From NCBI RefSeq assembly GCF_003664585.1, contig NZ_RCHI01000007.1, positions 62,001 through 126,000 of the forward strand: 64,000 bases of DNA. The letters run 5' to 3'. Position 1 is the stretch's first letter. The number at the start of each line of letters is the position of its first letter. This DNA is from Paenirhodobacter hankyongi (GTDB taxonomy: Bacteria > Pseudomonadota > Alphaproteobacteria > Rhodobacterales > Rhodobacteraceae). The position numbers and the translations under genes were made by a program. Shown here piece by piece: positions 1 through 64,000 of the stretch. The notes beneath the pieces are model-generated. The model saw only the letters and a list, made by a program, of their open reading frames with translations, did no database searches and was not told the DNA's origin.

Positions 1-322
1 CGAAGGGCTTCACCAGGTGGTCGGCAGCGCCGGCCTGCAGCGCCGCAAGGCGGGTGCGCGGGTCGGGGAAGGCGGTGATCATCAGCACCGGGATCTCGGC
101 CGTGGCCGGGTCCGCCTTCAGCCGCGCCAGCACCTCGAGCCCGGTCATGTCCGGCAGGTGCACGTCGAGCAGGATCAGATCGGGCGCATACTGGCCGACA
201 AGGCGCAGCGCTTCGGCGCCCGAACCGGCCTGCATCGTCTCGTAGCGCGCTGCGGACAGCTTCACCTTGAGAACGATCCGGTTGGTCGCTACATCGTCCA
301 CGATCAGGATGCGTCCTGCCAT
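1..322 (-). CDS. PleD-like response regulator, N-terminal receiver domain (3' end outside window)
   Basis: Reading the minus strand from the ATG at 322 gives a receiver domain beginning MAGRILIVDD. Acidic-pocket Asp9/Asp10, the phospho-acceptor Asp53 in LLDVHLPDMTG, the conserved Thr in MITAF and the Lys in the final VKPF are all visible, so phosphotransfer chemistry should be intact. The visible 107 codons are one whole REC domain; the gene runs off the left edge. The opening resembles PleD, whose family carries further REC and GGDEF domains, but the output domain is not visible here. It is divergent from the DUF3572 gene across a short AT-rich spacer. Receiver: seen; PleD type: inference. 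Confidence 0.85.
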   Translation of the reverse strand, partial: MAGRILIVDDVATNRIVLKVKLSAARYETMQAGSGAEALRLVGQYAPDLILLDVHLPDMTGLEVLARLKADPATAEIPVLMITAFPDPRTRLAALQAGAADHLVKPF

Positions 323-373
323 GGCTCCGTGCGCTCCTTCAGCTGTGCTCGACTGTCTGCCTGATTTCGGACA

Positions 374-394
374 AAAAGGTTAACAAAACCTTTT
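374..394. promoter_or_regulatory. 8-bp inverted repeat in divergent spacer
   Basis: AAAAGGTT and AACCTTTT form perfect 8-bp arms around the 5-bp centre AACAA. The repeat lies between the divergent receiver gene (start 322) and DUF3572 gene (start 416). It has no T-tract context typical of a terminator for either gene, so an operator or promoter element is more likely. The binding protein is unknown. Confidence 0.4.
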
Positions 395-415
395 CAAGGA
401 TTGGATCGGTTCATC

Positions 416-694
416 ATGCAGCACGATGCAGCACAGGTCACGGGAATTCGCGCGCTCGGCTGGCTCGCCGCCCAGGACGAACTTTTCGATGCGTTTCTCG
501 CATCTTCCGGGGCGGACGTGTCCCAGGTGCGCGCCGCGGCGGCCGATCCGGCCTTCCTCGGCGCGGTGCTTGACTTCCTGTCGCAGCGCGACGACTGGGT
601 GATCGACTGCGCCGCGGCGCTGGACCTTGCGCCGCAGGACATCGGTCTCGCGCGGGCGGTGCTGGGCGGGCGCGGCGGGATGCACTGGACCTGA
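416..694 (+). CDS. DUF3572 family protein
   Basis: Small acidic protein (92 aa) rich in Ala, Leu and Asp, ending in a Gly/Arg-rich tail. It matches my memory of DUF3572, a short alphaproteobacterial family of unknown function with a helical pattern (for example RALGWLAAQDELFDAFLAS). The ATG at 416 is taken as start; an in-frame TTG at 401 is possible, and neither has a well-spaced ribosome site. The gene lies 7 bp before the HAD phosphatase gene and is probably co-transcribed with it. No catalytic motif is visible. Confidence 0.7.
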   Translation: MQHDAAQVTGIRALGWLAAQDELFDAFLASSGADVSQVRAAAADPAFLGAVLDFLSQRDDWVIDCAAALDLAPQDIGLARAVLGGRGGMHWT

Positions 695-701
695 GGGCAC
701 G

Positions 702-1403
702 ATGGGCACGATCACCGGAGTGCTGTTCGACAAGGACGGCACGCTTTTCGATTTCGACGCGACCTGGGGGGCCTGGGCGCAGGGCATGGCGGTCGAGCTG
801 GCCGAGGGCGATCCGGCGCTGGCCGCGCGGCTGGCGACGGCGATCGGCTTCGATCTGCAGGCCGCGCGGTTCGAGCGCGCCTCGCCGGTGATCGCGGGCA
901 CCGTGGCCGAGGTCGCGGCGCTGATGCTGCCGCTGCTGCCGCGCCACGATCTGCAAAGCCTTGTCGCCACGCTCGACCTCGGTGCGCAGCGCGCACCGCA
1001 GGTGCCGGCGGCCGATCTGCCGGCCTGCCTTGGCGGGCTGAAGGCGCGCGGGCTTCGGCTGGGCGTCGCGACGAACGATGCCGAGGCCTCGGCGCGGGTG
1101 CATCTGCAAAAGGCCGGGGTCGGGGCGCTTTTCGACTATGTCGCGGGCTATGACAGCGGTCATGGCGCGAAGCCCGGGGCAGGGCCGCTTCTGGCCTTTT
1201 CGGCGGCCTTCGACCTTGCCCCCGCAACTGTCGCGATGGTGGGCGACAGCCTGCACGACATGGCGGCGGCGCGGGCGGCGGGGATGCGCGCGGTGGGCGT
1301 GCTGAGCGGGCCCGCGACGCGCGCGGATCTCGCCGGGGCGGCCGATGTCGTGCTCGGCACCATCGCCGAGCTGGCCGACTGGCTCGACGCCGGCGCGCCC
1401 TGA
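702..1403 (+). CDS. HAD-family phosphatase, phosphoglycolate phosphatase-like
   Basis: A 233-aa haloacid-dehalogenase-type hydrolase. Motif I is FDKDGTLFD, with Asp10 as nucleophile and Asp12 as acid/base; motif II is the Thr in VATNDAEAS; the motif III Lys is in HGAKPGAGP; motif IV is MVGDSLHDM with the Mg2+-binding Asp pair. The cap insertion after motif I is helical, as in the Gph/PGPase group. The likely reaction is dephosphorylation of a small phosphorylated metabolite such as 2-phosphoglycolate, but the substrate cannot be read from sequence. The ATG at 702 is used because upstream codons show no homology. Confidence 0.85.
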   Translation: MGTITGVLFDKDGTLFDFDATWGAWAQGMAVELAEGDPALAARLATAIGFDLQAARFERASPVIAGTVAEVAALMLPLLPRHDLQSLVATLDLGAQRAPQVPAADLPACLGGLKARGLRLGVATNDAEASARVHLQKAGVGALFDYVAGYDSGHGAKPGAGPLLAFSAAFDLAPATVAMVGDSLHDMAAARAAGMRAVGVLSGPATRADLAGAADVVLGTIAELADWLDAGAP

Positions 1404-1486
1404 GGCCGCCCGGCCGCTCTGGCCTTCGGCGGCGCGCGCGGCTAGTCTCCGCCGGATGCCGCCGGTGCGGCGACAGGGAGGGCTTC

Positions 1487-3211
1487 ATGGTCAGGCGCGT
1501 GCAATTCATCCTTCTCGGGACGCTGGCGGGGCTGGCCTTCTGGCTGCTCTCGGACCTGCCGCTCGAGCTGCGCCAGAGCCGCGGTTTCCTGGTCGTCGCG
1601 GTGCTGGCCTTCAGCTTCTTCGGCGGTGCGCTGGCGATGCTGAGCGAGCTGGGCCTGCGCCGCGCGCTGCTGTCGGCGGCCGTGATCGCGGCACCGCTCG
1701 CCGGGCTTTCGGCGCTGAAATCGCTGGGCTTTGCCGATGTCGGGCAGATGCTCGACAGCAGCCACGTGCCGGTGGCGCTGGCGGTCGCGGGGCTCGTGCC
1801 GGTGCCTTTCGCGATCGCCATCGGTCTGGGCGGCCGGCGGGGCTGGTCGAACTATCGGGTGCTGTTCCTCGAAAGCTGGAACATCGTCGTGCGCTATGCG
1901 GGCGCCTGGCTTTTCGTCGCCGTGGTCTGGCTGGTGCTGTGGCTGCTGGCGGCGCTTCTGGATCTCGTCGGCATCGACGCGTTCTCGGCGCTTCTGGGCC
2001 GCGCGCCGGTGGTGTGGATCCTGTCGGGCGCGGTGCTGGGGCTGGCGCTCGCCGTGGTCACCGAGATGTCGGACATGGTCTCTCCCTATCTGCTGCTGCG
2101 CCTGCTGCGGCTGCTGTTGCCGCTGGTGCTGCTGGTCGAGATCGTCTTCGTCGCGGTGCTGCCGCTGCGCGGGCTCGCCCATCTCTTCGGGCAGTTCTCG
2201 GTCGTGGGCATCCTGATCTCGACCGCGCTTGCCTCGACCGCGCTCGTCACCATCGCCGTCGATCAGGACGATGAGGACGCGGTGCATGGGCCGCTGCTCG
2301 CCTGGGCCGGGCGCGGGCTCGCGCTGCTGCTGCCGGTGCTCGCCGGGCTGGTGGTCTGGGGGCTGGTGCTGCGGGTGCGCGAATACGGCTGGACGCCCGT
2401 GCGCGTGACCGGGGCGGGGGCGGCCGCGGTGATCGCGGGCTATGCGCTGTGCTATGCCGGCGCGGTGCTGAGCGGGCGCGGCTGGATGCGCCGGATCCGG
2501 CGCGCGAACATCGGCATGGCACTCGCCACGCTGGCGCTTGCCGTGCTTTGGCTGACGCCGCTGATCTCGCCCGAGGCGATCGCGGCGCGCGCGCAGCTGG
2601 CCCGCTTTGCCGAGGGCAAGATCGCGGTCGAGCAACTGCCGCTGTGGGAGATGGCACATGACTGGGGCCTGCCCGGGCAGCGCGCGCTCGCAAGCCTGCG
2701 CACGCAGGCGGGGGAACCGGGGCAGGAGCTGCTTGCCGACTGGCTGGCGCAGCTCGACCGGGCCGAGAATCGCTGGGATTTCGAACGCTATGCGCGCCCC
2801 GATGTCGCCGGCCGCGCGGTCGCGCTGCGCGAGGCGATCACCGTGCTGCCCGCGGGCGAGACGATGCCGACGGCGCTGTTGAACGAGATCGCGCGGCTTG
2901 GTGCCGATGACTGGGCCGCGGGCTGTGCCGGGCGCACGCCCGAAGGCCATCCGGGCTGCGTGCTGGTGATCGACGATTTCGTGCCGGCCCAGCCCGGACG
3001 CGAGGCGCTGTTGCTGCGCGTCGATGGCGTTCTGGCGCTGCACGAGACCGGCGCAAGCTGGAGCGTGGCGCGGGCGGTCTGGCTTGGCGGCGGAGTGCCG
3101 GCAAGCGGGGCGGCGATGATCGATTCGCTTTACGCCGCGGGCGGCGGTCCGGTCGCCACCGAACTGCGCGCGCTGCCGCTTGGCGGACAACAGCTGACGG
3201 TTCTGCCCTGA
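1487..3211 (+). CDS. DUF4153 multi-pass membrane protein
   Basis: A 574-aa integral membrane protein with about ten hydrophobic segments in its first 370 residues (for example LLGTLAGLAFWLLSDLP and FLVVAVLAFSFFGGALAML) and a soluble C-terminal region from about residue 380. The pattern fits DUF4153, inner-membrane proteins of unknown function common in alphaproteobacteria. A GGGAGG ribosome site lies just upstream of the ATG. It stands alone between the HAD gene and the H-NOX-like gene. No enzymatic motif was seen, and the role is unknown. Confidence 0.8.
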   Translation: MVRRVQFILLGTLAGLAFWLLSDLPLELRQSRGFLVVAVLAFSFFGGALAMLSELGLRRALLSAAVIAAPLAGLSALKSLGFADVGQMLDSSHVPVALAVAGLVPVPFAIAIGLGGRRGWSNYRVLFLESWNIVVRYAGAWLFVAVVWLVLWLLAALLDLVGIDAFSALLGRAPVVWILSGAVLGLALAVVTEMSDMVSPYLLLRLLRLLLPLVLLVEIVFVAVLPLRGLAHLFGQFSVVGILISTALASTALVTIAVDQDDEDAVHGPLLAWAGRGLALLLPVLAGLVVWGLVLRVREYGWTPVRVTGAGAAAVIAGYALCYAGAVLSGRGWMRRIRRANIGMALATLALAVLWLTPLISPEAIAARAQLARFAEGKIAVEQLPLWEMAHDWGLPGQRALASLRTQAGEPGQELLADWLAQLDRAENRWDFERYARPDVAGRAVALREAITVLPAGETMPTALLNEIARLGADDWAAGCAGRTPEGHPGCVLVIDDFVPAQPGREALLLRVDGVLALHETGASWSVARAVWLGGGVPASGAAMIDSLYAAGGGPVATELRALPLGGQQLTVLP

Positions 3212-3274
3212 CCTGCACCGGTTGGGATTTTGTTAAGGCCGTCGGGCTATGCTTCCTTCCGAACAGGAGGGATC

Positions 3275-3865
3275 ATGTACGGTCTGATCAACAAAGCCCT
3301 GCAGGCGTTCCTGACGGAGAATTACGGGGCCGCGCTCTGGTCGCGGGTCGCGCATGCCCTCGGCCTCGGCCCCGAGGGGTTCGAGGCGATGCTGCGCTAT
3401 GACGATCGCCTCACCGAGGAGCTGATCGACACCGCGGCCTGCGTGCTCGACAAGCCGCGGGCGGCGCTGCTCGAGGATGTCGGCGCCTTTCTCGCCACCA
3501 TCGAGCCGCTGCGCCGGCTGCTGCGCTTCGGCGGTTCTGATTACTGGGAGTTCCTGTTCTCGCTCGACGAGCTGCAGGGGCGGGGGCTGATGACGCTGCC
3601 CGACCTCGAATTGCCGGAACTCTCGTTGCGCTCGGAAAGCGGCGGGCGCTTCGTGATCGAGGTGCGCGGCCCGATCGCCGGCTGGGGCGCGGTGATGGCG
3701 GGGCTGCTGCGCGCGATGGCCGATGATTACGGCGCGCTGGTGCTGATCGAGGCGGCCGCGCCCAGCGGGGGGCTCGAACGGGTGCAGGTGATGCTGCTCG
3801 AGGCGGCCTATGCCAGCGGGCGGCGCTTCGACCTGGCGTTGCCGCCGACGCGGGTGCCGGCATGA
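3275..3865 (+). CDS. H-NOX (HNOB) fold protein lacking the haem-binding residues
   Basis: A 196-aa protein opening MYGLINKALQAFLTENYG, the typical H-NOX start, and of usual H-NOX length. Canonical H-NOX domains bind haem through a His in a LDxLH motif and a later YxSxR motif. Here the first motif reads LDELQGRG, with Gln101 where the His should be, and the YxSxR region reads IEVRGP, without Tyr, Ser or the final Arg. The conserved Pro region (PDLELPEL) is kept. The fold is therefore likely retained, but ferrous haem/NO sensing as in known members is unlikely. The gene overlaps the next by ATGA and has an AGGAGG ribosome site. Ligand loss: seen, by eye alignment; function: unknown. Confidence 0.85.
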   Translation: MYGLINKALQAFLTENYGAALWSRVAHALGLGPEGFEAMLRYDDRLTEELIDTAACVLDKPRAALLEDVGAFLATIEPLRRLLRFGGSDYWEFLFSLDELQGRGLMTLPDLELPELSLRSESGGRFVIEVRGPIAGWGAVMAGLLRAMADDYGALVLIEAAAPSGGLERVQVMLLEAAYASGRRFDLALPPTRVPA

Positions 3866-4896
3866 GCGGCGATCTCTCCCCCTGCATGTCGGTGCTGCAA
3901 GGCGGGCTGAGCCCCGCCGCGCTGGGCGAGTTGATGCCGATGTTCCTGTGGCTTGACCGGCACGGGGTGATCTGTGCGGCGGGGCCCACCTTGACGAAGA
4001 TCCTCGGCCCCGGCCCGGTGGTCGGCACCGCCTTCGAGTCGCATTTCCACCTGCGCCGCGCTCGCGCCCGGCGGCACGAGCAGGACGAGACCCATCCGGG
4101 CGGGCGCAAGCTGATCCTGATGCTGCTCTCGCATCCCGAGATCGGCCTGCGCGGCACCGCGGTCGAGGTCGGTCCGGCAGGGGCGGAGGGGATGCTTCTG
4201 AACCTCACCTTCGGCATTCACCTGGCCGATGCGGTGCGCGAATTCGGCCTGACCGAGGGCGATTTCGCCACCTCCGATCTGGCGATCGAGCTTTTGTATC
4301 TGCGCGAGGCCAAGGCCGCTGTGATGGACGAGCTGCGGGCGCTGAACGGCCGGCTCGAGGAGGCGCGGCGCGCCGCCGAGCGGCAGGCGCTGACCGACCC
4401 GCTCACCGGGCTGGCGAACCGGCGTGCCTTTGACGGGGCGCTGCAGAAGGCGGTGCGGGCCCAGACCCAGGGCGGTGCGCCCTTCGCGCTCGTGCTGGTC
4501 GATCTTGACCATTTCAAGCAGGTCAACGACCGGATGGGCCATGCCGCGGGCGATCAGGTGCTGAACTGGGCCGCGGGGATCCTGACCGAGGAGGTGCGCC
4601 GCGGCGACGTGGTGGCGCGCACCGGCGGTGACGAATTCGTGCTGCTGCTGCGCGGCGCGATCGACCGCGCGGCGCTGCAGACGCTGGGCCGGCGGATGAT
4701 CGCGCGGCTCGAGGAACCCTGTGTCGTCGACGGCACCCCCTGCCGGATCTCGGCCTCGATCGGCATCGCCTTCTCGCGCGATTACCCGGTGCCCGAGGCG
4801 GACCGGATGCTCGCCGATGCCGATGCGGCGCTTTACGATTCGAAGCGCGGCGGGCGGGGGCGCTGTTCGATCCATGCCGCGGGGGCGGCGGCCTGA
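3862..4896 (+). CDS. HNOBA-GGDEF diguanylate cyclase, partner of the H-NOX-like protein
   Basis: 344 aa. Residues 1 to about 150 resemble the HNOB-associated (HNOBA) domain seen after H-NOX domains, for example MFLWLDRHGVI and LTEGDFATSDLAIELLYL. A short coiled helix (150-175) leads into a GGDEF domain with an intact active site (GGDEF, 255-259), metal site DLDHFKQVND, and the allosteric product site RRGD (246-249). It should make cyclic di-GMP from two GTP and be feedback-inhibited. Translational coupling to the H-NOX-like gene implies that the two proteins act together, with the H-NOX-like protein controlling the cyclase. No EAL domain is present. Confidence 0.88.
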   Translation: MSGDLSPCMSVLQGGLSPAALGELMPMFLWLDRHGVICAAGPTLTKILGPGPVVGTAFESHFHLRRARARRHEQDETHPGGRKLILMLLSHPEIGLRGTAVEVGPAGAEGMLLNLTFGIHLADAVREFGLTEGDFATSDLAIELLYLREAKAAVMDELRALNGRLEEARRAAERQALTDPLTGLANRRAFDGALQKAVRAQTQGGAPFALVLVDLDHFKQVNDRMGHAAGDQVLNWAAGILTEEVRRGDVVARTGGDEFVLLLRGAIDRAALQTLGRRMIARLEEPCVVDGTPCRISASIGIAFSRDYPVPEADRMLADADAALYDSKRGGRGRCSIHAAGAAA

Positions 4897-4956
4897 GCCA
4901 CAAGGCTGTCACATTCCGCTTCCCATTCCGGGCCGTGATCGGGTAGGGGGGGCTGC

Positions 4957-5565
4957 ATGAGACAGGGCTTTCCCATCGCGTCACCGGGCATGCGGATCGG
5001 CATCCTGGGCGGATCCTTCGATCCGGCCCACGAAGGCCATGCGCATATCACCCGCGAGGCGCTGCGCCGCTTCGGTCTTGACCGGGTGTGGTGGCTGGTC
5101 AGCCCGGGCAACCCGTTGAAGGCGCATGGCCCGGCCCCGATCGCGCGACGCATGGCCGAGGCGCGGCGGGTGATGCCCGATCCGCGTGTCGACATCACCG
5201 ATCTCGAGGCGCGGCTTGGCACCCGCTTTACCGCACAGACCCTGCGCCGGGTCACGGCGCTGTATCCGGGTGTGCATTTCGTCTGGCTGATGGGGGCGGA
5301 CAACCTGCTGCAGCTCGACCGCTGGGACAACTGGCGCGCGATCCTGGGCCTGATGCCGGTGGGCGTGCTGGCGCGGCCGGGCGCGCGCTTCGTCGTGCGC
5401 CATGCCCGCGCCGCCCGCCTGTATGCGCCGATGCGGTTGCCCGAGGCCGAGGCGCGGCAGCTGCCCTTCGCGGCGCCGCCGGCCTGGTGTTTCCTGCAGA
5501 TGCCGATGTCGGATCTGTCCTCCTCGGCGATCCGGGCGCAGGGCGCCTGGCGCGGGCGGGACTGA
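4957..5565 (+). CDS. nadD: Nicotinate-nucleotide adenylyltransferase
   Basis: NadD transfers AMP from ATP to nicotinic acid mononucleotide in NAD synthesis. The 202-aa sequence carries the nucleotidyltransferase signature [11 protein letters not shown] with the HxGH motif and the C-terminal SSSAIR motif that replaces the usual SSTxIR. Length is normal for the family. A G-rich ribosome site precedes the ATG at 4957; Met12 is an alternative start, closer to the conserved domain. In many bacteria nadD sits near rsfS and proA, which are not seen here; the next gene is a D,D-carboxypeptidase. Confidence 0.93.
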
Positions 5566-5631
5566 GCCTTGCAGCCGCGCGCGTCGGGGGGCAGTATGCC
5601 CGCCGAGACTCCCGATCACGGCGGCGGCAGG

Positions 5632-7071
5632 ATGAAGATTTCACGGCGGGAAGCGATGACGGGCCTGGCGGCGCTTGGCCTGCTGGGCGGGCCGGCGCTT
5701 GGCCAGGGCACGGCGCTGCGGCCGGGCTCGGCCGAGGATCTGGTCGCGGCGGCGCAGCTCGGCGGCGAGGTCAGCTATGTCGTCGTCGATGCGCGCAGCG
5801 GGCGGGTGCTGGAACAGCGCGGCGCCGATCGCGGCATGCCGCCTGCCTCGACCGCGAAGACGATCACCTCGCTTTACGCGCTCGAGACGCTCGGGACGGA
5901 CTACCGCTTCCGCACCCGGCTGATCGCGACCGGTCCGATTGCCGGCGGCAAGATCCAGGGCGATCTGGTGCTGGCGGGGGGCGGCGATCCGACGCTCGAG
6001 ACCGACACGCTGGCCGAGATGGCGGCGCGGCTGGCGAAGGCGGGGGTGAGCGGTGTCACCGGGCGCTTCCTCGTCTGGGGCGGCGCGCTGCCCTATGCCG
6101 AGCAGATCGCCGACGACCAGCCGGTGCAGGTCGGCTACAACCCCGGGATTTCCGGGCTGATCCTGAATTACAACCGCGTCTATTTCGAATGGAAGCGCGC
6201 CGCGGGCGGCTATGCGCTGACGATGGATGCGCGGGGCGCGCGCAACGTGCCGCGGGTCTACAGCGCTGATGTCGGTCTCTCGACCCGGGCGGCGCCGCTC
6301 TTTACCTATGCGCGGCAGGGCGGCAAGGAGCACTGGACCGTGGCCTCGGGCAGCCTTGGCAAGGCCGGCAGCCGCTGGTTGCCGGTGCGCGATCCGGTGG
6401 CCTATGCGGGCGACGTGTTCCAGACGCTGGCCCGCGCGCAGGGCGTGCCGCTGCCGCCGCCGAAATCCGTCTCGACCTTGTCCGGCGGCACGGTGCTGGT
6501 CGAGCAGGTCTCGGACCCGCTGCCGGTGATCCTGCGCTCGATGATGAAATATTCGACCAACATCACCGCCGAGGCCGTCGGCATGACGACGAGCGTCGCG
6601 CGCGGCGTGCCGGCCGGCCGCGGCGCCTCGGGGGCGGCGATGAGCGAGTGGCTGCACGGCCGGCTGGGCGGCGGACAGGCGCGCTTCGTCGATCACTCGG
6701 GGCTGGGCGCCGACACGCGGATCTCGGCGATGGAGATGGTGCGGGCGGTGACGCTGCTTGGCCCGAAGGCGGGTCTGCGCGGGCTGATGAAGCCCTTCGC
6801 GCTGCGCGATGCGGGCGGCAAGCTGCAGCAGGGGCAGGCGCTGCGCGTCGATGCGAAGACCGGCACGCTGAACTTCGTCTCGACCCTGACCGGTTACATG
6901 ACCGGGCCCGACGGCACCGATCTGGCCTTCGCGATCTTCACCGGCGACGTGGCGCGGCGTGCGCGTGCCGGCGCGAACGAGCAGCCGCAGGGCGGGCGGG
7001 CCTGGATCAGCCGTTCGAAGGTGCTGCAAAGCGCGCTTCTGGAACGCTGGGGCGCGCTTTACGGCAGCTGA
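5632..7071 (+). CDS. dacB: D-alanyl-D-alanine carboxypeptidase/endopeptidase, PBP4 family
   Basis: A 479-aa exported peptidoglycan hydrolase of the S13 family, acting in the periplasm on peptide cross-links. The N-terminus has a twin-Arg-containing signal (SRREAMTGLAALGLLGG, cleavage near ALG-QG). The three penicillin-binding motifs are present: SxxK (Ser73-Thr-Ala-Lys76), SxN (STN in KYSTNIT) and KTG (DAKTGTLNF). The large insertion between SxxK and SxN is typical of PBP4. The start at 5632 is set by the signal peptide. The stop codon abuts that of the convergent neighbour (TGATCA). Confidence 0.9.
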   Translation: MKISRREAMTGLAALGLLGGPALGQGTALRPGSAEDLVAAAQLGGEVSYVVVDARSGRVLEQRGADRGMPPASTAKTITSLYALETLGTDYRFRTRLIATGPIAGGKIQGDLVLAGGGDPTLETDTLAEMAARLAKAGVSGVTGRFLVWGGALPYAEQIADDQPVQVGYNPGISGLILNYNRVYFEWKRAAGGYALTMDARGARNVPRVYSADVGLSTRAAPLFTYARQGGKEHWTVASGSLGKAGSRWLPVRDPVAYAGDVFQTLARAQGVPLPPPKSVSTLSGGTVLVEQVSDPLPVILRSMMKYSTNITAEAVGMTTSVARGVPAGRGASGAAMSEWLHGRLGGGQARFVDHSGLGADTRISAMEMVRAVTLLGPKAGLRGLMKPFALRDAGGKLQQGQALRVDAKTGTLNFVSTLTGYMTGPDGTDLAFAIFTGDVARRARAGANEQPQGGRAWISRSKVLQSALLERWGALYGS

Positions 7072-7971
7072 TCAGCGGTTCACGTAGAACCACACCACAT
7101 CCTCGAGCTGCGGCAGCAGCAGCTCGTAATCGCGGGCGAGATCCTCGAGCGTGTCGAGATCCATCGGCTGGCCCTCGAGCGCGGGGTTCAGCATGCCGCG
7201 CATGTCCTGCCAGGTTTCCTGCACGGTATCGAGCGCGGTTTCGGCATCGGGGCCGGGCGGTGGCGCGATGCCGAGATCCGGATCGCCGCCGCGCAGCGTG
7301 CCGGCGCTGTCCTCGAACATCGTGACGCGGGTGTTGAGCGCGGTGACATGCGGGGCGGGGTCGATCCGGGCGATGCCGGCCGCGGTGATCAGGCAGGCCT
7401 CCTTCATCACCGCCTGCGACAGCGAGCGCTGGCGTGCGGCCATGTCGAGGGCGCGGGCCTCGGCGGCGCGGGTCGGGTCCTGTGCGCCGGTGGCGCCAAG
7501 CGCCGCGACAAGGTTCAGCGAGGCGGTGAGCAGCGCCGGTTCGGCCGCGGCGAGCGCGCCGATGCGTTCGGCCCCGGCATCGCCCGCAAGGATCTCGTCG
7601 ATCACCGTCGAGACCGGCGCCCAGGCCAGACGGGCCTGGGTGATGGTCGAGCGCACCACCGGGTCGGAAACCGGCGGCAGCTGCATCGCCGGGCTGCCCT
7701 GTTCGAGCTGATCGAGGGTCGCGGCGAAGATGTCATGCGCCTCGACCAGGGCGAGTTCCTGGGTGCTGGGATCAAGCCCCAGCGACAGCAGGCAGGCGGC
7801 CGAGATCACCCGCTGTGACAGCAGCCGCTGCCGGCTGGCCATGTCGAGCTCGATGCGCAGGGTTTCCTCGGGGCTGCGCGCGCCGGCCGCGGCGAGGGGC
7901 AGGGGCGTGGTCAGCGCGATGGCGGCAAGCGCCAGCGCGCCGATGCGGAGGGGAAGGGGGGGCTTGGCCAT
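7072..7971 (-). CDS. Exported protein with two PilJ-type (type IV pili MCP-like) sensor domains
   Basis: 299 aa with a signal peptide ending near AAAGA. The hallmark RQRxLSQ motif of PilJ/NarX-like ligand-sensing helices occurs twice: RQRLLSQ at 47-53 and RQRSLSQ at 180-186, each in a DMA(S/A)RQR context, so the protein is an internal duplication. PilJ N-terminal domains normally sit in front of kinase or chemotaxis signalling modules; here there is no membrane anchor after the signal and no output domain. It may be a periplasmic binding component for a separate sensor. Convergent with dacB. Ligand unknown. Confidence 0.8.
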   Translation of the reverse strand: MAKPPLPLRIGALALAAIALTTPLPLAAAGARSPEETLRIELDMASRQRLLSQRVISAACLLSLGLDPSTQELALVEAHDIFAATLDQLEQGSPAMQLPPVSDPVVRSTITQARLAWAPVSTVIDEILAGDAGAERIGALAAAEPALLTASLNLVAALGATGAQDPTRAAEARALDMAARQRSLSQAVMKEACLITAAGIARIDPAPHVTALNTRVTMFEDSAGTLRGGDPDLGIAPPPGPDAETALDTVQETWQDMRGMLNPALEGQPMDLDTLEDLARDYELLLPQLEDVVWFYVNR

Positions 7972-8059
7972 GTCGCACTCCTCGCAAACCGGTGTGCGAT
8001 GCGCATAGCAGCAGAGCGCAAGCGAACCGTTAACGGCCGCCCGCGCCCGCGCGAAAGAG

Positions 8060-8075
8060 GGCGAAAACTTTCGCC
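8060..8075. other. Perfect 7-bp hairpin between TerB-like and PilJ-like genes
   Basis: GGCGAAA and TTTCGCC with a 2-bp centre lie just downstream of the TerB-like gene (minus strand), 90 bp before the start of the PilJ-like gene. There is only a short pyrimidine run behind it on the minus strand, so it may be a weak terminator or an mRNA end structure. Confidence 0.35.
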
Positions 8076-8082
8076 GGCCGGC

Positions 8083-8532
8083 TCAGAGCGTCAGGTGGCG
8101 CACCCGCGCGCCCCATTCGATCGCCACCGCATGCAGCCGGTCGATCGACAGCTCGCCGCGGATCTCCTCGAGCATGCGCAGTTCGGGCTGATGCAGCACG
8201 CCATCCGCCGCCGCGACGTCGCAGGCCAGTGCATAGGCGGTCTCGAAGAGCTTCTCGGGCAGGCCCGCCCGCACGAGGCCGAAGAGCGCCTCGATCCCCT
8301 CTTCCTCCTCGAAGAGCGAATAGACCGTCTGCGCCACCGGGCGGATGCGGTCGATGTCGTAATCGGCGAAGATCGGCATGTGGTTCACCATGCGCTCGAT
8401 CGCGATGAGTTCGACGGTGCGGATGGTTTCATCCGAGGCCGACACCGCGACCATCACGGCGATCAGCGCGTCCTGCGGGGAAAGCGAGGAGAGGGGGTCG
8501 GTCACGGTCTGTCCTTTCATGGGTTTCGCCAT
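8083..8532 (-). CDS. TerB-like (tellurite resistance protein B family) protein
   Basis: A 149-aa all-helical acidic protein. The repeated pattern DALIAVMVAVSASDETIRTVELIAIERM...ACDVAAADGVLHQPEL matches the TerB fold, with acidic (A/S)xxD(G/E) metal-binding turns (SASDE, AAADG). TerB-like proteins bind divalent cations and associate with membrane stress complexes; single TerB proteins like this one have no defined role. No ter operon partners (TerD/TerC) are seen nearby. The ATG at 8532 is used; Met5 or Met at 8520 would also work. Divergent from lysK. Confidence 0.82.
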   Translation of the reverse strand: MAKPMKGQTVTDPLSSLSPQDALIAVMVAVSASDETIRTVELIAIERMVNHMPIFADYDIDRIRPVAQTVYSLFEEEEGIEALFGLVRAGLPEKLFETAYALACDVAAADGVLHQPELRMLEEIRGELSIDRLHAVAIEWGARVRHLTL

Positions 8533-8608
8533 GAATTATTGACGATGGCGCGCCCGTTCAATAGGTGAAGCGCGGATGGGCGCATGGTGTGCCCCGAAGA
8601 GGATGACG

Positions 8609-10219
8609 ATGACCAACCTGCGCGACGCTGCGATGAACTCCAAAGCCTGGCCTTTCGAGGAAGCGCGCCGGGTGCTCAAACGTTACGAGAAGGCGCCGCC
8701 GGAAAAAGGCTACGTGCTGTTCGAGACCGGCTATGGCCCCTCGGGCCTGCCGCATATCGGCACGTTTGGCGAGGTCGCGCGCACCACGATGATCCGCCGC
8801 GCCTTCGAGATCATCTCGGACATCCCGACGAAGCTCTTGTGTTTCTCGGACGACATGGACGGCATGCGCAAGGTGCCCGAGAACGTGCCGAACCAGGACC
8901 TGCTGAAGGCGAACATCCAGAAGCCGCTGACCGCGGTGCCCGACCCGTTCGGCGAGTTCGACAGCTTCGGCAACCACAACAACGCCATGCTGCGCCGCTT
9001 CCTCGACACCTTCGGGTTCGAATACGAATTCGCCTCGGCCACGCAGTATTACAAGGCCGGCAAGTTCGACGACATGCTGCTGCGCTGCGCCGAGAAATAC
9101 GATGACATCATGGCGATCATGCTGAAGTCGCTGCGCGAGGAACGCGCCTCGACCTATTCGTGCTTCCTGCCGATCCACCCGGAAACCGGTCGCGTGCTCT
9201 ACGTGCCGATGAAGAACGTCGATGCCAAGGCCGGCACCGTGACCTTCGACGACGAGACCGGGCGGGAATGGACGCTGCCGGTGACCGGCGGTCACGTCAA
9301 GCTGCAGTGGAAGCCCGATTTCGGCATGCGCTGGGCTGCGCTCGGCGTCGATTTCGAGATGTACGGCAAGGACCACGCCACCAACACGCCGATCTATGAC
9401 GGGATCTGCAAGGTGCTGGGCGGCCGCGCGCCCGAGCATTTCACCTATGAGCTGTTCCTTGATGCGAATGGCGAGAAGATCTCGAAGTCGAAGGGCAACG
9501 GGCTGACGATCGACGAATGGCTGACCTATGCCTCGACCGAAAGCCTGAGCTATTTCATGTACCAGAAGCCGAAGACCGCGAAGCGGCTGTGGTGGGACGT
9601 GATCCCGAAGGCGGTGGACGAGTATCACCAGCAGCTGCGCGCCTTCCCCGAGCAGCCGGTCGAGAAGCAGATCGACAACCCGGTGTGGCACATCCATGGT
9701 GGCAAGCCGCCGGTGTCGACGCTGGACGTGCCCTTCGCCATGCTGCTCAACCTGGCTTCGGTCTCGGGCGCGCATGACAAGGAAACGCTGTGGGGCTTCA
9801 TCCGCCGCTACGCCCCCGAGGCGACGCCGGAAAGCCACCCCGACCTCGACGCGGCGGCGGGCTTTGCGGTGCGCTACTTCCAGGACTTCGTCGCGCCGAC
9901 GCGGGCCTTCCGCCTGCCCACCGACAAGGAGCGCGCGGCGATGGAGGACCTCATCGGCCGGCTGAAGGCGCTGCCGGCGCAGGAGCTGCACGAGATCTTC
10001 CCGGACGAGGATCCGGCCGAGGGGCTGCAGACCATCGTCTTCGCCGTCGGCAAGGAGCATGACTTCGAGCCGCTGCGCGACTGGTTCACCGCGCTTTACG
10101 AGGTGCTTCTGGGCCAGAGCCAGGGGCCGCGTTTCGGCGGGTTCATCGCGCTCTACGGCGTGACGGAAACCATCGCGCGGATGGAAACCGCGCTCGCGGG
10201 CGGGCTCGCCAACGCCTGA
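8609..10219 (+). CDS. lysK: Class I lysyl-tRNA synthetase
   Basis: 536 aa. Charges tRNA-Lys with lysine using the Rossmann-type class I catalytic domain found in archaea and alphaproteobacteria instead of the class II LysS. The HIGH signature appears as PHIGTFGE and the KMSKS signature as ISKSKGNG. Further class I LysRS landmarks are [15 protein letters not shown] and the long helical C-terminal anticodon-binding part. The start is placed at 8609 because the GAAGAGG ribosome site lies six bases before it; ATG 8603 is too close. No second LysRS is in the window. Confidence 0.95.
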
Positions 10220-10235
10220 TCCGGGGCGGGGGACG

Positions 10236-10254
10236 GACCGGCCGCGGGCCGGTC
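10236..10254. other. GC-rich hairpin between convergent lysK and CHAD genes
   Basis: GACCGGCC and GGCCGGTC are perfect 8-bp arms around a 3-bp loop in the 33-bp convergent gap. There is no T-tract. It could still help define the 3' ends of both transcripts. Confidence 0.35.
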
Positions 10255-11167
10255 AGTCCTCCGCTTCCTCGACCTCGGGCAGGGCCGGATCGCAGGCGTG
10301 ATCCTCCTGCCGCCAGAGCGCATACCATGCCCCCCAGCGGGCGACGAGTGCCTCGGGCGCCTCGGCAAACAGTCGTTCTCCCAGAAAGAAGCTGAGCGTT
10401 TCCAGCCGCTTCTTCTCGTCCTCGATGCGGGTAGAGAGCGCCACCGCGGCCTCGGGCGAGAGGTGGTCGGGCATCGCGCGGGCCAGAACCGCAAGGTCGT
10501 GATGCTGGCCGAGCGCCTCGCCCAGCCGGTCGGCGATGTCGGCATGTGCGCTCATCATCTCGGGCCAGATCGGCAGCAGCAGCCGCGCCTGATACCAGTG
10601 ATGCTTCACCCGCGACCGCCAGGCATGGAAATGCTCGTCATCGCCGTCGCGCGCGGCGCGCGCCATGCGCTTGCGCGCGTCGTGGAAGGTGGTGGCAAGG
10701 CCCGGGGCCAGCGCCTCCCAGCCCTTCTTCTCGAATTCCCAATGCGCGGCGCGGTCATGCACCTCGGCGATGCGCTCGCCAAAGGCGGCAAGGGCCGCCG
10801 TCGGGGGCGCGGCGGGCGGCTCGGGCGCGACCGAGGCCAGCATCTGCCGTGCGGCAAGCCCGGCGGCATCCTCGGCCGCGCCAAGGCGCAGCAGCGAGAT
10901 CCGCATCACCTCGGCGTCGCGCAGCTCGGAAATTCCGGCGGCGGCGTCGCGCAGCACGGCATTCTCGCGGTGAAACCCCGGAAACACCGGCGCGACAAGG
11001 CGCAGCAGCCCGCGGGTCTTCTTGATGTGCTTGCGCAGCCCGTGCAGCAGCGAGCCTTCGCCGGGGGCGGCGGAGAGCCGGTCGAGCGCCGCGCGCAACT
11101 CATCGCGGGCGATATGGCGCACCGTCTTCGTGATGCGCGGGTCTTTCGGGTCGAACTGGAACGGCAT
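10253..11167 (-). CDS. CHAD domain protein
   Basis: A 304-aa protein with conserved His/Arg/Lys-rich helices: LRKHIKKTRGLLRLV, FHDARKRMARAARD and FHAWRSRVKHHWYQARLL. This is the CHAD pattern, a polyphosphate-binding helical domain, here without the CYTH phosphatase domain often fused to it. Known CHAD proteins localise to polyphosphate or associated granules. A strong AAGGAGG ribosome site fixes the ATG at 11167. A PhaR-like palindrome lies about 60 bp upstream in the divergent spacer, which would fit control together with storage-granule genes. Confidence 0.88.
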   Translation of the reverse strand: MPFQFDPKDPRITKTVRHIARDELRAALDRLSAAPGEGSLLHGLRKHIKKTRGLLRLVAPVFPGFHRENAVLRDAAAGISELRDAEVMRISLLRLGAAEDAAGLAARQMLASVAPEPPAAPPTAALAAFGERIAEVHDRAAHWEFEKKGWEALAPGLATTFHDARKRMARAARDGDDEHFHAWRSRVKHHWYQARLLLPIWPEMMSAHADIADRLGEALGQHHDLAVLARAMPDHLSPEAAVALSTRIEDEKKRLETLSFFLGERLFAEAPEALVARWGAWYALWRQEDHACDPALPEVEEAED

Positions 11168-11213
11168 GCGGGCCTCCTTGCAGCGACACCGGCCTAGCAT
11201 GCGGCCATGGCCG

Positions 11214-11252
11214 TTCCGTGACAAGATGCTGCGTTGCAGCGACGTCACGGAA
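11214..11252. promoter_or_regulatory. Nested palindromes in CHAD / beta-helix divergent spacer
   Basis: TTCCGTGAC (11214-11222) and GTCACGGAA (11244-11252) form perfect 9-bp outer arms. Between them, centred one base away from the outer symmetry axis, lies GCTGCGTTGCAGC (11228-11240), which contains CTGC-N3-GCAG, the site reported for PhaR in Paracoccus and Rhodobacter (recalled). The element sits in the only promoter region of two divergent genes. A regulator site is a strong inference; PhaR identity is tentative. Confidence 0.5.
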
Positions 11253-11368
11253 AGGGGCAGCGCACGCTGCTCTCGGCCTTCGTCAACCGTTTCGGCCTAG
11301 CTCTGGTCGCGCCCGGTGGTGGGCCGGTGCAGCCCCGGCGGGCGGGCCGGAACAAGGAGGATCCGCAG

Positions 11369-13657
11369 ATGAACATGGCGATTACCGACGGGCTGGCGCT
11401 GATGCCGCCGGCCTTCGCGGAGGGGCTCGACGCGTGGTCGAGCGAGAATGGCACCGCGGGCTCGGCAAGCTACGACGGCGCGGTGAACGCGGCGCTGGTG
11501 CCGGCGGATGCGGATTTCGGCACCTGCCTCGAGCTGAGCAAGCTGCTGTCGGTGCAGAAGCTGCGCGCGATGGTGCACACCCCGATCGTGCCGGGCTGCT
11601 ATCTGCGGATCCGCGCGCGGGTGAAGGCGGTCGCGGGCAACCTGCCCTCGGTGCGGATCGCGGGTTATGCGATGAGCGGGTCCGGCCATGTCGCGGGGCT
11701 GATCGAGACCGGTCCCGAGGTGGCGCTGCCGACCTATGGCACGGTCGTCACCGTCGAGGCGATCGTCGGCACCGGATCGCGCGGCGGGGTCGACATGCCC
11801 TGGGGGCTGGCGCCCGCCTATGGCCATTTCGGGCTCGACCTGACCGGGCTCAACGGCGGCGTGGTGCGGATCGAGGATCTGGTGATCGAGGACATCACCG
11901 AGGCCTTCCTGCGCGACATGATGGACTGGGTCGACGTACGCGACTATGGCGCCGCGGGCGACGGGGTGACGAATGACAAGGCGGCCTTCGAGGCGGCCGA
12001 CGCCGCCGCGGCGGGGCGTTCGATCCTGGTGCCGGAGGGGACCTATTTCATCGGCGGCTCGGTCACCCTCACCGCGCCGATCCGCTTCGTCGGCACCGTC
12101 GTCACGCCGACCGAGGCGCGCTTTGCCCTGCGCGGCAGCTTCGACTTCCCGACCTATGCCGCGGCCTTCGGCGACGAGATGACGGGGTTCAAGAAGGCGC
12201 TGCAGGCGCTTTTCGGCTATACCGACCACAATGCGCTCGACCTGTGCGGGCGGCGGATCGAGGTGACGGAACCCATCGACGTCAAGGCGCTGTCGCCCGA
12301 CATCAGCTCGTTCTCGAACCGGCGGGTGCTGCGCAACGGCCAGTTCAACGTCGTCGTGGGGCCGGCCTGGGACGACACCACCGTTACCTCGCAGGCGACC
12401 TATTCGACCGCGACGCCGCTGACGCTGACCAATGTCGGCAATATCGCCAATATCCCGGTCGGCGCGCGGGTCAGCGGCGCGGGCGTGGGCCGCGAGGTCT
12501 ATGTGCGCGCGGTGAATGTCGCGGCGGGCTCGCTGACCCTGTCGCAGCCCTTCTTCGGCGGCTCGGGAACGCACAGCTACACCTTCACCCGCTACAAGTA
12601 TGTCCTTGATTTCTCAGGGCTTGCGAAACTCGACCGGTTCAACATCGACGACATCGAGTTCCTGTGCAACGGCAAGGCAAGCTGCATCCTGCTGGCCCCC
12701 TCGGGCGAGATGTTCCAGATCCGCGACAGCTATGTGGTCAAGCCGAAGGATCGCGCCATCACCTCGATCGGGCATGGCTGTCAGGACCTGCTGGTCGACC
12801 GCTGCCAGTTCCTGTCGAACGAGGGGGCGATGGCGGCGACCGAGCGCAGCTCGATCGCGCTCAACGTCAATGCCAATGACAGCAAGATCCGCGAGAGCCG
12901 CTTCGTGCGCTTCCGCCACACCATGGTCCTGAACGGCTCGGGCCATCTGATCGTCGGCAACCACTGGTTCCAGGGCGACGACCTCGATGCCGCGCCGCGC
13001 CTGCCGGGGCTGATCTTCTGCCAGCCGAACGTGCAATCGGCAGTGACCGGCAATTACATCGACAATTCGACGATCGAATGGACGAACGAATATTCGGCCA
13101 ACCCCGATTTCGGCGCCGAATATTCCTTCGGTGGGCTGACCGTCAGCGGCAACACCTTCGTCAGTATCGATGCCGCCCCCTGGTTCACCTGGTTCTCGGT
13201 CAAGCCCTATGGCAGCGGCCATTTCATCCAGGGGCTGAGCGTCGCGAACAACGTGTTCAAGGCGATCGACGGGGTGGTGACGCGGATCGACGGCGTCGAC
13301 ACCACCTTCGCCGCGCTCGACAACAGCCGGATGCGCAATGTCGTCTTCGAGGCGAACACCTTCAACGGCGTCACCCAGATGACGGTGAACCCGGTCAGCG
13401 TGCAGGTCGATCAGGCCAGCGCGCAGGCGGTCTGGACGGTGGCGGCGGGGGCCTATCTGCCCTTTGGGGGCTGGGCGCGCAACGTCGGCGCGCTCGTCGC
13501 CGAGGGGCCGATCACCAATGCCGCGGGCGGGCGGATCAACGGCATGCCCTATGTCACGGTCGAGCAGGGGGCGACCAAGCAGCTGGTCACCCTGACCTGG
13601 CAGGAGGCGGTGAAGGGGCGGGTGCACATCCGGCTGCGGATGGACAACCCGAACTGA
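11369..13657 (+). CDS. Right-handed beta-helix (pectate lyase/GH28-like) protein
   Basis: 762 aa with no signal peptide or membrane segment. Residues 1-190 form a Gly/Ala-rich beta domain; at about 190 the sequence VDVRDYGAAGDGVTNDKAAF is the classic entry to a Pectate_lyase_3/tail-spike beta-helix, followed by coils such as IRDSYVVKPKDRAI, VDRCQFLSN and VSGNTFVSID. A beta-sandwich-like C-terminus ends at HIRLRMDNPN. The family includes phage tail spikes, polysaccharide lyases and, as I recall, the GhsB head-spike protein of the Rhodobacter gene transfer agent. The missing signal peptide favours a spike or a non-classical secretion route. AAGGAGG precedes the ATG. Confidence 0.8.
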   Translation: MNMAITDGLALMPPAFAEGLDAWSSENGTAGSASYDGAVNAALVPADADFGTCLELSKLLSVQKLRAMVHTPIVPGCYLRIRARVKAVAGNLPSVRIAGYAMSGSGHVAGLIETGPEVALPTYGTVVTVEAIVGTGSRGGVDMPWGLAPAYGHFGLDLTGLNGGVVRIEDLVIEDITEAFLRDMMDWVDVRDYGAAGDGVTNDKAAFEAADAAAAGRSILVPEGTYFIGGSVTLTAPIRFVGTVVTPTEARFALRGSFDFPTYAAAFGDEMTGFKKALQALFGYTDHNALDLCGRRIEVTEPIDVKALSPDISSFSNRRVLRNGQFNVVVGPAWDDTTVTSQATYSTATPLTLTNVGNIANIPVGARVSGAGVGREVYVRAVNVAAGSLTLSQPFFGGSGTHSYTFTRYKYVLDFSGLAKLDRFNIDDIEFLCNGKASCILLAPSGEMFQIRDSYVVKPKDRAITSIGHGCQDLLVDRCQFLSNEGAMAATERSSIALNVNANDSKIRESRFVRFRHTMVLNGSGHLIVGNHWFQGDDLDAAPRLPGLIFCQPNVQSAVTGNYIDNSTIEWTNEYSANPDFGAEYSFGGLTVSGNTFVSIDAAPWFTWFSVKPYGSGHFIQGLSVANNVFKAIDGVVTRIDGVDTTFAALDNSRMRNVVFEANTFNGVTQMTVNPVSVQVDQASAQAVWTVAAGAYLPFGGWARNVGALVAEGPITNAAGGRINGMPYVTVEQGATKQLVTLTWQEAVKGRVHIRLRMDNPN

Positions 13658-13678
13658 GGCGCCCCTTCAGGGGGGATG

Positions 13679-13702
13679 CGGGCGCCTTCGGGCGCCCGTT
13701 TT
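13679..13702 (+). terminator. Intrinsic terminator after beta-helix gene
   Basis: CGGGCGCC and GGCGCCCG form an 8-bp stem with a stable TTCG loop, followed by TTTT (13699-13702). It lies 21 bp after the stop of the beta-helix gene and touches the 3' end of the convergent HugZ-like gene. Confidence 0.8.
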
Positions 13703-14205
13703 CAGGCGAGGTCCTCGGCCGTCAGCCGGAAGGCGCGGCCGAAGCCGCCGTTCAGCGCACCGCCGATCAGGCGGAACTCGACGAAGAAGAAATCGCCGAG
13801 GTCGATGTAGATCTTCGCTTTCGGATGATCGGCCAGCCAGCGCGCCCGTGCCTCCGCCCGGCGCGGATCGCCGGCGGCGAGCGGCAGCGCCTCGGCCTGC
13901 AGGCTCAGCCGCGGATGGGTGAGCGGATCGCCCTTCGCCCCGGGCTCGCCCACCAGCACCGAGACCCGCGGATCGGCGCGCAGCGCCCGGGCATGGGCCG
14001 ACAGCCCCGAGACGAGCGTCCACAGCCCGCCCTCGGGGCCCGATCCGAGCGCGATGCGGGTCACTGCCGGAAAGCCCGTTTCCGGGTCGATCACCCCGAG
14101 TGCGCCGAAGCGCGCGCCCGAGATCAGGCCGCGGGCGAGGGCGCGGGCCTCGTCATCGGTCGGGCGGATCGGGTCTGCGGGCGGAGCGGCGGGCATATCG
14201 GTCAT
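13702..14205 (-). CDS. HugZ-like pyridoxamine-5'-phosphate oxidase-fold protein
   Basis: A 167-aa split-barrel flavin/haem-binding-type protein. Typical elements are ARGLISGARFGALGVIDPETGFPAVTR, the strand GGLWTLVSGLSAHARAL, the VLVGEPG turn and HPRLSLQAEA. HugZ-family members bind or degrade haem, while others are uncharacterised flavin reductases; the ligand cannot be assigned here and no C-terminal HugZ extension is present. The gene is divergent from the SulP transporter gene by 66 bp. Start ATG 14205 has only a weak purine-rich ribosome site. Confidence 0.8.
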   Translation of the reverse strand: MTDMPAAPPADPIRPTDDEARALARGLISGARFGALGVIDPETGFPAVTRIALGSGPEGGLWTLVSGLSAHARALRADPRVSVLVGEPGAKGDPLTHPRLSLQAEALPLAAGDPRRAEARARWLADHPKAKIYIDLGDFFFVEFRLIGGALNGGFGRAFRLTAEDLA

Positions 14206-14271
14206 CTGGCTTTCTCTTGACAATCGGTGGTGGCGGACGTCTGCTCGCGCCACATCAAGCGGTATGAAACG

Positions 14272-15921
14272 ATGACAACCAACGCAAGCCTTACGGCGCG
14301 AGCGGGGGGTGACCCCCTGATTCCAATGTCCATCACGGCGCTGCGCGAGGGCTATGGCCCGGCGGCACTGCGCGCCGATGCGGTGGCCGGGCTGACGGTG
14401 GCGATTGTCGCGCTGCCGCTCTCCATGGCGATCGCCATCGCCTCGGGCGTCGGGCCCGAGCGCGGCCTGTTCACCGCCATCGTCGGTGGCTTCCTCGTGT
14501 CGCTCTTCGGCGGCTCGCGCTTCCAGATCGGCGGGCCGGCCGGCGCCTTCATCGTGCTGGTCAATGCCTGCGTGATGCAAACGGGCGTCGAGGGGCTGAT
14601 GCTGGCCACGTTCCTGTCGGGGATCATGCTGACCGTGCTGGGGCTGCTGCGGCTTGGCTCGACCATCCGCTTCATGCCCTATCCGGTGACGGTGGGCTTC
14701 ACCTCGGGCATTGGCGTCATCATCTTCGCCAGCCAGATCAAGGACATGATCGGTCTGCGCCTGAGCGGTGCCGAACCCGGCCCGATCGTGCCGAAGGTCG
14801 AGGCGCTGTGGGCCGCGCGCGCGACACTCAGCCCCGCGGCGGTCGGCGTGGCGCTGGCGACGGTGGGCGTGATCCTGGCGATCCAGCGCTTCCGTCCGCG
14901 CTGGCCGAGCCTGCTTCTGGGCATCGCGCTGGTCACCGCCGCCTCGGCGCTCCTCGGGCTGCCGGTCGAGACCATCGCCTCGAAATTCGGCGGTCTGCCG
15001 CGGCTTCTGCCGGCGCCACACCTGCCGCCGCTCAGCGCCGAGGCGGTGAGCGCGGCACTGCCCTGGGCGGCCTCCTTCACCCTTCTGGGCGCCATCGAGT
15101 CGCTGCTGTCGGCGATGGTGGCCGACGGCATGTCGGGCACGCTGCACCGCTCGAACATGGAGCTGGTGGCGCAGGGCATCGCCAACATGGGCGCGGCGAT
15201 CTTCGGCGGTTTCTGCGTCACCGGCACGATCGCGCGCACCGCGACCAACGTGCGCTCGGGCGGGCGCACGCCGATGGCCGGCATGCTGCATGCGCTTTTC
15301 GTGCTGGCCTTCATGCTGATCGCGGCGCCGCTTGCGGGCTATATCCCGCTCGCGGCCCTTGCCGGGCTGCTGGGCATCGTCGCCTGGAACATGATCGAGC
15401 GGCACGAGTTCGCCGCGCTGACCCGGGTGTCGAAGGGCGATGCGCTGGTGCTTTGGGTGACCTTCCTCGTCGTCGTTTTCCGCGACCTTGCCGAGGGGAT
15501 CGTGCTCGGCTTCGCGCTTGGCGGGCTGGTCTTCATCCGCCGCATGTCCGAGATGACCGGCCTGCGCGAGGGCGAGCCGGTGGTGCGCGACGCCGACACC
15601 CAGAGTGCCGACCTCGTCACCTATCACCTGCACGGGGCGGTGTTCTTCGGTTCGGTCGCGCGGCTTGGCACGGTGCTCGACCGCATCGCGCAGCGGCCGC
15701 GGGCGGTGCTGCTCGATGTTTCCGAGGTGACCTTCGTCGATTCGACCGGCGCGCGGATGATCCTGCAACTCGCGCAGAAGCTTTCCTCGCGCGGCGGGGC
15801 GCTGGTGATCGTCGGCGCGCGGCCTGCGGTCGAAACTGCGCTGAAGGCACAGGGGCTGACCGAGCCTGCGCTGCGCTATGCCGCCGATGCCGGGGCGGCG
15901 GGGGCGCTTCTTGCCCCCTGA
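14272..15921 (+). CDS. SulP-family anion transporter with STAS domain
   Basis: 549 aa. Residues 20-430 hold the multi-pass SulP core, with the family signature GGPAGAFIVLVNACV and later segments such as FGGFCVTGTIARTATNVRSGG. A cytoplasmic STAS domain follows at about 450-549 (AVLLDVSEVTFVDSTGARMI), with the conserved DSTG phospho-loop. SulP proteins carry sulfate, bicarbonate, dicarboxylates or other anions; the substrate is not evident. The final hairpin plus T-rich run downstream suggests a monocistronic transcript. Confidence 0.9.
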   Translation: MTTNASLTARAGGDPLIPMSITALREGYGPAALRADAVAGLTVAIVALPLSMAIAIASGVGPERGLFTAIVGGFLVSLFGGSRFQIGGPAGAFIVLVNACVMQTGVEGLMLATFLSGIMLTVLGLLRLGSTIRFMPYPVTVGFTSGIGVIIFASQIKDMIGLRLSGAEPGPIVPKVEALWAARATLSPAAVGVALATVGVILAIQRFRPRWPSLLLGIALVTAASALLGLPVETIASKFGGLPRLLPAPHLPPLSAEAVSAALPWAASFTLLGAIESLLSAMVADGMSGTLHRSNMELVAQGIANMGAAIFGGFCVTGTIARTATNVRSGGRTPMAGMLHALFVLAFMLIAAPLAGYIPLAALAGLLGIVAWNMIERHEFAALTRVSKGDALVLWVTFLVVVFRDLAEGIVLGFALGGLVFIRRMSEMTGLREGEPVVRDADTQSADLVTYHLHGAVFFGSVARLGTVLDRIAQRPRAVLLDVSEVTFVDSTGARMILQLAQKLSSRGGALVIVGARPAVETALKAQGLTEPALRYAADAGAAGALLAP

Positions 15922-15949
15922 GTCGCGGCAGGCGAATCACCTTCGGAAC

Positions 15950-15986
15950 GGGCGTGGCAGGGGACTGCCGCGCCCGTTTGTTTTCT
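15950..15986 (+). terminator. Intrinsic terminator of the SulP gene
   Basis: GGGCGTGGCAG (15950-15960) and CTGCCGCGCCC (15965-15975) pair with one mismatch around a GGGA loop, followed by GTTTGTTTTCT. It lies 28 bp after the SulP stop codon and insulates the acs promoter region. Confidence 0.75.
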
Positions 15987-16004
15987 GCGCTGCGGCATGG
16001 CGAC

Positions 16005-16170
16005 GCTGCGTTGCGGCTTTTCAGACGTGACGTCAGATCGCGACTCCGTGAACAGACAAGCGGTTGAAACAAAATGTCTATTTCTGGTCACTTTTCGTCA
16101 CATTTACAAACTTACCGTATGCGCTGTGAAGTAATTTACAGAAAAATTCAATTATCATGAGGGCTTAACG
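16005..16170 (+). promoter_or_regulatory. acs upstream regulatory region
   Basis: The 356-bp gap before acs, the only gap over 300 bp, holds the SulP terminator and then this probable control region. GCTGCGTTGCGGC (16005-16017) is one base from the GCTGCGTTGCAGC palindrome found elsewhere in the window. TCACTTTT and TCACATTT form a direct repeat (16088-16105). AATTTACAG (16133-16141) recurs as its complement upstream of the ScfR-family gene. From about 16065 to 16170 the DNA is strikingly AT-rich for this genome. No clear -35/-10 pair could be chosen. Confidence 0.45.
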
Positions 16171-16277
16171 GAAAGGGGCGTTCTGGTTTACAGTGGTCGC
16201 GGGTAGAACGCCTGCGGCCTCGGCTGTGGGCAGAGGGTGCGGCCGCAGGGCCGCTCGATTTCCAGGGAGGATTGGCT

Positions 16278-18248
16278 ATGGCCGCTCAGGAACAGGCTGT
16301 CGTTGCGCCGGAGATGCGGGACATTCCGCCGGGCTTTGAGAACGCTCACGCGAACACGCAGAAATACCGCGAGATGTATCGCGAATCGGTCGAGAATCCC
16401 GATGCCTTCTGGGGCCGCGAGGGCAAACGCCTCGACTGGATGACCCCCTATACCAAGGTCAAGAACACCGATTTCACCTTCGGCAAGGTCTCGATCAAGT
16501 GGTTCGAGGATGGCGTTCTGAACGCCTCGGTGAACTGCATCGACCGCCACCTGAAGGATCGCGCGCTGCAGACCGCGATCATCTTCGAGCCCGATGATCC
16601 GAACGAACCTGCCGAGCACATCACCTACAAGGAGCTGTCCGAGAAGGTGAACCGGATGGCGAACGTGCTGCTCAGCCAGGGCATCATGCGCGGCGACCGC
16701 GTCGTCATCTACCTGCCGATGATCCCGGAAGCGGCCTATGCGATGCTCGCCTGTGCCCGCATCGGCGCGATCCATTCGATCGTCTTCGCCGGCTTCTCGC
16801 CCGACGCGCTCGCGAACCGCATCAACGACTGCGGTGCGAAGCTGGTCATCACCGCCGACAGCGCCCCGCGCGGCGGCCGCAAGACCCCGCTCAAGGCCAA
16901 TACCGACGCGGCGCTGCTGCACTGCTCGGACAAGGTGCGCTGCCTCGTCGTCAAGCGCACCGGCGACCAGATCTCCTGGGTGCAGGGCCGCGACGTCGAC
17001 CTTCTCTATCTGATGGATCACGTCTCGCCCGACTGCCCGCCGCGGCCGATGAACGCGGAAGATCCGCTCTTCATCCTCTACACCTCGGGCTCGACCGGCA
17101 AGCCGAAGGGCGTCGTGCACAGCACCGGCGGCTATCTCGTCTATGCCTCGATGACGCATCAGTACACCTTCGACTATCACGACGGCGACGTGTTCTGGTG
17201 CACCGCGGACGTGGGCTGGGTCACCGGCCACAGCTACATCGTCTATGGTCCGCTGGCGAATGGCGCGACCACGGTGATGTTCGAGGGCGTGCCGACCTAT
17301 CCCGACGCCGGCCGGTTCTGGGCGGTGTGCGAGAAGCACAAGGTCAACCAGTTCTACACCGCGCCGACGGCGATCCGCTCGCTGATGGGGCAGGGCACCG
17401 AATGGGTCGACAAGTACGACCTCAGCTCGATCAAGGTCCTGGGCTCGGTCGGCGAGCCGATCAACCCCGAGGCCTGGGTCTGGTATGACCAGCACATCGG
17501 CAAGGGCCGCTGCCCCATCGTCGACACCTTCTGGCAGACCGAGACCGGCGGCCACATGCTGACCCCGCTGCCGGGCGCGACGCCGACGAAGCCCGGCTCG
17601 GCCACCAACCCGTTCTTCGGGGTGAAGCCGGTGGTTCTGGATCCGCAGACCGCGGTGCGCATCGGCGAGACCGAATGCGAGGGCGTGCTGTGCATCTCGG
17701 ACAGCTGGCCGGGCCAGATGCGCACCCTCTGGGGCGATCACGAACGCTTCCAGGAGGCCTATTTCGCCCAGTATCGCGGCTATTACTTCACCGGCGACGG
17801 CTGCCGGCGCGACAAGGACGGCTATTACTGGATCACCGGCCGCGTCGATGACGTGATCAACGTCTCGGGGCACCGCATGGGCACGGCGGAAGTCGAGTCG
17901 GCGCTGGTGGCGCATCCGGCGGTGGCCGAGGCCGCGGTCGTGGGCTACCCGCACGAGCTCAAGGGCCAGGGCATCTACGCCTATGTCACCCTGATGAACG
18001 ATCAGGAGCCCTCGGACGCGCTGCGCAAGGAGCTCGAGAAGTGGGTCCGCACCGAGATCGGCCCGATCGCCAAGCCCGACCTGATCCAGTGGGCGCCCGG
18101 CCTGCCGAAGACCCGCTCGGGCAAGATCATGCGCCGCATCCTGCGCAAGATCGCCGAGAACGACTATGGCAGCCTTGGCGACATCTCGACGCTCGCGGAC
18201 CCCTCGGTGGTTCAGGAGCTGATCGACAACCGCATGAACCGGGGCTGA
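16278..18248 (+). CDS. acs: Acetyl-CoA synthetase (AMP-forming)
   Basis: A 656-aa cytoplasmic enzyme that activates acetate to acetyl-CoA with ATP, releasing AMP and pyrophosphate. Seen: P-loop-like motif [11 protein letters not shown], the aromatic substrate pocket in [22 protein letters not shown], the hinge [15 protein letters not shown] and the C-terminal catalytic Lys in [13 protein letters not shown], the residue known to be acetylated in this family. Full length. The start ATG follows GGGAGG by seven bases. adk follows after 3 bp, a pairing that makes sense because adenylate kinase removes the AMP. yjcH-actP lie downstream. Confidence 0.97.
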
Positions 18249-18251
18249 GGC

Positions 18252-18941
18252 ATGGCAGAGACCGAAAACACTGTCGAGACCACCGCCGCGGTGCTGATCC
18301 TGCTGGGCCCGCCCGGCGCAGGCAAGGGCACGCAGGCGCGGATGCTGGAAGAGCGCTTCGGCCTGGTCCAGCTGTCGACCGGCGATCTGCTGCGCGCCGC
18401 CGTCGCCCAGGGCACGCCCGCGGGGCTCGCCGCCAAGGCGGTGATGGAAGCGGGCGGGCTCGTCTCGGACGAGATCGTGCTGGCCATCCTCAAGGACCGC
18501 ATGGCCGAGCCCGACGTGGCGAAGGGCGTGATCCTTGACGGCTTTCCCCGCACCGCGGGGCAGGCCGAGGCGCTCGATACGCTTCTGGCCGATGCCGGCC
18601 AGAAGGTCACCGCAGCGGTGAGCCTCGAGGTCGACGACGAGGCGATGATCGCCCGCGTCGCCGGCCGCTACACCTGCGCAAGCTGTGGCGAGGGCTATCA
18701 TGACGCCTTCAAGCAGCCCGCGGTGGCCGGGGTCTGTGACAAATGCGGCGGCACGGAGTTCAAGCGCCGGGCCGACGACACTGCCGAAACCGCGCGTGCC
18801 CGGCTGCAGGCCTATCACGCGCAGACGGCGCCGCTGATCGCCCATTACCGGGCGCTTGGCGTCCTCGAGGAGATCGACGCGATGGGCTCCATCGACGAGA
18901 TCGCCGCGGGGCTCGGGTCGATCGTCGAGCGCGTCGCGTGA
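18252..18941 (+). CDS. adk: Adenylate kinase, zinc-LID type
   Basis: 229 aa. Converts AMP plus ATP to two ADP. The N-terminal extension (about 12 residues) precedes strand and P-loop LLGPPGAGKGTQ; the AMP site includes STGDLLRAAV and LDGFPRTAGQAEA. The LID carries four cysteines in two CxxC pairs (CASC and CDKC), a structural zinc site. Translationally close to acs (3 bp gap). A second adk may exist in the ribosomal-protein operon, as in many bacteria, so this copy could be dedicated to acetate activation; that is inference. Confidence 0.95.
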   Translation: MAETENTVETTAAVLILLGPPGAGKGTQARMLEERFGLVQLSTGDLLRAAVAQGTPAGLAAKAVMEAGGLVSDEIVLAILKDRMAEPDVAKGVILDGFPRTAGQAEALDTLLADAGQKVTAAVSLEVDDEAMIARVAGRYTCASCGEGYHDAFKQPAVAGVCDKCGGTEFKRRADDTAETARARLQAYHAQTAPLIAHYRALGVLEEIDAMGSIDEIAAGLGSIVERVA

Positions 18942-18949
18942 CGAGAGCT

Positions 18950-19060
18950 GGCGCCTCCGCCTGGACGGAGGCGCCGGGACCACGGCTTCCGCCGGCACTG
19001 GACCGGCGGCGGCGCTGATCTGAAACGGTCTGTCAACGATGCGCGAAAGGGGCTTTCGCG
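18950..19060 (+). other. Three tandem perfect stem-loops between adk and yjcH
   Basis: Stem 1: GGCGCCTCCG/CGGAGGCGCC, 10 bp, loop 6 (18950-18975). Stem 2: CCGCCGG/CCGGCGG, 7 bp, loop 7 (18989-19009). Stem 3: CGCGAAAG/CTTTCGCG, 8 bp, loop 3 (19042-19060). None is followed by a T-tract, so they are not classical terminators. They may stabilise the acs-adk mRNA, set differential expression of yjcH-actP, or act in a leader. Confidence 0.6.
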
Positions 19061-19147
19061 TGCAGGATCGGCTTGTCCCGGCGTCGGGGCGGTCGAGGGG
19101 GCCTGCATCCCGCGCGCATCGCGTTCATCAAGGAGGAGGGAAACACA

Positions 19148-19456
19148 ATGCAAGACACGATGCTGCAACGCATCGCAAACAGCCCGACCTACAAGGAGTT
19201 GCGCAGCAAGCGCCTCCGCTTCGGCTGGATGCTCACCATCCTGGTGCTGGTCGTCTATTACGGCTTCATCACCCTGATCGCCTTCCGCAAGGACATCCTG
19301 GCCACGCCGATCGGCGATGGCGTGATGTCCTGGGGCATTCCCGCCGGTTTCGGCGTGATCGTCTTCACCATCGTCGTCACGGCGATCTACGTCTTCCGCG
19401 CGAATGGCGAATACGACGAAATGACCGAGCAGGTGAAGCGCGAGGTGCTGAAATGA
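19148..19456 (+). CDS. yjcH: DUF485 (YjcH) inner-membrane protein
   Basis: 102 aa with two membrane segments (about 29-49 and 61-83) between charged ends, opening with the family-typical [17 protein letters not shown]485/YjcH is regularly encoded just before the acetate symporter ActP and is thought to assist it. The AAGGAGGAGG ribosome site is very strong. The stop overlaps the actP start (ATGA), so the two are translationally coupled. Confidence 0.93.
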
Positions 19457-21186
19457 ACCGACTGACCCAGGCCGGCCGGTCCCTCGGCCTCGCCGCCCTC
19501 ATGCTGATGCCGGGCGCCGTCTTCGCGGCAGGCACCCTCGAGGGCGAGATCAAGCAGCAGCCCACGAACTGGACCGCGATCGGGATGTTCGCCGTCTTCG
19601 TGGTGATGACGCTGTTCATCACCAAGTGGGCGGCCGCGAAAACCAAGTCGGCGGCCGATTTCTACACCGCCGGCGGTGGCATCACCGGCTTCCAGAACGG
19701 GCTGGCGATCGCCGGTGACTACATGTCGGCGGCCTCCTTCCTCGGGATCTCGGCGGCGGTGATGACCTCGGGCTTCGACGGGCTGATCTATTCGATCGGC
19801 TTCCTCGTCGGCTGGCCGATCCTGACCTTCCTGATGGCCGAACGGCTGCGCAACCTCGGCAAGTTCACCTTCGCCGACGTGGCGGCCTTCCGCTTCGCCC
19901 AGACCCCGGTGCGCGTCTTCGCCGCGCTCTCGACCCTCGTCGTCGTGGCCTTCTACCTGATCGCGCAGATGGTCGGCGCGGGCCAGCTCATCAAGCTGCT
20001 GTTCGGCCTCGACTACCATTATGCCGTGATCATCGTCGGCGCGCTGATGATGGTCTATGTGCTCTTCGGCGGCATGACCGCCACTACCTGGGTGCAGATC
20101 ATCAAGGCCTGCCTCCTGCTTGGCGGCGCGAGCTTCATGGCCTTCATGGTGATGTCGCACTTCGGCTTCAGCTTCGAGGGCCTGTTCGCGGAATCGGTGA
20201 AGGTCAAGTCCGAGCTGGCCGGCGCGGCCGGCAAGACCCCGGAAGAGGCGGCCAAGGCCGGTCTCTCGATCATGGGGCCGGGCAGCTTCGTGAAGGATCC
20301 GATCTCGGCGATCAGCTTCGGCATGGCGCTGATGTTCGGCACCGCCGGTCTGCCGCACATCCTGATGCGCTTCTTCACCGTTCCCTCGGCCAAGGAAGCG
20401 CGCAAGTCGGTGATGTGGGCGACCGTCTGGATCGGCTACTTCTACCTGCTGACCTTCATCATCGGCTTCGGCGCGATCGTCTTCGTGCTGACCAACCCCG
20501 ACTTCCTCGAGCTGAAGGACGGCGTGAGCGGTCTCATCGGCGGCAACAACATGGCGGCCGTCCATCTGGCCCATGCGGTCGGCGGCAACATCTTCCTCGG
20601 CTTCATCTCGGCCGTGGCCTTCGCCACGATCCTTGCGGTGGTCGCGGGCCTGACGCTCTCGGGCGCCTCGGCGGTGTCGCATGACCTCTATTCGACGGTG
20701 TTCAAGAAGGGCAAGGCCGACAGCGCCTCGGAGCTGAAGGTCTCGCGCATCACCACTATCGCGCTCGGCATCGTCGCGGTCATCCTCGGCATCGCCTTCG
20801 AGAAGCAGAACATCGCCTTCATGGTGTCCCTGGCCTTCGCGATCGCGGCCTCGGCGAACTTCCCGGTGCTGTTCCTGTCGCTGCTGTGGAAGGGCATGAC
20901 GACCCGCGGTGCGGTGATCGGCGGTCTGATCGGTCTCGTCTCCTCGGTGACGCTGACCGTGATCTCGCCCTCGGTGTGGGAAGCCACGCTCGGCCATGCC
21001 AAGGGCTCGGCGCCGTTCCCCTACACCTCGCCCGCGCTGTTCTCGATGGTGCTTGCCTTCGTCGGCGTCTGGTTCTTCTCGATCACCGACAAGAGCCGCC
21101 GCGCGGAAGAGGACAAGGCCGGCTATCTGGCGCAGCAGGTGCGCTCGGAAACCGGCATCGGTGCCGCCGAAGCTTCGGCACACTGA
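19453..21186 (+). CDS. actP: Acetate/cation symporter
   Basis: 577-aa sodium:solute symporter family (SLC5-like) carrier that imports acetate and related short acids. A cleavable-looking signal ([17 protein letters not shown]) precedes about 13 membrane segments, including [21 protein letters not shown] and [14 protein letters not shown], both hallmark SSS sequences. Residues around [20 protein letters not shown] form the ActP-specific periplasmic loop. The genes around it (acs, yjcH, DUF294 protein) repeat the arrangement I recall from Pseudomonas and other proteobacteria. Confidence 0.95.
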
Positions 21187-21201
21187 TCCCGCCTGCATCC
21201 C

Positions 21202-21226
21202 GGCCTGCCCCTGACGGGGGCAGGCC
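21202..21226 (+). other. Strong intercistronic hairpin after actP
   Basis: GGCCTGCCCC and GGGGCAGGCC are perfect 10-bp arms with a 5-nt loop, 16 bp after the actP stop and before the ribosome site of the DUF294 gene. With no T-tract it more likely protects the upstream mRNA or attenuates than terminates. Confidence 0.55.
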
Positions 21227-21244
21227 ACCCCGGGGAGGAAAGTC

Positions 21245-23071
21245 ATGGACGCCGAAATCAAGGCCATCACCGCGTTTCTGGAAAGCGTCCATCCCTATGA
21301 TACCCTGCCGCGTGACGAGCTGGCGTCTGTCGCCGGTTCCTTCCGCCGCATGGTCTTTCGCGCGAATTCGCTGATCTACGTGCATGACGCGCCGATCGGC
21401 GGGCTCTACCTGATCAAGCAGGGCGGGGTCGAGATCACCGACGGCAACGGCGCGCTAGTCTCGCTGCTCGGCCCGCGCAACTCGTTCGGCGAGCGCGGGC
21501 TGATGCGCGGCGGCATCGCCGTGACCCAGGCCCGCGCGACCGAGGATGCGATCATCCTCGTGCTGCCGGCGCCCACCTTCACCCGGCTGATCCGGACCTA
21601 TCCGGCCTTCGAACGCTTCTTCAACCGCCGCCGCGGTGATCGGCCCGGGGCGGATCTGGCCACGCAGAAAGTGGCCGACCTGATCGCCCGTCGCCCGCTT
21701 GCCTGCGGCCCCGGGGCCACGGTGACCGAGGCTGCGCAGATGATGCGCGACGCGCAGGTCTCCTCGCTCGGCGTCACCGGCGCGGACGGGCAGCTGCTCG
21801 GCCTCGTCACCGTGCGCGACCTGTCGAACAAGGTGCTGGCCGAGGGGCGCGACCCGGCGACCCCGGTGAGCGAGGTGATGAGCGCCGATCCGGTCTCGCT
21901 GCCGCCCACCGCACTGGGCTCGGACATCCTGCACATCATGCTCGAGCGCCGCATCGGCCATCTGCCGATCACCGAGGAGGGGCGCTTCGTCGGCATGATC
22001 ACCCAGACCGACCTGACCCGGTTCCAGGCGGTCAGCTCGGCGGTGCTGATCCGCGACGTGGTCTCCTCGGTCACGGTCGAGGAGATGGCGGCGGTGACCG
22101 CCCGCATCCCGCAGCTGCTGGTGCAGCTCGTCGGCAGCCACCAAAGCCACGAGGTGGTGACCCGCCTCGTCACGGACATCGCCGATGCCGTCACCCGCCG
22201 CCTGCTGGCGATGGCCGAGGCCACGCTCGGCCCGCCGCCGGTGCCCTATCTGTGGCTGGCCTGCGGCAGCCAGGGCCGGCAGGAGCAGACCGGCGTCAGC
22301 GATCAGGACAATTGCCTGATCCATGACGACAGCGCGACCGAGGAGGACAGTGCCTATTTCGCCGCCCTTGCGAAGATCGTCTCGGACGGGCTGAACGCCT
22401 GCGGCTATGTCTATTGCCCGGGCGAGATGATGGCCACCACCCCGCGCTGGTGCGCGCCGCTGCAGCGCTGGCGCGCCTATTTCCGCAGTTGGCTCGACAC
22501 CCCAGACCCCGAGGCGCAGATGCTCGCCTCGGTGATGTTCGACCTGCGCCCGATCGGCGGCACGGCCCCGGGCCTGTTCCAGGCGCTGCAGGCCGAGACG
22601 CTGGAGCTTGCGGCACAGAACCCGATCTTCATCGCGCATCTGGTGTCGAACAGTCTCAAGCACACGCCGCCGCTCGGAATGCTGCGCGGCATCGCCACCA
22701 TCCGCTCGGGCGAGCACCGCAACCACATCGACCTCAAGCATAATGGCGTGGTGCCGGTGACCGATCTGGCGCGGGTGCATGCGCTGCGCGGGCGGGTCAC
22801 GGCGGCCAATACCCGCGCCCGGCTGCTCGGGGCGGAGGCGGCCGGGGTGATCTCGGCCGGCGATGCGCGCGACATGATCGAGGCCTATGACCTGATCGCG
22901 ACGGTGCGGCTGGAAAATCAGGCCCACCTGATCCGCGCCGGCCGCAAGCCTGACAATTACCTCGCCCCCTCGGACCTGAGCGACCTCGAACGCTCGCATC
23001 TGCGCGACGCCTTCGTGGTGGTGCGCACGATGCAATCGGCGATCGCCCATGCCCGGCCGGCGATCGGTTGA
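21245..23071 (+). CDS. cNMP-binding/CBS/DUF294 nucleotidyltransferase-like protein
   Basis: 608 aa, cytoplasmic. Domain order: cyclic-nucleotide-binding-like domain (about 15-125, FGERGLMRGG being the phosphate-cassette-like turn), two CBS domains (about 145-265, VSSLGVTGADGQLLGLVTVRDL and RIGHLPITEEGRFVGMIT), then DUF294 nucleotidyltransferase-like region (GSQGRQEQTGVSDQDN, a GS-x-D-x-D type active site) and its C-terminal helical DUF294_C domain. Such proteins sit next to actP in several proteobacteria and resemble GlnD-type regulators. It may sense adenylates and modify a target protein; the target is unknown. AGGAGG-like ribosome site GGGGAGG. Confidence 0.9.
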   Translation: MDAEIKAITAFLESVHPYDTLPRDELASVAGSFRRMVFRANSLIYVHDAPIGGLYLIKQGGVEITDGNGALVSLLGPRNSFGERGLMRGGIAVTQARATEDAIILVLPAPTFTRLIRTYPAFERFFNRRRGDRPGADLATQKVADLIARRPLACGPGATVTEAAQMMRDAQVSSLGVTGADGQLLGLVTVRDLSNKVLAEGRDPATPVSEVMSADPVSLPPTALGSDILHIMLERRIGHLPITEEGRFVGMITQTDLTRFQAVSSAVLIRDVVSSVTVEEMAAVTARIPQLLVQLVGSHQSHEVVTRLVTDIADAVTRRLLAMAEATLGPPPVPYLWLACGSQGRQEQTGVSDQDNCLIHDDSATEEDSAYFAALAKIVSDGLNACGYVYCPGEMMATTPRWCAPLQRWRAYFRSWLDTPDPEAQMLASVMFDLRPIGGTAPGLFQALQAETLELAAQNPIFIAHLVSNSLKHTPPLGMLRGIATIRSGEHRNHIDLKHNGVVPVTDLARVHALRGRVTAANTRARLLGAEAAGVISAGDARDMIEAYDLIATVRLENQAHLIRAGRKPDNYLAPSDLSDLERSHLRDAFVVVRTMQSAIAHARPAIG

Positions 23072-23084
23072 GGAGGACGAACCC

Positions 23085-23480
23085 ATGGCGGACGGAGCGC
23101 GCAAGCCGCGTGTGCTGATCATCGAGGACGAGGACAATATCGCGCTCGCGCTCGATTTCCTGATGAGCCGCGAGGGGTTCGAGCCGGCCCGTCTCGCCAC
23201 CGGGGCGGGGGCGATCGAGCGGATCCGGCGCGAGCATCCCGATCTGGTGCTTCTTGACGTGATGCTGCCCGATGTCTCGGGCTACGAGATCTGTCAGGAG
23301 GTGCGGGCCGACGCGGATCTCGCCGATGTCCGGATCCTGCTGATGACGGCGCGGGGATCGGCCCTTGAGCGGCGCAAGGGGCTTGCGCTCGGGGCCGATG
23401 GATTCATCGCAAAGCCATTTGAAATCAATGAGCTGCGCGTCGAAGTTCAGAGGCTTCTCGGGGCGGGGGACGGGGGATGA
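23085..23480 (+). CDS. Single-domain response regulator (receiver only)
   Basis: 131 aa, a lone REC domain: acidic pocket IIEDED, phospho-acceptor Asp58 in LLDVMLPDVSG, Thr in LLMTARG and Lys in IAKPFE are all present. It has no DNA-binding or enzymatic output, so it should signal by protein contact. Its stop overlaps the start of the exonuclease-kinase-like gene (ATGA), so the pair is co-translated. The same REC-only type recurs at 57392 beside the symporter-fused kinase. Confidence 0.92.
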   Translation: MADGARKPRVLIIEDEDNIALALDFLMSREGFEPARLATGAGAIERIRREHPDLVLLDVMLPDVSGYEICQEVRADADLADVRILLMTARGSALERRKGLALGADGFIAKPFEINELRVEVQRLLGAGDGG

Positions 23481-25558
23481 CGCTGTCCCGGCTCAGTCTG
23501 CGGCTGCGGGTCTTCCTGTTCTTTGCGGCGCTCGCGGCCGGGGGGCTCGCGGCGCTTGCCATCGGTGGCGGCGTCGCGCTGCGCGGGCTGTCCGATCCTG
23601 CCGCGGCCGCGGCGATCATCCGCGGCGGGGCGGTGGCGGCGGCCGTCCTCGTCGCGCTGCTCGTGCTGGTCGGCGCGCTCTTCGACCGCCACCTTGCCCG
23701 CCCGATCGAGCGCCTTGCGGGCGGCATCCGCGCCCGCACCGATGCCGAGATTGTCGCCGGGATCGATGCCGGCGCGGGGCGCTATCTCGGCGATCTCGCC
23801 CCCGCCGCGGCCGCGGTCACCGCCCGCCTCGCCGAGACCCGCTCGGCGCTGGCCGAGGCGGTGCAGCGCGAGACGACGCGGCTTGCGCAGGAAAAGGACC
23901 GGCTCGAGGCGCTTCTGTCCGACGTGCCGGTGGGGGTGCTCCTGTGCACGGCGGATCATCAGCTGGTCTTCTACAACGGCCAGGCGGTCGATCTGCTGGG
24001 CGGGGCCCATGCGCCGGGGCTCGACCGGCGCGTCTTCGATTATCTCGACGGCGCGCCGCTCGCCCATGCCCGCGAGCGGCTGCTGGCGACCGAGGACCCG
24101 GATGCGGCCTCGGACCTGCTCTGCGCGACGGTCGCCGACGGGCGGGTGCTGGCGGCGCGGATGCGGCTCCTGGCCGAGTCGGCGGATCACAGCCGCGCGG
24201 GCTATGTGCTGACGCTGCGCGATGTCTCGGCCGACCTGGCTGCGCATGCCCGGCGCGAGCAGCTGATCGACGAGCTCTTCGACCGCGTCCGCCGCCCCGC
24301 AGCCGCGGTGCAATCGCTGATCGGCCTGCTGGCCGAGGAGGCCGGTCCGACCGGGGCCGAGCGCGACCGGGTGCGGCTTGCGGCGCTCGAGGCTGCGGGC
24401 ACGCTCGGCCGGGCGATCCACGCGCTTTCGGCGCGCCACGAGGCGAGCCGTGCCGACTGGTGGCCGCTCGCGCTTGTGCGCGCCTCGGACCTGGGCGAGG
24501 CGGTGCGGGTGCGGGTCGCGGCGGCCGGTGGCACGCTGCTGCCGGTCGCGGCGCCGCTTCTGCTGCGCTGCGAGGGGTTCGAGATGGTGGCGCTGCTCGC
24601 CGATCTGGCCGCCCATCTCTCCGACCGCGACGCGCTGCGGCTCGAGATCACCGAGGAGGGCGCGGGGGCGCTGGTCGCGCTCGAATGGGCGGGCGCGCCG
24701 GTCTCGGTGAGCGCGCTCGAGGCCTGGCTCGAGGCCCCGCTGCACGGTGTGGCCGAGGTCACCGGGAGGCGGGTGCTGGCGACGCATGCAAGCGAGATCT
24801 GGCCCGAGCGGCTGCCCGACGGCCGGGCGCGGCTGTGCCTGCCGCTGCGCGAGGCGCGCCGGGCGCTTGCCCGCCCCGTGCCGGTGCCGCGCAAGGTGGT
24901 CTATGATTTCGACCTGCTCACCCGTGCACGCGAGGCCGAGGTGGCGCAGACCCCGCTTGATGCGCTGACCTGCGTCGTCTTCGACACCGAGACGACCGGC
25001 CTCCTGCCGGCCGAGGGCGACGAGATCGTGCAGATCGCCGCGGTGCGGATCCTCAACGGCCGCCGGGTCGAGGGCGAGGTCTTCGACACGCTGGTGAACC
25101 CGGGCCGCCCGATCCCGGCCGCCTCGACCGCGGTGCATGGCATCACCGATGCGATGGTGGCCGACGCGCCCCCGGTCGCCGAGGTGCTGCGCCGCTTCCA
25201 CCGCTTTGCCGAGGGCGCGGTTCTGGTCGCCCACAACGCCCCTTTCGACATGGACTTCCTGCGCCGCAAGGAATTCGTCGCGGGGCGGCTGTTCGACCAT
25301 CCGGTGCTGGACACGGTGCTGCTTTCGGCGGTGGTGTTCGGCGCGCATGAGCCGCACAGTCTCGATGCGCTGACCCATCGGCTCGGCATCACCATCCCCG
25401 AGGAGGCGCGCCACACCGCGCTTGGCGACACGGTGGCGACGGCGGAGGCCTTTCTCAAGCTCTTGCCGGCGCTGAAGGCGCGCGGGCTCGTCACCTTCGG
25501 CGAGGTGGTGGCCGAGGTGCGCAAGCACGGCCGGCTGCTGCGCGACCTGAACGGCTGA
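23477..25558 (+). CDS. Membrane PAS / degenerate histidine-kinase protein fused to DnaQ-type 3'-5' exonuclease
   Basis: 693 aa. Two membrane helices (about 12-37 and 48-69), a HAMP-like linker, a PAS domain (about 141-255), and a region laid out like a histidine kinase, 256-460. The H-box, normally HELRTP, reads DRVRRP (269-274), so the phospho-His is Asp; the Asn box and Gly boxes are not recognisable. Residues 497-670 form a DEDDh exonuclease: ExoI FDTETTG (Asp503, Glu505), ExoII NAPFD (Asp591), ExoIII His646/Asp651. The nuclease looks active, the kinase dead. Related exonucleases lie near actP in Pseudomonas (recalled). Substrate and role are unknown. Confidence 0.9.
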   Translation: MTLSRLSLRLRVFLFFAALAAGGLAALAIGGGVALRGLSDPAAAAAIIRGGAVAAAVLVALLVLVGALFDRHLARPIERLAGGIRARTDAEIVAGIDAGAGRYLGDLAPAAAAVTARLAETRSALAEAVQRETTRLAQEKDRLEALLSDVPVGVLLCTADHQLVFYNGQAVDLLGGAHAPGLDRRVFDYLDGAPLAHARERLLATEDPDAASDLLCATVADGRVLAARMRLLAESADHSRAGYVLTLRDVSADLAAHARREQLIDELFDRVRRPAAAVQSLIGLLAEEAGPTGAERDRVRLAALEAAGTLGRAIHALSARHEASRADWWPLALVRASDLGEAVRVRVAAAGGTLLPVAAPLLLRCEGFEMVALLADLAAHLSDRDALRLEITEEGAGALVALEWAGAPVSVSALEAWLEAPLHGVAEVTGRRVLATHASEIWPERLPDGRARLCLPLREARRALARPVPVPRKVVYDFDLLTRAREAEVAQTPLDALTCVVFDTETTGLLPAEGDEIVQIAAVRILNGRRVEGEVFDTLVNPGRPIPAASTAVHGITDAMVADAPPVAEVLRRFHRFAEGAVLVAHNAPFDMDFLRRKEFVAGRLFDHPVLDTVLLSAVVFGAHEPHSLDALTHRLGITIPEEARHTALGDTVATAEAFLKLLPALKARGLVTFGEVVAEVRKHGRLLRDLNG

Positions 25559-25592
25559 GGGGCGCTGCCCCTCTTTCCCTGCGGGAAATTCA

Positions 25593-25621
25593 CCCCGAGG
25601 TATTTGGGCCAAGATGAAAGC
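25593..25621 (+). repeat. Dispersed intergenic repeat, copy 1
   Basis: Copy of the element whose 25-nt core runs GAGGTATTT, then GGGCC or a variant, then AAGATGAAAGC (core 25597-25621). It lies between the convergent exonuclease-kinase and arsC-like genes, with GC-rich inverted-repeat DNA on both sides. The core is identical to copy 3 and differs at two bases from copy 2. Confidence 0.85.
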
Positions 25622-25704
25622 AGGGGCCGTGGCGCTTGCGTTTTTTCCGGGTGCAGATCCTCCGGGGGAGGCCGCAAGGCCGGGGGGCAGCGCCCCCCGC
25701 GCGC

Positions 25705-26046
25705 TCACAGGATGTCGAGCACCGCTTCCGGCGGGCGCCCGATCCGCGCGGCGCGGTCGGTGAGGACAAGCGGGCGTTCGATCAGCCGCGGATGGGCGGC
25801 GAGCGCGTCGAGGATCTCGGCCTCGGGCGCGGCCTTCGTCAGCCCGGCGGGCACATCGGCCTCTTTCCAGCGCAGAAGATCCGCCGCCGGGCGGCCGAGT
25901 TTTGCCAGTGCCGCGGCGAGTTCCGCGCGGGAGGGCGCGTCTTCGAGATAGAGCCGCACCGCGGGCGCAAACCCGCGGGCCAGCAGCAGAGCGAGCGTCT
26001 CGCGCGATTTCGAGCAGCGCGGGTTGTGCCAGATCGTCAGAGCCAT
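25705..26046 (-). CDS. ArsC/Spx-family (thioredoxin-fold) reductase
   Basis: 113 aa. Opens [16 protein letters not shown], with the single active Cys of glutaredoxin-linked arsenate reductases (HNPxCSKS) and later the [17 protein letters not shown] segment carrying the Arg used for oxyanion binding. It should reduce arsenate to arsenite with glutathione/glutaredoxin, although family members without an ars operon often have another or unknown role. No arsB/acr3 or arsR is nearby. Its start overlaps the end of pyrD by 10 bp, suggesting co-transcription. Confidence 0.88.
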
Positions 26047-27095
26047 GCGCCCCTCCCGGTGCCGACCGCCTCGGCGACCGAGGCGAAGCCGTCGCGGGCC
26101 AGAAGTGCGTCGAGGCCGCGGGCGATCTCGGGCACGAGCGACAGCCCGGCATAGACCATCGCCGAATAGACCTGCACCGCGCTCGCGCCGGCGCGGATCT
26201 TCTCGTAGGCCTGTTCGGCCGAGCCGATGCCGCCGACGCCGACGAGCGGCAGCCGGCCTTGCGTCAGCTGCGACAGGCGGGCGAGCACGCGGGTCGATTT
26301 CTCGAAGAGCGGCGCGCCCGACAGCCCGCCCGGCGCATCGGCCTGCGGGCTTGTCAGCCCCTCGCGCGACAGCGTCGTGTTCGTCGCGATGATGCCGTCG
26401 ATGCCGGAAGTGAGCGCCACCTCGGCGATTTCCTCGAGCTCGGCGGGGGTAAGATCGGGGGCGATCTTCAGGAAGACGGGGATGCGGCGCTCGAGCTCGC
26501 CCCGCGCCGCGACGACGCCTTTCAGAAGGGCGCCCAGCGCCTCCTTGCCCTGCAGCTCGCGCAGCTTCTCGGTGTTGGGCGAGCTCACGTTCACCGTGGC
26601 GAAGTCGAGATGCGGGCCCGCGGTGCGCAGCACGGTGGCGAAATCGGCGGCGCGGTCGGCGCTGTCCTTGTTCGCGCCGAGGTTGAGGCCCACCGGAATC
26701 CCCGCCGGGCGCGCGGCGAGGCGGGCGGCGATCGCCTCCATCCCCTCGTTGTTGAAGCCGAAGCGGTTGATGACGGCGCGGTCCTCGGTCAGCCGCCACA
26801 GCCGGGGCTTGGGGTTGCCGGGCTGCGGGCGCGGGGTGGCGGCGCCGACCTCGAGAAAGCCGAAGCCCGCGCGCATCAGCTGCGGCAGGGCGACGGCGTT
26901 CTTGTCGAAGCCCGCGGCCAGCCCCACCGGATTGGGCAGTTTCAGCCCGGCGAGATCGGTGGCAAGTCGGGCGCAGTGCACCGGGCCCGGCAGCGGTGCC
27001 AGCCCCGCGCGCAGCGCCATCAGCGACAGCCCATGCGCGGTTTCCGGATCGAAGCGGTGCATCAGCGCAAGGCCCGTGCGTTCGACGAAATTCAC
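26037..27095 (-). CDS. pyrD: Dihydroorotate dehydrogenase (quinone), class 2
   Basis: 352 aa. Oxidises dihydroorotate to orotate in pyrimidine synthesis and passes electrons to quinone at the membrane. Seen: N-terminal membrane-associating helix, [15 protein letters not shown], the FMN-site [10 protein letters not shown], the catalytic Ser of class 2 enzymes in [13 protein letters not shown], and [17 protein letters not shown]. The start is GTG at 27095, overlapping the stop of DUF952 (GTGA), so DUF952-pyrD-arsC form one coupled unit. Confidence 0.95.
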
Positions 27096-27430
27096 AGCAG
27101 CACCTCGGGGAAGATATGGCCGGAGACGCCGAGCGGCAGGGAGGTGTCCCAGGCGACATCGGCAAGGGTGAGCGGGCGATAGAGATGCGGGAAGAGCGCG
27201 CCGCCGCGCGAGGGCTCCCATTTCAGCGCCGTGCCGAGCGGCTCGGCCGCGACCGCCACGAGGACGAGGTCGCTCTCCGTGGCGAAATGTTTCGCGGCGG
27301 TCTCGACGACCTGGGCGGAGGTCGAGAAATGGATGAACCCGTCGGCAAGGTCGACGGGGGCACCGGCGGTCTCGCCCGCGGCGCGGAAGGCATCCCATTC
27401 GGGGCGGCGGAAGATCTTGTAAATCAGCAT
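27092..27430 (-). CDS. DUF952 family protein
   Basis: 112 aa, matching DUF952 by [18 protein letters not shown], the [20 protein letters not shown] motif with conserved His, and [16 protein letters not shown]952 proteins resemble glutathione-S-transferase-associated small proteins of unknown function; the conserved HFS and HLYRPL His residues could be catalytic. Translationally coupled to pyrD. Confidence 0.87.
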
Positions 27431-27488
27431 GTCCTCTCATGCCCTCGGGCCGCGGGCCGGTCAATCCCGCGCAGCGCCGCAGGCCGGA

Positions 27489-27506
27489 CTGTCACGCGGC
27501 TGTCAG
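27489..27506 (+). promoter_or_regulatory. PHO box (PhoB operator) before the 5'-nucleotidase gene
   Basis: CTGTCAC (27489-27495) and CTGTCAG (27500-27506) are direct repeats with 11-bp period and a 4-bp spacer, the exact layout of the PhoB consensus (two CTGTCA units). The site is 96 bp upstream of the start of an exported phosphatase, the kind of gene normally in the Pho regulon. Confidence 0.8.
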
Positions 27507-27601
27507 CTGGCCAAAACAGGCTGATCCGCGTCAACGGCTTTGACTCGCAGGACCGTGTGACGCCACAGTAACGCCCATGTGACATTGTCCCGGAGGTTTT
27601 C

Positions 27602-29170
27602 ATGAACGCCCGTCTTCTTGCCACGGTCGCCGCGCTTGCGCTCAGCGCGGGCACCGCGCAGGCCGAGTATACGCTGCACATCCTGCACACCAACGACCTG
27701 CACAGCCGCATCGAATCGATCAACAAATACGATTCCACCTGCAGCACCGAGGAGGAGGGCGAGGGCAAGTGCTTTGGCGGCATCGCACGGGTGGCGGCGA
27801 AGGTGGCCGAGATGCGCGCCGAGCTCGCCGGTCAGAACGTGCTGCTTCTCGATGCGGGCGACCAGTTCCAGGGCTCGCTGTTCTACACCACCTACAAGGG
27901 CAAGGACACGGCCGGGTTCATGAACGCGATCGGCTATCAGGCGATGGCAGTCGGCAACCACGAATTCGACGACGGCCCGGCGCAGCTGGCGGCTTTCACC
28001 GGCAGCATCGGGTTTCCGATGGTGTCGGGCAATCTCGATCTCAGCCGCTCGGACGAGCTGAAGGGCAAGATCCACAAGACGCTGGTGCTCGATGTCGGCG
28101 GCGAGAAGGTGGGGATCGTCTCGGCGCTGGCCGTCGACACGCCCGAGACCTCCTCGCCCGGGCCGAACGTGATCTTCCACGACGAGGCCGAGAGCCTGAA
28201 GGCGGATGTCGCGGCCCTTGAAGCCGAGGGGGTGACGAAGATCGTGGCGCTGACCCACACCGGCTTCGTCAAGGACAAGGCGCTCGCGGCCGCGGTGCCC
28301 GGCATCGACGCGATCGTCGGCGGCCACAGCCACACGCTCTTTGGCCCGGGCGGCGAGGCCTATCCGACGATGGTCGGCAATGTGCCGGTGGTCTCGGCCT
28401 ATGCCTATTCGAAATATCTGGGCCATCTGGTGCTGACCTTCGACGACGCGGGCACCCTGACCGCCGCCTCGGGCGAGCCGATCCTGCTCGATGCTTCGGT
28501 GGTGCCCGATCCGAAGGTCGCGGCCGAGGTGGCCGAGATGGCCAAGCCCCTCGAGGAAGTGCGCGCCAAGGTGGTGGCCGAGGCCGCGGCCGAGATCGAC
28601 GGCAGCCGTGACAGCTGCCGGGTGAAGGAATGCGAGATGGGCGACCTGATCGCCGAGGCGATGCTCGACCGGGTGAGGGATCAGGGCGTGACGATCGCGA
28701 TCCAGAACGGCGGCGGCGTGCGCGCCTCGATCGACGCCGGGCCGGTGACGATGGGCGAGGTGCTGACCGTGCTGCCGTTCCAGAACACGCTGTCGACCTT
28801 CGAGGCGAAGGGATCGACGATCCGCGCGGCGCTGGAAAACGGGCTGAGCCAGGTCGAGGAGGGGGCGGGCCGCTTCCCGCAGGTCGCCGGGCTGAAATAC
28901 ACGTGGAGTGCCGAGAAGCCCGCGGGCAGCCGGCTGCTGTCGGTCGAGGTCGCGCAGGACGGGGGCTGGGTGCCGCTTGATCCCGAGACGGTCTATGGCG
29001 TGGTGACGAACAACTATGTCCGCAACGGCGGCGACGGGTTCAAGATGTTCGCGGCCGAGGGCATGAAGGCCTATGACTTCGGCCCGGATCTGGCCGATGT
29101 GACGGCGGAATATCTTGCGAAAGTCGGCCCTTACACGCCGAAGCTCGACGGGCGCATCACGCAGGAATGA
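27602..29170 (+). CDS. Exported 5'-nucleotidase / metallophosphatase
   Basis: 522 aa periplasmic enzyme of the UshA/5'-nucleotidase family. Signal peptide MNARLLATVAALALSAGTAQA. N-terminal metallophosphatase motifs: LHTNDLHSR (metal Asp/His), DAGDQFQGS, AVGNHEFDD, VGGHSHT. The C-terminal substrate domain has NGGGVRASIDAG and NNYVRNGGDGF, the adenine-stacking and loop motifs. It should hydrolyse nucleotides to nucleoside and phosphate outside the cytoplasm, feeding phosphate and nucleobases, which suits the purine and pyrimidine catabolic genes in the window. A PHO box lies upstream. Confidence 0.93.
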   Translation: MNARLLATVAALALSAGTAQAEYTLHILHTNDLHSRIESINKYDSTCSTEEEGEGKCFGGIARVAAKVAEMRAELAGQNVLLLDAGDQFQGSLFYTTYKGKDTAGFMNAIGYQAMAVGNHEFDDGPAQLAAFTGSIGFPMVSGNLDLSRSDELKGKIHKTLVLDVGGEKVGIVSALAVDTPETSSPGPNVIFHDEAESLKADVAALEAEGVTKIVALTHTGFVKDKALAAAVPGIDAIVGGHSHTLFGPGGEAYPTMVGNVPVVSAYAYSKYLGHLVLTFDDAGTLTAASGEPILLDASVVPDPKVAAEVAEMAKPLEEVRAKVVAEAAAEIDGSRDSCRVKECEMGDLIAEAMLDRVRDQGVTIAIQNGGGVRASIDAGPVTMGEVLTVLPFQNTLSTFEAKGSTIRAALENGLSQVEEGAGRFPQVAGLKYTWSAEKPAGSRLLSVEVAQDGGWVPLDPETVYGVVTNNYVRNGGDGFKMFAAEGMKAYDFGPDLADVTAEYLAKVGPYTPKLDGRITQE

Positions 29171-29190
29171 GCCTGCGCACGCCGGAAGAC

Positions 29191-29213
29191 GGGGGCCTCG
29201 GCCCCCTTTTTTT
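29191..29213 (+). terminator. Intrinsic terminator after 5'-nucleotidase
   Basis: GGGGGCC and GGCCCCC form a 6-7 bp stem with a tiny loop, followed by seven T residues. It lies 20 bp after the stop codon. Confidence 0.9.
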
Positions 29214-29312
29214 CTTGCGCGGCGGGGGCGTGCGGGCAAACCTGTGGCCCTGGAGGGATGCGATGACACGAGCGAAGACCTGCCTGACCACATCTTGCCG
29301 GAAGGCCTGTGC

Positions 29313-30575
29313 ATGGCTGCGCTGACCCCGCCCGCGGCTCTGCGCGCGATGTTCGATGCGGCCGTGGCCGCGGCCGATCCGATGCGGGTGATCGCCGCCG
29401 CGCTGCCGCCGCGCCCGGGCGGGCGGGTGGTGGTGGTCGGTGCCGGCAAGGCCTCGGCGCGGATGGCCGAGGCGGTCGAGGCCGCCTGGGGCCCCTGCGA
29501 GGGGCTGGTCATCACCCGCTATGGCTATGGCCGGCCCTGCCGCGGCATCGAGATCGTCGAGGCGGCGCATCCGGTGCCCGACGCGGCGGGCGTCGCGGCG
29601 ACGCGGCGGATGCTCGATCTGCTGGTCTCTCTGGGCGAGGGGGATTTCGTGCTGGCGCTGATCTCGGGCGGCGGCTCGGCGCTGCTGTGCGCGCCGGTGC
29701 CGGGGCTGACGCTGGCCGAGAAGCAGGCGGTGACGGCGGCGCTGCTGGCCTCGGGGGCGCCGATCGACCGGATCAACACCCTGCGCAAGCATCTGAGTGC
29801 GGTGAAGGGCGGGCAGCTCGCGGCCGCCGCCTGGCCCGCGCGGATGCTGGCGCTGGTGATTTCCGACGTGCCGGGCGACGACCTTGCCTTCATCGCCTCG
29901 GGGCCGACGGTGGGCGATGGCTCGACCGTCGAGGACGCCCGGGCGGTGCTGGCGCGCTATGGCATCGCGGTGCCAGAGGCGGTGCGCGCGGCGCTCTCGA
30001 AGGGCTCGGGGGTGCTCGCGCCGGGGGATGTGCGGTTGGCGCGCACCGAAACCCGGATCGTCGCGGCGCCGTCGCAGTCGCTTGCCGCCGCGGCGGAGGT
30101 CGCGCGGGCGGCGGGCTGCGCGGTGCGGATGCTCGGCGACGCGATCGAGGGCGAGGCGGCGGTGCAGGGCGCGGCGCAGGCGGCGCTGGCACGCCAGATC
30201 GCGGCGGCACGGCAGCCCGGCGACCCGCCGGTGGTGCTGCTCTCGGGCGGCGAATGCACGGTGACGCTGGCTGGCGCCGAGGGGCGCGGCGGGCCGAATG
30301 CGGAATTCGCGCTGGCGGCGTTGCTGGCGCTGGACGGCGCGCCGGGGATCTGGGCGATCGCCTGCGACACCGATGGCGTCGATGGCGCGGACGAGGTGGC
30401 GGGGGCGCTGATCGGGCCGGCGACGCAGGCCGAGGCGGCGGCGCGGGGGCTCGATGCGCGCGCGGCGCTTGCCCGCCACGATGCGCATGGCTTCTTCGGC
30501 GCGGCGGGGGCGCAGGTGGTGACCGGGCCGACGCTGACCAATGTCAACGATTTCCGCGCCGTGCTGATCGCCTGA
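29313..30575 (+). CDS. Glycerate 2-kinase, DUF4147/MOFRL family
   Basis: 420 aa. Phosphorylates D-glycerate (or hydroxypyruvate-derived substrate), the last step of glyoxylate assimilation through tartronate semialdehyde. Seen: VVVVGAGKASARMAEAVE, ALISGGGSALLCAPVPGL, the Lys in LRKHLSAVKGG, DVPGDDLAFIASGPT, the C-terminal MOFRL domain with SGGECTVTL and the DTDGVDGADEVAG motif. It converges, stop against stop (TGATCA), with the urate/allantoin genes whose end product is glyoxylate, so a metabolic link is likely. No glyoxylate carboligase is in the window. Confidence 0.92.
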   Translation: MAALTPPAALRAMFDAAVAAADPMRVIAAALPPRPGGRVVVVGAGKASARMAEAVEAAWGPCEGLVITRYGYGRPCRGIEIVEAAHPVPDAAGVAATRRMLDLLVSLGEGDFVLALISGGGSALLCAPVPGLTLAEKQAVTAALLASGAPIDRINTLRKHLSAVKGGQLAAAAWPARMLALVISDVPGDDLAFIASGPTVGDGSTVEDARAVLARYGIAVPEAVRAALSKGSGVLAPGDVRLARTETRIVAAPSQSLAAAAEVARAAGCAVRMLGDAIEGEAAVQGAAQAALARQIAAARQPGDPPVVLLSGGECTVTLAGAEGRGGPNAEFALAALLALDGAPGIWAIACDTDGVDGADEVAGALIGPATQAEAAARGLDARAALARHDAHGFFGAAGAQVVTGPTLTNVNDFRAVLIA

Positions 30576-31067
30576 TCAGGGGGCGGTGACCGTCACCGGG
30601 GTGTCGAGGATCACCTCCTCGAGGTTCGCCGTGGTGCCGATCCGGTCGATCACCGCGAAAAGCCCGGGCTCGGCCAGCGGCGTCAGCACCCCGTGCCAGG
30701 TGCCGCGGCGGAAGTTGATCGCCTGCGCGCCCGAGGTGACGAAGGCGCGCGGCTGACCGGGGCGGCCGCCCACATCGGGGGCGACGATGACGAGGAACGG
30801 GTCCGCCGTCATCGGCACGAAGGCCTGGCTGCCCTCGGGGTGGCGCTCGAGCAGATCGAACGTATAGGGCAGGGCGCGCGGGATCGCCTTGAAGATCGAG
30901 ATCCCCGGGCGGCCACCGGTCTCGGTGTCGAAATCGAGTGTCGCGCGGTCGTGGAAGCGGCCGCACATGCCGGCGTTGATGATCCGGTCGGGGGCGCCTT
31001 CGGCCTCCAGCACCTCGCCGAAGGGGGCGAAGGCCTCGGCGGTGAGGGGTTCGGTCATGATCTGCAT
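30576..31067 (-). CDS. allA: Ureidoglycolate lyase
   Basis: 163 aa. Splits ureidoglycolate into glyoxylate and urea, the last step of allantoin breakdown. The cupin-like fold shows FAPFGEVLEAEG, INAGMCGRFHD, LERHPEGSQAFVPM and NFRRGTWHGVLTPL, all typical. It is last in a minus-strand unit puuE-uraD, allE, allA. The start is ATG 31067 with GGAG upstream; Met4 is an alternative. A copy of the dispersed repeat separates it from allE. Confidence 0.93.
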   Translation of the reverse strand: MQIMTEPLTAEAFAPFGEVLEAEGAPDRIINAGMCGRFHDRATLDFDTETGGRPGISIFKAIPRALPYTFDLLERHPEGSQAFVPMTADPFLVIVAPDVGGRPGQPRAFVTSGAQAINFRRGTWHGVLTPLAEPGLFAVIDRIGTTANLEEVILDTPVTVTAP

Positions 31068-31090
31068 GTCGGGCTCCGGTCCGGGCCGCC

Positions 31091-31142
31091 GGGGGCGTCG
31101 CGCCCCCGGACCCCCGCGAGGTATTTCGGGCAAGATGAAAGC
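31091..31142 (+). repeat. Dispersed intergenic repeat, copy 2
   Basis: A perfect hairpin GGGGGCG/CGCCCCC (31091-31107) is followed by GGACCCCC and the repeat core at 31118-31142, which differs from copies 1 and 3 at two complementary-looking positions (CGGGC instead of GGGCC). It lies between allE and allA, on the strand opposite to those genes. Confidence 0.85.
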
Positions 31143-31171
31143 GGGAACGAGGCCGATGGGCCCCGGCCCGG

Positions 31172-32002
31172 TCAGCGCGAAAACGGGCCGCGCAGCCGCG
31201 CGTGGCGGTTCACGTCCTTGTAGAGCAGGTAGCGGAACGGGCCGGGCCCCGCGGCATAGCAGGCCTGCGGGCAATAGGCGCGCAGCCACATGAAATCGCC
31301 CGCCTCGACCTCGACCCAGTCCTGGTTCAGCTTGTAGACCGCCTTCCCCTCGAGCACGTAGAGCCCGTGCTCCATGACATGGGTTTCCTCGAAGGGGATG
31401 AGCCCGCCGGGCTGGAAGGTGACGACGTTCACGTGCATGTCGTGGCGCAGGTCGGTCGGGTCGACGAAGCGGGTGGTGGCCCAGCGGCCCTGGGTGTCGG
31501 GCATCGCCACCGGGGCGATCTCGCGCTCGTTCGTCACGAAGGCCTCGGGCGCGGGCAGGCCGGGCGCGCGCTCGTAGAGCTTGCGGATCCAGTGGAAGCG
31601 CAGCGGATGGTCGGCGCCGTTCTTCACCCGCCACTCGGTGCCGGGCGGGATATAGGCATAGCCGCCCGCGGCGAGTTCGTATTCCTGCCCGTCGAGCGAG
31701 AGCCACATCTCGCCCTCGGTGACGAAGAGGACATGCTCGGCGCCGGGGTCGGCATCGGGCGCGTCCGAGCCGCCATCGGCGCCGACCTCCATCACATATT
31801 GGCTGAAGGTCTCGGAAAAGCCCGACATCGGCCGGGCGATGAGCCACAGCCGGGTGTCGGTCCAGCCCGGAAGATAGCTGGTGACGATGTCGGAGAAACA
31901 GCCTTTCGGGATCACCGCATAGGCCTCGGTGAAGATCGCGCGGCCGGTCATCAGCGCGCTTTGCGGCGGCAGGCCGCCTTTCGGGGCGTAATAACCGGTC
32001 AC
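31172..32002 (-). CDS. allE: (S)-ureidoglycine aminohydrolase
   Basis: 276 aa bicupin. Releases ammonia from ureidoglycine to give ureidoglycolate. Seen: GYYAPKGGLPPQ opening, GAEHVLFVTEGEMWL, YAYIPPGTEWRVKN, and the metal-binding cupin motif FEETHVMEHGLYVLEGKAVYKL in the second half. Starts with GTG at 32002, overlapping the puuE-uraD stop (GTGA), so the two are coupled. Confidence 0.93.
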   Translation of the reverse strand: MTGYYAPKGGLPPQSALMTGRAIFTEAYAVIPKGCFSDIVTSYLPGWTDTRLWLIARPMSGFSETFSQYVMEVGADGGSDAPDADPGAEHVLFVTEGEMWLSLDGQEYELAAGGYAYIPPGTEWRVKNGADHPLRFHWIRKLYERAPGLPAPEAFVTNEREIAPVAMPDTQGRWATTRFVDPTDLRHDMHVNVVTFQPGGLIPFEETHVMEHGLYVLEGKAVYKLNQDWVEVEAGDFMWLRAYCPQACYAAGPGPFRYLLYKDVNRHARLRGPFSR

Positions 32003-33414
32003 GGCAGCAACTCCTTCAGGCGCAGGGTGGCGATGCGTTCGACCTGACGGCAGGCCTCGGCGAATTCGGTCTCGGCATCATGGGCGAGGCGGCTTTCGAA
32101 GGCGGCGAGGATGCCGTCCTTCGTGTGGTCGCGCACGGCGATGATGAAGGGGAAGCCGAATTTCGCGGTATAGGCGGTGTTCAGCGCCTCGAAGCGGGCG
32201 CGCTCGGCGTCGGTCAGCGCGTCGAGCCCGGCCGAGGCCTGTTCGGCGGTGCTTTCGGCGGTGAGCCGCTTCGCCTGCGCAAGCTTGCCGGCGAGGTCCG
32301 GGTGGGCCTGCAGCACGCCGAGACGCTCGGCGGGAGTGGCGGTGCGGAACACCCGGGCGAGCGCATGCGCCAGCCCCACCGCGCTGTCATGCGCCGGGCC
32401 GAGTTCGAGCTCATAGGCGCGCTCGGCGATCCAGGGGCTGTGCTCGAAGATGCCGCCCCAGGCGGCGACGAAGCGGGCGCGGTCCATCTGCGAGGGGCGC
32501 TCGATGCGGTGATGCGGGTGGACGGCGGCCCAGTGCCGGGCGATGTCGCCGCGGCGGGCGAACCACACGCCCTCGTGCGCCTTGGCGTAATCGAGGAAGC
32601 GCTTCAGCCCGGCCATCTTGCCCGGGCGCCCGATCAGCCGGTTGTGCAGCCCGATCGAGAACATCTTGGCGCGGCCCTCGAGCCCCTCGGCATAGAGCGT
32701 GTCGAAGCTGTCCTTCAGATACTGGAAGAACATCTCGCCCTCGATCCAGCCCGGCGAGGTGGCGAAACGCATGTCGTTCGCCTCAAGCGTGTAGGGAATC
32801 ACCAGCTGGTCGCGGTCGCCCACTTCGAGCCAATAGGGCAGGTCGTCGTCATAGGTGTCCGAGATCCAGTCGAAGCCGCCTTCCTCGGCGGTCAGGCGCA
32901 CGGTGTTGGCCGAGCAGCGTCCGGTGTACCAGCCGCGCGGCCGCTCGCCCACCACCTCGGTGTGGAGCCGGATCGCCTCGGCGATCTGCCGGCGCTCCTC
33001 GGCCTCGGGCATGTCCTTGTGCTCGACCCATTTCAGCCCGTGCGAGGCAATCTCCCAGCCGGCGTCCTGCATCGCGGCAAGCTGTTCGGGGTTGCGCGCA
33101 AGCGCCGTCGCGACGCCATAGATCGTCACCGGGATCTGCATCGCGGTGAACAGCCGGTGCAGCCGCCAGAACCCGGCACGGGCGCCGTATTCATAGATCG
33201 ATTCCATGTTCCAGTGGCGCTGCCCGGGCCACATCGCGGCGCCGGCGACGTCCGACAGGAACGCTTCCGACGCGGCATCGCCGTGCAGGATGCAGTTCTC
33301 GCCGCCTTCTTCGTAGTTCAGCACCAGCGAGATCGCGACGCGCGCGCCGCCGGGCCATTGCGCATCGGGTGGATTGGGGCCGTAGCCGCGCATGTCGCGG
33401 GGATAGCGGATCAT
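31999..33414 (-). CDS. puuE: Allantoinase PuuE fused to OHCU decarboxylase UraD
   Basis: 471 aa, two enzymes in one chain. Residues 1 to about 300: cofactor-independent allantoinase of the polysaccharide-deacetylase fold (VLNYEEGGE, NMESIYEYGARAGFWR, IASHGLKW, GWYTGRCSANT, SDTYDDDLPYW). Residues about 312-471: 2-oxo-4-hydroxy-4-carboxy-5-ureidoimidazoline decarboxylase, with its His in FEHSPWIAERA (His325), AHPDLAGKLA (370-379) and FGFPFIIAV (419-427). The fusion joins OHCU to S-allantoin (UraD) and allantoin to allantoate (PuuE). Divergent from uraH, whose product is the UraD substrate. Confidence 0.95.
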   Translation of the reverse strand: MIRYPRDMRGYGPNPPDAQWPGGARVAISLVLNYEEGGENCILHGDAASEAFLSDVAGAAMWPGQRHWNMESIYEYGARAGFWRLHRLFTAMQIPVTIYGVATALARNPEQLAAMQDAGWEIASHGLKWVEHKDMPEAEERRQIAEAIRLHTEVVGERPRGWYTGRCSANTVRLTAEEGGFDWISDTYDDDLPYWLEVGDRDQLVIPYTLEANDMRFATSPGWIEGEMFFQYLKDSFDTLYAEGLEGRAKMFSIGLHNRLIGRPGKMAGLKRFLDYAKAHEGVWFARRGDIARHWAAVHPHHRIERPSQMDRARFVAAWGGIFEHSPWIAERAYELELGPAHDSAVGLAHALARVFRTATPAERLGVLQAHPDLAGKLAQAKRLTAESTAEQASAGLDALTDAERARFEALNTAYTAKFGFPFIIAVRDHTKDGILAAFESRLAHDAETEFAEACRQVERIATLRLKELLP

Positions 33415-33479
33415 CTGAGCCTCCGGGAATTTTTCGGGCGCGATCAAAGGACGATTGCCGGGCGGGCGCAAGGGGGTGC

Positions 33480-33508
33480 TTGCCGGCGCCGGGGACGCGC
33501 GCCATAGT
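33480..33508 (+). promoter_or_regulatory. Predicted promoter of uraH
   Basis: TTGCCG (33480-33485), 17 bp, CATAGT (33503-33508): four of six matches each to the housekeeping -35 and -10 boxes with ideal spacing, ending 20 bp before the uraH ATG. A GGAG ribosome site follows. Confidence 0.5.
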
Positions 33509-33528
33509 CGGCGCAAAGGAGAGCCGCG

Positions 33529-33885
33529 ATGACCGGATATCTGACCACCCATGTTCTCGACACCGCGCGCGGCTGCCCGGCCGAGGGGATCCGCATCGCG
33601 CTCTACCGCATCGAGGCGGGCGAGCGCGAGCAGATCGCCGAGGCGATGACCAACGCCGACGGGCGCACCGATGCGCCGATCCTGCCGGTGCAGGCCTTCG
33701 CGACCGGGGTCTACGAGCTGGTCTTCGAGGTCGGCGACTATCTGCGCGAAACCGGGCAGGCCGGGGCGGCGCCGCTGTTCCTCGACCATGTGCCGATCCG
33801 CTTCGGCATTTCCGAGCCCGCGGCGCATTACCATGTGCCGCTGCTGCTCTCGCCCTTCGGCTATTCGACCTATCGCGGCAGCTGA
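33529..33885 (+). CDS. uraH: 5-hydroxyisourate hydrolase
   Basis: 118 aa transthyretin-like enzyme that hydrolyses 5-hydroxyisourate, the product of urate oxidation, to OHCU. Seen: [14 protein letters not shown] with the catalytic His8, the Arg in a DGRTDAPIL strand, [19 protein letters not shown] ending in the signature YRGS tail. Length is exactly typical. It leads the rightward pair uraH-puuD and faces away from puuE-uraD. Confidence 0.97.
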
Positions 33886-34019
33886 TCTGACATCTGCCTG
33901 ATTTTCCGGCGCCGGCGCCCGTTTGCGGGGCGCGCGTCCGAGGGGGGCGGGCTCAGGCCCGCCGAGGCTTGCGTGGGTGGGGGCGCAGGCCGATGCTGTC
34001 GGAAAAAGAACACGGGGAC

Positions 34020-35255
34020 ATGATGTTCGACTATACCTTCCTGCTCGAGTGGGCGCAGTTCGCGGTGCGCTGGCTGCATGTCGTCACCGCCATCGCCTGG
34101 ATCGGGTCGTCCTTCTACTTCATCGCGCTGGACCTTGGCCTGCGGCCCGAGCCGGGCGCGCCGAAGGGGGTGACCGGGGCCGCCTGGCAGGTGCATGGCG
34201 GCGGTTTCTACCACATCCAGAAATACATGGTGGCGCCCGAGCGGATGCCCGACGAGCTGACCTGGTTCAAATGGGAAAGCTACATGACCTGGGTGTCGGG
34301 CTTTGCCATGCTGATGCTGCTTTATTGGGCGCAATCGCAGTTCTACCTGATCGACCCGCGGGTGATGGATCTGCCGACCTGGGGCGCGATCGCGATCTCG
34401 GCGGGCTCGCTGACGATCGGCTGGATCCTCTATGACCTGCTGTGCAAGTCGAAGCTCGGCGAGAACAGCACCACGCTGATGGTGCTGCTCTATGTCATCC
34501 TGGTGGCGATGGCCTGGGGCTATACGCAGGTGTTCTCGGGCCGCGCGGCGCTTTTGCACCTTGGCGCCTTCACCGCGACGATCATGACCGCGAACGTGTT
34601 CCTGATCATCATGCCGAACCAGCGCATCGTGGTGGCCGATCTGAAGGCCGGCCGCACCCCCGATCCGAAATACGGCAAGATCGCCAAGCAGCGCTCGACG
34701 CATAACAACTACCTGACGCTGCCGGTGGTGTTCCTGATGCTGTCGAACCATTACCCGCTGGCCTTCGCGAGCGAGTACAACTGGCTGATCGCCTCGCTGG
34801 TGTTCCTGATGGGGGTGACGATCCGGCACTTCTTCAACACCCATCACGCGCACAAGGGCGCGCCGTGGTGGACCTGGGGCGTGACCGTGGTGCTGTTCCT
34901 GATCTGCGTCTGGCTCTCGACCTTCACCGGCACCGGCGAGGGCGACGACACGGAAGCGGCGCTGAGCCCGATCGAGGCGCGCTTCGCGCAGGCCGCGGGC
35001 TTCGATCAGGTGACCGACATCGTTCTGGGCCGCTGCTCGATGTGCCACGCGACCGAGCCGGGCGGCTTTGACGCCATCACCCGCGCACCGAAGGGCGTGC
35101 ATCTGGAGACCCCGGCGCAGATCGCGCGGGCCGCGCATCAGATCTATGTGCAGGCGGGGCTGACCCATGCCATGCCGCCGGGCAACCTGAGCTTCATGGA
35201 AGCCTCGGAGCGCAAGGTGATCCGCGACTGGTACGAGGCCGCCACCCGCGGCTGA
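34020..35255 (+). CDS. puuD: Membrane urate oxidase with cytochrome c domain (PuuD)
   Basis: About 411 aa. The N-terminal two thirds is an eight-or-so-helix membrane domain (FAVRWLHVVTAIAWIGSSFYF, HGGGFYHIQKY, FNTHHAHKGAPWWTWG) with several His residues that could bind haem or metal; the C-terminal part is a periplasmic cytochrome c domain with the haem attachment site CSMCH. PuuD oxidises urate and passes electrons to the respiratory chain instead of making peroxide. ATG 34020 or the adjacent 34023 is the start; GGGGA precedes them. A terminator follows. Confidence 0.93.
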   Translation: MMFDYTFLLEWAQFAVRWLHVVTAIAWIGSSFYFIALDLGLRPEPGAPKGVTGAAWQVHGGGFYHIQKYMVAPERMPDELTWFKWESYMTWVSGFAMLMLLYWAQSQFYLIDPRVMDLPTWGAIAISAGSLTIGWILYDLLCKSKLGENSTTLMVLLYVILVAMAWGYTQVFSGRAALLHLGAFTATIMTANVFLIIMPNQRIVVADLKAGRTPDPKYGKIAKQRSTHNNYLTLPVVFLMLSNHYPLAFASEYNWLIASLVFLMGVTIRHFFNTHHAHKGAPWWTWGVTVVLFLICVWLSTFTGTGEGDDTEAALSPIEARFAQAAGFDQVTDIVLGRCSMCHATEPGGFDAITRAPKGVHLETPAQIARAAHQIYVQAGLTHAMPPGNLSFMEASERKVIRDWYEAATRG

Positions 35256-35280
35256 GCCGCGCCTTACGGTCCGTTTTCGC

Positions 35281-35307
35281 GCCCGCCCCACCCGGGGCGG
35301 GCGTTTT
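35281..35307 (+). terminator. Intrinsic terminator after puuD
   Basis: GCCCGCCCC and GGGGCGGGC, 9-bp perfect stem, 4-nt loop ACCC, followed by GTTTT. It lies 25 bp after the puuD stop. Confidence 0.88.
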
Positions 35308-35449
35308 GCTGTCGGCCGCAGGAGGCAGCTTTGCCGCGCTTGCGGCATCAACTGTTGCCGGCTGCCCTTGCAGCGTCCAGCCCGCGCCACTAAGACTCGG
35401 GTAAAGTTCCGCGTTCATCGTGACGCAAGACCGCAGGGAAGGCTGAGGA

Positions 35450-36079
35450 ATGAAGGATCCGATCGACCTCTACATGAACACGCTGGTGCCGATGGTGGTC
35501 GAACAGACCTCGCGTGGCGAGCGTGCCTATGACATCTACTCGCGCCTGCTGAAGGAGCGGATCATCTTCCTCGCGGGCCCGGTGCATGACGCCATGTCGA
35601 CGCTGATCTGCGCGCAGCTGCTGTTCCTCGAGGCGGAGAACCCGACCAAGGAAATCGCGATGTACATCAACAGCCCGGGCGGCGTGGTGACCTCGGGGCT
35701 GTCGATCTACGACACGATGCAGTACATCCGGCCGAAGGTCTCGACGCTCGTCATCGGCCAGGCGGCCTCGATGGGCTCGCTGCTGCTGCAGGCCGGCGAG
35801 AAGGGCATGCGCTTCTCGCTGCCGAACTCGCGCGTGATGGTGCACCAGCCCTCGGGCGGCTATCAGGGCCAGGCCACCGACATCATGATCCACGCCCAGG
35901 AGACGCAGAAGCTGAAGCGCCGCCTGAACGAGATCTACGTCAAGCACACCGGCAACGATTACGAGACCGTCGAGGCGGCGCTCGAGCGCGACAACTTCAT
36001 GTCGGCCGAGGATGCGAAGGCCTGGGGCCTGATCGACGACATCCTCGAAAGCCGCGGCAAGGCCGAGGCGGAGAAGTGA
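35450..36079 (+). CDS. clpP: ATP-dependent Clp protease proteolytic subunit
   Basis: 209 aa serine protease that forms the tetradecameric chamber working with ClpX and ClpA. The catalytic triad is visible at Ser107 (GQAASMG), His132 ([10 protein letters not shown]) and Asp181 (ALERDNF). A short propeptide-like N-terminus precedes [22 protein letters not shown], the ATPase-contact region. GGCTGAGGA is the ribosome site. A CTGC-N4-GCAG palindrome lies at 35362-35373. clpX follows after a hairpin. Confidence 0.98.
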
Positions 36080-36082
36080 TCT

Positions 36083-36107
36083 TGCCCCGCGGCGGGGCAG
36101 GATTTTT
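36083..36107 (+). terminator. Hairpin plus T-run between clpP and clpX
   Basis: TGCCCCG and CGGGGCA, 7 bp with 3-nt loop, then GGA and five T residues. It starts 4 bp after the clpP stop, so clpX probably has its own promoter or is expressed by read-through. Confidence 0.75.
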
Positions 36108-36192
36108 GACATTGTGATGACCATGGGGCTGCCCTAAACTTCAGGGGCGGCCCACCAGGGACCCGCGTTCCGGGCCAGAGCAGAGGAAGACG

Positions 36193-37461
36193 ATGGCGAA
36201 CAATTCCGGCTCCGACAGCAAGAACACGCTCTATTGCTCGTTCTGCGGCAAGAGCCAGCACGAGGTGCGCAAGCTGATCGCGGGCCCGACCGTGTTCATC
36301 TGCGACGAATGCGTCGAGCTGTGCATGGACATCATCCGCGAGGAGACGAAGAGCTCGGGGCTCAAGTCGACCGACGGGGTGCCCACGCCGCGCGACATCT
36401 GCAAGGTGCTCGACGATTACGTGATCGGTCAGATGCATGCCAAGCGCGTGCTCTCGGTCGCGGTGCACAACCATTACAAGCGGCTGAACAACAGCGCGAA
36501 GTCCGACATCGAGCTGTCGAAGTCGAACATCCTGCTGATCGGCCCGACCGGCTGCGGCAAGACGCTGCTGGCGCAGACGCTGGCGCGCATCCTCGATGTG
36601 CCCTTTACCATGGCCGATGCGACGACGCTGACGGAGGCCGGCTATGTCGGCGAGGATGTCGAGAACATCATCCTGAAGCTGCTGCAGGCCAGCGAATACA
36701 ACGTCGAGCGGGCGCAGCGCGGCATCGTCTACATCGACGAGGTCGACAAGATCACCCGCAAGTCGGACAACCCCTCGATCACCCGCGACGTCTCGGGCGA
36801 GGGCGTGCAGCAGGCGCTCCTGAAGATCATGGAAGGCACCGTCGCCTCCGTGCCGCCGCAGGGCGGGCGCAAGCACCCGCAGCAGGAATTCCTGCAGGTC
36901 GACACGACGAACATCCTGTTCATCTGCGGCGGCGCCTTTGCCGGCCTCGACCGGATCATCGCGCAGCGCGGCAAGGGTTCGGCCATGGGCTTCGGCGCCG
37001 CGGTCAAGGGCCCCGACGAGCGCTCGGCGGGCGAGCTCTTCAAGGAGCTGGAACCCGAGGATCTGCTGAAGTTCGGCCTGATCCCGGAATTCGTCGGCCG
37101 TCTGCCGGTGATCGCCACGCTCGAGGATCTCGATGAAGAGGCGCTGGTCACCATCCTGACCGAGCCGAAGAACGCGCTGGTGAAGCAGTATCAGCGGCTC
37201 TTCGACATCGAGGGCGTGAAGCTGAGCTTCACCCCGGATGCGCTGAGCGCCATCGCCAAGCGCGCGATCAAGCGCAAGACCGGCGCGCGCGGGCTGCGCT
37301 CGATCATGGAAGACATCCTACTCGACACGATGTTCGAACTGCCGGGCATGACCGGCGTGCAGGAGGTCGTGGTGAACGAGGAGGCGGTCGAGACCGCCGA
37401 GGCGAAACCGCTGCTGATCTACGCGGAAAACGCGAAGAAAGAGCCGAAGAGCGCCGGCTGA
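36193..37461 (+). CDS. clpX: Clp protease ATPase subunit ClpX
   Basis: 422 aa AAA+ unfoldase. N-terminal zinc-binding domain CSFCGKS...CDECVELC (two CxxC pairs), Walker A GPTGCGKT, Walker B VYIDEVDK, the pore loop GYVGEDVE, the RKH-like and IGF-type tripeptide region ([13 protein letters not shown]) for ClpP docking, and sensor-2 GARGLRSI. Recognises ssrA-tagged and other substrates, unfolds them and feeds ClpP. Monocistronic-looking with terminators on both sides. Confidence 0.98.
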
Positions 37462-37467
37462 GCGCAG

Positions 37468-37491
37468 GGGCGGGCAAAGGCCCGCCCTTTT
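37468..37491 (+). terminator. Intrinsic terminator after clpX
   Basis: GGGCGGGC and GCCCGCCC, 8-bp stem, AAAG loop, followed by TTTT. It begins 7 bp after the clpX stop. Confidence 0.88.
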
Positions 37492-37556
37492 CGCAAGCGG
37501 CTCTGGACCTTGCCGCGCAACTGGCTATAAACGGGCAAAAGCCCGCGGAGGATGGC

Positions 37557-37937
37557 ATGAACTTTCTGCTTCGCATTTTTACCTGGTGGAACCGGTCCCA
37601 GACCTCGGGGATCCGGCTGTTCACGGCCCGCAAGGGCGTGAAGGTGGGCGAGGACGCGGAAGGCAACGTCTATTACCAGACGGCCGACGGCAAGCGCCGC
37701 TGGGTGATCTACAACGGCGAGATCGAGGCGAGCCGGATTCCGCCGGAATGGCATGGCTGGATCCACTTCACCTGGGACGAGCCGCCGACCAAGGTCGCCG
37801 TCGCGCACAAGCCGTGGGAGCTGCCGCATCTGGCGAACCGCACCGGCACCGACGCGGCCTATGTTCCGGCGGGCTCGATTCGCCGCGACGCGCCGGTCGA
37901 GCGGCGCGATTACGAGGCCTGGCAGCCGGCCGAATGA
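37557..37937 (+). CDS. NADH dehydrogenase accessory subunit, NDUFA12/B17.2 family
   Basis: 126 aa. Homologue of mitochondrial complex I subunit NDUFA12: opening [24 protein letters not shown], then [36 protein letters not shown] and the C-terminal [12 protein letters not shown]. Alphaproteobacteria carry this supernumerary complex I subunit away from the nuo operon. A TATAAA box at 37526-37531 is a possible -10. It starts a likely unit with mlaD and the DUF2155 gene, in a layout I recall as conserved in Rhodobacterales. Confidence 0.95.
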
Positions 37938-37973
37938 GGCCGGGCCCGGTCGGGCATCCCTGCGGGAGAGATC

Positions 37974-38474
37974 ATGAGCGAGAATCGCGTTGAAGTGCTG
38001 ACCGGGGCGGTCGTTCTGGCCGTCGCCGTCGGTTTCCTGTTCTGGGCCGGCAAGGGGCACAGCTTCGGCACCGCCGCGGGCAGCTATCCGCTGCATGCCT
38101 CCTTCCGCTCGGTCGAGGGCGTGACGCCGGGCACCGACGTGCGCATGGCAGGCGTCAAGATCGGCACCGTCACCGACATCCGGCTCGACACCAAGACCTT
38201 CTTTGCCGACACCACTGTGGCGATCAACAAGGGCGTCGAGCTGCCCGACGATTCGCAGATCATCGTGGCCTCGGAAGGGCTGATGGGCGGTTCGTTCATC
38301 GAGATCCTCCCGGGCGGCAGCGTCGACAATTTCGCCCCGGGCGACGAGATCCTCGATACCCAGGGCGCGGTTTCGACGCTTGGCCTGCTGATGAAATTCG
38401 TCGGCGGTGGCGCGGACAAACCCAAGGACGCGACCGGCACCGATGCCGGCGCCGATCCCGGGGCCGTGCAATGA
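37974..38474 (+). CDS. mlaD: Phospholipid transport protein MlaD (MCE domain)
   Basis: 166 aa. A single N-terminal membrane helix (about 9-27) anchors a periplasmic MCE domain: HASFRSVEGVTPGTDVRMAGVKIGTVTDI and LMGGSFIEILPGG. MlaD carries phospholipids between inner and outer membranes as part of MlaFEDB, whose other subunits are not in the window. Low-complexity C-terminus. Stop and the next start overlap (ATGA). Confidence 0.93.
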   Translation: MSENRVEVLTGAVVLAVAVGFLFWAGKGHSFGTAAGSYPLHASFRSVEGVTPGTDVRMAGVKIGTVTDIRLDTKTFFADTTVAINKGVELPDDSQIIVASEGLMGGSFIEILPGGSVDNFAPGDEILDTQGAVSTLGLLMKFVGGGADKPKDATGTDAGADPGAVQ

Positions 38475-38848
38475 TCGCGCCCCTGCGCGCCGCGGTGCTG
38501 GCCCTTGCGCTTGGCGCGACGGCGGCCGTTGCGCAGGATGCGGCCGACGGGTTGGCCGAAGCGAATGGCGCGGTGCTGCGCGGGCTCGACAAGGTCTCGG
38601 CGACCTCGTCGGACATCGTGCTGTCGGTCGGCCAGACCGTCGATTTCGGCCATCTCAAGGTGACGCTGAAGGAATGCCGCTATCCGGCGGATGACCCCTC
38701 GTCGAACGCCTATGCCTATCTCGTCATCACCGATCCGAATGCCGCGCAGCCGGTCTTCGAGGGCTGGATGATCGCCGACAGCCCGGCGCTTTCGGCGCTC
38801 GACCACCAGCGCTATGACGTCTGGGTCATGCGCTGCAAGACCGACTGA
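38471..38848 (+). CDS. DUF2155 exported protein
   Basis: 125 aa. Signal peptide MIAPLRAAVLALALGATAAVAQ, then GAVLRGLDKVSATSSDIVLSVGQ and the family core FGHLKVTLKECRYPADDPSSNAYAYL ... VFEGWMIADSPALSALDHQRYDVWVMRC. Two Cys residues could form a disulfide. Function unknown; co-occurs with mlaD and NDUFA12. Its last 37 bp overlap the end of the convergent aat gene, so both C-termini are encoded by the same DNA. Confidence 0.93.
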   Translation: MIAPLRAAVLALALGATAAVAQDAADGLAEANGAVLRGLDKVSATSSDIVLSVGQTVDFGHLKVTLKECRYPADDPSSNAYAYLVITDPNAAQPVFEGWMIADSPALSALDHQRYDVWVMRCKTD

Positions 38849-39450
38849 GCATCGGGCACCGGCACGGCGGTGAAATCCGCAGTGTGGCTCAGCGCCTCGG
38901 CCAGCCGGCGGCGATACTCGAGCCGGGGGATCTCGACCCCACCCAGGCTTGCCAGATGCGGCGTCAGATATTGCGTGTCGAAGAGGGAAAACCCGCTCTG
39001 CCGCAGCCGGTCGACGGTGTAGGTCAGCGCCACCTTCGAGGCATCGGGCACGCGCGAGAACATGCTCTCGCCGAAGAAGGCACCGCCCAGCGTCACCCCG
39101 AACACGCCGCCGACCAGCGCCTCGCCGCGCCAGACCTCGAGCGAATGCGCATACCCCATCGCGAAGAGCGCGTCGTAGAGGGTGAAGAGCGGGGCGTTGA
39201 TCCAGGTTTCCTCGCGCGCCGCGCAGGCCTCGACCACCGCACGAAAGGCGGTGTCGATGCGGATCTCGAAGCCGCCGCGGCGGATCGTGCGGGCAAGCGA
39301 GCGCGAGACGTGGAAACCGTCGAGCGGCAGGATGCCGCGGGCGCGGGGCTCGAACCAGAACAGCTCCGGATCGTCGCGGCTTTGCGCCATCGGGAAGATG
39401 CCCCGGGCATAGCCCGAAAGCAGCATTCCTGCCGTCAGTTCCTGCGCCAT
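38812..39450 (-). CDS. aat: Leucyl/phenylalanyl-tRNA-protein transferase
   Basis: 212 aa. Adds Leu or Phe to proteins with N-terminal Arg or Lys, marking them for ClpS/ClpAP (bacterial N-end rule). Seen: LLSGYARGIFPMAQSRDDPELFWFEP, the SRSLARTIRRGGFEIRID segment, GGVFGVTLGGAFFGESMFSR and DTQYLTPHLASLGGVEIPR. Length is normal. Located downstream of accB-accC but separated by a terminator. The last 37 bp overlap the DUF2155 gene on the other strand. Confidence 0.96.
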   Translation of the reverse strand: MAQELTAGMLLSGYARGIFPMAQSRDDPELFWFEPRARGILPLDGFHVSRSLARTIRRGGFEIRIDTAFRAVVEACAAREETWINAPLFTLYDALFAMGYAHSLEVWRGEALVGGVFGVTLGGAFFGESMFSRVPDASKVALTYTVDRLRQSGFSLFDTQYLTPHLASLGGVEIPRLEYRRRLAEALSHTADFTAVPVPDAQSVLQRMTQTS

Positions 39451-39515
39451 CGCATCCCCCCGCGTTGCCCCTGCACAATGGGCCGGAATCGGGGCGGGTT
39501 CAAACGGGTTCGCGC

Positions 39516-39543
39516 AAAGAAAAACGCCCCCTTGCGGGGGCGT
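39516..39543 (-). terminator. Intrinsic terminator of accB-accC
   Basis: On the minus strand ACGCCCCC/GGGGGCGT (8 bp, loop GCAA) is followed by TTTTTCTTT. It lies 23 bp past the accC stop and before the aat start. Confidence 0.88.
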
Positions 39544-39565
39544 CTCATGGTCTTTGGCGGATCGC

Positions 39566-40912
39566 TCAGCCGTAGGTCTTCTTCAGCCACTTCTCGAGCC
39601 AGTGGATCGAGTAGTCGCCCTTCAGGATGTCGGGCTCCTGCAGCAGCGCGGTGAACAGCGGCACCGTGGTGTCGACGCCATCGACGATCAGCTCGCTCAG
39701 CGCGCGGCTGAGACGCGCCAACGCCTCCTGCCGGTCACGCCCGTGCACGATCAGCTTGCCGATCAGGCTGTCGTAATAGGGCGGGATCTTGTAGCCGTCA
39801 TAGAGTGCCGAGTCGACGCGCACGCCCAGACCGCCCGGGGCGTGATACTGGGTGATGCGGCCGGGGCAGGGGGCGAAGTTCGGCATCCGCTCGGCGTTGA
39901 TCCGGACCTCGATCGCGGCGCCGCGGATCTTCAGGTCTTCCTGACGGAATTCCATCTTCTCGCCGGCTGCGACGCGGATCTGTTCGCGCACGAGATCGAC
40001 GCCGAAGATCGCCTCGGTCACCGGATGTTCCACCTGCAGGCGGGTGTTCATCTCGATGAAGTAGAACTCGCCGTCCTCGAACAGGAACTCGATCGTGCCG
40101 GCGCCGGAGTAGCCGAGTTGCGCCATCGCGTCGGCGCAGATCTTGCCGATCTTGGTGCGCTGCTCGGGGGTGATGATGGGGCCGGGGGCCTCTTCCAGCA
40201 CCTTCTGGTGGCGGCGCTGCAGCGAGCAGTCGCGCTCGCCCAGATGCACGGCGCGGCCCTTGCCGTCGCCGAAGACCTGGATCTCGATGTGACGCGGCTT
40301 CTGGAGATATTTCTCCATGTAGACCTCGTCATTGCCGAAGGCGGCCTTGGCCTCGGAACGCGCGGTGCGGAAGGCGATCTCGAGGTCGGCCTCGGTCTCG
40401 GCGACCTTCATGCCACGCCCGCCGCCGCCGGCGGTGGCCTTGATGATCACCGGATAGCCGATCTCGGCCGCGGTGCGCTTGGCCTCGTCGACGTCATGCA
40501 CGCCACCGGCCGAGCCCGGAACCACCGGGATGCCCAGCTTCTTCGCGGTTTCCTTGGCGGTGATCTTGTCGCCCATGATGCGGATATGTTCCGCCGAGGG
40601 GCCGATGAAGGTGATGCCGTGATCCTCGAGCACCTGCACGAAGTTCGCGTTTTCCGAAAGGAAGCCATAGCCCGGGTGGATCGCCTGGGCGCCGGTGATC
40701 TCGCAGGCGGCGACGATCGCCGGGATCGAGAGATAGCTCTCGGAGGACGGCGGCGGCCCGATGCAGACGCTTTCGTCGGCCATGCGCACATGCATGGCGT
40801 CGGCGTCTGCGGTCGAGTGCACCGCGACCGAGGCGATCCCCATCTCGCGGCAGGCGCGGATCACCCGCAGGGCGATCTCGCCCCGGTTGGCGATCAGGAT
40901 CTTGTCGAACAT
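39566..40912 (-). CDS. accC: Acetyl-CoA carboxylase, biotin carboxylase subunit
   Basis: 448 aa ATP-grasp enzyme that carboxylates the biotin of AccB with bicarbonate and ATP, the first step of fatty-acid synthesis. Seen: [20 protein letters not shown] opening, [13 protein letters not shown], the glycine-rich loop [46 protein letters not shown] and [13 protein letters not shown]. Start set at 40912 because GAGGG lies eight bases before it; ATG 40918 is too close to it. Confidence 0.98.
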
Positions 40913-40922
40913 GGGCATGCCC

Positions 40923-41414
40923 TCACTCGACGATCATCAGCGCCGAGCCGTATTCGACCGGCGTGCCGTCGTCGACGAGGATGCGCTTGACCGTGCCCGA
41001 ATGCGGCGCCGGGATGTGGTTCATCGTCTTCATCGCCTCGACGATCAGCAGGGTCTGGCCTTCCTTGACCGTGTCGCCGACCTTGACGAAGGCATTGGCG
41101 CCAGGTTCCGGCGCCAGATAGGCGGTGCCGACCATCGGCGAGGTCACGGCGCCAGGCAGCGAGGCCGGATCGGCATCGGCCACGGCGGCGGGGGCGGCGG
41201 GGGCTGCAACCGCAACCGGCGCGGCGGCGGGGGCCGCGTAGACGGGGGCGGGGGCCGCGGCGATCACCGTCGCCTGCTTCACCACGCGCACTTCGAGGCT
41301 GTCATCCTCGCCGTATTCCCGCACAACCGAGATTTCGGTGAGGTCGTTGCTGTTCAGGAGCTCGGCGAGCGCCTGAATGAAAGCCACGTCGTTTTCATGG
41401 GATTGTTTGGTCAT
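40923..41414 (-). CDS. accB: Biotin carboxyl carrier protein
   Basis: 163 aa. Carries the biotin for acetyl-CoA carboxylase. N-terminal dimerisation region, an Ala/Pro-rich linker (about 50-80), then the biotinyl domain (about 88-163) with the biotinylation motif EAMKTMNHI and the thumb region [16 protein letters not shown]. Followed 10 bp later by accC, which makes one operon. Confidence 0.97.
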
Positions 41415-41552
41415 GCCGTCCTCAAAGGATGCTGTCAGGTTCTGGTCGGCCCGGTCGTTTGGTGCCGGGCGCCCCGGTATCAGGACCGCCTTATACGCCA
41501 GCCGGGCCGGGGAGGAAAGCGCGAACGACTGACGCGGCGGCAGGCCGGAGCC

Positions 41553-41573
41553 GGGCGATTTCGCCCTTTTTTT
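41553..41573 (+). terminator. Orphan plus-strand intrinsic terminator in the accB-preT spacer
   Basis: GGGCGA and TCGCCC form a 5-6 bp stem followed by seven T residues (41567-41573). Neighbouring accB is on the minus strand and preT begins at 41706, so no annotated plus-strand gene ends here. It could terminate a small RNA starting in 41415-41550 or attenuate a long preT leader. Confidence 0.55.
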
Positions 41574-41636
41574 CGGCGATGACGCGCCGGCTGCCTTGCG
41601 CGCGGGCAAATGCGCCCGGATGCGGCGGCGCGGCGT

Positions 41637-41656
41637 ATTTTACCACTTGATAAAAT
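41637..41656. promoter_or_regulatory. AT-rich near-palindrome, RutR-like operator before preTA
   Basis: ATTTTACCACTTGATAAAAT (16 of 20 symmetric positions). Its core matches 11 of the 14 defined bases of the Escherichia coli RutR consensus TTGACCA-N2-TGGTCAA. It is about 50 bp upstream of preT. Two RutR-like regulators are encoded nearby. Confidence 0.5.
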
Positions 41657-41705
41657 TTTTGCCCGTGCAAGCGTGGGGACAATAACAAAGCCAGGGAGGT
41701 CCAAG

Positions 41706-43043
41706 GTGACCAACAGCCAGTTCACGCCCGGGGTCGCGCCCGGGCGGCTTTCGCCCGAGCGCTATGCGGCGAATTTCCAGGATGTCGCGCCGCCGCTCAC
41801 CGCCCATGCGGCCGCGGTGGCGGCGGATCGGTGCTATTTCTGCCATGACGCGCCCTGCGCCACGGCCTGCCCGACGACGATCGACATTCCGCTCTTCATC
41901 CGGCAGATCGCGACCGGCACGCCCGAGGCGGCGGCGAAGACGATCTTCTCGCAAAACATCCTCGGCGGCATGTGCGCCCGCGTCTGCCCGACCGAGACCC
42001 TGTGCGAGGGCGCCTGCGTGCGGATGGAGGCCGAGGGCAAGCCGGTCGAGATCGGCCTGCTGCAGCGCTTTGCCACCGATACGCTGCTGGAGAAGCAGGG
42101 CCATCCCTTCACCGCCGGCGCCCCCACCGGGCACTCGGTCGCGGTGGTGGGCGGCGGGCCCGCGGGGCTTGCCTGTGCGCACCGTCTTGCGCTCAAGGGC
42201 CACAAGGTGACGATCTACGAGGCAAAGCCGAAGCTGGGCGGGCTCGATGAATACGGCATCGCCGCCTACAAGGCGCCCGAGGATTTCGCCGCGCGCGAGG
42301 TCGCCTGGCTGTTGCAGGTGGGCGGCATCGAGGTGGTGACGAACTGGGCGCTCGGCCGGGCGGGCGATGGCACGCTCGACGATCTTCTGGGCCGGCACGA
42401 CGCCGTCTTCCTGGGCATCGGGTTGTCGGGCGTGAACGCGCTGAGCCTGCCGGGGGGCGAGCTTGCGACGCCGGCGACCGAGTTCATCGCGGCGCTGCGG
42501 CAGGCCGACGACCTTGCCACCCTGCCGGTCGGGCGCAAGGTGGTGGTGATCGGCGGCGGCATGACCGCGGTCGATGCGGCGGTGCAGGCAAAGCTTCTGG
42601 GCGCCGAGACCTCGACCATCGTCTATCGCCGCGCGCAGGCCGAGATGCCGGCCTCGGTGCACGAGCAGGAGCACGCCGCGACGCATGGCGTGCGGATCAT
42701 CTGCAACGCCGCGCCGGTGGCGATCCATGCCGTCGCGGGCGGGCTCGAGGTCGAGTTCGCGCGCACCGAGACCGGCGGCGCCGGGCTGCGGATGCTCGAC
42801 GACACCTTCCGGCTGAAGGCGGATCAGGTGCTCTCGGCGATCGGCCAGACGCTTGGCGCGCTGCCCGAGGGGGTTAAGACGGCCGGGCCGAAGATCGGCA
42901 CCGACGGGGCAGGGCGCACGAGTCTTGCGCGGGTCTGGGCGGGCGGCGACTGCGCGCCCGCGGGCGAGGACCTGACGGTGAATGCCGTCGCGCAGGGGCG
43001 CGATGCGGCCGAAGACATCCACTCTTTCCTGATGGGGGCCTGA
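41706..43043 (+). CDS. preT: NAD-dependent dihydropyrimidine dehydrogenase, subunit PreT
   Basis: 445 aa. With PreA reduces uracil and thymine to their dihydro forms (or the reverse). Like the small subunit of glutamate synthase it has N-terminal Fe-S cysteines (CYFCHDAPCATACPT and MCARVCPTETLCEGAC) then two nucleotide-binding folds: VAVVGGGPAGLACAHRLA and VVVIGGGMTAVDAA, and a C-terminal GGDCAP FAD motif. GTG start at 41706, with GGGAGG seven bases upstream. preA follows at 3 bp. Confidence 0.95.
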   Translation: MTNSQFTPGVAPGRLSPERYAANFQDVAPPLTAHAAAVAADRCYFCHDAPCATACPTTIDIPLFIRQIATGTPEAAAKTIFSQNILGGMCARVCPTETLCEGACVRMEAEGKPVEIGLLQRFATDTLLEKQGHPFTAGAPTGHSVAVVGGGPAGLACAHRLALKGHKVTIYEAKPKLGGLDEYGIAAYKAPEDFAAREVAWLLQVGGIEVVTNWALGRAGDGTLDDLLGRHDAVFLGIGLSGVNALSLPGGELATPATEFIAALRQADDLATLPVGRKVVVIGGGMTAVDAAVQAKLLGAETSTIVYRRAQAEMPASVHEQEHAATHGVRIICNAAPVAIHAVAGGLEVEFARTETGGAGLRMLDDTFRLKADQVLSAIGQTLGALPEGVKTAGPKIGTDGAGRTSLARVWAGGDCAPAGEDLTVNAVAQGRDAAEDIHSFLMGA

Positions 43044-43046
43044 CAG

Positions 43047-44366
43047 ATGGCGGACCTGCGCAGCAACTTCATCGGCATCAAGTCGCCGAACCCGTTCTGG
43101 CTCGCCTCGGCGCCGCCGACCGACAAGGAATACAACGTCCGCCGCGCCTATGAGGCGGGCTGGGGCGGCGTCGTGTGGAAGACCCTCGGCGCCGAGGGGC
43201 CGCCCGTCGTCAACGTCTCGGGGCCGCGCTATGGCGTGATCTATGGCGGCGACCGGCGGGTGATGGGGATCAACAACATCGAGCTGATCACCGACCGCCC
43301 GCTCGAGGTCAACCTGCGCGAGATCAAGTCGGTCAAGCGCGACTATCCCGACCGGGCGCTCGTCGTGTCGCTGATGGTGCCCTGCGACGAGGAGAGCTGG
43401 AAGGCGATCCTCGCCCATGTCGAGGACACCGGCGCCGACGGGGTCGAGCTGAACTTCGGCTGCCCGCATGGCATGGCCGAGCGCGGCATGGGCTCGGCGG
43501 TGGGGCAGGTGCCCGAATACATCGAGATGGTGACCCGCTGGGTGAAGCAATATTCGCGCATGCCCTGCATCGTGAAGCTGACGCCCAACGTGACCTCGAT
43601 CCTGCCGCCGGCGCTCGCCGCCAAGCGCGGCGGGGCGGATGCGGTCAGCCTGATCAACACGGTGAAATCGGTGACCTCGGTCAATCTCGACGATTTCTGC
43701 CCCGAGCCGATGATCGACGGCAAGGGCACGCATGGCGGCTATTGCGGCCCGGCGGTGAAGCCGATCGCGCTGAACATGGTGGGCGAGATCGCGCGCTATG
43801 CCGAAACCCGCGGCCTGCCGATCTCGGGCATCGGCGGCGTCACTACCTGGCGCGACGCGGCCGAGTTCCTGGCGATGGGGGCGGGCAACGTGCAGGTCTG
43901 CACCGCGGCGATGACCTATGGCTTCAAGGTGGTGCAGGAGATGATCTCGGGCCTGTCGGACTACATGGACAGGAAGGGCTTCACCTCGGTCGAGGAGATC
44001 GTCGGGCGCGCGGTGCCGAATTTCTCGGAATGGCAGCACCTGAACCTGAACCACGTCACCAAGGCGGTGATCGACCAGGAGGACTGCATCAAGTGCGGGC
44101 GCTGCTATGCCGCCTGCGAGGACACCTCGCACCAGGCGATCGCCATGGGCGAGGATCGCACCTTCACCGTGAAGGACGAGGAATGCGTCGCCTGCAACCT
44201 CTGCGTCGATGTCTGTCCGGTCGATTGCATCAGCATGAAGACCCTGCCGCTTGGCACGGTGGACCCGCGCACCGGGCGCAAGGTTGCGCCCTATGCGAAC
44301 TGGACGACCCATCCGAACAACCCGGGGTCGTCGAACTACACCTGCGGCATCACCGCCGCGGAGTGA
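43047..44366 (+). CDS. preA: NAD-dependent dihydropyrimidine dehydrogenase, subunit PreA
   Basis: 439 aa. FMN TIM barrel (1 to about 330) with NPFWLASAPPTDKEYN, the catalytic loop NFGCPHGMAERGMG with its Cys, and ISGIGGVTTWRDAAEF, then a two-[4Fe-4S] ferredoxin domain (CIKCGRCYAAC and CVACNLCVDVCPVDC). Together with PreT performs the first step of reductive pyrimidine breakdown. Converges on an unrecognised minus-strand gene. Confidence 0.96.
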   Translation: MADLRSNFIGIKSPNPFWLASAPPTDKEYNVRRAYEAGWGGVVWKTLGAEGPPVVNVSGPRYGVIYGGDRRVMGINNIELITDRPLEVNLREIKSVKRDYPDRALVVSLMVPCDEESWKAILAHVEDTGADGVELNFGCPHGMAERGMGSAVGQVPEYIEMVTRWVKQYSRMPCIVKLTPNVTSILPPALAAKRGGADAVSLINTVKSVTSVNLDDFCPEPMIDGKGTHGGYCGPAVKPIALNMVGEIARYAETRGLPISGIGGVTTWRDAAEFLAMGAGNVQVCTAAMTYGFKVVQEMISGLSDYMDRKGFTSVEEIVGRAVPNFSEWQHLNLNHVTKAVIDQEDCIKCGRCYAACEDTSHQAIAMGEDRTFTVKDEECVACNLCVDVCPVDCISMKTLPLGTVDPRTGRKVAPYANWTTHPNNPGSSNYTCGITAAE

Positions 44367-44372
44367 CCGCGA

Positions 44373-44972
44373 TCAGCGCGTCACGTCGAGGCTCGGCCCC
44401 GGCGTGGCGGCGCCCCTGACCTCGGCCCCGAGCGGCCAGGCGCCCTGCGGCACGACCGCGGGGCGCTCGTCTGACGGTGCGGCGGCGCCGGTCGCCTGCG
44501 TCAGCGCGACGGCGGCCCGCGTCGGATCGGCCTGCACCTCTCCGGCGGCAGCGACGTCCTCGCCCGGGCTTGCCCCGGCGGCGATATCCTCGGCCTGCAG
44601 CCGGCCGGGGCCGGCGCGCAGCGCGGCCGCCTGTGCCTCGAGTGGCGTGACCTCGAAGGCCGGGGGCGGCCCTGTCGGCGCGTCGGGGTCCGGCGCGGCC
44701 TCGATCCGTGGCACGATGGCGGGGGCGCCGGCGCGCCCGGTCTCGCTGTCGTCGCCCCCGGGCGTGTCCGCGCCGGCCTGCCGCGACAGCAGCCGCAGCT
44801 GCGCCAGAAACTCCCTGCCATTGCCGGTGTCGACATTCGCGCTCATCCCGCCCGCGGTGTCGGCGGTGATGCTGGCCGCCTCGACCGTCGTGGCGGGGGC
44901 GGCCTTCGGTGCTGCCGGAACCAGCTGCGGCGACCAGCCGATCTGGGGCAGCATTCCGGAAATCCGGTCCAT
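44373..44972 (-). CDS. Low-complexity hypothetical protein
   Basis: 199 aa, not recognised. Very rich in Ala, Pro, Gly and acidic residues, without signal peptide, membrane segment or Cys. Only one stretch (about 52-66, GREFLAQLRLLSRQAG) looks like an amphipathic helix. A GAGGAGA ribosome site fixes the ATG at 44972. It could be largely disordered. The codon third-position pattern seems normal, so it is plausibly expressed. No function is offered. Confidence 0.55.
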   Translation of the reverse strand: MDRISGMLPQIGWSPQLVPAAPKAAPATTVEAASITADTAGGMSANVDTGNGREFLAQLRLLSRQAGADTPGGDDSETGRAGAPAIVPRIEAAPDPDAPTGPPPAFEVTPLEAQAAALRAGPGRLQAEDIAAGASPGEDVAAAGEVQADPTRAAVALTQATGAAAPSDERPAVVPQGAWPLGAEVRGAATPGPSLDVTR

Positions 44973-45077
44973 TCCAAATCTCCTCGCCCAATTCCCCCAC
45001 AGACTCACTGTGCTCCGCCGGGGTTATCCAAGCGTAAATCCGGGGCGGTAAATTCTACGAATGAGTTAACGGGGCGC

Positions 45078-45698
45078 TCAGGGGGCGAGCAGCCGCTCGA
45101 ACAGGGTGTCGAGGAAGCGGCCGGCCTCGTCGAGCGGGTCGCGCCCGGGGCCGAGCACGGCGCGCACCTGCACGTCGAAATCGGCGTAATGCTGGGTCAG
45201 CGCCCAGATCGAGAAGATCAGGTGATAGGGATCGACGGGGGCGATGCGGCCTGCCTCGGACCAGGCGCGGATCACCGCGGCCTTCTCGTCGACAAGCTCC
45301 TTCAGCTCGCTGCCCAGAAGCGCGCTCATCCGCGGCGCGCCCTGCAGCACCTCGTTGGCGAAGAGGCGGCTTTCGCGCGGCATCTCGCGGCTCATCTCGA
45401 GCTTGCGGTGCATGTAGGCCATGATCTCGGCCCTGGGCTCGCCCGCCGGGTCCATCGCCCGCAGCGGCGCCAGCCAGACATCGAGCAGTCCGCTCAGCAG
45501 CTCGACATGGATCGCCTCCTTCGAGGGGAAGTAGTAGAGTAGGTTCGGCTTCGACAGCCCCGCCGCCTGGGCGATCTGGTCGAGCGTCGCGCCACGGAAG
45601 CCCTGCGCCGAGAACACTTCGAGCGCGGCCTCGAGGATCGTCTCGATGTTGCGGCGCTGAATGCGGGTGCGCGGACGCTGGGGCGTGATCTCGGCCAA
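45078..45698 (-). CDS. rutR: RutR-like TetR-family regulator
   Basis: 206 aa. N-terminal helix-turn-helix (LDQIAQAAGLSKPNLLYYFPSKEAI) and a ligand domain closely following E. coli RutR as I remember it: LLDVWLAPLRAM, LKELVDEKAAVIRAWSEAGRIAPVDPYHLIFSIWALTQHYADF. RutR binds uracil or thymine and releases TTGACCA-N2-TGGTCAA operators. The start is an unusual TTG at 45698, supported by GGAGGAG just upstream. It lies within the pyrimidine catabolic region, as expected. Confidence 0.8.
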   Translation of the reverse strand: MAEITPQRPRTRIQRRNIETILEAALEVFSAQGFRGATLDQIAQAAGLSKPNLLYYFPSKEAIHVELLSGLLDVWLAPLRAMDPAGEPRAEIMAYMHRKLEMSREMPRESRLFANEVLQGAPRMSALLGSELKELVDEKAAVIRAWSEAGRIAPVDPYHLIFSIWALTQHYADFDVQVRAVLGPGRDPLDEAGRFLDTLFERLLAP

Positions 45699-45776
45699 GT
45701 TCTCTCCTCCGGATCCTCGCGGTATACTTCAGGACGCCGGGGGGTTCAACGCATCGGGTCTGCCGCGGCAAAGCCA

Positions 45777-45804
45777 AGGACCGGAGGCGGGGGCCTCCGG
45801 TCCT
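45777..45804 (-). terminator. 12-bp perfect hairpin after doxX
   Basis: AGGACCGGAGGC and GCCTCCGGTCCT around GGGG. On the minus strand it lies 27 bp beyond the doxX stop and is followed by TGGCTTTGCC, a weak T-rich run. Likely the 3' end of the doxX transcript. Confidence 0.6.
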
Positions 45805-45831
45805 GAACGGTGCTGAAACCGGCGGGCGGGA

Positions 45832-46404
45832 TCAGAACTCGCGCCCGAGCTTGCGGTCGATCGACCAGGCGCCGCCGCCAAACGCCGCGATCAGCGCCGC
45901 GCCGGCCGCCCAGAACAGCGAGGCGAGATAGGCCTTTTCCTGCACCTGCTCGAGGAAGGCCGCGCCGCCGTCCTTGAGCAGCCGCGCCGCGCCGGCATCG
46001 GTCAGCAGCCCGGCATTGTCCCTGAGATAGGCGATGCCCTCGGCCGTGAGGAAGGCCTCGCCATAGGGGTGGGTGTAGTGGAACCACAGCGTGATCAGCA
46101 GCATCACCGCATTCGCGAGCGCGATCGGGCGGGTCAGCAGCCCGACGGCGATCAGCATGCCGCCGAAGAACTGCATCGCGGCGAGCAGCGGCGAGAAGAG
46201 CCAGCCCGGGTGAAAGCCGAGCGCCTCGACGAAGCCCGACTGGGCGAGGGGCGCCACGATCTTCGGCCAGCCCTCGTAGATCAGCGTGCCGCCGATCACG
46301 ATGCGGAACACCGCCCAGCCGGCGGGTTCGGCGATGCCGGCATAGAACGGGGCGAGGAAGGGCAGAACCAGCCGTTCGCGGGAGAGGGGGAAGAGGTCAG
46401 CCAT
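45832..46404 (-). CDS. DoxX-family membrane protein
   Basis: 190 aa with four membrane segments, for example GWAVFRIVIGGTLIYEGWPKI and LLAAMQFFGGMLIAVGLL. DoxX proteins are small inner-membrane proteins linked to redox or thiosulfate:quinone oxidation and to stress responses; substrate not readable. GGAGG before the ATG. The upstream region carries a GACACGTGTC palindrome and an FNR-type box. Confidence 0.85.
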   Translation of the reverse strand: MADLFPLSRERLVLPFLAPFYAGIAEPAGWAVFRIVIGGTLIYEGWPKIVAPLAQSGFVEALGFHPGWLFSPLLAAMQFFGGMLIAVGLLTRPIALANAVMLLITLWFHYTHPYGEAFLTAEGIAYLRDNAGLLTDAGAARLLKDGGAAFLEQVQEKAYLASLFWAAGAALIAAFGGGAWSIDRKLGREF

Positions 46405-46416
46405 TTGTGCCTCCAT

Positions 46417-46426
46417 GACACGTGTC
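46417..46426. promoter_or_regulatory. Palindrome in doxX upstream region
   Basis: GACACGTGTC is a perfect 10-bp palindrome within TGACACGTGTCC, 12 bp before the doxX start on the template side. It resembles TetR/MarR-type operators but its regulator is unknown. Confidence 0.35.
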
Positions 46427-46527
46427 CAGTTTTCTGACAGCCGGACTGTGCCATCGACGCGGCGCGCACACTAGGCACGCGGCGGCGCAGATCCTGTGCT
46501 GCGCCGCTCAGAAGTATCTGATTTCAC

Positions 46528-46541
46528 TTGATCCAGATCAT
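46528..46541. promoter_or_regulatory. FNR/FixK-type box
   Basis: TTGATCCAGATCAT matches TTGAT-N4-ATCAA at nine of ten defined bases. It is 124 bp upstream of doxX and just beyond the end of the TetR gene at 46555. Rhodobacteraceae use such boxes for FnrL; an anaerobic or low-oxygen control of doxX is the natural reading. Confidence 0.5.
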
Positions 46542-46554
46542 GGCTTCGGCTGGG

Positions 46555-47208
46555 TCAGGACGGCGGCAGGGCGCCGATGCCGCGCAGGATGATCTCCTTG
46601 ACCGAGGCCTTGGCCGCGGTCCAGTCCGCTTCGCTCAGCGGGCCGCCGTTCAGCACCTCGATCTGGTGACCGAAATCGGCGTAATGCTGGGTCGAGGCCC
46701 AGAGCATGTACAGCAGGTGCTCGGGGTTCACCTCGGCCATCTTGCCCTCGGCGATCCAGCGCCGGATCACCGCCGCGCGCCCCGCCGTCCAGTCGCGCAG
46801 CGTGGTCTCCAGATAGTCCTGGATCACCGGCGCGCCATGCATCACCTCCGATGCCCAGACCTTCGAGCCGTTCGCATGCCGGCGCGAGATCTCGAGTTTG
46901 GCGTCGATATAGGCGCCGATGCCCTCGGCCGGGCCCGCGGCATCGTCCATCACATTCGCCGCGGTCAGCCAGATCCGGAAGATGCGCTCGACCACGGCGC
47001 GATAGAGCGCCTCCTTGGTGGCGAAATAGTAATGCAGGTTGGCCTTCGGCAGCCCCGCCATGTCGGCGATCAGCTGCATCGTCGCGCCGCCGAAGCCCGC
47101 TTCGGCGAAGACGGTCTCGGCCGCCTTCAGGATCATTTCCTCGTTCGCCTTGCGGTTCGCGGTGCGGCGCCCATTTTTTGGGCGTCCGGATGCTGTCGTT
47201 TCGTTCAC
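46555..47208 (-). CDS. TetR-family regulator, RutR paralogue
   Basis: 217 aa. Helix-turn-helix MQLIADMAGLPKANLHYYFATKEALY and a ligand domain parallel to RutR (VIRRWIAEGKMAEVNPEHLLYMLWASTQHYADFGHQIEVLNG). GTG start at 47208 (VNETTASGRPKNG). Divergent from the amidohydrolase gene, with two TGACC-N4-GGTCA palindromes in the spacer, so it very likely controls that operon and itself. It is probably the local pyrimidine-responsive repressor. Confidence 0.85.
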   Translation of the reverse strand: MNETTASGRPKNGRRTANRKANEEMILKAAETVFAEAGFGGATMQLIADMAGLPKANLHYYFATKEALYRAVVERIFRIWLTAANVMDDAAGPAEGIGAYIDAKLEISRRHANGSKVWASEVMHGAPVIQDYLETTLRDWTAGRAAVIRRWIAEGKMAEVNPEHLLYMLWASTQHYADFGHQIEVLNGGPLSEADWTAAKASVKEIILRGIGALPPS

Positions 47209-47232
47209 GGCGCCCCCTGCGGCGGAAATCTT

Positions 47233-47248
47233 GTTGACCGGATGGTCA
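47233..47248. promoter_or_regulatory. RutR-like operator 1
   Basis: TTGACCGGATGGTCAG, 12 of 14 defined bases of the RutR consensus. Core palindrome TGACC-GGAT-GGTCA. It lies just upstream of the TetR start at 47208. Confidence 0.75.
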
Positions 47249-47265
47249 GGACGTGGCTCCCTCAA

Positions 47266-47281
47266 CCTGACCATACGGTCA
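47266..47281. promoter_or_regulatory. RutR-like operator 2
   Basis: CTGACCATACGGTCAG, a perfect palindrome outside the 4-bp centre. Its centre is 33 bp from that of operator 1, close to three helical turns, so two dimers could sit on one DNA face. It is about 60 bp before the amidohydrolase ATG. Confidence 0.75.
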
Positions 47282-47338
47282 GAAAAAGATTCGTCGCAAG
47301 AGGGCAAGACGCCCCGCAGTCGACAGGGAGTTCGCAAG

Positions 47339-48589
47339 ATGTCTGCACCCGGAGAAAACCTCCGCATCAATTCCGCACGCCTGTGGGACAGCCTGATGGA
47401 GATGGCGAAGATCGGCCCCGGCGTGGCCGGCGGCAACAACCGCCAGACCCTGACCGACGCCGACGCCGAGGGCCGCGCGCTGTTCCAGAGTTGGTGCGAG
47501 GCCGCGGGCCTGACGATGGGCGTCGACAAGATGGGCACGATGTTCATGCGCCGCGAGGGCACCGAGCCCGACGCGCTTCCGGTCTATATCGGCTCGCATC
47601 TCGACACCCAGCCGACGGGCGGCAAGTATGACGGCGTGCTGGGCGTTCTGGCCGGGCTCGAGACGCTGCGCACGATGAACGATCTGGGGATCAAGACGAA
47701 GCATCCGATCGTGCTGACGAACTGGGCGAACGAGGAGGGGGCGCGCTTTGCCCCGGCGATGCTCGCCTCGGGCGTCTTCGCGGGCGTGCATACGCTCGAC
47801 TACGCCTATGGCCGCAAGGATCTCGAGGGCAAGACCTATGGCGCCGAGCTCGAGCGCATCGGCTGGAAGGGCGGCGAAGAGGTCGGCGCGCGCAAGATGC
47901 ACGCCTATTTCGAATATCACATCGAACAGGGCCCGATCCTCGAGGCCGAGGAGAAGACGATCGGCGTCGTCACCCATTGCCAGGGGCTGTGGTGGCTCGA
48001 GTTCACCCTGACCGGCAAGGAGGCGCATACCGGCTCGACCCCGATGGCGATGCGGGTGAACGCGGGCCTCGCGATGGCGCGGATCTTCGAGATGGTGCAG
48101 GAGGTGACGATGGCCGCCCAGCCGAACGCCGTGGGCGGCGTCGGGCAGGTGACCTTCTCGCCGAATTCGCGCAACGTCCTGCCCGGCACGGTGGTCTTCA
48201 CCGTCGACATCCGCACCGTCGATCAGGAAAAGCTCGACGCCATGCGCGCCGCGATCGAGACCCGCGCCGCGGCGATCTGCGCCGAGCTGGGCGTCGGCTG
48301 TGCGGTCGAGGCGGTGGGCCATTTCGACCCGGTGACCTTCACCCCCGAGCTGGTGGGCCGGGTCCGCGCCGCGGCGGAAAAGCTTGGCTACAGCCACATG
48401 GACATCGTCTCGGGGGCCGGCCACGATGCCTGCTGGGCCGCCAAGGTGGCGCCGACCACGATGATCATGTGCCCCTGCGTCGATGGTCTGAGCCACAACG
48501 AGGCCGAGGAGATCAGCTCCGACTGGGCCGCCGCCGGCGCGGATGTGCTGCTGCATGCGGTGCTCGAGACGGCGGAAGTCGTCGCCTGA
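47339..48589 (+). CDS. M20-family Zn amidohydrolase, probable beta-ureidopropionase
   Basis: 416 aa. Metal-dependent amidase of the hydantoinase/carbamoylase family: GSHLDTQPTGGKYDGVLG, TNWANEEGARFAP, EYHIEQGPILE, the dimerisation-lid region TGKEAHTGSTPM and SGAGHDACWAAKVAPT. The family includes N-carbamoyl-beta-alanine amidohydrolase, N-carbamoyl amino acid amidase and allantoate amidohydrolase. Position directly before hydA favours the third step of pyrimidine breakdown (N-carbamoyl-beta-alanine to beta-alanine, CO2 and ammonia). It could also serve allantoate, for which no other gene is seen. Confidence 0.9.
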   Translation: MSAPGENLRINSARLWDSLMEMAKIGPGVAGGNNRQTLTDADAEGRALFQSWCEAAGLTMGVDKMGTMFMRREGTEPDALPVYIGSHLDTQPTGGKYDGVLGVLAGLETLRTMNDLGIKTKHPIVLTNWANEEGARFAPAMLASGVFAGVHTLDYAYGRKDLEGKTYGAELERIGWKGGEEVGARKMHAYFEYHIEQGPILEAEEKTIGVVTHCQGLWWLEFTLTGKEAHTGSTPMAMRVNAGLAMARIFEMVQEVTMAAQPNAVGGVGQVTFSPNSRNVLPGTVVFTVDIRTVDQEKLDAMRAAIETRAAAICAELGVGCAVEAVGHFDPVTFTPELVGRVRAAAEKLGYSHMDIVSGAGHDACWAAKVAPTTMIMCPCVDGLSHNEAEEISSDWAAAGADVLLHAVLETAEVVA

Positions 48590-48597
48590 GAAAACGG

Positions 48598-48647
48598 CCG
48601 GGGGCGCCGCCCCCGGACCCCCGAGGTATTTGGGCCAAGATGAAAGC
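48598..48647 (+). repeat. Dispersed intergenic repeat, copy 3
   Basis: Hairpin CCGGGGGC/GCCCCCGG (48598-48616), then ACCCC and the core at 48623-48647 (GAGGTATTT...AAGATGAAAGC), identical to copy 1. Its end forms a second hairpin GAAAGC/GCTTTC (48642-48657) right beside the hydA ribosome site, so here the repeat is part of the hydA leader. Confidence 0.88.
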
Positions 48648-48669
48648 AACGGCTTTCAGGGAGCTATTC

Positions 48670-50124
48670 ATGACCACCACAGTCATCAAGAACGGAACCG
48701 TCGTCACCGCCGATCTGACCTACAAGGCGGACGTGCTGATCGAGGGCGGCAAGATCATCGGGATCGGGCCGGATCTGGCGGGCGACGAGGTGCTCGAGGC
48801 CGAGGGCTGCTATGTCATGCCCGGCGGCATCGACCCGCACACCCACCTGGAATTCCCCTTCATGGGGACCTTCTCGGCCGATGATTTCGACTATGGCACG
48901 CGTGCGGCGCTGGCGGGCGGCACGACGATGGTCGTCGATTTTGCGGTGCCGGCGCCGGGGCAGAGCCTGCTCGACGCCTACAAGGCCTGGCACAACAAGT
49001 CGGCGCGGGCGCGCTGTGACTATTCCTTCCACATGGCGGTGACCTGGTGGGGCGAGCAGGTCTTCGAGGAGATGAAGGAGGTCGTCGGCCTCGGCATCAA
49101 CACCTTCAAGCATTTCATGGCCTACAAGGGCTCGCTGATGGTGAATGACGACGAGCTCTTCGCCTCGTTCAAGCGCTGTGCCGAGCTCGGGGCGATCCCG
49201 CTCGTGCATGCCGAGAACGGCGATATCGTCGCCGAGATGTCGGCGAAGCTTTTGGCCGAGGGCAACACCGGGCCCGAGGCGCATGCCTATTCGCGCCCCT
49301 CCCAGGTCGAGGGCGAGGCGACGAACCGCGCGATCATGATCGCCGACATGGCGGGGGTGCCGCTTTACGTCGTGCACACCTCCTGCGAGGAGGCGCACGA
49401 GGCGATCCGTCGCGCCAAGATGAACGGCAAGCGGGTCTGGGGCGAGCCGCTGATCCAGCATCTGACGCTTGACGAGAGCGAATATGCGAACCCCGACTGG
49501 GATCACGCCGCGGGCCGGGTGATGTCGCCGCCCTTCCGCAACAAGAAGCATCAGGACAGCCTCTGGGCCGGGCTCGCGTCCGGCACGCTGAGCTGTGTCG
49601 CCACCGACCATTGCGCCTTCACCGTCGAGCAGAAGCGCTATGGCGTCGGCGATTTCACCAAGATCCCGAACGGCACCGGAGGCCTCGAGGACCGGATGCC
49701 GGTGCTGTGGGAGAAGGGCGTGAACACCGGTCGGATCACGATGAACGAATTCGTCGCCGTGACCTCGACCAATATCGCCAAGATCCTGAACTGCTATCCG
49801 AAGAAGGGCGCGGTGCTGGTCGGCTCGGACGCCGATCTCGTGGTCTGGGACCCGAAGGCGTCGAAGGTGATCTCTGCCAAGACCCAGCAATCGGCGATCG
49901 AATACAACGTTTTCGAGGGCATCGAGGTGAACGGCCTGCCGCGCTACACGCTGTCGCGAGGGATGCTCGCCTATGCCGACGGCAAGGTGCTGGCGCCCGA
50001 GGGCCATGGCGAGTTCGTGGCGCGCGAGCCGAACGGCTCGGTCAACCGCGCGCTCTCGACCTGGAAGGAGCTGACCGCGCCGCGCCCGGTCGCGCGTGCC
50101 GGCATTCCGGCTTCGGGGGTGTGA
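48670..50124 (+). CDS. hydA: Dihydropyrimidinase
   Basis: 484 aa cyclic amidohydrolase that opens dihydrouracil/dihydrothymine (and hydantoins). Seen: VMPGGIDPHTHLEFPFMG with metal His residues, the carboxylated Lys in FKHFMAYKGS, HAENGD, VHTSCEEAHEAI and CVATDHCAF, NGTGGLEDRMPVL. Follows the amidohydrolase gene by 80 bp that contain a repeat element. GGGAG is the ribosome site. Its stop overlaps the start of the ABC ATPase gene (TGATG). Confidence 0.96.
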   Translation: MTTTVIKNGTVVTADLTYKADVLIEGGKIIGIGPDLAGDEVLEAEGCYVMPGGIDPHTHLEFPFMGTFSADDFDYGTRAALAGGTTMVVDFAVPAPGQSLLDAYKAWHNKSARARCDYSFHMAVTWWGEQVFEEMKEVVGLGINTFKHFMAYKGSLMVNDDELFASFKRCAELGAIPLVHAENGDIVAEMSAKLLAEGNTGPEAHAYSRPSQVEGEATNRAIMIADMAGVPLYVVHTSCEEAHEAIRRAKMNGKRVWGEPLIQHLTLDESEYANPDWDHAAGRVMSPPFRNKKHQDSLWAGLASGTLSCVATDHCAFTVEQKRYGVGDFTKIPNGTGGLEDRMPVLWEKGVNTGRITMNEFVAVTSTNIAKILNCYPKKGAVLVGSDADLVVWDPKASKVISAKTQQSAIEYNVFEGIEVNGLPRYTLSRGMLAYADGKVLAPEGHGEFVAREPNGSVNRALSTWKELTAPRPVARAGIPASGV

Positions 50125-50912
50125 TGGCGGCGATCCCGATCATCGAGGCGCGGGGCGTCGATCTCGTCTTCCAGACGAACGACGGCCCCGTGCAGGCGCT
50201 GCGCGATGTGAACCTCGAGGTCGCGAAGGGGGAGTTCGTCTCCTTCATCGGACCCTCGGGCTGCGGCAAGACCACCTTCCTGCGCTGCATCGCGGCGCTG
50301 GAAACGCCGACCGGCGGCACGCTGAAGGTGCGCGGCATGAGCGCCGACGACGCGCGCCGCGAACGCAGCTATGGCTATGTGTTCCAGGCGGCGGGGCTGT
50401 ATCCGTGGCGCACCATCGCCGGAAACATCCGTCTGCCGCTGGAGATCATGGGCTATCCGAAGCCCGATCAGGAGGCGCGGGTCGAGAAGGTGCTCGAGCT
50501 GGTCGACCTCAAGGGCTTTGGCAAGAAGTTCCCCTGGCAGCTCTCGGGCGGCATGCAGCAGCGCGCCTCGATCGCGCGCGCGCTCGCTTTTGACGCCGAG
50601 ATCCTGTTGATGGACGAACCCTTCGGCGCGCTCGATGAGATCGTGCGCGACCGGCTGAACGAGGAACTGCTCAAGCTCTGGTCGCGCACCGGCAAGACCA
50701 TCGGCTTCGTCACCCATTCGATCCCCGAGGCGGTCTATCTGTCGACGAAGATCGTGGTGATGAGCCCGCGTCCGGGCCGGATCACCGACGTCATCGACAG
50801 CCCGTTGCCGCGCGGCGAGCGGCCGCTCGAGATCCGCGACAGCCGCGAATTCCTCGAGATTGCGCATCGCGTGCGCGAGGGGCTGCGGGCAGGGCATGCC
50901 TATGAGGTCTGA
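50124..50912 (+). CDS. ABC transporter ATPase, nitrate/sulfonate/pyrimidine-type
   Basis: 262 aa. Walker A GPSGCGKTT, Q-loop VFQAAGLYPWRT, signature LSGGMQQRASIARAL, Walker B ILLMDEPFGALD and the His switch FVTHSIPEA: all intact. It belongs to the SsuB/TauB/ThiZ group and powers the two permeases at 51448 and 52308. Coupled to hydA, so the substrate is probably a pyrimidine or its breakdown product. Confidence 0.95.
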   Translation: MAAIPIIEARGVDLVFQTNDGPVQALRDVNLEVAKGEFVSFIGPSGCGKTTFLRCIAALETPTGGTLKVRGMSADDARRERSYGYVFQAAGLYPWRTIAGNIRLPLEIMGYPKPDQEARVEKVLELVDLKGFGKKFPWQLSGGMQQRASIARALAFDAEILLMDEPFGALDEIVRDRLNEELLKLWSRTGKTIGFVTHSIPEAVYLSTKIVVMSPRPGRITDVIDSPLPRGERPLEIRDSREFLEIAHRVREGLRAGHAYEV

Positions 50913-51438
50913 ACCGCACCGCCCCCGGACCTGGCCCCGGAGCTGCTCCGTCGCGCTGGCGGCGGTGATGGCGCTTGCCGCGCCCGCCGGGGCCGAGACC
51001 CTGGTCGATGCCTATGGGCTGGGCACCCATGCGCCCCGGCCCGAGGTCTGGACGAAGATCGACGATACGCTGTCCGTTCGCGCGCAGATCCGCGACGCGG
51101 AGGGCCGGCCGGTCGATCATGCCCGGCGTGGCGCGGTGCTGCGGTTGGGTCTTGATGCCTTCGTGCAGCCCGGTGCCGCCGACCGGCCGCTGGCCCTGAG
51201 CTGCGCGATCTCGTTTTACGACGCCGACGGGCGGGCCGCGCCTGGCAGCGACACGGTGCCGTGTTACGCGGGGCGCCTTGCGGCGGGCACCGGCCGGTTC
51301 CGGCCGCTCGATCTTGATTTCCGCTTCCGCAACACGGCGGGCGATCCTGCCGGCACCGCGGCGGTGGTGGTGCGTGTCACCGATACCGGAACGGGCGAGG
51401 GCATCACCCTTGCGCCGACCTATCGACTTGAGGACTGA
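50902..51438 (+). CDS. Unrecognised exported protein in the pyrimidine transporter operon
   Basis: 178 aa from ATG 50902 (ATG 50896 is also possible; the start overlaps the ATPase gene by 11 bp). An N-terminal signal (SVALAAVMALAAPAGAE) leads into a beta-rich domain of about 150 residues with two Cys (SCAISFYDADG and PCYAG) that could form a disulfide, and a FRPLDLDFRFRNT strand. It resembles a small immunoglobulin-like or periplasmic accessory domain but I do not recognise the family. Placed between ATPase and permease genes with almost no gaps, it likely assists this transporter. Confidence 0.7.
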   Translation: MRSEPHRPRTWPRSCSVALAAVMALAAPAGAETLVDAYGLGTHAPRPEVWTKIDDTLSVRAQIRDAEGRPVDHARRGAVLRLGLDAFVQPGAADRPLALSCAISFYDADGRAAPGSDTVPCYAGRLAAGTGRFRPLDLDFRFRNTAGDPAGTAAVVVRVTDTGTGEGITLAPTYRLED

Positions 51439-51447
51439 GGCCGGGCG

Positions 51448-52311
51448 ATGAAGACCATTCTGCCGATCCTGACCGTTGTCGCCGCCATTGTCGTGCTGTG
51501 GTATGGCGCGGCGGTCTGGCTGAATTCGAAATGGGTCTATGACCAGGCGGCGCGGGCGGGCACCGAGGTGACGACCGCACAGCTGATCTCGGAGACCATG
51601 GCGCAGGAGCGCCCGGTCCTGCCCGCGCCGCATCAGGTGCTGGCCGGGCTGTGGGACGGCGTCGCGGGGCAGAAGATCACCTCGAAACGCTCGCTCGTCT
51701 ATCACGGCTGGGTCACGCTCTCGGCGACGATGGCGGGCTTCGTGCTGGGCACGGCGGCGGGGCTGATCCTGGCCATCGGCATCGTGCACAGCCGCGCCAT
51801 GGACATGTCGGTGATGCCCTGGGCGATCGCCAGCCAGACCATCCCGATCCTGGCGATCGCGCCGATGGTGATCGTGGTGCTCGCCTCGCTCGGCATCAAG
51901 GGGCTGGTGCCGAAGGCGATCATCGCGGCCTATCTCAGCTTCTTCCCGATCCTTGTCGGCATGGTGAAGGGGCTGCGCGCGCCCGACGGGATGCAGCTTG
52001 ACCTCTTGCGCACCTACAACACGCCGCGCGCGGCGGTGCTGTGGAAGCTGCGGCTGCCGTCCTCGATGCCCTATCTCTTCGCCTCGCTGAAGGTGGGGGT
52101 CGCGGCGGCGCTGGTCGGCACGATCGTGGCCGAGCTGCCGGCGGGCGCGACGGCGGGTCTGGGCGCGCGGCTGCTCTCGGGCAGCTATTACGGCCAGACG
52201 GTGCAGATCTGGGCCGCGCTTTTCGCCGCGGCGCTGCTGGCGGCGGCGCTCGTCGCCGTGGTCGGCGCGATCGAGGCGGTGACGCTCAAACGCATGGGGA
52301 TGGCACGATGA
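51448..52311 (+). CDS. ABC transporter permease 1
   Basis: 287 aa, six or so membrane segments, BPD_transp_1 type. The coupling motif is partly visible in LDLLRTYNTPRAAVLWKLRLPSSMPYLFASLKVGVAAALVGTIVAE. A long N-terminal periplasmic loop (about 25-85) after the first helix is unusual for the group. Stop overlaps the next start (ATGA). Confidence 0.93.
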   Translation: MKTILPILTVVAAIVVLWYGAAVWLNSKWVYDQAARAGTEVTTAQLISETMAQERPVLPAPHQVLAGLWDGVAGQKITSKRSLVYHGWVTLSATMAGFVLGTAAGLILAIGIVHSRAMDMSVMPWAIASQTIPILAIAPMVIVVLASLGIKGLVPKAIIAAYLSFFPILVGMVKGLRAPDGMQLDLLRTYNTPRAAVLWKLRLPSSMPYLFASLKVGVAAALVGTIVAELPAGATAGLGARLLSGSYYGQTVQIWAALFAAALLAAALVAVVGAIEAVTLKRMGMAR

Positions 52312-53156
52312 GCTGGCAGGGCTGGGCGGCACTCGCCTTCTGGATCGCGACCTCGGCGCTGAACGTGACCATTGCCAACCGCTGGGGGGGGCATCGCTGG
52401 GCGCGGATCTTCGTGCCGGTGCTGTTCGGCATCACCCTGCTGGTGCTGTGGCAGGGGATGGTGATCGGGCTGGGGGTCAGCCCGGTGATCCTGCCGCCAC
52501 CCTCGATGATCGCGGCGCGCTTTGCCGAAAGCACCGGGCTGCTCTGGGGCGATTTCGCCCAGACCATCCTGAAGGGGGCGCTGGCGGGCTATGTCATCGG
52601 CTGCGGCGCGGCGGTGCTGGTGGCGATTGTCGTCGACCGCTCGCCCTTCCTGCAGCGCGGTCTGCTGCCGGTGGGCAATTTCGTCGCCGCCCTGCCGATC
52701 GTCGGCATTGCGCCGATCCTGGTGATGTGGTTCGGTTTCGACTGGCAGTCGAAGGCGGCAGTCGTGGTGGTGATGGTGTTCTTCCCGGTGCTGGTGAACA
52801 TGGTCGCGGGGCTTGCCGCCACCGATGCGCTGCAGCGCGACCTGATGCAGACCTATTCCGCCACCTACCGGCAGAGCCTTCTGAAGATGCGCCTGCCGGC
52901 GGCGATGCCCTTCCTGTTCAACGGGCTGAAGATCGCCACCACGCTGGCGCTGATCGGCGCGATCGTTGCCGAATTTTTCGGCAGCCCGACGCGGGGCATG
53001 GGCTTCCGCATTTCGACCGCGGTGGGGCAGCTTGATATGCCGCTCGTCTGGTCGGAGATTGCGGTGGCGGCCCTCGCCGGGTCGGGCTTCTTCGGGATGA
53101 TGGTGCTGATCGAGAAGGTGGTGACCTTCTGGCACCCCTCGCAGCGCGCGAAATGA
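52308..53156 (+). CDS. ABC transporter permease 2
   Basis: 282 aa. Second membrane subunit, paralogue of permease 1: QTYSATYRQSLLKMRLPAAMPFLFNGLKIATTLALIGAIVAEFF is the equivalent of the EAA loop and following helix. Two unlike permeases suggest a heterodimeric channel, as in other NMT1/THI5-linked pyrimidine or thiamin-precursor transporters. Confidence 0.93.
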   Translation: MSWQGWAALAFWIATSALNVTIANRWGGHRWARIFVPVLFGITLLVLWQGMVIGLGVSPVILPPPSMIAARFAESTGLLWGDFAQTILKGALAGYVIGCGAAVLVAIVVDRSPFLQRGLLPVGNFVAALPIVGIAPILVMWFGFDWQSKAAVVVVMVFFPVLVNMVAGLAATDALQRDLMQTYSATYRQSLLKMRLPAAMPFLFNGLKIATTLALIGAIVAEFFGSPTRGMGFRISTAVGQLDMPLVWSEIAVAALAGSGFFGMMVLIEKVVTFWHPSQRAK

Positions 53157-53203
53157 GTTTTTCAACACCGGGGAAACACCCGGGGTCAACTGTGGAGACG
53201 ACG

Positions 53204-54184
53204 ATGAAGAAATTTCTGATCGGTGCGGCGGCGCTGGCCCTGATGGCGGGGGGCGTGTCGGCCGAAGAGGTCAAGCTGCAGCTGAAATGGGTCACCCAGG
53301 CCCAGTTCGCGGGCTATTACGTGGCCAAGGACAAGGGCTTCTACAAGGAAGAGGGGCTCGACGTCGACATCATGCCGGGCGGCCCGGATATCTCGCCGAC
53401 CCAGGTGATGGCCGGCGGCGGCGCCGATGTCACCGTCGACTGGATGCCCTCGGCGCTTGCCGCGCGCGAGAAGGGGCTGGCGCTTGTCAACATCGCCCAG
53501 CCCTTCAAGCATTCGGGCATGATGCTGACCTGCCTCAAGGAAACCGGGATCAAGGGGCCCGAGGACTTCAAGGGCAAGACGCTCGGCGTCTGGTTCGGCG
53601 GCAACGAATACCCGTTCCTGAGCTGGATGGCGACGCTCGGCATCCCGACCGACGGTTCGGCCGAGGGCGTGAAGGTGCTCAAGCAGGGCTTCAACGTCGA
53701 TCCGCTGCTGCAAAAACAGGCGGCCTGCATCTCGACGATGACCTATAACGAATACTGGCAGGTGATCGATGCGGGCATCGCGCCCGAGGATCTCGTCACC
53801 TTCAAGTACGAGGACGAGGGCGTCGCCACGCTCGAGGACGGGCTTTACGTCATGGAAGACAAGCTCAGCGACCCGGCCTTCAAGGAGAAGATGGTCAAGT
53901 TCGTCCGCGCCTCGATGAAGGGCTGGAAATACGCCGAGGCGCACCCCGACGAGGCGGCCGGGATCGTGCTCGAGAACGACGAGTCGGGCGCGCAGACCGA
54001 AAAGCACCAGAAGCGGATGATGGGCGAGATCGCCAAGCTCACCATGGGCTCGAACGGCGCGCTCGATCCGGCGGACTACGAACGCACGGTGAAGATCCTG
54101 CTGGCCGGCGGCTCGGACCCGGTCATCTCGAAGGCGCCGGAAGGGGCCTATACGCTCGACATCACCGACGCGGCGCTGAAGTAA
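53204..54184 (+). CDS. NMT1/THI5-like periplasmic substrate-binding protein
   Basis: 326 aa. Signal MKKFLIGAAALALMAGGVSA, then VKLQLKWVTQAQFAGYYVAKDKGFYKEEGLDV, the hallmark opening of the ThiY/SsuA/RibY group. It captures the ligand for the transporter above. Because all genes from the amidohydrolase to here run in one direction with overlaps, a uracil/thymine or hydantoin-like ligand is inferred. ATG 53204 is chosen by the signal peptide. A strong terminator follows. Confidence 0.93.
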   Translation: MKKFLIGAAALALMAGGVSAEEVKLQLKWVTQAQFAGYYVAKDKGFYKEEGLDVDIMPGGPDISPTQVMAGGGADVTVDWMPSALAAREKGLALVNIAQPFKHSGMMLTCLKETGIKGPEDFKGKTLGVWFGGNEYPFLSWMATLGIPTDGSAEGVKVLKQGFNVDPLLQKQAACISTMTYNEYWQVIDAGIAPEDLVTFKYEDEGVATLEDGLYVMEDKLSDPAFKEKMVKFVRASMKGWKYAEAHPDEAAGIVLENDESGAQTEKHQKRMMGEIAKLTMGSNGALDPADYERTVKILLAGGSDPVISKAPEGAYTLDITDAALK

Positions 54185-54204
54185 GCACGGCCCGCGCGGA
54201 TCTG

Positions 54205-54230
54205 GGGCGCCCTTCGGGGCGCCCTTTTTT
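54205..54230 (+). terminator. Intrinsic terminator of the pyrimidine operon
   Basis: GGGCGCCC, TTCG, GGGCGCCC, then six T residues. It begins 20 bp after the substrate-binding-protein stop. Confidence 0.92.
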
Positions 54231-54283
54231 CATGGGCGATTCCTTAACCCCTCTGTGCTGATCTCGGGGCCGGAGGACTGCCC

Positions 54284-54721
54284 ATGACCCGCACCTATGT
54301 GACCGACGAGGATTTGCCGGCGCCGCTGCTCTGGACGGGTGGCGCGCTGCTTGTCGTCGTGGTCGGGGTGCTGTTCTGGGCGGTGTGGAAAAGCCAGTTC
54401 GCGGCGCCGCCGGGCTATCTTTTCGACACCCCGACCGAGGCGGTCGAGGCGGGCTATTGCCTGGCCGTCGCGCAGGATTATCTGCCTGCGGGGGCTCCGG
54501 TCGGCTCGCTGCAGGACGAGGCGGCGCAATTCTGGATCGGCCGGTTGCGAAAGCTTGACGTCGACCGCATGGGCGGCGCGATCGCCGCCGGGCGGGCGAA
54601 GCTCGGCGCCGATCTGCGGGCCTCGCGCGGGCGCGAACGGGCGTGGTTCGACTATGCGCTCGACCGTTGCACCCGCCGCGCGATGAATTATGGCGCGCGC
54701 TTCGGCAGCCTTGAGGATTAG
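54284..54721 (+). CDS. Hypothetical single-pass membrane protein
   Basis: 145 aa, not recognised. One membrane helix (about 14-36, LLWTGGALLVVVVGVLFWAVW) after a short cytoplasmic head; the rest is a helical soluble domain with two Cys (EAGYCLAVAQ and DRCTRRAMN) and basic Arg-rich stretches. CGGAGG ribosome site. Its stop codon overlaps that of the convergent mscS-like gene. Confidence 0.7.
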   Translation: MTRTYVTDEDLPAPLLWTGGALLVVVVGVLFWAVWKSQFAAPPGYLFDTPTEAVEAGYCLAVAQDYLPAGAPVGSLQDEAAQFWIGRLRKLDVDRMGGAIAAGRAKLGADLRASRGRERAWFDYALDRCTRRAMNYGARFGSLED

Positions 54722-55836
54722 CCCGGCTCCCCGGCCAGGGACGGCGCCGCCGCGGTGACGGCGATCTCCTCGCGGGTGCGGGGCAGGGCGTTGGGATGTT
54801 CGGCCTGCAACCAGCCGATCAGCTTCTCGCGCATCTCGCAGCGCAGGTCGAAGGCGCGCGGCGCGGTGCGGGCCGAGACGAGCACGCGCAGCTCCATCAC
54901 CCGTTCGCGGAAATCGGTGACCTGCAGCGCATAGACCTTGCCGTCCCACAGGGCCGAGGCTTCGGCCAGGTCGCGGCCCTTGGCGCGGATCTCCTCGACC
55001 GGGGCGCGGTGGTCGAGATAGAGCAGCACGGTGCCGATCAGCTCGGCGCTCTCGCGGGTCCAGTTCTGGAAGGGCTGTTCGATGAAATAGCTCAGCGGCA
55101 CGATGAGCCGGCGCCAGTCCCACAACCGGATCACCACGTAAGTCGAGGAAATCTCTTCGACATTGCCCCATTCGCCCTCGACGATGAGGGCGTCGTCGAT
55201 GCGGATCGGCTGGGTGATGGCAAGCTGGATCCCGGCGATCAGGTTCTTCAGCAGGGGTTGCAGCGCCAGGCCCACGACGATGCCCGCCGCGCCGCCCGCA
55301 GCCAGCAGCGAGACGCCGTATTGCCGCACCGGCTCGAAGGTCATCAGCGCCGCGGCGGTGGCGAAGAGGATCAGCACCAGCTTGGCGACCCGCATCAGGA
55401 TGCGGGTCTGCGTGACATGCTTGCGGGCCAGCAGGTTATCCTCGGCATCCAGCTTGAAGCGGCGCAGGTGCAGCGTCGTCCAGATTGAAAGCGCGGTCCA
55501 GGCGATCCAGGCGAGGCACAGGATGAAGGCCACCAGCAGAAGCTGCGCGAGCCCCGCCGCCATGGTCGCCCCGAGTGGCGCGAGCGACAGCGCGAAGCGC
55601 AGCGCGGCGATGGCAAGGACCAGCCGCAACGGTGCCGCGCCGCGCCCGACGAGCGAGCGCCAGAACAGATCGCGGCCCGCCACCAGCCGGTTCAGCGCCC
55701 CGAAGACCAGCCGCCAGACCGCGAGCGCCAGCATCAGCGCTGCGCCCAGCACCAGCGCCGAGACCGCCCAGTCGGGCAGCCACCCCCCGGCCCGCGCGAT
55801 CAGGGTTTCAAGGTCGGCCGTCACTGTCTTGCCCAT
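54718..55836 (-). CDS. MscS-family mechanosensitive channel
   Basis: 372 aa. Several N-terminal helices, then the pore helix and loop GGAAGIVVGLALQPLLKNLIAGIQLAITQPIRIDD, followed by the beta-domain EGEWGNVEEISSTYVVIRLWDWRRLIVPLSYFIEQPFQNWTR and a C-terminal alpha/beta domain. It should open under membrane tension and release small solutes. AAAGGAGG precedes the ATG at 55836. A PhaR-like palindrome is 15 bp upstream. Confidence 0.92.
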   Translation of the reverse strand: MGKTVTADLETLIARAGGWLPDWAVSALVLGAALMLALAVWRLVFGALNRLVAGRDLFWRSLVGRGAAPLRLVLAIAALRFALSLAPLGATMAAGLAQLLLVAFILCLAWIAWTALSIWTTLHLRRFKLDAEDNLLARKHVTQTRILMRVAKLVLILFATAAALMTFEPVRQYGVSLLAAGGAAGIVVGLALQPLLKNLIAGIQLAITQPIRIDDALIVEGEWGNVEEISSTYVVIRLWDWRRLIVPLSYFIEQPFQNWTRESAELIGTVLLYLDHRAPVEEIRAKGRDLAEASALWDGKVYALQVTDFRERVMELRVLVSARTAPRAFDLRCEMREKLIGWLQAEHPNALPRTREEIAVTAAAPSLAGEPG

Positions 55837-55850
55837 GTTCCCTCCTTTGT

Positions 55851-55863
55851 GCTGCAACGCAGC
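55851..55863. promoter_or_regulatory. PhaR-like palindrome, mscS / ScfR spacer
   Basis: GCTGCAACGCAGC is the exact reverse complement of the 13-mer at 11228-11240 and contains CTGC-N3-GCAG. It is in the 174-bp spacer between divergent mscS and the ScfR-family gene, next to the mscS ribosome site. Confidence 0.45.
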
Positions 55864-56010
55864 AGGGCGGGGCGGGGTTCCGGGGCGCTTCCGCGCAAGG
55901 GCGCGGTGTTTCCCGTGCGGGCCTGAAAACCGCTGCCATCACGCGTAAAATGCTTTTGCAGACAGTCCATTGCCTGTAAATTCCGGGCATGGACACGAAG
56001 GGAGGTGGCC

Positions 56011-57315
56011 GTGGCCCGTTCCGCCCTCACCGGCACGCGGATCCGCGAGCGGCGCACGGCGCTGCATGTGAAGCAGGCCGATCTCGCCCGCGGCGTCGGC
56101 ATTTCCGCGGCCTATCTGAACCTGATCGAGCACAACCGCCGCCGCGTCGGCGATGACCTGCTCGAGACGCTTGCACGCGCGCTCGGGGTCGAGCCGGTGG
56201 CGCTGTCGGAAGGGGCCGAGGCGGTGCTCTTCGACGGGCTGCGCGAGGCTGCCGCGGGCGCCGAGAAGGCCGGGCCCGAGCTTGAACGCATCGAGGAATT
56301 CGTCGGCCGCTTCCCGGGCTGGGCCGCGGTTCTGGCCGACCGTCAGGCGCGCGTCGGCGCGCTCGAGCGCGTGGTCGAGGGCTATGCCGAGCGGATGGCG
56401 CAGGACCCGTTCCTGCTCGACAACCTGCACGAGGTGCTCTCGGCAGTGACCTCGCTGCGCTCGACCGCGGCGATCCTGGCCGAGACCGAGGATATCGAGC
56501 CCGAATGGCGCAGCCGCTTCCTGCGCACCATGGCCGAGGAAAGCCTGCGGCTGTCGGGCACGGCGGAGTCGCTGGTGGGCTATCTTGATGAAATGGAGAC
56601 CGCCGAGACCGGCCTTGCCGCGCCGCTCGAGCAGCTCGAGACCTGGCTTGCCGGGCGCGACTGGCATCTGGCCGAGCTGGAAACCGGCGCCCCGCCGGCG
56701 CCCGAGGCGCTGATCGAGGGGGTGCCGGAACTCGCCTCGGCCGCGGCGCGCGAGCTGGCGCTTGCCCATGTCGCGCGGGCGGCGGCCGAGGCGCGGGCGC
56801 TGCCGCTGGCGGCGTTCTCCGACGCGCTGGTCGAGCTCGGGCCCGAGCCGGGGCTTCTGGCCGCGCGCTTTGGCGTGCCGGTCGGGATGGTCTTTCGCCG
56901 CCTTGCCACGCTGCCGCCCGGCCTGCCCGGGCGGGTGCCGGCGGGGCTGGTCGCCTGCGACGGCTCGGGCACGCTGACCCTGCGCCGGCCGGTGCCGGGC
57001 TTTGCCCCGCCGCGCTTCGGCGCCGCCTGTCCGCTCTGGCCGCTCTACGAGGCGCTGGCCCGCCCGTCGCAGCCGGTGCGCGCGGTGATCGACGTGGCCG
57101 GGCGGCTGCCGGCGCGCTTCCTCGCCTATGCCTGGTGCGCCCAGCACCCGGTCGGCGGCTTCGACGGGCCGGTGCTGCGCGAAGCGATGATGCTGCTTCT
57201 GCCCGCCCCGCCCGGCCGCGAGGGCACCGAACGCGCGGTCGGCAGCTCGTGCCGGATCTGTCCGCGCGCGGGCTGTCCGGGGCGGCGCGAGCCCTCGATC
57301 CTGCCCGAACGTTGA
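56011..57315 (+). CDS. ScfR-family (XRE + DUF2083) short-chain acyl-CoA regulator
   Basis: 434 aa. N-terminal helix-turn-helix (RTALHVKQADLARGVGISAAYLNLIEHNRRR), a central DUF955-like/helical sensor region and a C-terminal DUF2083 domain with Cys residues (SSCRICPRAGCPG). This is the ScfR group (RamB, PccR, MccR), which regulates acetate and propionate metabolism by sensing acyl-CoA. Start GTG 56011, six bases behind GGGAGG; GTG 56005 is possible. Upstream CTGTAAATT (55974-55982) repeats, inverted, in front of acs. The kinase genes follow. Confidence 0.92.
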   Translation: MARSALTGTRIRERRTALHVKQADLARGVGISAAYLNLIEHNRRRVGDDLLETLARALGVEPVALSEGAEAVLFDGLREAAAGAEKAGPELERIEEFVGRFPGWAAVLADRQARVGALERVVEGYAERMAQDPFLLDNLHEVLSAVTSLRSTAAILAETEDIEPEWRSRFLRTMAEESLRLSGTAESLVGYLDEMETAETGLAAPLEQLETWLAGRDWHLAELETGAPPAPEALIEGVPELASAAARELALAHVARAAAEARALPLAAFSDALVELGPEPGLLAARFGVPVGMVFRRLATLPPGLPGRVPAGLVACDGSGTLTLRRPVPGFAPPRFGAACPLWPLYEALARPSQPVRAVIDVAGRLPARFLAYAWCAQHPVGGFDGPVLREAMMLLLPAPPGREGTERAVGSSCRICPRAGCPGRREPSILPER

Positions 57316-57336
57316 GGCCCCCCGACCGCTCGCCGT

Positions 57337-57365
57337 TTGACAGCGGGGCCCCGTCCCGCGATAGT
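57337..57365 (+). promoter_or_regulatory. Predicted promoter of receiver/kinase genes
   Basis: TTGACA (57337-57342), exactly 17 bp, GATAGT (57360-57365): a perfect -35 and a four-of-six -10. The receiver ATG is 27 bp downstream. This is the best housekeeping-type promoter I could find in the window. Confidence 0.65.
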
Positions 57366-57391
57366 CGGCCGAGGGGGAGAGGAGGCACAGG

Positions 57392-57811
57392 ATGGCGCAA
57401 CGTCAGGTGCTGCTGATCGAGGACGAGCCGCATATCGCCGAGGCGATCCGGTTCATCCTGGGTCGTGCGGGATGGCAGGTCATGCTCGAGACGAACGGCG
57501 GCGAGGCGCTGGCGCGCATCGCCGGGCTGCGGCCCGAGGCCGTCATTCTCGATCTGATGCTGCCCGGCCGCTCGGGACTCGAGATCCTGACCGATCTGCG
57601 CGCCGATCCGGGGCTTGCCGCGACGCCGGTGCTGATGCTGACCGCGCGCGGTCAGGCGCGCGACCGCGAGGCGGCCGAACAGGCCGGCGCCACCGCCTTC
57701 CTGGCGAAACCCTTCGCCAATGCCGATCTCGTCGCCGCGCTCGAGGCGCTCGCCGGGGCCGGCGCCGCGAATGGGGCCGCTGCCGCCGTTGCCGCGCCGG
57801 GGCGGCGCTGA
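57392..57811 (+). CDS. Single-domain response regulator (receiver only)
   Basis: 139 aa REC domain: LLIEDEPHI, phospho-acceptor Asp54 in LDLMLPGRSG, Thr in LMLTARG, Lys in LAKPFA, then an Ala-rich tail. No output domain. GAGGAGG ribosome site. The stop overlaps the following small gene (TGATG), and the symporter-fused kinase follows that, so a kinase-receiver pair is likely. Confidence 0.9.
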   Translation: MAQRQVLLIEDEPHIAEAIRFILGRAGWQVMLETNGGEALARIAGLRPEAVILDLMLPGRSGLEILTDLRADPGLAATPVLMLTARGQARDREAAEQAGATAFLAKPFANADLVAALEALAGAGAANGAAAAVAAPGRR

Positions 57812-58119
57812 TGCCGCGCAGCGCCGGCCAGCCGCTGTTCCTGGCCCGCCGTTCCTACCGCCGCCGGCGGATGATGGACGGCGCGCGCGTGTTGCCGCTT
57901 CTGGGGGCGGTGCTGCTTCTGCTGCCCGGGCTGTGGCATGCCGAAGCCGGCACCGGGCCGCGCACCGGGGCGGGGGGGATCTATCTTTTCCTCGTCTGGT
58001 GCGGGCTGATCCTGGCGGCCTTCGGTCTTGCCCGCGGCCTTGGCCCGGCGCTCGAGGCCGAGGAAGAGGCGGTGGGCGAGCCGCCGCCGGCCCCCGGGAC
58101 GCCGGGCAGGGACGGCTGA
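57811..58119 (+). CDS. Small two-helix membrane protein between receiver and kinase
   Basis: 102 aa. A basic head (RRSYRRRRMM) precedes two membrane helices (about 27-41 and 57-74) and an acidic Pro-rich tail. Not assigned to a family. Position just before the SSS-type kinase mirrors yjcH before actP, so a helper role is possible. It begins on the stop of the receiver gene and ends 1 bp before the kinase ATG. Confidence 0.75.
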   Translation: MPRSAGQPLFLARRSYRRRRMMDGARVLPLLGAVLLLLPGLWHAEAGTGPRTGAGGIYLFLVWCGLILAAFGLARGLGPALEAEEEAVGEPPPAPGTPGRDG

Positions 58120-58120
58120 G

Positions 58121-60808
58121 ATGCCCTTCGACAGTCTCGTCGCGGTCAGCCTCGGTTACGTCATCATCCTGTTCACCGTGGCCTTCGTGGCCGAGCGGCG
58201 GGCGCGGCTTGGCCGGCTGCGGTTCCTGCGCAGCCCCTGGGTCTACACCCTGTCGCTGTCGATCTATTGCACCGCCTGGACCTTCTATGGCGCGGTGGGC
58301 TATGCGGCGCGCTCGGGGCTTGAGTTCGCCACCATCTACCTTGGCCCGACGCTGGTTTTCGTCGGCTGGTGGGCGCTCCTGCGCAAGCTGGTGCGGATCG
58401 GTCGGGTGCAACGGGTGACCTCGATCGCCGACCTGATCTCGAGCCGCTACGGCAAGTCGAACCTGCTCGGCGTCATCGTCACGCTGATGTCGGTCGCCGC
58501 CGCCACCCCCTATATCGCGCTGCAGCTGCAGTCGGTGACGCTGAGCTTCGGCGTCTTTGCCGCCGACCCGCACGAGGGCTGGCCGATGCCCGATCAGGGC
58601 TCGACCGCGTTCTGGATCGCGGCGGGGCTGGCGCTCTTCACCATCCTCTTCGGCACCCGCAACCTCGATGCGAACGAACGTCACCACGGCGTCGTCATGG
58701 CGATCGCGCTCGAGGCGGTGGTCAAGCTGCTGGCGCTGGTCGCGGTCGGGGTCTTCGTCGTCTGGGGCATCGCCGGCGGGCCCGCCGATGTGCTTGCCCG
58801 CATCGAGGCCTCGCCGATTGCCGGCTGGGATCTGCACCCGGGCCGCTTTGCCGGGCTGACCTTCGTCTCGGCCGCGGCGGTGCTGACCCTGCCGCGGATG
58901 TTTCAGGTGCTGGTGGTCGAGAATGTCGAGGAACGCCATCTGGCCACCGCGAGCTGGGCCTTCCCGGCCTATCTGATGCTGATGAGCCTTTTCGTCGTGC
59001 CGATCGCCGTGCTCGGGCTCGAGCGGCTGCCGGCGGGGGCGAACCCCGACCTCTTCGTGCTGACCCTGCCGCTGGCCGAGGGGCAGGGGCGGCTGGCGCT
59101 CCTTGCCTTCCTCGGCGGGTTCTCCTCGGCCACCTCGATGGTGATCGTGGCGGCGATCGCGCTCGCCACGATGGTCTCGAACCACATCGTCACGCCGCTG
59201 TGGCTGGCGCTGCGCGCCGGGCGGGCGCAACAGGGCGACGTGCGCGGCCTCGTGCTGATCAGCCGGCGGCTCTCGATCGGCGCGGTGCTGGCGATGGGGT
59301 ATTTCTACTACCAGCTGTCAGGCGGCACCGAGGCGCTGGCCGAGATCGGGTTGATCGCCTTCGTCGGCACTGCGCAGGTGCTGCCGGCGCTGATCGGCGG
59401 CATCTTCTGGCGCGGCGCGACGCGTCTTGGCGCGATGGTCGGGCTGGTGAGCGGTTTCGCGATCTGGCTTTACGCGCTGTTCCTGCCCTCCTTCGGCGGC
59501 GGCGGGCTGATGTCGGCGGGGCTGCTGGCGGAGGGGCCCTTCGGCATCTCCTGGCTGCGGCCGCAGGCGCTCTTCGGGCTCGAGGGGCTCGACCCGCTGC
59601 TGCATGCGCTGTTCTGGTCGCTGCTCGTCAACACACTCGCCTTCCTCGTCTTCTCGATGACCAGCTTCCCGGGACCGATGGAGCGGTTGCAGGGTGTGGC
59701 CTTCGTCAATGTCTTCGATCAGGGCCAGGGCGCGCGCAGCTGGTCGCGCGGCCAGGCCGAGGCCGAGGATCTGCTCAGCATGGCGCAGCGCATCCTGGGT
59801 GCCGAGGAGGCGCAGCACTTCTTCCAGACCCGGGCGGCGGCACAGGGCAAGGCCGGCTTCCTGCCCGACCCGACGCCCGAGTTCCTGGCGCGGCTCGAGC
59901 GTCAGCTGGCGGGCTCGGTCGGCGCGGCGACGGCGCATGCGATGATTGCGCAGCTCATTGGCGGCGCCTCGGTCAGCGTGCAGGACCTGATCGCCGTCGC
60001 GGGCGAGGCCGCCGACATCAAGGAATATTCGGCCCGCCTCGAGGCGAAGTCGGAAGAGCTTGCCCGCACCGCGCGCGCGCTGCGCGAGGCGAACGAGAAG
60101 CTGACCTCGCTGTCGGTGCAGAAGGACGCCTTCCTCGGCCAGATCAGCCACGAGCTGCGCACGCCGATGACCTCGATCCGCGCCTTTTCCGAGATCCTGA
60201 TGGAGCCCGACCTGCCCGAGGCGCTGCGTGCGCAATATGCCGAGATCATCCACGAGGAGGCGCGGCGGCTCACCCGGCTGCTCGACGACCTGCTCGACCT
60301 GTCGGTTCTGGAACACGGCAAGGCGCAGCTCACGGTCTCGGTCGCGAACCTGCACGACCTGATCGACCGCGCCGTCTCTGCCGCCTCGAACACCCGGCCC
60401 GAGCGCGACTTCCGCCTGGAACGCGACACCCCGGCCGAGCACATGCCGATCTTCACCGACACCGACCGGCTGGTGCAGGTGTTCATCAACATCATCTCGA
60501 ACGCTCGCAAATATTGCGACGCCGAACGGGCGGTGCTGCGCATCGAGGTGAAGCGGCGCGGCCAGAAGGCGCAGATCGACTTCATCGACAACGGCTCGGG
60601 CATCCCGAAGGCCAGCCAGGCGCTGATCTTCGAGAAATTCGCCCGCCTCACCGACACCTCGAAGGCCGGGGGCGCGGGGCTGGGGCTCGCGATCTGCCGC
60701 GAGATCATGGCCAATCTGGGCGGCAGCATCGACTATCTGCCGGGGCAGGGGGGCGCCGCCTTCCGGGTCACGCTGCCATTGCGCCGGCGTGAAGGCGAGG
60801 CCGCCTGA
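58121..60808 (+). CDS. Sodium:solute symporter-fused sensor histidine kinase (CrbS-like)
   Basis: 895 aa. Residues 1 to about 540 are a 13-segment SSS/SLC5 domain (SIYCTAWTFYGAVGYAARSGLEF, FLGGFSSATSMVIVA), a linker and coiled coil (to about 660), then a complete kinase core: H-box ISHELRTPMTSI with His677, Asn box FINIISNARKY, DNGSGIPKASQALIFEKF and GGAGLGLAICREIM. CrbS kinases of this build control acs in gammaproteobacteria. Here the partner is the REC-only protein at 57392. Probably senses an organic acid or its transport. Confidence 0.95.
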   Translation: MPFDSLVAVSLGYVIILFTVAFVAERRARLGRLRFLRSPWVYTLSLSIYCTAWTFYGAVGYAARSGLEFATIYLGPTLVFVGWWALLRKLVRIGRVQRVTSIADLISSRYGKSNLLGVIVTLMSVAAATPYIALQLQSVTLSFGVFAADPHEGWPMPDQGSTAFWIAAGLALFTILFGTRNLDANERHHGVVMAIALEAVVKLLALVAVGVFVVWGIAGGPADVLARIEASPIAGWDLHPGRFAGLTFVSAAAVLTLPRMFQVLVVENVEERHLATASWAFPAYLMLMSLFVVPIAVLGLERLPAGANPDLFVLTLPLAEGQGRLALLAFLGGFSSATSMVIVAAIALATMVSNHIVTPLWLALRAGRAQQGDVRGLVLISRRLSIGAVLAMGYFYYQLSGGTEALAEIGLIAFVGTAQVLPALIGGIFWRGATRLGAMVGLVSGFAIWLYALFLPSFGGGGLMSAGLLAEGPFGISWLRPQALFGLEGLDPLLHALFWSLLVNTLAFLVFSMTSFPGPMERLQGVAFVNVFDQGQGARSWSRGQAEAEDLLSMAQRILGAEEAQHFFQTRAAAQGKAGFLPDPTPEFLARLERQLAGSVGAATAHAMIAQLIGGASVSVQDLIAVAGEAADIKEYSARLEAKSEELARTARALREANEKLTSLSVQKDAFLGQISHELRTPMTSIRAFSEILMEPDLPEALRAQYAEIIHEEARRLTRLLDDLLDLSVLEHGKAQLTVSVANLHDLIDRAVSAASNTRPERDFRLERDTPAEHMPIFTDTDRLVQVFINIISNARKYCDAERAVLRIEVKRRGQKAQIDFIDNGSGIPKASQALIFEKFARLTDTSKAGGAGLGLAICREIMANLGGSIDYLPGQGGAAFRVTLPLRRREGEAA

Positions 60809-60914
60809 GACGGCGAAATCCCGCGCGCCTCAATGATTTGTAAACCCTGAGCGGGGCATTCTGGCCGCCAGGGGCGCCCCTGTGGCGTGGACAGCGGCGG
60901 GACGGATCGGGCAG

Positions 60915-62039
60915 ATGGCGGGGCAGGCTCAGGACAGGCCGGTATTGGCGCGCAAGGCAGAGGCCGGGCGGCCCGATCCCGGCGCGCCGCTGATGACGGC
61001 CGAGCGGGCGATCTCGCAGGCACTGTCGCGCGCGGCGGGCGAGCTGTTCGATCTGCCGCTGGCGGTGAGTGCGATCCGCGAGCGGCGGATGACGCTCTCC
61101 GACCTGCCCGAGCTTCTCGAGGAGCTGTCGCTGCTTGCGCTGATCGAGGGGCCGCAGGAGACGCTCGGCCTGCTGGCCCTGCCGCCCGCGACGCTCGCGA
61201 CGCTGATCGAGGTGCAGATGACCGGTCGGGTCGGGCGCGCCGTGGCGCCGCCGCGCCGCCCGACCCGGGTCGATGCGGCGATGGCGGCGGAGTTCGTCGA
61301 TGCCGTCCTCGAGGGGATCGAGGACGGGCTCGAGGGCATGGAGGAGCAGGTCTGGGCGGGGGGCTATCGCTATGCCTCGCATCTTGACGATCCGCGCCCG
61401 CTTGGCCTGCTGCTCGAGGATCTGGGCTATCGTGTCTGGCAGATCGACCTCGTGCTCGGCCCGGCGCCGGGGCGCCCTGCCGGGCTCTTGTGGGCGGTGC
61501 CGGCGCAGGGGCATTTCCGGCGCCAGCCGGTGCGGCCGACGGCGGGGGCTCCGGCTGCCCCCGCGCCCGAGAGCGATGCGGCCGAGGCCGCCGATTGGGC
61601 GCGGCGGATGGAGGGCACGGTGATGGGCACGCAGGCGGTGCTCGAGGCGGTGCTGCACCGCGTCACCCTGCCGCTCGCCACGGTGATGACCTTCGGCCCC
61701 GGCACCTGCATCCCGTTGCCCGAGGATGCGCTCGAGCGGCTGTCGCTCGAGGGCGCGGGGCGGCGGCGGCTGGCCCCGGCCCGGCTTGGCCAGCACCGCG
61801 GCTTCCGGGCGTTGCGGATTTCCTCGGACGAGGACGAGGCGGCGCTGCCGCAGGCGGCAAAGCCGCTGAAGATGAAGACTGCTCCGCCGTTCGAGCCCGG
61901 ACCCTCGCCCTTTGCCGCCGCGCCGGCCCCGGGCACTGCTGCGGCGGGCATGGGCGCGCTTGGTCTTGCCATGGACTGGGACGGCGACGCCGGGGAGGCG
62001 CCGGCCAAACCGGCCGCGCGGCGCAGCTCCTCGGCCTGA
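60915..62039 (+). CDS. Orphan FliM/FliN (SpoA)-like protein
   Basis: About 374 aa (a GTG at 60882 would add 11). After a FliM-like N-terminal helix region (about 1-170, NxLxxx-type opening RPVLARKAEAGRPD) comes a SpoA-type domain (about 240-300, TQAVLEAVLHRVTLPLATVMTFGPGTCIPLPEDALERLSL). A Pro/Ala-rich tail ends the protein. SpoA proteins form flagellar switch or type III secretion C-rings, but no flagellar gene is near. Function open. Confidence 0.7.
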   Translation: MAGQAQDRPVLARKAEAGRPDPGAPLMTAERAISQALSRAAGELFDLPLAVSAIRERRMTLSDLPELLEELSLLALIEGPQETLGLLALPPATLATLIEVQMTGRVGRAVAPPRRPTRVDAAMAAEFVDAVLEGIEDGLEGMEEQVWAGGYRYASHLDDPRPLGLLLEDLGYRVWQIDLVLGPAPGRPAGLLWAVPAQGHFRRQPVRPTAGAPAAPAPESDAAEAADWARRMEGTVMGTQAVLEAVLHRVTLPLATVMTFGPGTCIPLPEDALERLSLEGAGRRRLAPARLGQHRGFRALRISSDEDEAALPQAAKPLKMKTAPPFEPGPSPFAAAPAPGTAAAGMGALGLAMDWDGDAGEAPAKPAARRSSSA

Positions 62040-62045
62040 GGCGGT

Positions 62046-63554
62046 TCAGACCACCATGCAGACGGTCTTCGTCTCGAGGTAGTTCTCGAGCCCGTTCGGC
62101 CCGTTCTCCACCCCCCAGCCCGAGGTCTTCATCCCGCCTTTCGGCAGCTCGGGCGAGAAGTAGCTGTGGCAATTCACCCAGACCGTGCCCGCCCGCACCG
62201 CCGCCGCCATCCGGTGCGCGGCGCTCAGGCTTTCGGTCCAGACCGAGGCGGCAAGGCCGTAGTCGGTGTCATTGGCGAGCGCCAGTGCCTCCTCTGGCTC
62301 GTCGAAGGGGGTGATCGCGGTGACCGGGCCGAAGATCTCCTCGCGCATCAACGCCATGTCGGGGCGCACGCCGGCAACGACCGTCGGCGCGAAGAAGGCC
62401 GGCGCCTCGGCAAAGCCCGTGCCGCCCGCCAGCACCTCGGCCCCGTCGGCGCGTCCGCCCGCGACATAGGCCGCGACGCGTGCCGCCTGGTCCGGGCTGA
62501 CGAGGGGGCCGAGGTCCGAGGCCGGGTCGAGCCCGTGGCCTAGCCGCAGCCGCCCCGCCTCGCGCGCCAGCCCCTCGGCCATCGCCTCATAGACCTTGCG
62601 CTGCACATAGACGCGCGAGCCCGCAACGCAGACCTGCCCGGAATTGGCGAAGATGCCGCGCGCGACGCCGGGAATGGCGCGCGACAGGTCGGCATCGGCC
62701 ATCACGATCGCGGGCGACTTGCCGCCCAGCTCCAGCGTCAGCTTCTTCAGGTTGCCGCGCGCCGAGCCGAGCAGGATCCGCCCGACCTCGGTCGAGCCGG
62801 TGAAGGCGACCTTGGCGACGCCGGGATGACGGGCCAGCGCATCGCCGACCTCGGCGCCAAAGCCGGTCAGCAGGTTGACGACGCCCGCGGGCAGCCCCGC
62901 CCCGAGCATCAGCTCGCACAGCCGGATCGCGGTGAGCGAGGTCTCCTCGGCCGGTTTCAGCACCACCGTGCAGCCCGCGCAAAGCGCCGGTGCCAGCTTC
63001 ATCGCCGCCATCAGCAAGGGCGAGTTCCACGGCGTGATCGCCGCCACCACGCCGATCGGCTCGCGCCGGGTGTAGGCCATCACCTGCTTGCCGGCGGGCG
63101 CATAGCCGATCGAGGGGGTGATCGCGGTGCCGAGGATCTTGCTCGCATAGCCCGCGTAATAGCGGAACTGCGCGATCGCGCCCGGGATCTCGCCAAAGCG
63201 GGCGGTGGCGAAGGTCTTGCCCTGATCGAGGCTTTCAAGCTCGGCCAGTTCGTCGGCGTGCGCCTCGATCGCATCGGCGATCTTCCACAGCAGCGCGCCG
63301 CGCGCCATCGGCAGCATCTGGGCCCAGTCGGGGCGGGAAAGCGCCGCCTGTGCCGCGGCAACGGCGGCCTCGGCCTCGGCCGCGCCGGCGCGGGCGAGCG
63401 TGGCGAGCAGCGCGCCGGTCGCCGGATCGGTGGTGTCGAAGGTCGCGGCGGTGGCGCGCCATTCGCCATCGATCAGGATCTTCTTCGCGCCAGTGGCCAG
63501 GAAGGCGCGCGCGCCCTCGGTCTTCGGGGCATGGGGGGTGAGGCTCAGGGTCAT
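62046..63554 (-). CDS. Aldehyde dehydrogenase (NAD(P)-dependent)
   Basis: 502 aa. The catalytic Cys is in SGQVCVAGSR, the general-base Glu in LTLELGGKSP, NAD site FTGSTEVGRIL, and ITPWNSPLLMAAMKLAPAL; EEIFGPV closes the pocket. It oxidises an aldehyde to an acid; the substrate is unclear. The start (ATG 63554) overlaps the stop of the upstream [2Fe-2S] gene (63551-63553), so the two are one operon, perhaps for N-heterocycle or aldehyde oxidation. Confidence 0.94.
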   Translation of the reverse strand: MTLSLTPHAPKTEGARAFLATGAKKILIDGEWRATAATFDTTDPATGALLATLARAGAAEAEAAVAAAQAALSRPDWAQMLPMARGALLWKIADAIEAHADELAELESLDQGKTFATARFGEIPGAIAQFRYYAGYASKILGTAITPSIGYAPAGKQVMAYTRREPIGVVAAITPWNSPLLMAAMKLAPALCAGCTVVLKPAEETSLTAIRLCELMLGAGLPAGVVNLLTGFGAEVGDALARHPGVAKVAFTGSTEVGRILLGSARGNLKKLTLELGGKSPAIVMADADLSRAIPGVARGIFANSGQVCVAGSRVYVQRKVYEAMAEGLAREAGRLRLGHGLDPASDLGPLVSPDQAARVAAYVAGGRADGAEVLAGGTGFAEAPAFFAPTVVAGVRPDMALMREEIFGPVTAITPFDEPEEALALANDTDYGLAASVWTESLSAAHRMAAAVRAGTVWVNCHSYFSPELPKGGMKTSGWGVENGPNGLENYLETKTVCMVV

Positions 63555-64000
63555 GGCAGGTCTTTCAGGCGGTCGCGGGCGGTTCTCGCGCCGCGCAGGA
63601 TCGAGTGGTAGCCGGTGCAGCGGCACAGATTGCCCTCGAGCGCCTCGGCAATGCGGGCGTCATCGGGCAAGGGGCGGGCGGAGAGCAGCCCCGCCAGCGT
63701 CATCATCATGCCGGGCGCGCAATAGCCGCATTGGAAGGCGTTTTCCTCCTCCATCGCGGCGGCGAGCGTCTCGCCCACCGGCAGGGCGGCGAGCCCGGCG
63801 ATGGTGGTGATCGCGCGGCCCGCGACCTGCCAGCCCGAGAGCAGACAGGCGTTCACCGCGGCGCCATCGAGCAGCACCGTGCAGGCGCCGCAGCGACCGA
63901 TGGCGCAGCCCGCCTTGACCTCGGTCGCGCCAAGCCGCTCGCGCAGCGCGTCGAGCAGGGTTTCCTCGGCGCCGATCGTCGCCGGGGCGCCGTTCAGGGT
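63551..64000 (-). CDS. [2Fe-2S] small subunit of a molybdenum hydroxylase (N-terminus outside window)
   Basis: The visible 149 residues hold two Fe-S domains: plant-type ferredoxin motif CAIGRCGACTVLLDG and the helical CQCGYCAPG...CRCTGYH motif. This is the small subunit of xanthine-dehydrogenase-type enzymes (CoxS/IorA/NdhS-like), which oxidise purines, nicotinate, isoquinoline, CO or aldehydes with a molybdopterin large subunit. The partner genes are outside. Only the first few codons are lost, since the sequence begins within the TLNG strand. Confidence 0.92.
   Translation of the reverse strand, partial: TLNGAPATIGAEETLLDALRERLGATEVKAGCAIGRCGACTVLLDGAAVNACLLSGWQVAGRAITTIAGLAALPVGETLAAAMEEENAFQCGYCAPGMMMTLAGLLSARPLPDDARIAEALEGNLCRCTGYHSILRGARTARDRLKDLP

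What the first reader, a model, noticed from the sequence alone, without database searches (positions are those of the whole stretch)
23477..25558. Pseudo-histidine kinase fused to an apparently active DEDDh exonuclease
All five exonuclease residues are present (D503, E505, D591, H646, D651), but the H-box His is Asp and ATP-binding boxes have decayed. The receiver gene overlaps its start. A membrane PAS sensor controlling a nuclease, with a receiver as a likely switch, would be a new type of signal output: degradation of a nucleic acid or small nucleotide (for example a linear dinucleotide such as pGpG or pApA) in response to a ligand.
Basis: partly seen in the sequence, partly recalled or inferred. 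Interest (0 to 1): 0.8.

Follow-up and report, generated by a model that had tools for sequence, protein, structure and literature searches.

The report
Pseudokinase-gated exonuclease in acetate-uptake loci
A bacterial membrane protein joins a permanently disabled signalling kinase to a DNA/RNA-trimming type of enzyme, and the genes around it suggest that a normal sensor and a small messenger protein switch this enzyme while the cell takes up acetate-like food.

Summary
ORF 23477-25558 (693 aa) is two TM helices, a PAS-like domain, a histidine-kinase-like core and a DEDDh exonuclease domain with all five catalytic residues. The core is not decaying: in 93 aligned rows (window included) the H-box His is never His (Asp/Glu in 85), N-box Asn is absent in 93, and the G1 Asp is Trp in 91: a constrained pseudokinase. 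Best model: SLC5 kinase -> receiver~P -> docking on the pseudokinase (DivL/DivK logic) -> exonuclease, acting with or against the nucleotidyltransferase to set organic-acid use. Substrate unknown; a dinucleotide has no special support.

The parts
23477..25558 (+). TM2-PAS-pseudoHK-DEDDh exonuclease, 693 aa
23498..23746 (+). Membrane anchor: helices 8-36 and 41-90 (hydropathy peaks 12-30 and 51-69), short connecting loop
   Evidence: AF2 secondary structure; hydropathy
23900..24226 (+). PAS-like domain, residues about 142-250
   Evidence: PAS_4 E 5e-4, below cut-off; model strands
24227..24460 (+). Pseudo-DHp helical hairpin, residues 251-328; D269 at the place of the H-box His, R272 at +3
   Evidence: R272 kept in 67 of the 73 rows with a residue there, 8 gaps
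24470..24862 (+). Pseudo-CA (HATPase-like) domain, residues 332-462; N-box Asn lost, G1 Asp is W404
24974..25453 (+). DEDDh exonuclease domain, RNase_T residues 500-659
   Evidence: Foldseek epsilon 2gui TMt 0.84, PolC exonuclease 2p1j 40% identity
23085..23480 (+). Stand-alone receiver (ORF from 23049; start at 23085 read from the translation); phospho-Asp, Thr and Lys present; overlaps the exonuclease start by 4 bases
   Evidence: Response_reg E 4.9e-24; residues
21245..23071 (+). cNMP-CBS-CBS-DUF294-DUF294_C nucleotidyltransferase-like protein with GSQGRxE..SDQD motif
   Evidence: motif in 134 of 137 related ORFs
19039..21186 (+). ActP cation/acetate symporter (probable start about 19453)
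   Evidence: NCBIfam PRK09395.1 946 bits, cut-off 750; start from reading
18252..18941 (+). Adenylate kinase
16272..18248 (+). Acetyl-CoA synthetase
   Evidence: AMP-binding and ACAS_N
58121..60808 (+). SLC5-type sensor histidine kinase with HisKA and HATPase_c (ORF from 58028), homologue of the kinases that flank the receiver/exonuclease pair in other lineages; candidate kinase of the receiver
   Evidence: A5 profile E 1.4e-290; HisKA 5e-18, HATPase_c 9e-24; N-termini of 11 homologues align to SSF symporters, prob 96.4

Best explanation
It is the output of a two-component system that acts through a nuclease instead of a DNA-binding domain. An SLC5-type sensor kinase (here at 58121-60808) senses organic-acid flux and phosphorylates the stand-alone receiver. 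The phosphorylated receiver docks on the pseudo-DHp hairpin of the membrane-anchored exonuclease, as DivK~P docks on the pseudokinase DivL, and together with the PAS domain sets the activity of the DEDDh phosphodiesterase. That enzyme works in one circuit with the CBS-DUF294 nucleotidyltransferase to control acetate/pyruvate-type uptake and use. Shown by sequence: the parts, their conservation, adjacency and natural fusions. Inferred: phosphotransfer, docking, direction of control, substrate.
For: Catalytic DEDDh residues kept in 152 of 156 domains while kinase residues are replaced in a fixed way in 93 rows. Receiver within 300 bp in 80 of 89 rows with intact pseudo-HK and 1 of 44 without; of 7 rows with a truncated pseudo-HK (matches begin at model position 33-50, so the H-box helix is missing or unrecognisable) 6 lack the receiver. 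Receivers keep the phospho-Asp (80 of 81) and Lys (81 of 81). Full-length SLC5-HK on the same strand within 900 bp in 34 of 140 loci, and a homologue in the window; the pseudo-HK profile aligns with these kinases. DUF294 (E <= 1e-20) fused or within 6 kb in 117 of 140; five single-ORF fusions; 51 of 51 family genomes carry DUF294 against 145 of 398 overall. Deletion of the P. putida exonuclease PP_0353, in an operon with CBS protein PP_0354 whose promoter is bound by ErdR of the CrbS/R-type system, impairs growth on pyruvate (PMC9927547). DivL-DivK~P precedent (PMC4211667).
Against: No biochemistry. On the exonuclease tree the receiver/pseudo-HK association leaves only 3 independent pairs on supported branches (same direction in 1.8 on average, opposite 0.0; median sign-test p 0.5), so shared descent could explain the counts. 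Nine intact pseudo-HK rows away from contig edges have no receiver within 300 bp. L079 and L080 keep receiver and SLC5-HK but have no pseudo-HK. In the window's family the SLC5-HK is not adjacent and occurs also in relatives without the pseudo-HK exonuclease (38 of 61 genomes carry it), so it must have other outputs. 23 of 140 loci have no DUF294 at E <= 1e-20 within 6 kb, some of them on contigs long enough to show it. Neither PP_0353 nor PP_0354 deletion affected growth on acetate (PMC9927547).
Confidence: 0.55

Rival explanations
1. Writer/eraser pair (a sharper form of the best model): DUF294 attaches a nucleotide to a target (symporter subunit or regulator), as GlnD does to PII, and the DEDDh enzyme removes it as 5'-NMP, because a nucleotidylated tyrosine with a free 3'-OH resembles the 3' end of a nucleic acid. 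Receiver and PAS control the eraser; CBS/cNMP domains control the writer.
For: Five RNase_T-CBS-CBS-DUF294-DUF294_C fusions in one ORF, the layout of a writer and eraser in one chain. Nucleotidyltransferase motif in 134 of 137 ORFs, exonuclease residues in 152 of 156. In P. putida loss of the exonuclease but not of the CBS protein impairs growth on pyruvate (PMC9927547), as expected if the writer inhibits and the eraser relieves. DUF294_C is grouped with the GlnD/GlnE C-terminal domains (PMC3710099 passages). Snake venom phosphodiesterase removes AMP from a tyrosine of GlnK (PMC3612183 passages).
Against: No modified target known. No DEDDh enzyme is known to me to act on a nucleotidylated protein (recalled). 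The solved exonuclease relatives in the 50 rows shown act on DNA or RNA. The missing CBS phenotype may only mean wrong conditions; a CBS-protein mutant of P. fluorescens also lacked a phenotype (PMC5715377 passages).
Confidence: 0.25
2. The enzyme is a membrane-tethered 3'-5' exoribonuclease that trims selected mRNAs (transporter, TCA or glyoxylate genes) when the receiver is phosphorylated; DUF294 may add nucleotides to RNA 3' ends.
For: The authors of PMC9927547 speculate on mRNA decay for PP_0353. Fold matches include RNase T and PolC/DnaQ exonucleases. A nucleotidyltransferase beside an exonuclease is also the layout of 3'-end turnover.
Against: No RNA-binding domain in the Pfam scan; no Rfam match at gathering threshold in 15000-28000; DUF294 resembles GlnD, which acts on protein.
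Confidence: 0.3
3. One reading: the enzyme degrades a linear dinucleotide (pGpG, pApA).
For: DEDDh enzymes such as oligoribonuclease do this (recalled).
Against: Best NCBIfam hits are PolC/DnaQ/DinG-type exonucleases and no oligoribonuclease model is among the 25 shown of 35; exonuclease hits in the 50 Foldseek rows shown are epsilon, PolC, DnaQ-like, DinG, ExoX and RNase T. Cyclic-dinucleotide enzymes were not looked for among the neighbours.
Confidence: 0.07
4. A decaying fusion without regulated function: the kinase core is a relic that keeps the exonuclease at the membrane.
For: The core is missing or truncated in many relatives that still carry PAS or TM plus exonuclease.
Against: Fixed replacements (acid in 85 of 93, Trp in 91 of 93), confident fold, and the receiver next door.
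Confidence: 0.12

Closest known systems
DivL/DivK of Caulobacter (PMC4211667)
   Same: PAS plus kinase core without His that senses a stand-alone receiver; the H+3 Arg (R553 in DivL, R272 here) is kept; DivL 4q20 is among the Foldseek hits (rank 39)
   Different: DivL acts on the kinase CckA (abstract in listing); here an exonuclease is fused in cis; D/E replaces His instead of Tyr
CrbS/R (MxtR/ErdR) and RpuS/R SLC5-STAC two-component systems
   Same: SLC5-type sensor kinase, acetate/pyruvate setting, CBS protein plus exonuclease operon as target in P. putida
   Different: CrbS is a hybrid kinase with LuxR-type CrbR; here the kinase ORF has no receiver and the receiver has no DNA-binding domain
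PP_0354/PP_0353 operon of P. putida (PMC9927547)
   Same: CBS protein followed by an RNase_T protein, linked to organic-acid use
DnaQ epsilon / PolC exonuclease domain
   Same: Fold and DEDDh residues; 33-40% identity
   Different: Below the epsilon cut-off (111.9 vs 222.7 bits); the genome has a separate 236-aa DnaQ-like ORF
GlnD (nucleotidyltransferase plus removal activity, sensor domains)
   Same: Nucleotidyltransferase of a related group, sensor domains, a possible removal partner
   Different: GlnD removes UMP with an HD domain (recalled); here it would be a DEDDh enzyme, usually a separate protein

Membership tests
DEDDh exonuclease (RNase_T, PF00929) | RNase_T domain over cut-off with the D-E-D-D-h residues | tested here: met
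   133.2 bits vs 24; five residues present
DEDDh exonuclease (RNase_T, PF00929) | Two-metal 3'-5' phosphodiesterase activity | not testable with these tools
   needs purified protein
Histidine kinase (HisKA/HATPase_c) | Phospho-acceptor His in the H-box | tested here: not met
   D269; 0 His in 93 rows
Histidine kinase (HisKA/HATPase_c) | N-box Asn and G1 Asp for ATP/Mg | tested here: not met
   Asn 0 of 93 at either N-box site, G1 Asp 0 of 93
Histidine kinase (HisKA/HATPase_c) | DHp hairpin plus CA fold | tested here: met
   hhalign prob 99.0; AF2; Foldseek HK hits; no Pfam kinase hit
DivL-like pseudokinase that reads a receiver | Lost His, kept receiver-docking features, partner stand-alone receiver | tested here: inconclusive
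   His lost, R272 kept in 67 of 73, receiver adjacent; binding not tested
DnaQ epsilon subunit of Pol III | Equivalog score for proteobacterial epsilon | tested here: not met
   TIGR01406 111.9 bits vs 222.7
Oligoribonuclease / nano-RNase | Match to an oligoribonuclease family model | tested here: inconclusive
   none among the 25 shown of 35 NCBIfam hits
CrbS-type SLC5 sensor kinase (window 58121-60808) | SLC5 domain joined to HisKA-HATPase_c | tested here: met
   SSF profile match prob 96.4 made with 11 homologues; Pfam gives no SSF hit for the window ORF
CrbS-type SLC5 sensor kinase (window 58121-60808) | C-terminal receiver as in CrbS | tested here: not met
   926-aa ORF ends after HATPase_c; no Response_reg listed
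GlnD-like nucleotidyltransferase (DUF294) | GSxGRxE..DxD motif | tested here: met
   read; 134 of 137 ORFs

The most novel reading that the evidence does not exclude
A membrane-bound, receiver-gated DEDDh enzyme is the eraser of a protein nucleotidylation written by CBS-DUF294, so that a two-component system controls organic-acid uptake through a GlnD-like write/erase cycle run by an exonuclease fold. The pseudokinase is a dedicated receiver dock derived from a kinase core like that of the partner kinase.
Probability: 0.22. Interest if true: 0.92.

Novelty: new variant of a known kind. Interest (0 to 1): 0.74.

Why it matters
Two-component outputs known to me are DNA or RNA binding, second-messenger enzymes, methyl- and phosphotransfer (recalled). 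A receiver that switches a nuclease by docking on a fused pseudokinase would be a new output; the exonuclease family occurs in 51 of 398 sampled genomes of the phylum and in a few MAGs of other phyla. It would also give the CBS-DUF294 proteins a partner and a testable chemistry, and bear on why a putative exonuclease is needed for normal growth on pyruvate in P. putida.

Tried and rejected
Epsilon subunit: rejected, below the equivalog cut-off, and the genome has another DnaQ-like ORF. Single decayed gene: rejected. Functional kinase core in relatives: none in the 93 rows aligned. RNA element in 15000-28000: none at gathering threshold. Presence of the SLC5-HK as a marker of the pseudo-HK form inside the window's family: does not discriminate. 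Phylogenetic test of the receiver/pseudo-HK association: too few supported pairs. Acetyl phosphate as a donor remains possible: an acetate kinase gene is present, not followed. Paper searches for a kinase/nuclease fusion or a DUF294-exonuclease pair (listings only except where passages are cited) found none in the held open-access library except the P. putida work; most subscription papers are not held.

Counts and their limits: ORFs in the neighbour scripts are stop-to-stop, so lengths include upstream residues. My first count for DUF294, 119 of 140 at E <= 1e-4, included two CBS-only matches (L156, L166); at E <= 1e-20 it is 117 (107 within 2 kb, 2 fused). Rows dropped: seven rows at contig edges were set aside; these and L186 (a split gene, counted as 'none') were left out and the window added, giving 133 rows. 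The 93 rows include the window and some fragments. The 51 of 51 comparison and the count 'at least 31 of 80' were made by eye from listings; the latter lists were cut off. The 12 short-exonuclease loci fetched were chosen because the listing already showed the pair. PADLOC and PHROGs were not searched.
Full report
The gene. ORF 23477-25558 on the + strand codes for 693 aa. Its C-terminal part is an RNase_T exonuclease domain (500-659, E 1.7e-38) with D503, E505, D591, H646 and D651. Pfam sees only weak PAS matches below cut-off and no kinase domain. An AF2 model from 52 rows has mean pLDDT 88.5 and pTM 0.68: two N-terminal helices, a coil, a PAS-like domain, a helical hairpin 251-328, a CA-like fold 332-462 and the exonuclease. 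The 50 Foldseek rows shown (224 matches at E <= 0.001) include sensor kinases (WalK model 9a5d, 4i5s, DivL 4q20, the HK853-RR468 complex) and DnaQ/PolC/DinG/ExoX/RNase T exonucleases (epsilon 2gui TMt 0.84, 33% identity; PolC 2p1j 40%).

A constrained pseudokinase. A profile of residues 262-462 aligns over 197 columns with the core of intact histidine kinases found next to homologues (prob 99.0, E 4e-18) and places D269 on the phospho-acceptor His. In 93 rows with an intact kinase-like region (window included; alpha-, beta-, gamma- and deltaproteobacteria and single MAGs titled as other phyla) this column is Glu 46, Asp 39, Ser 2, and Thr, Ile, Met, Arg, Ala, Lys once each; never His. The two N-box Asn columns hold no Asn in 93 rows; the G1 Asp is Trp in 91 of 93. 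So the loss is old and the replacements are under constraint. In other relatives the module is truncated or absent while TM/PAS/exonuclease or the exonuclease alone remain.

The setting. Upstream lie acetyl-CoA synthetase, adenylate kinase, ActP, a cNMP-CBS-CBS-DUF294-DUF294_C protein and a stand-alone receiver that overlaps the exonuclease start by four bases. I fetched 60 regions from unnamed alphaproteobacterial genomes and 80 named loci and searched their ORFs with the window's proteins and an exonuclease profile. DUF294 (E <= 1e-20) is fused to the exonuclease or within 6 kb in 117 of 140 loci (within 2 kb in 107); an SSF symporter lies within 6 kb in 87 of 140. The symporter can be ActP or a VC_2705-type symporter; a DUF4212 small subunit was identified in one locus (L178). 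In a sample of 398 genomes of the phylum all 51 with the exonuclease family at E <= 1e-70 carry DUF294 at E <= 1e-20, against 145 of 398 overall (hypergeometric 5e-26; relatedness not corrected). Of 80 further genomes with DUF294 at least 31 have another DEDDh ORF beside it in the truncated listings; 12 of these were fetched and show the pair.

The receiver. It lies within 300 bp in 79 of 88 rows with an intact pseudo-HK, 1 of 7 with a truncated one and 0 of 38 with none; seven rows at contig edges were set aside. With L186 (a split gene) left out and the window added: 80 of 89 against 1 of 44. Matches of the truncated forms begin at model position 33-50, after the H-box helix; L185 has a further weak match to it. 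On a tree of 156 exonuclease domains the best tree needs 13 changes of the pseudo-HK label and 15 of the receiver label, but only 3 independent pairs rest on supported branches (receiver same way 1.8, opposite 0.0), so descent is not excluded as a cause. Receivers keep phospho-Asp in 80 of 81 and Lys in 81 of 81: they look phosphorylatable, but the pseudokinase lacks the residues to do it.

The kinase. In 8 of 10 ORFs scanned from distant loci Pfam finds HisKA and HATPase_c behind about 680 N-terminal residues (the other two, from L148 and L145, are a lyase and a deacetylase, and there a kinase of this kind lies on the other side). The N-terminal profile aligns with SSF symporters (prob 96.4), so these are SLC5-type sensor kinases, as CrbS. 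A full-length match lies within 900 bp on the same strand in 34 of 140 loci. The window's genome has one full-length homologue, inside this window at 58121-60808, with HisKA and HATPase_c, near a ScfRs-type regulator. Against a simple one-to-one link: it is also present in relatives without the pseudo-HK exonuclease (38 of 61 genomes carry it).

Literature. In P. putida the CBS protein PP_0354 and the RNase_T protein PP_0353 form an operon; ErdR of the CrbS/R-type system MxtR/ErdR binds the PP_0354 promoter. Deletion of PP_0353, not of PP_0354, impairs growth on pyruvate, as does loss of mxtR, erdR or actP-I; neither deletion affects growth on acetate (PMC9927547, sections 7 and 8 and passages; PMC8402216 passages). 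DivL, with Tyr550 at the place of the His, binds DivK~P through the receiver-docking face, and R553A disrupts it (PMC4211667 outline and one section); R272 here is the same H+3 position, Arg in 67 of the 73 rows with a residue. Snake venom phosphodiesterase, a 3'-exonuclease (recalled), removes AMP from a GlnK tyrosine (PMC3612183 passages). I found no description of a kinase-exonuclease fusion or of the DUF294-exonuclease pair as such in the searches named under Tried and rejected.

Reading. The parts and their conservation are shown; the flow is inferred: SLC5 kinase to receiver, receiver to pseudo-DHp, pseudokinase to exonuclease. For the substrate the evidence does not decide. RNA 3' ends and a nucleotidylated protein are the two main options; the fusions with a GlnD-like nucleotidyltransferase and the one-sided deletion phenotype favour trying the second first, since one double mutant tests it.

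Organism. L126 is titled Rhodobacter capsulatus DSM 1710 and its contig has the same length (411314) as contig C3 of the same-genus genome G011, so the window is probably from a Rhodobacter species; this is inference.

Noticed in passing
window 56005-60808: A ScfRs-type (short-chain fatty acyl-CoA) regulator lies just before the SLC5-type sensor kinase, about 33 kb from the exonuclease; in G006, G007, G008, G013 and G016 kinase and exonuclease are also about 31-35 kb apart on one contig.
   Followed up: partly
L051, L052, L053: The exonuclease domain follows a multi-TM protein that reads like an EamA/DMT transporter in one ORF of about 500 aa; family name from reading, not from a scan.
   Followed up: no
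L094, L096, L212, L213, L214: Single-ORF fusions of DEDDh exonuclease with CBS-CBS-DUF294-DUF294_C.
   Followed up: yes
window 19039-21186 and L106, L116: The symporter in the operon is ActP in the window and in G009 (L116) but a VC_2705-type symporter in G016 (L106); the other parts stay.
   Followed up: partly
G007:C20:615-2698 and G010:C1: G007 holds a second copy of the gene with stops; G010 holds two full-length copies.
   Followed up: no
L186: The gene is split into a pseudokinase ORF (450 aa) and an exonuclease ORF (338 aa) with the receiver still in front.
   Followed up: no
L079, L080: Receiver and SLC5 kinase sit beyond DUF294 although the exonuclease has no kinase-like module, an exception to the co-loss pattern.
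   Followed up: partly
L216, L217, L223: Short exonucleases beside DUF294 with Glu at the third acidic position (D591), in L217 also Asn at D651: perhaps altered catalysis.
   Followed up: no
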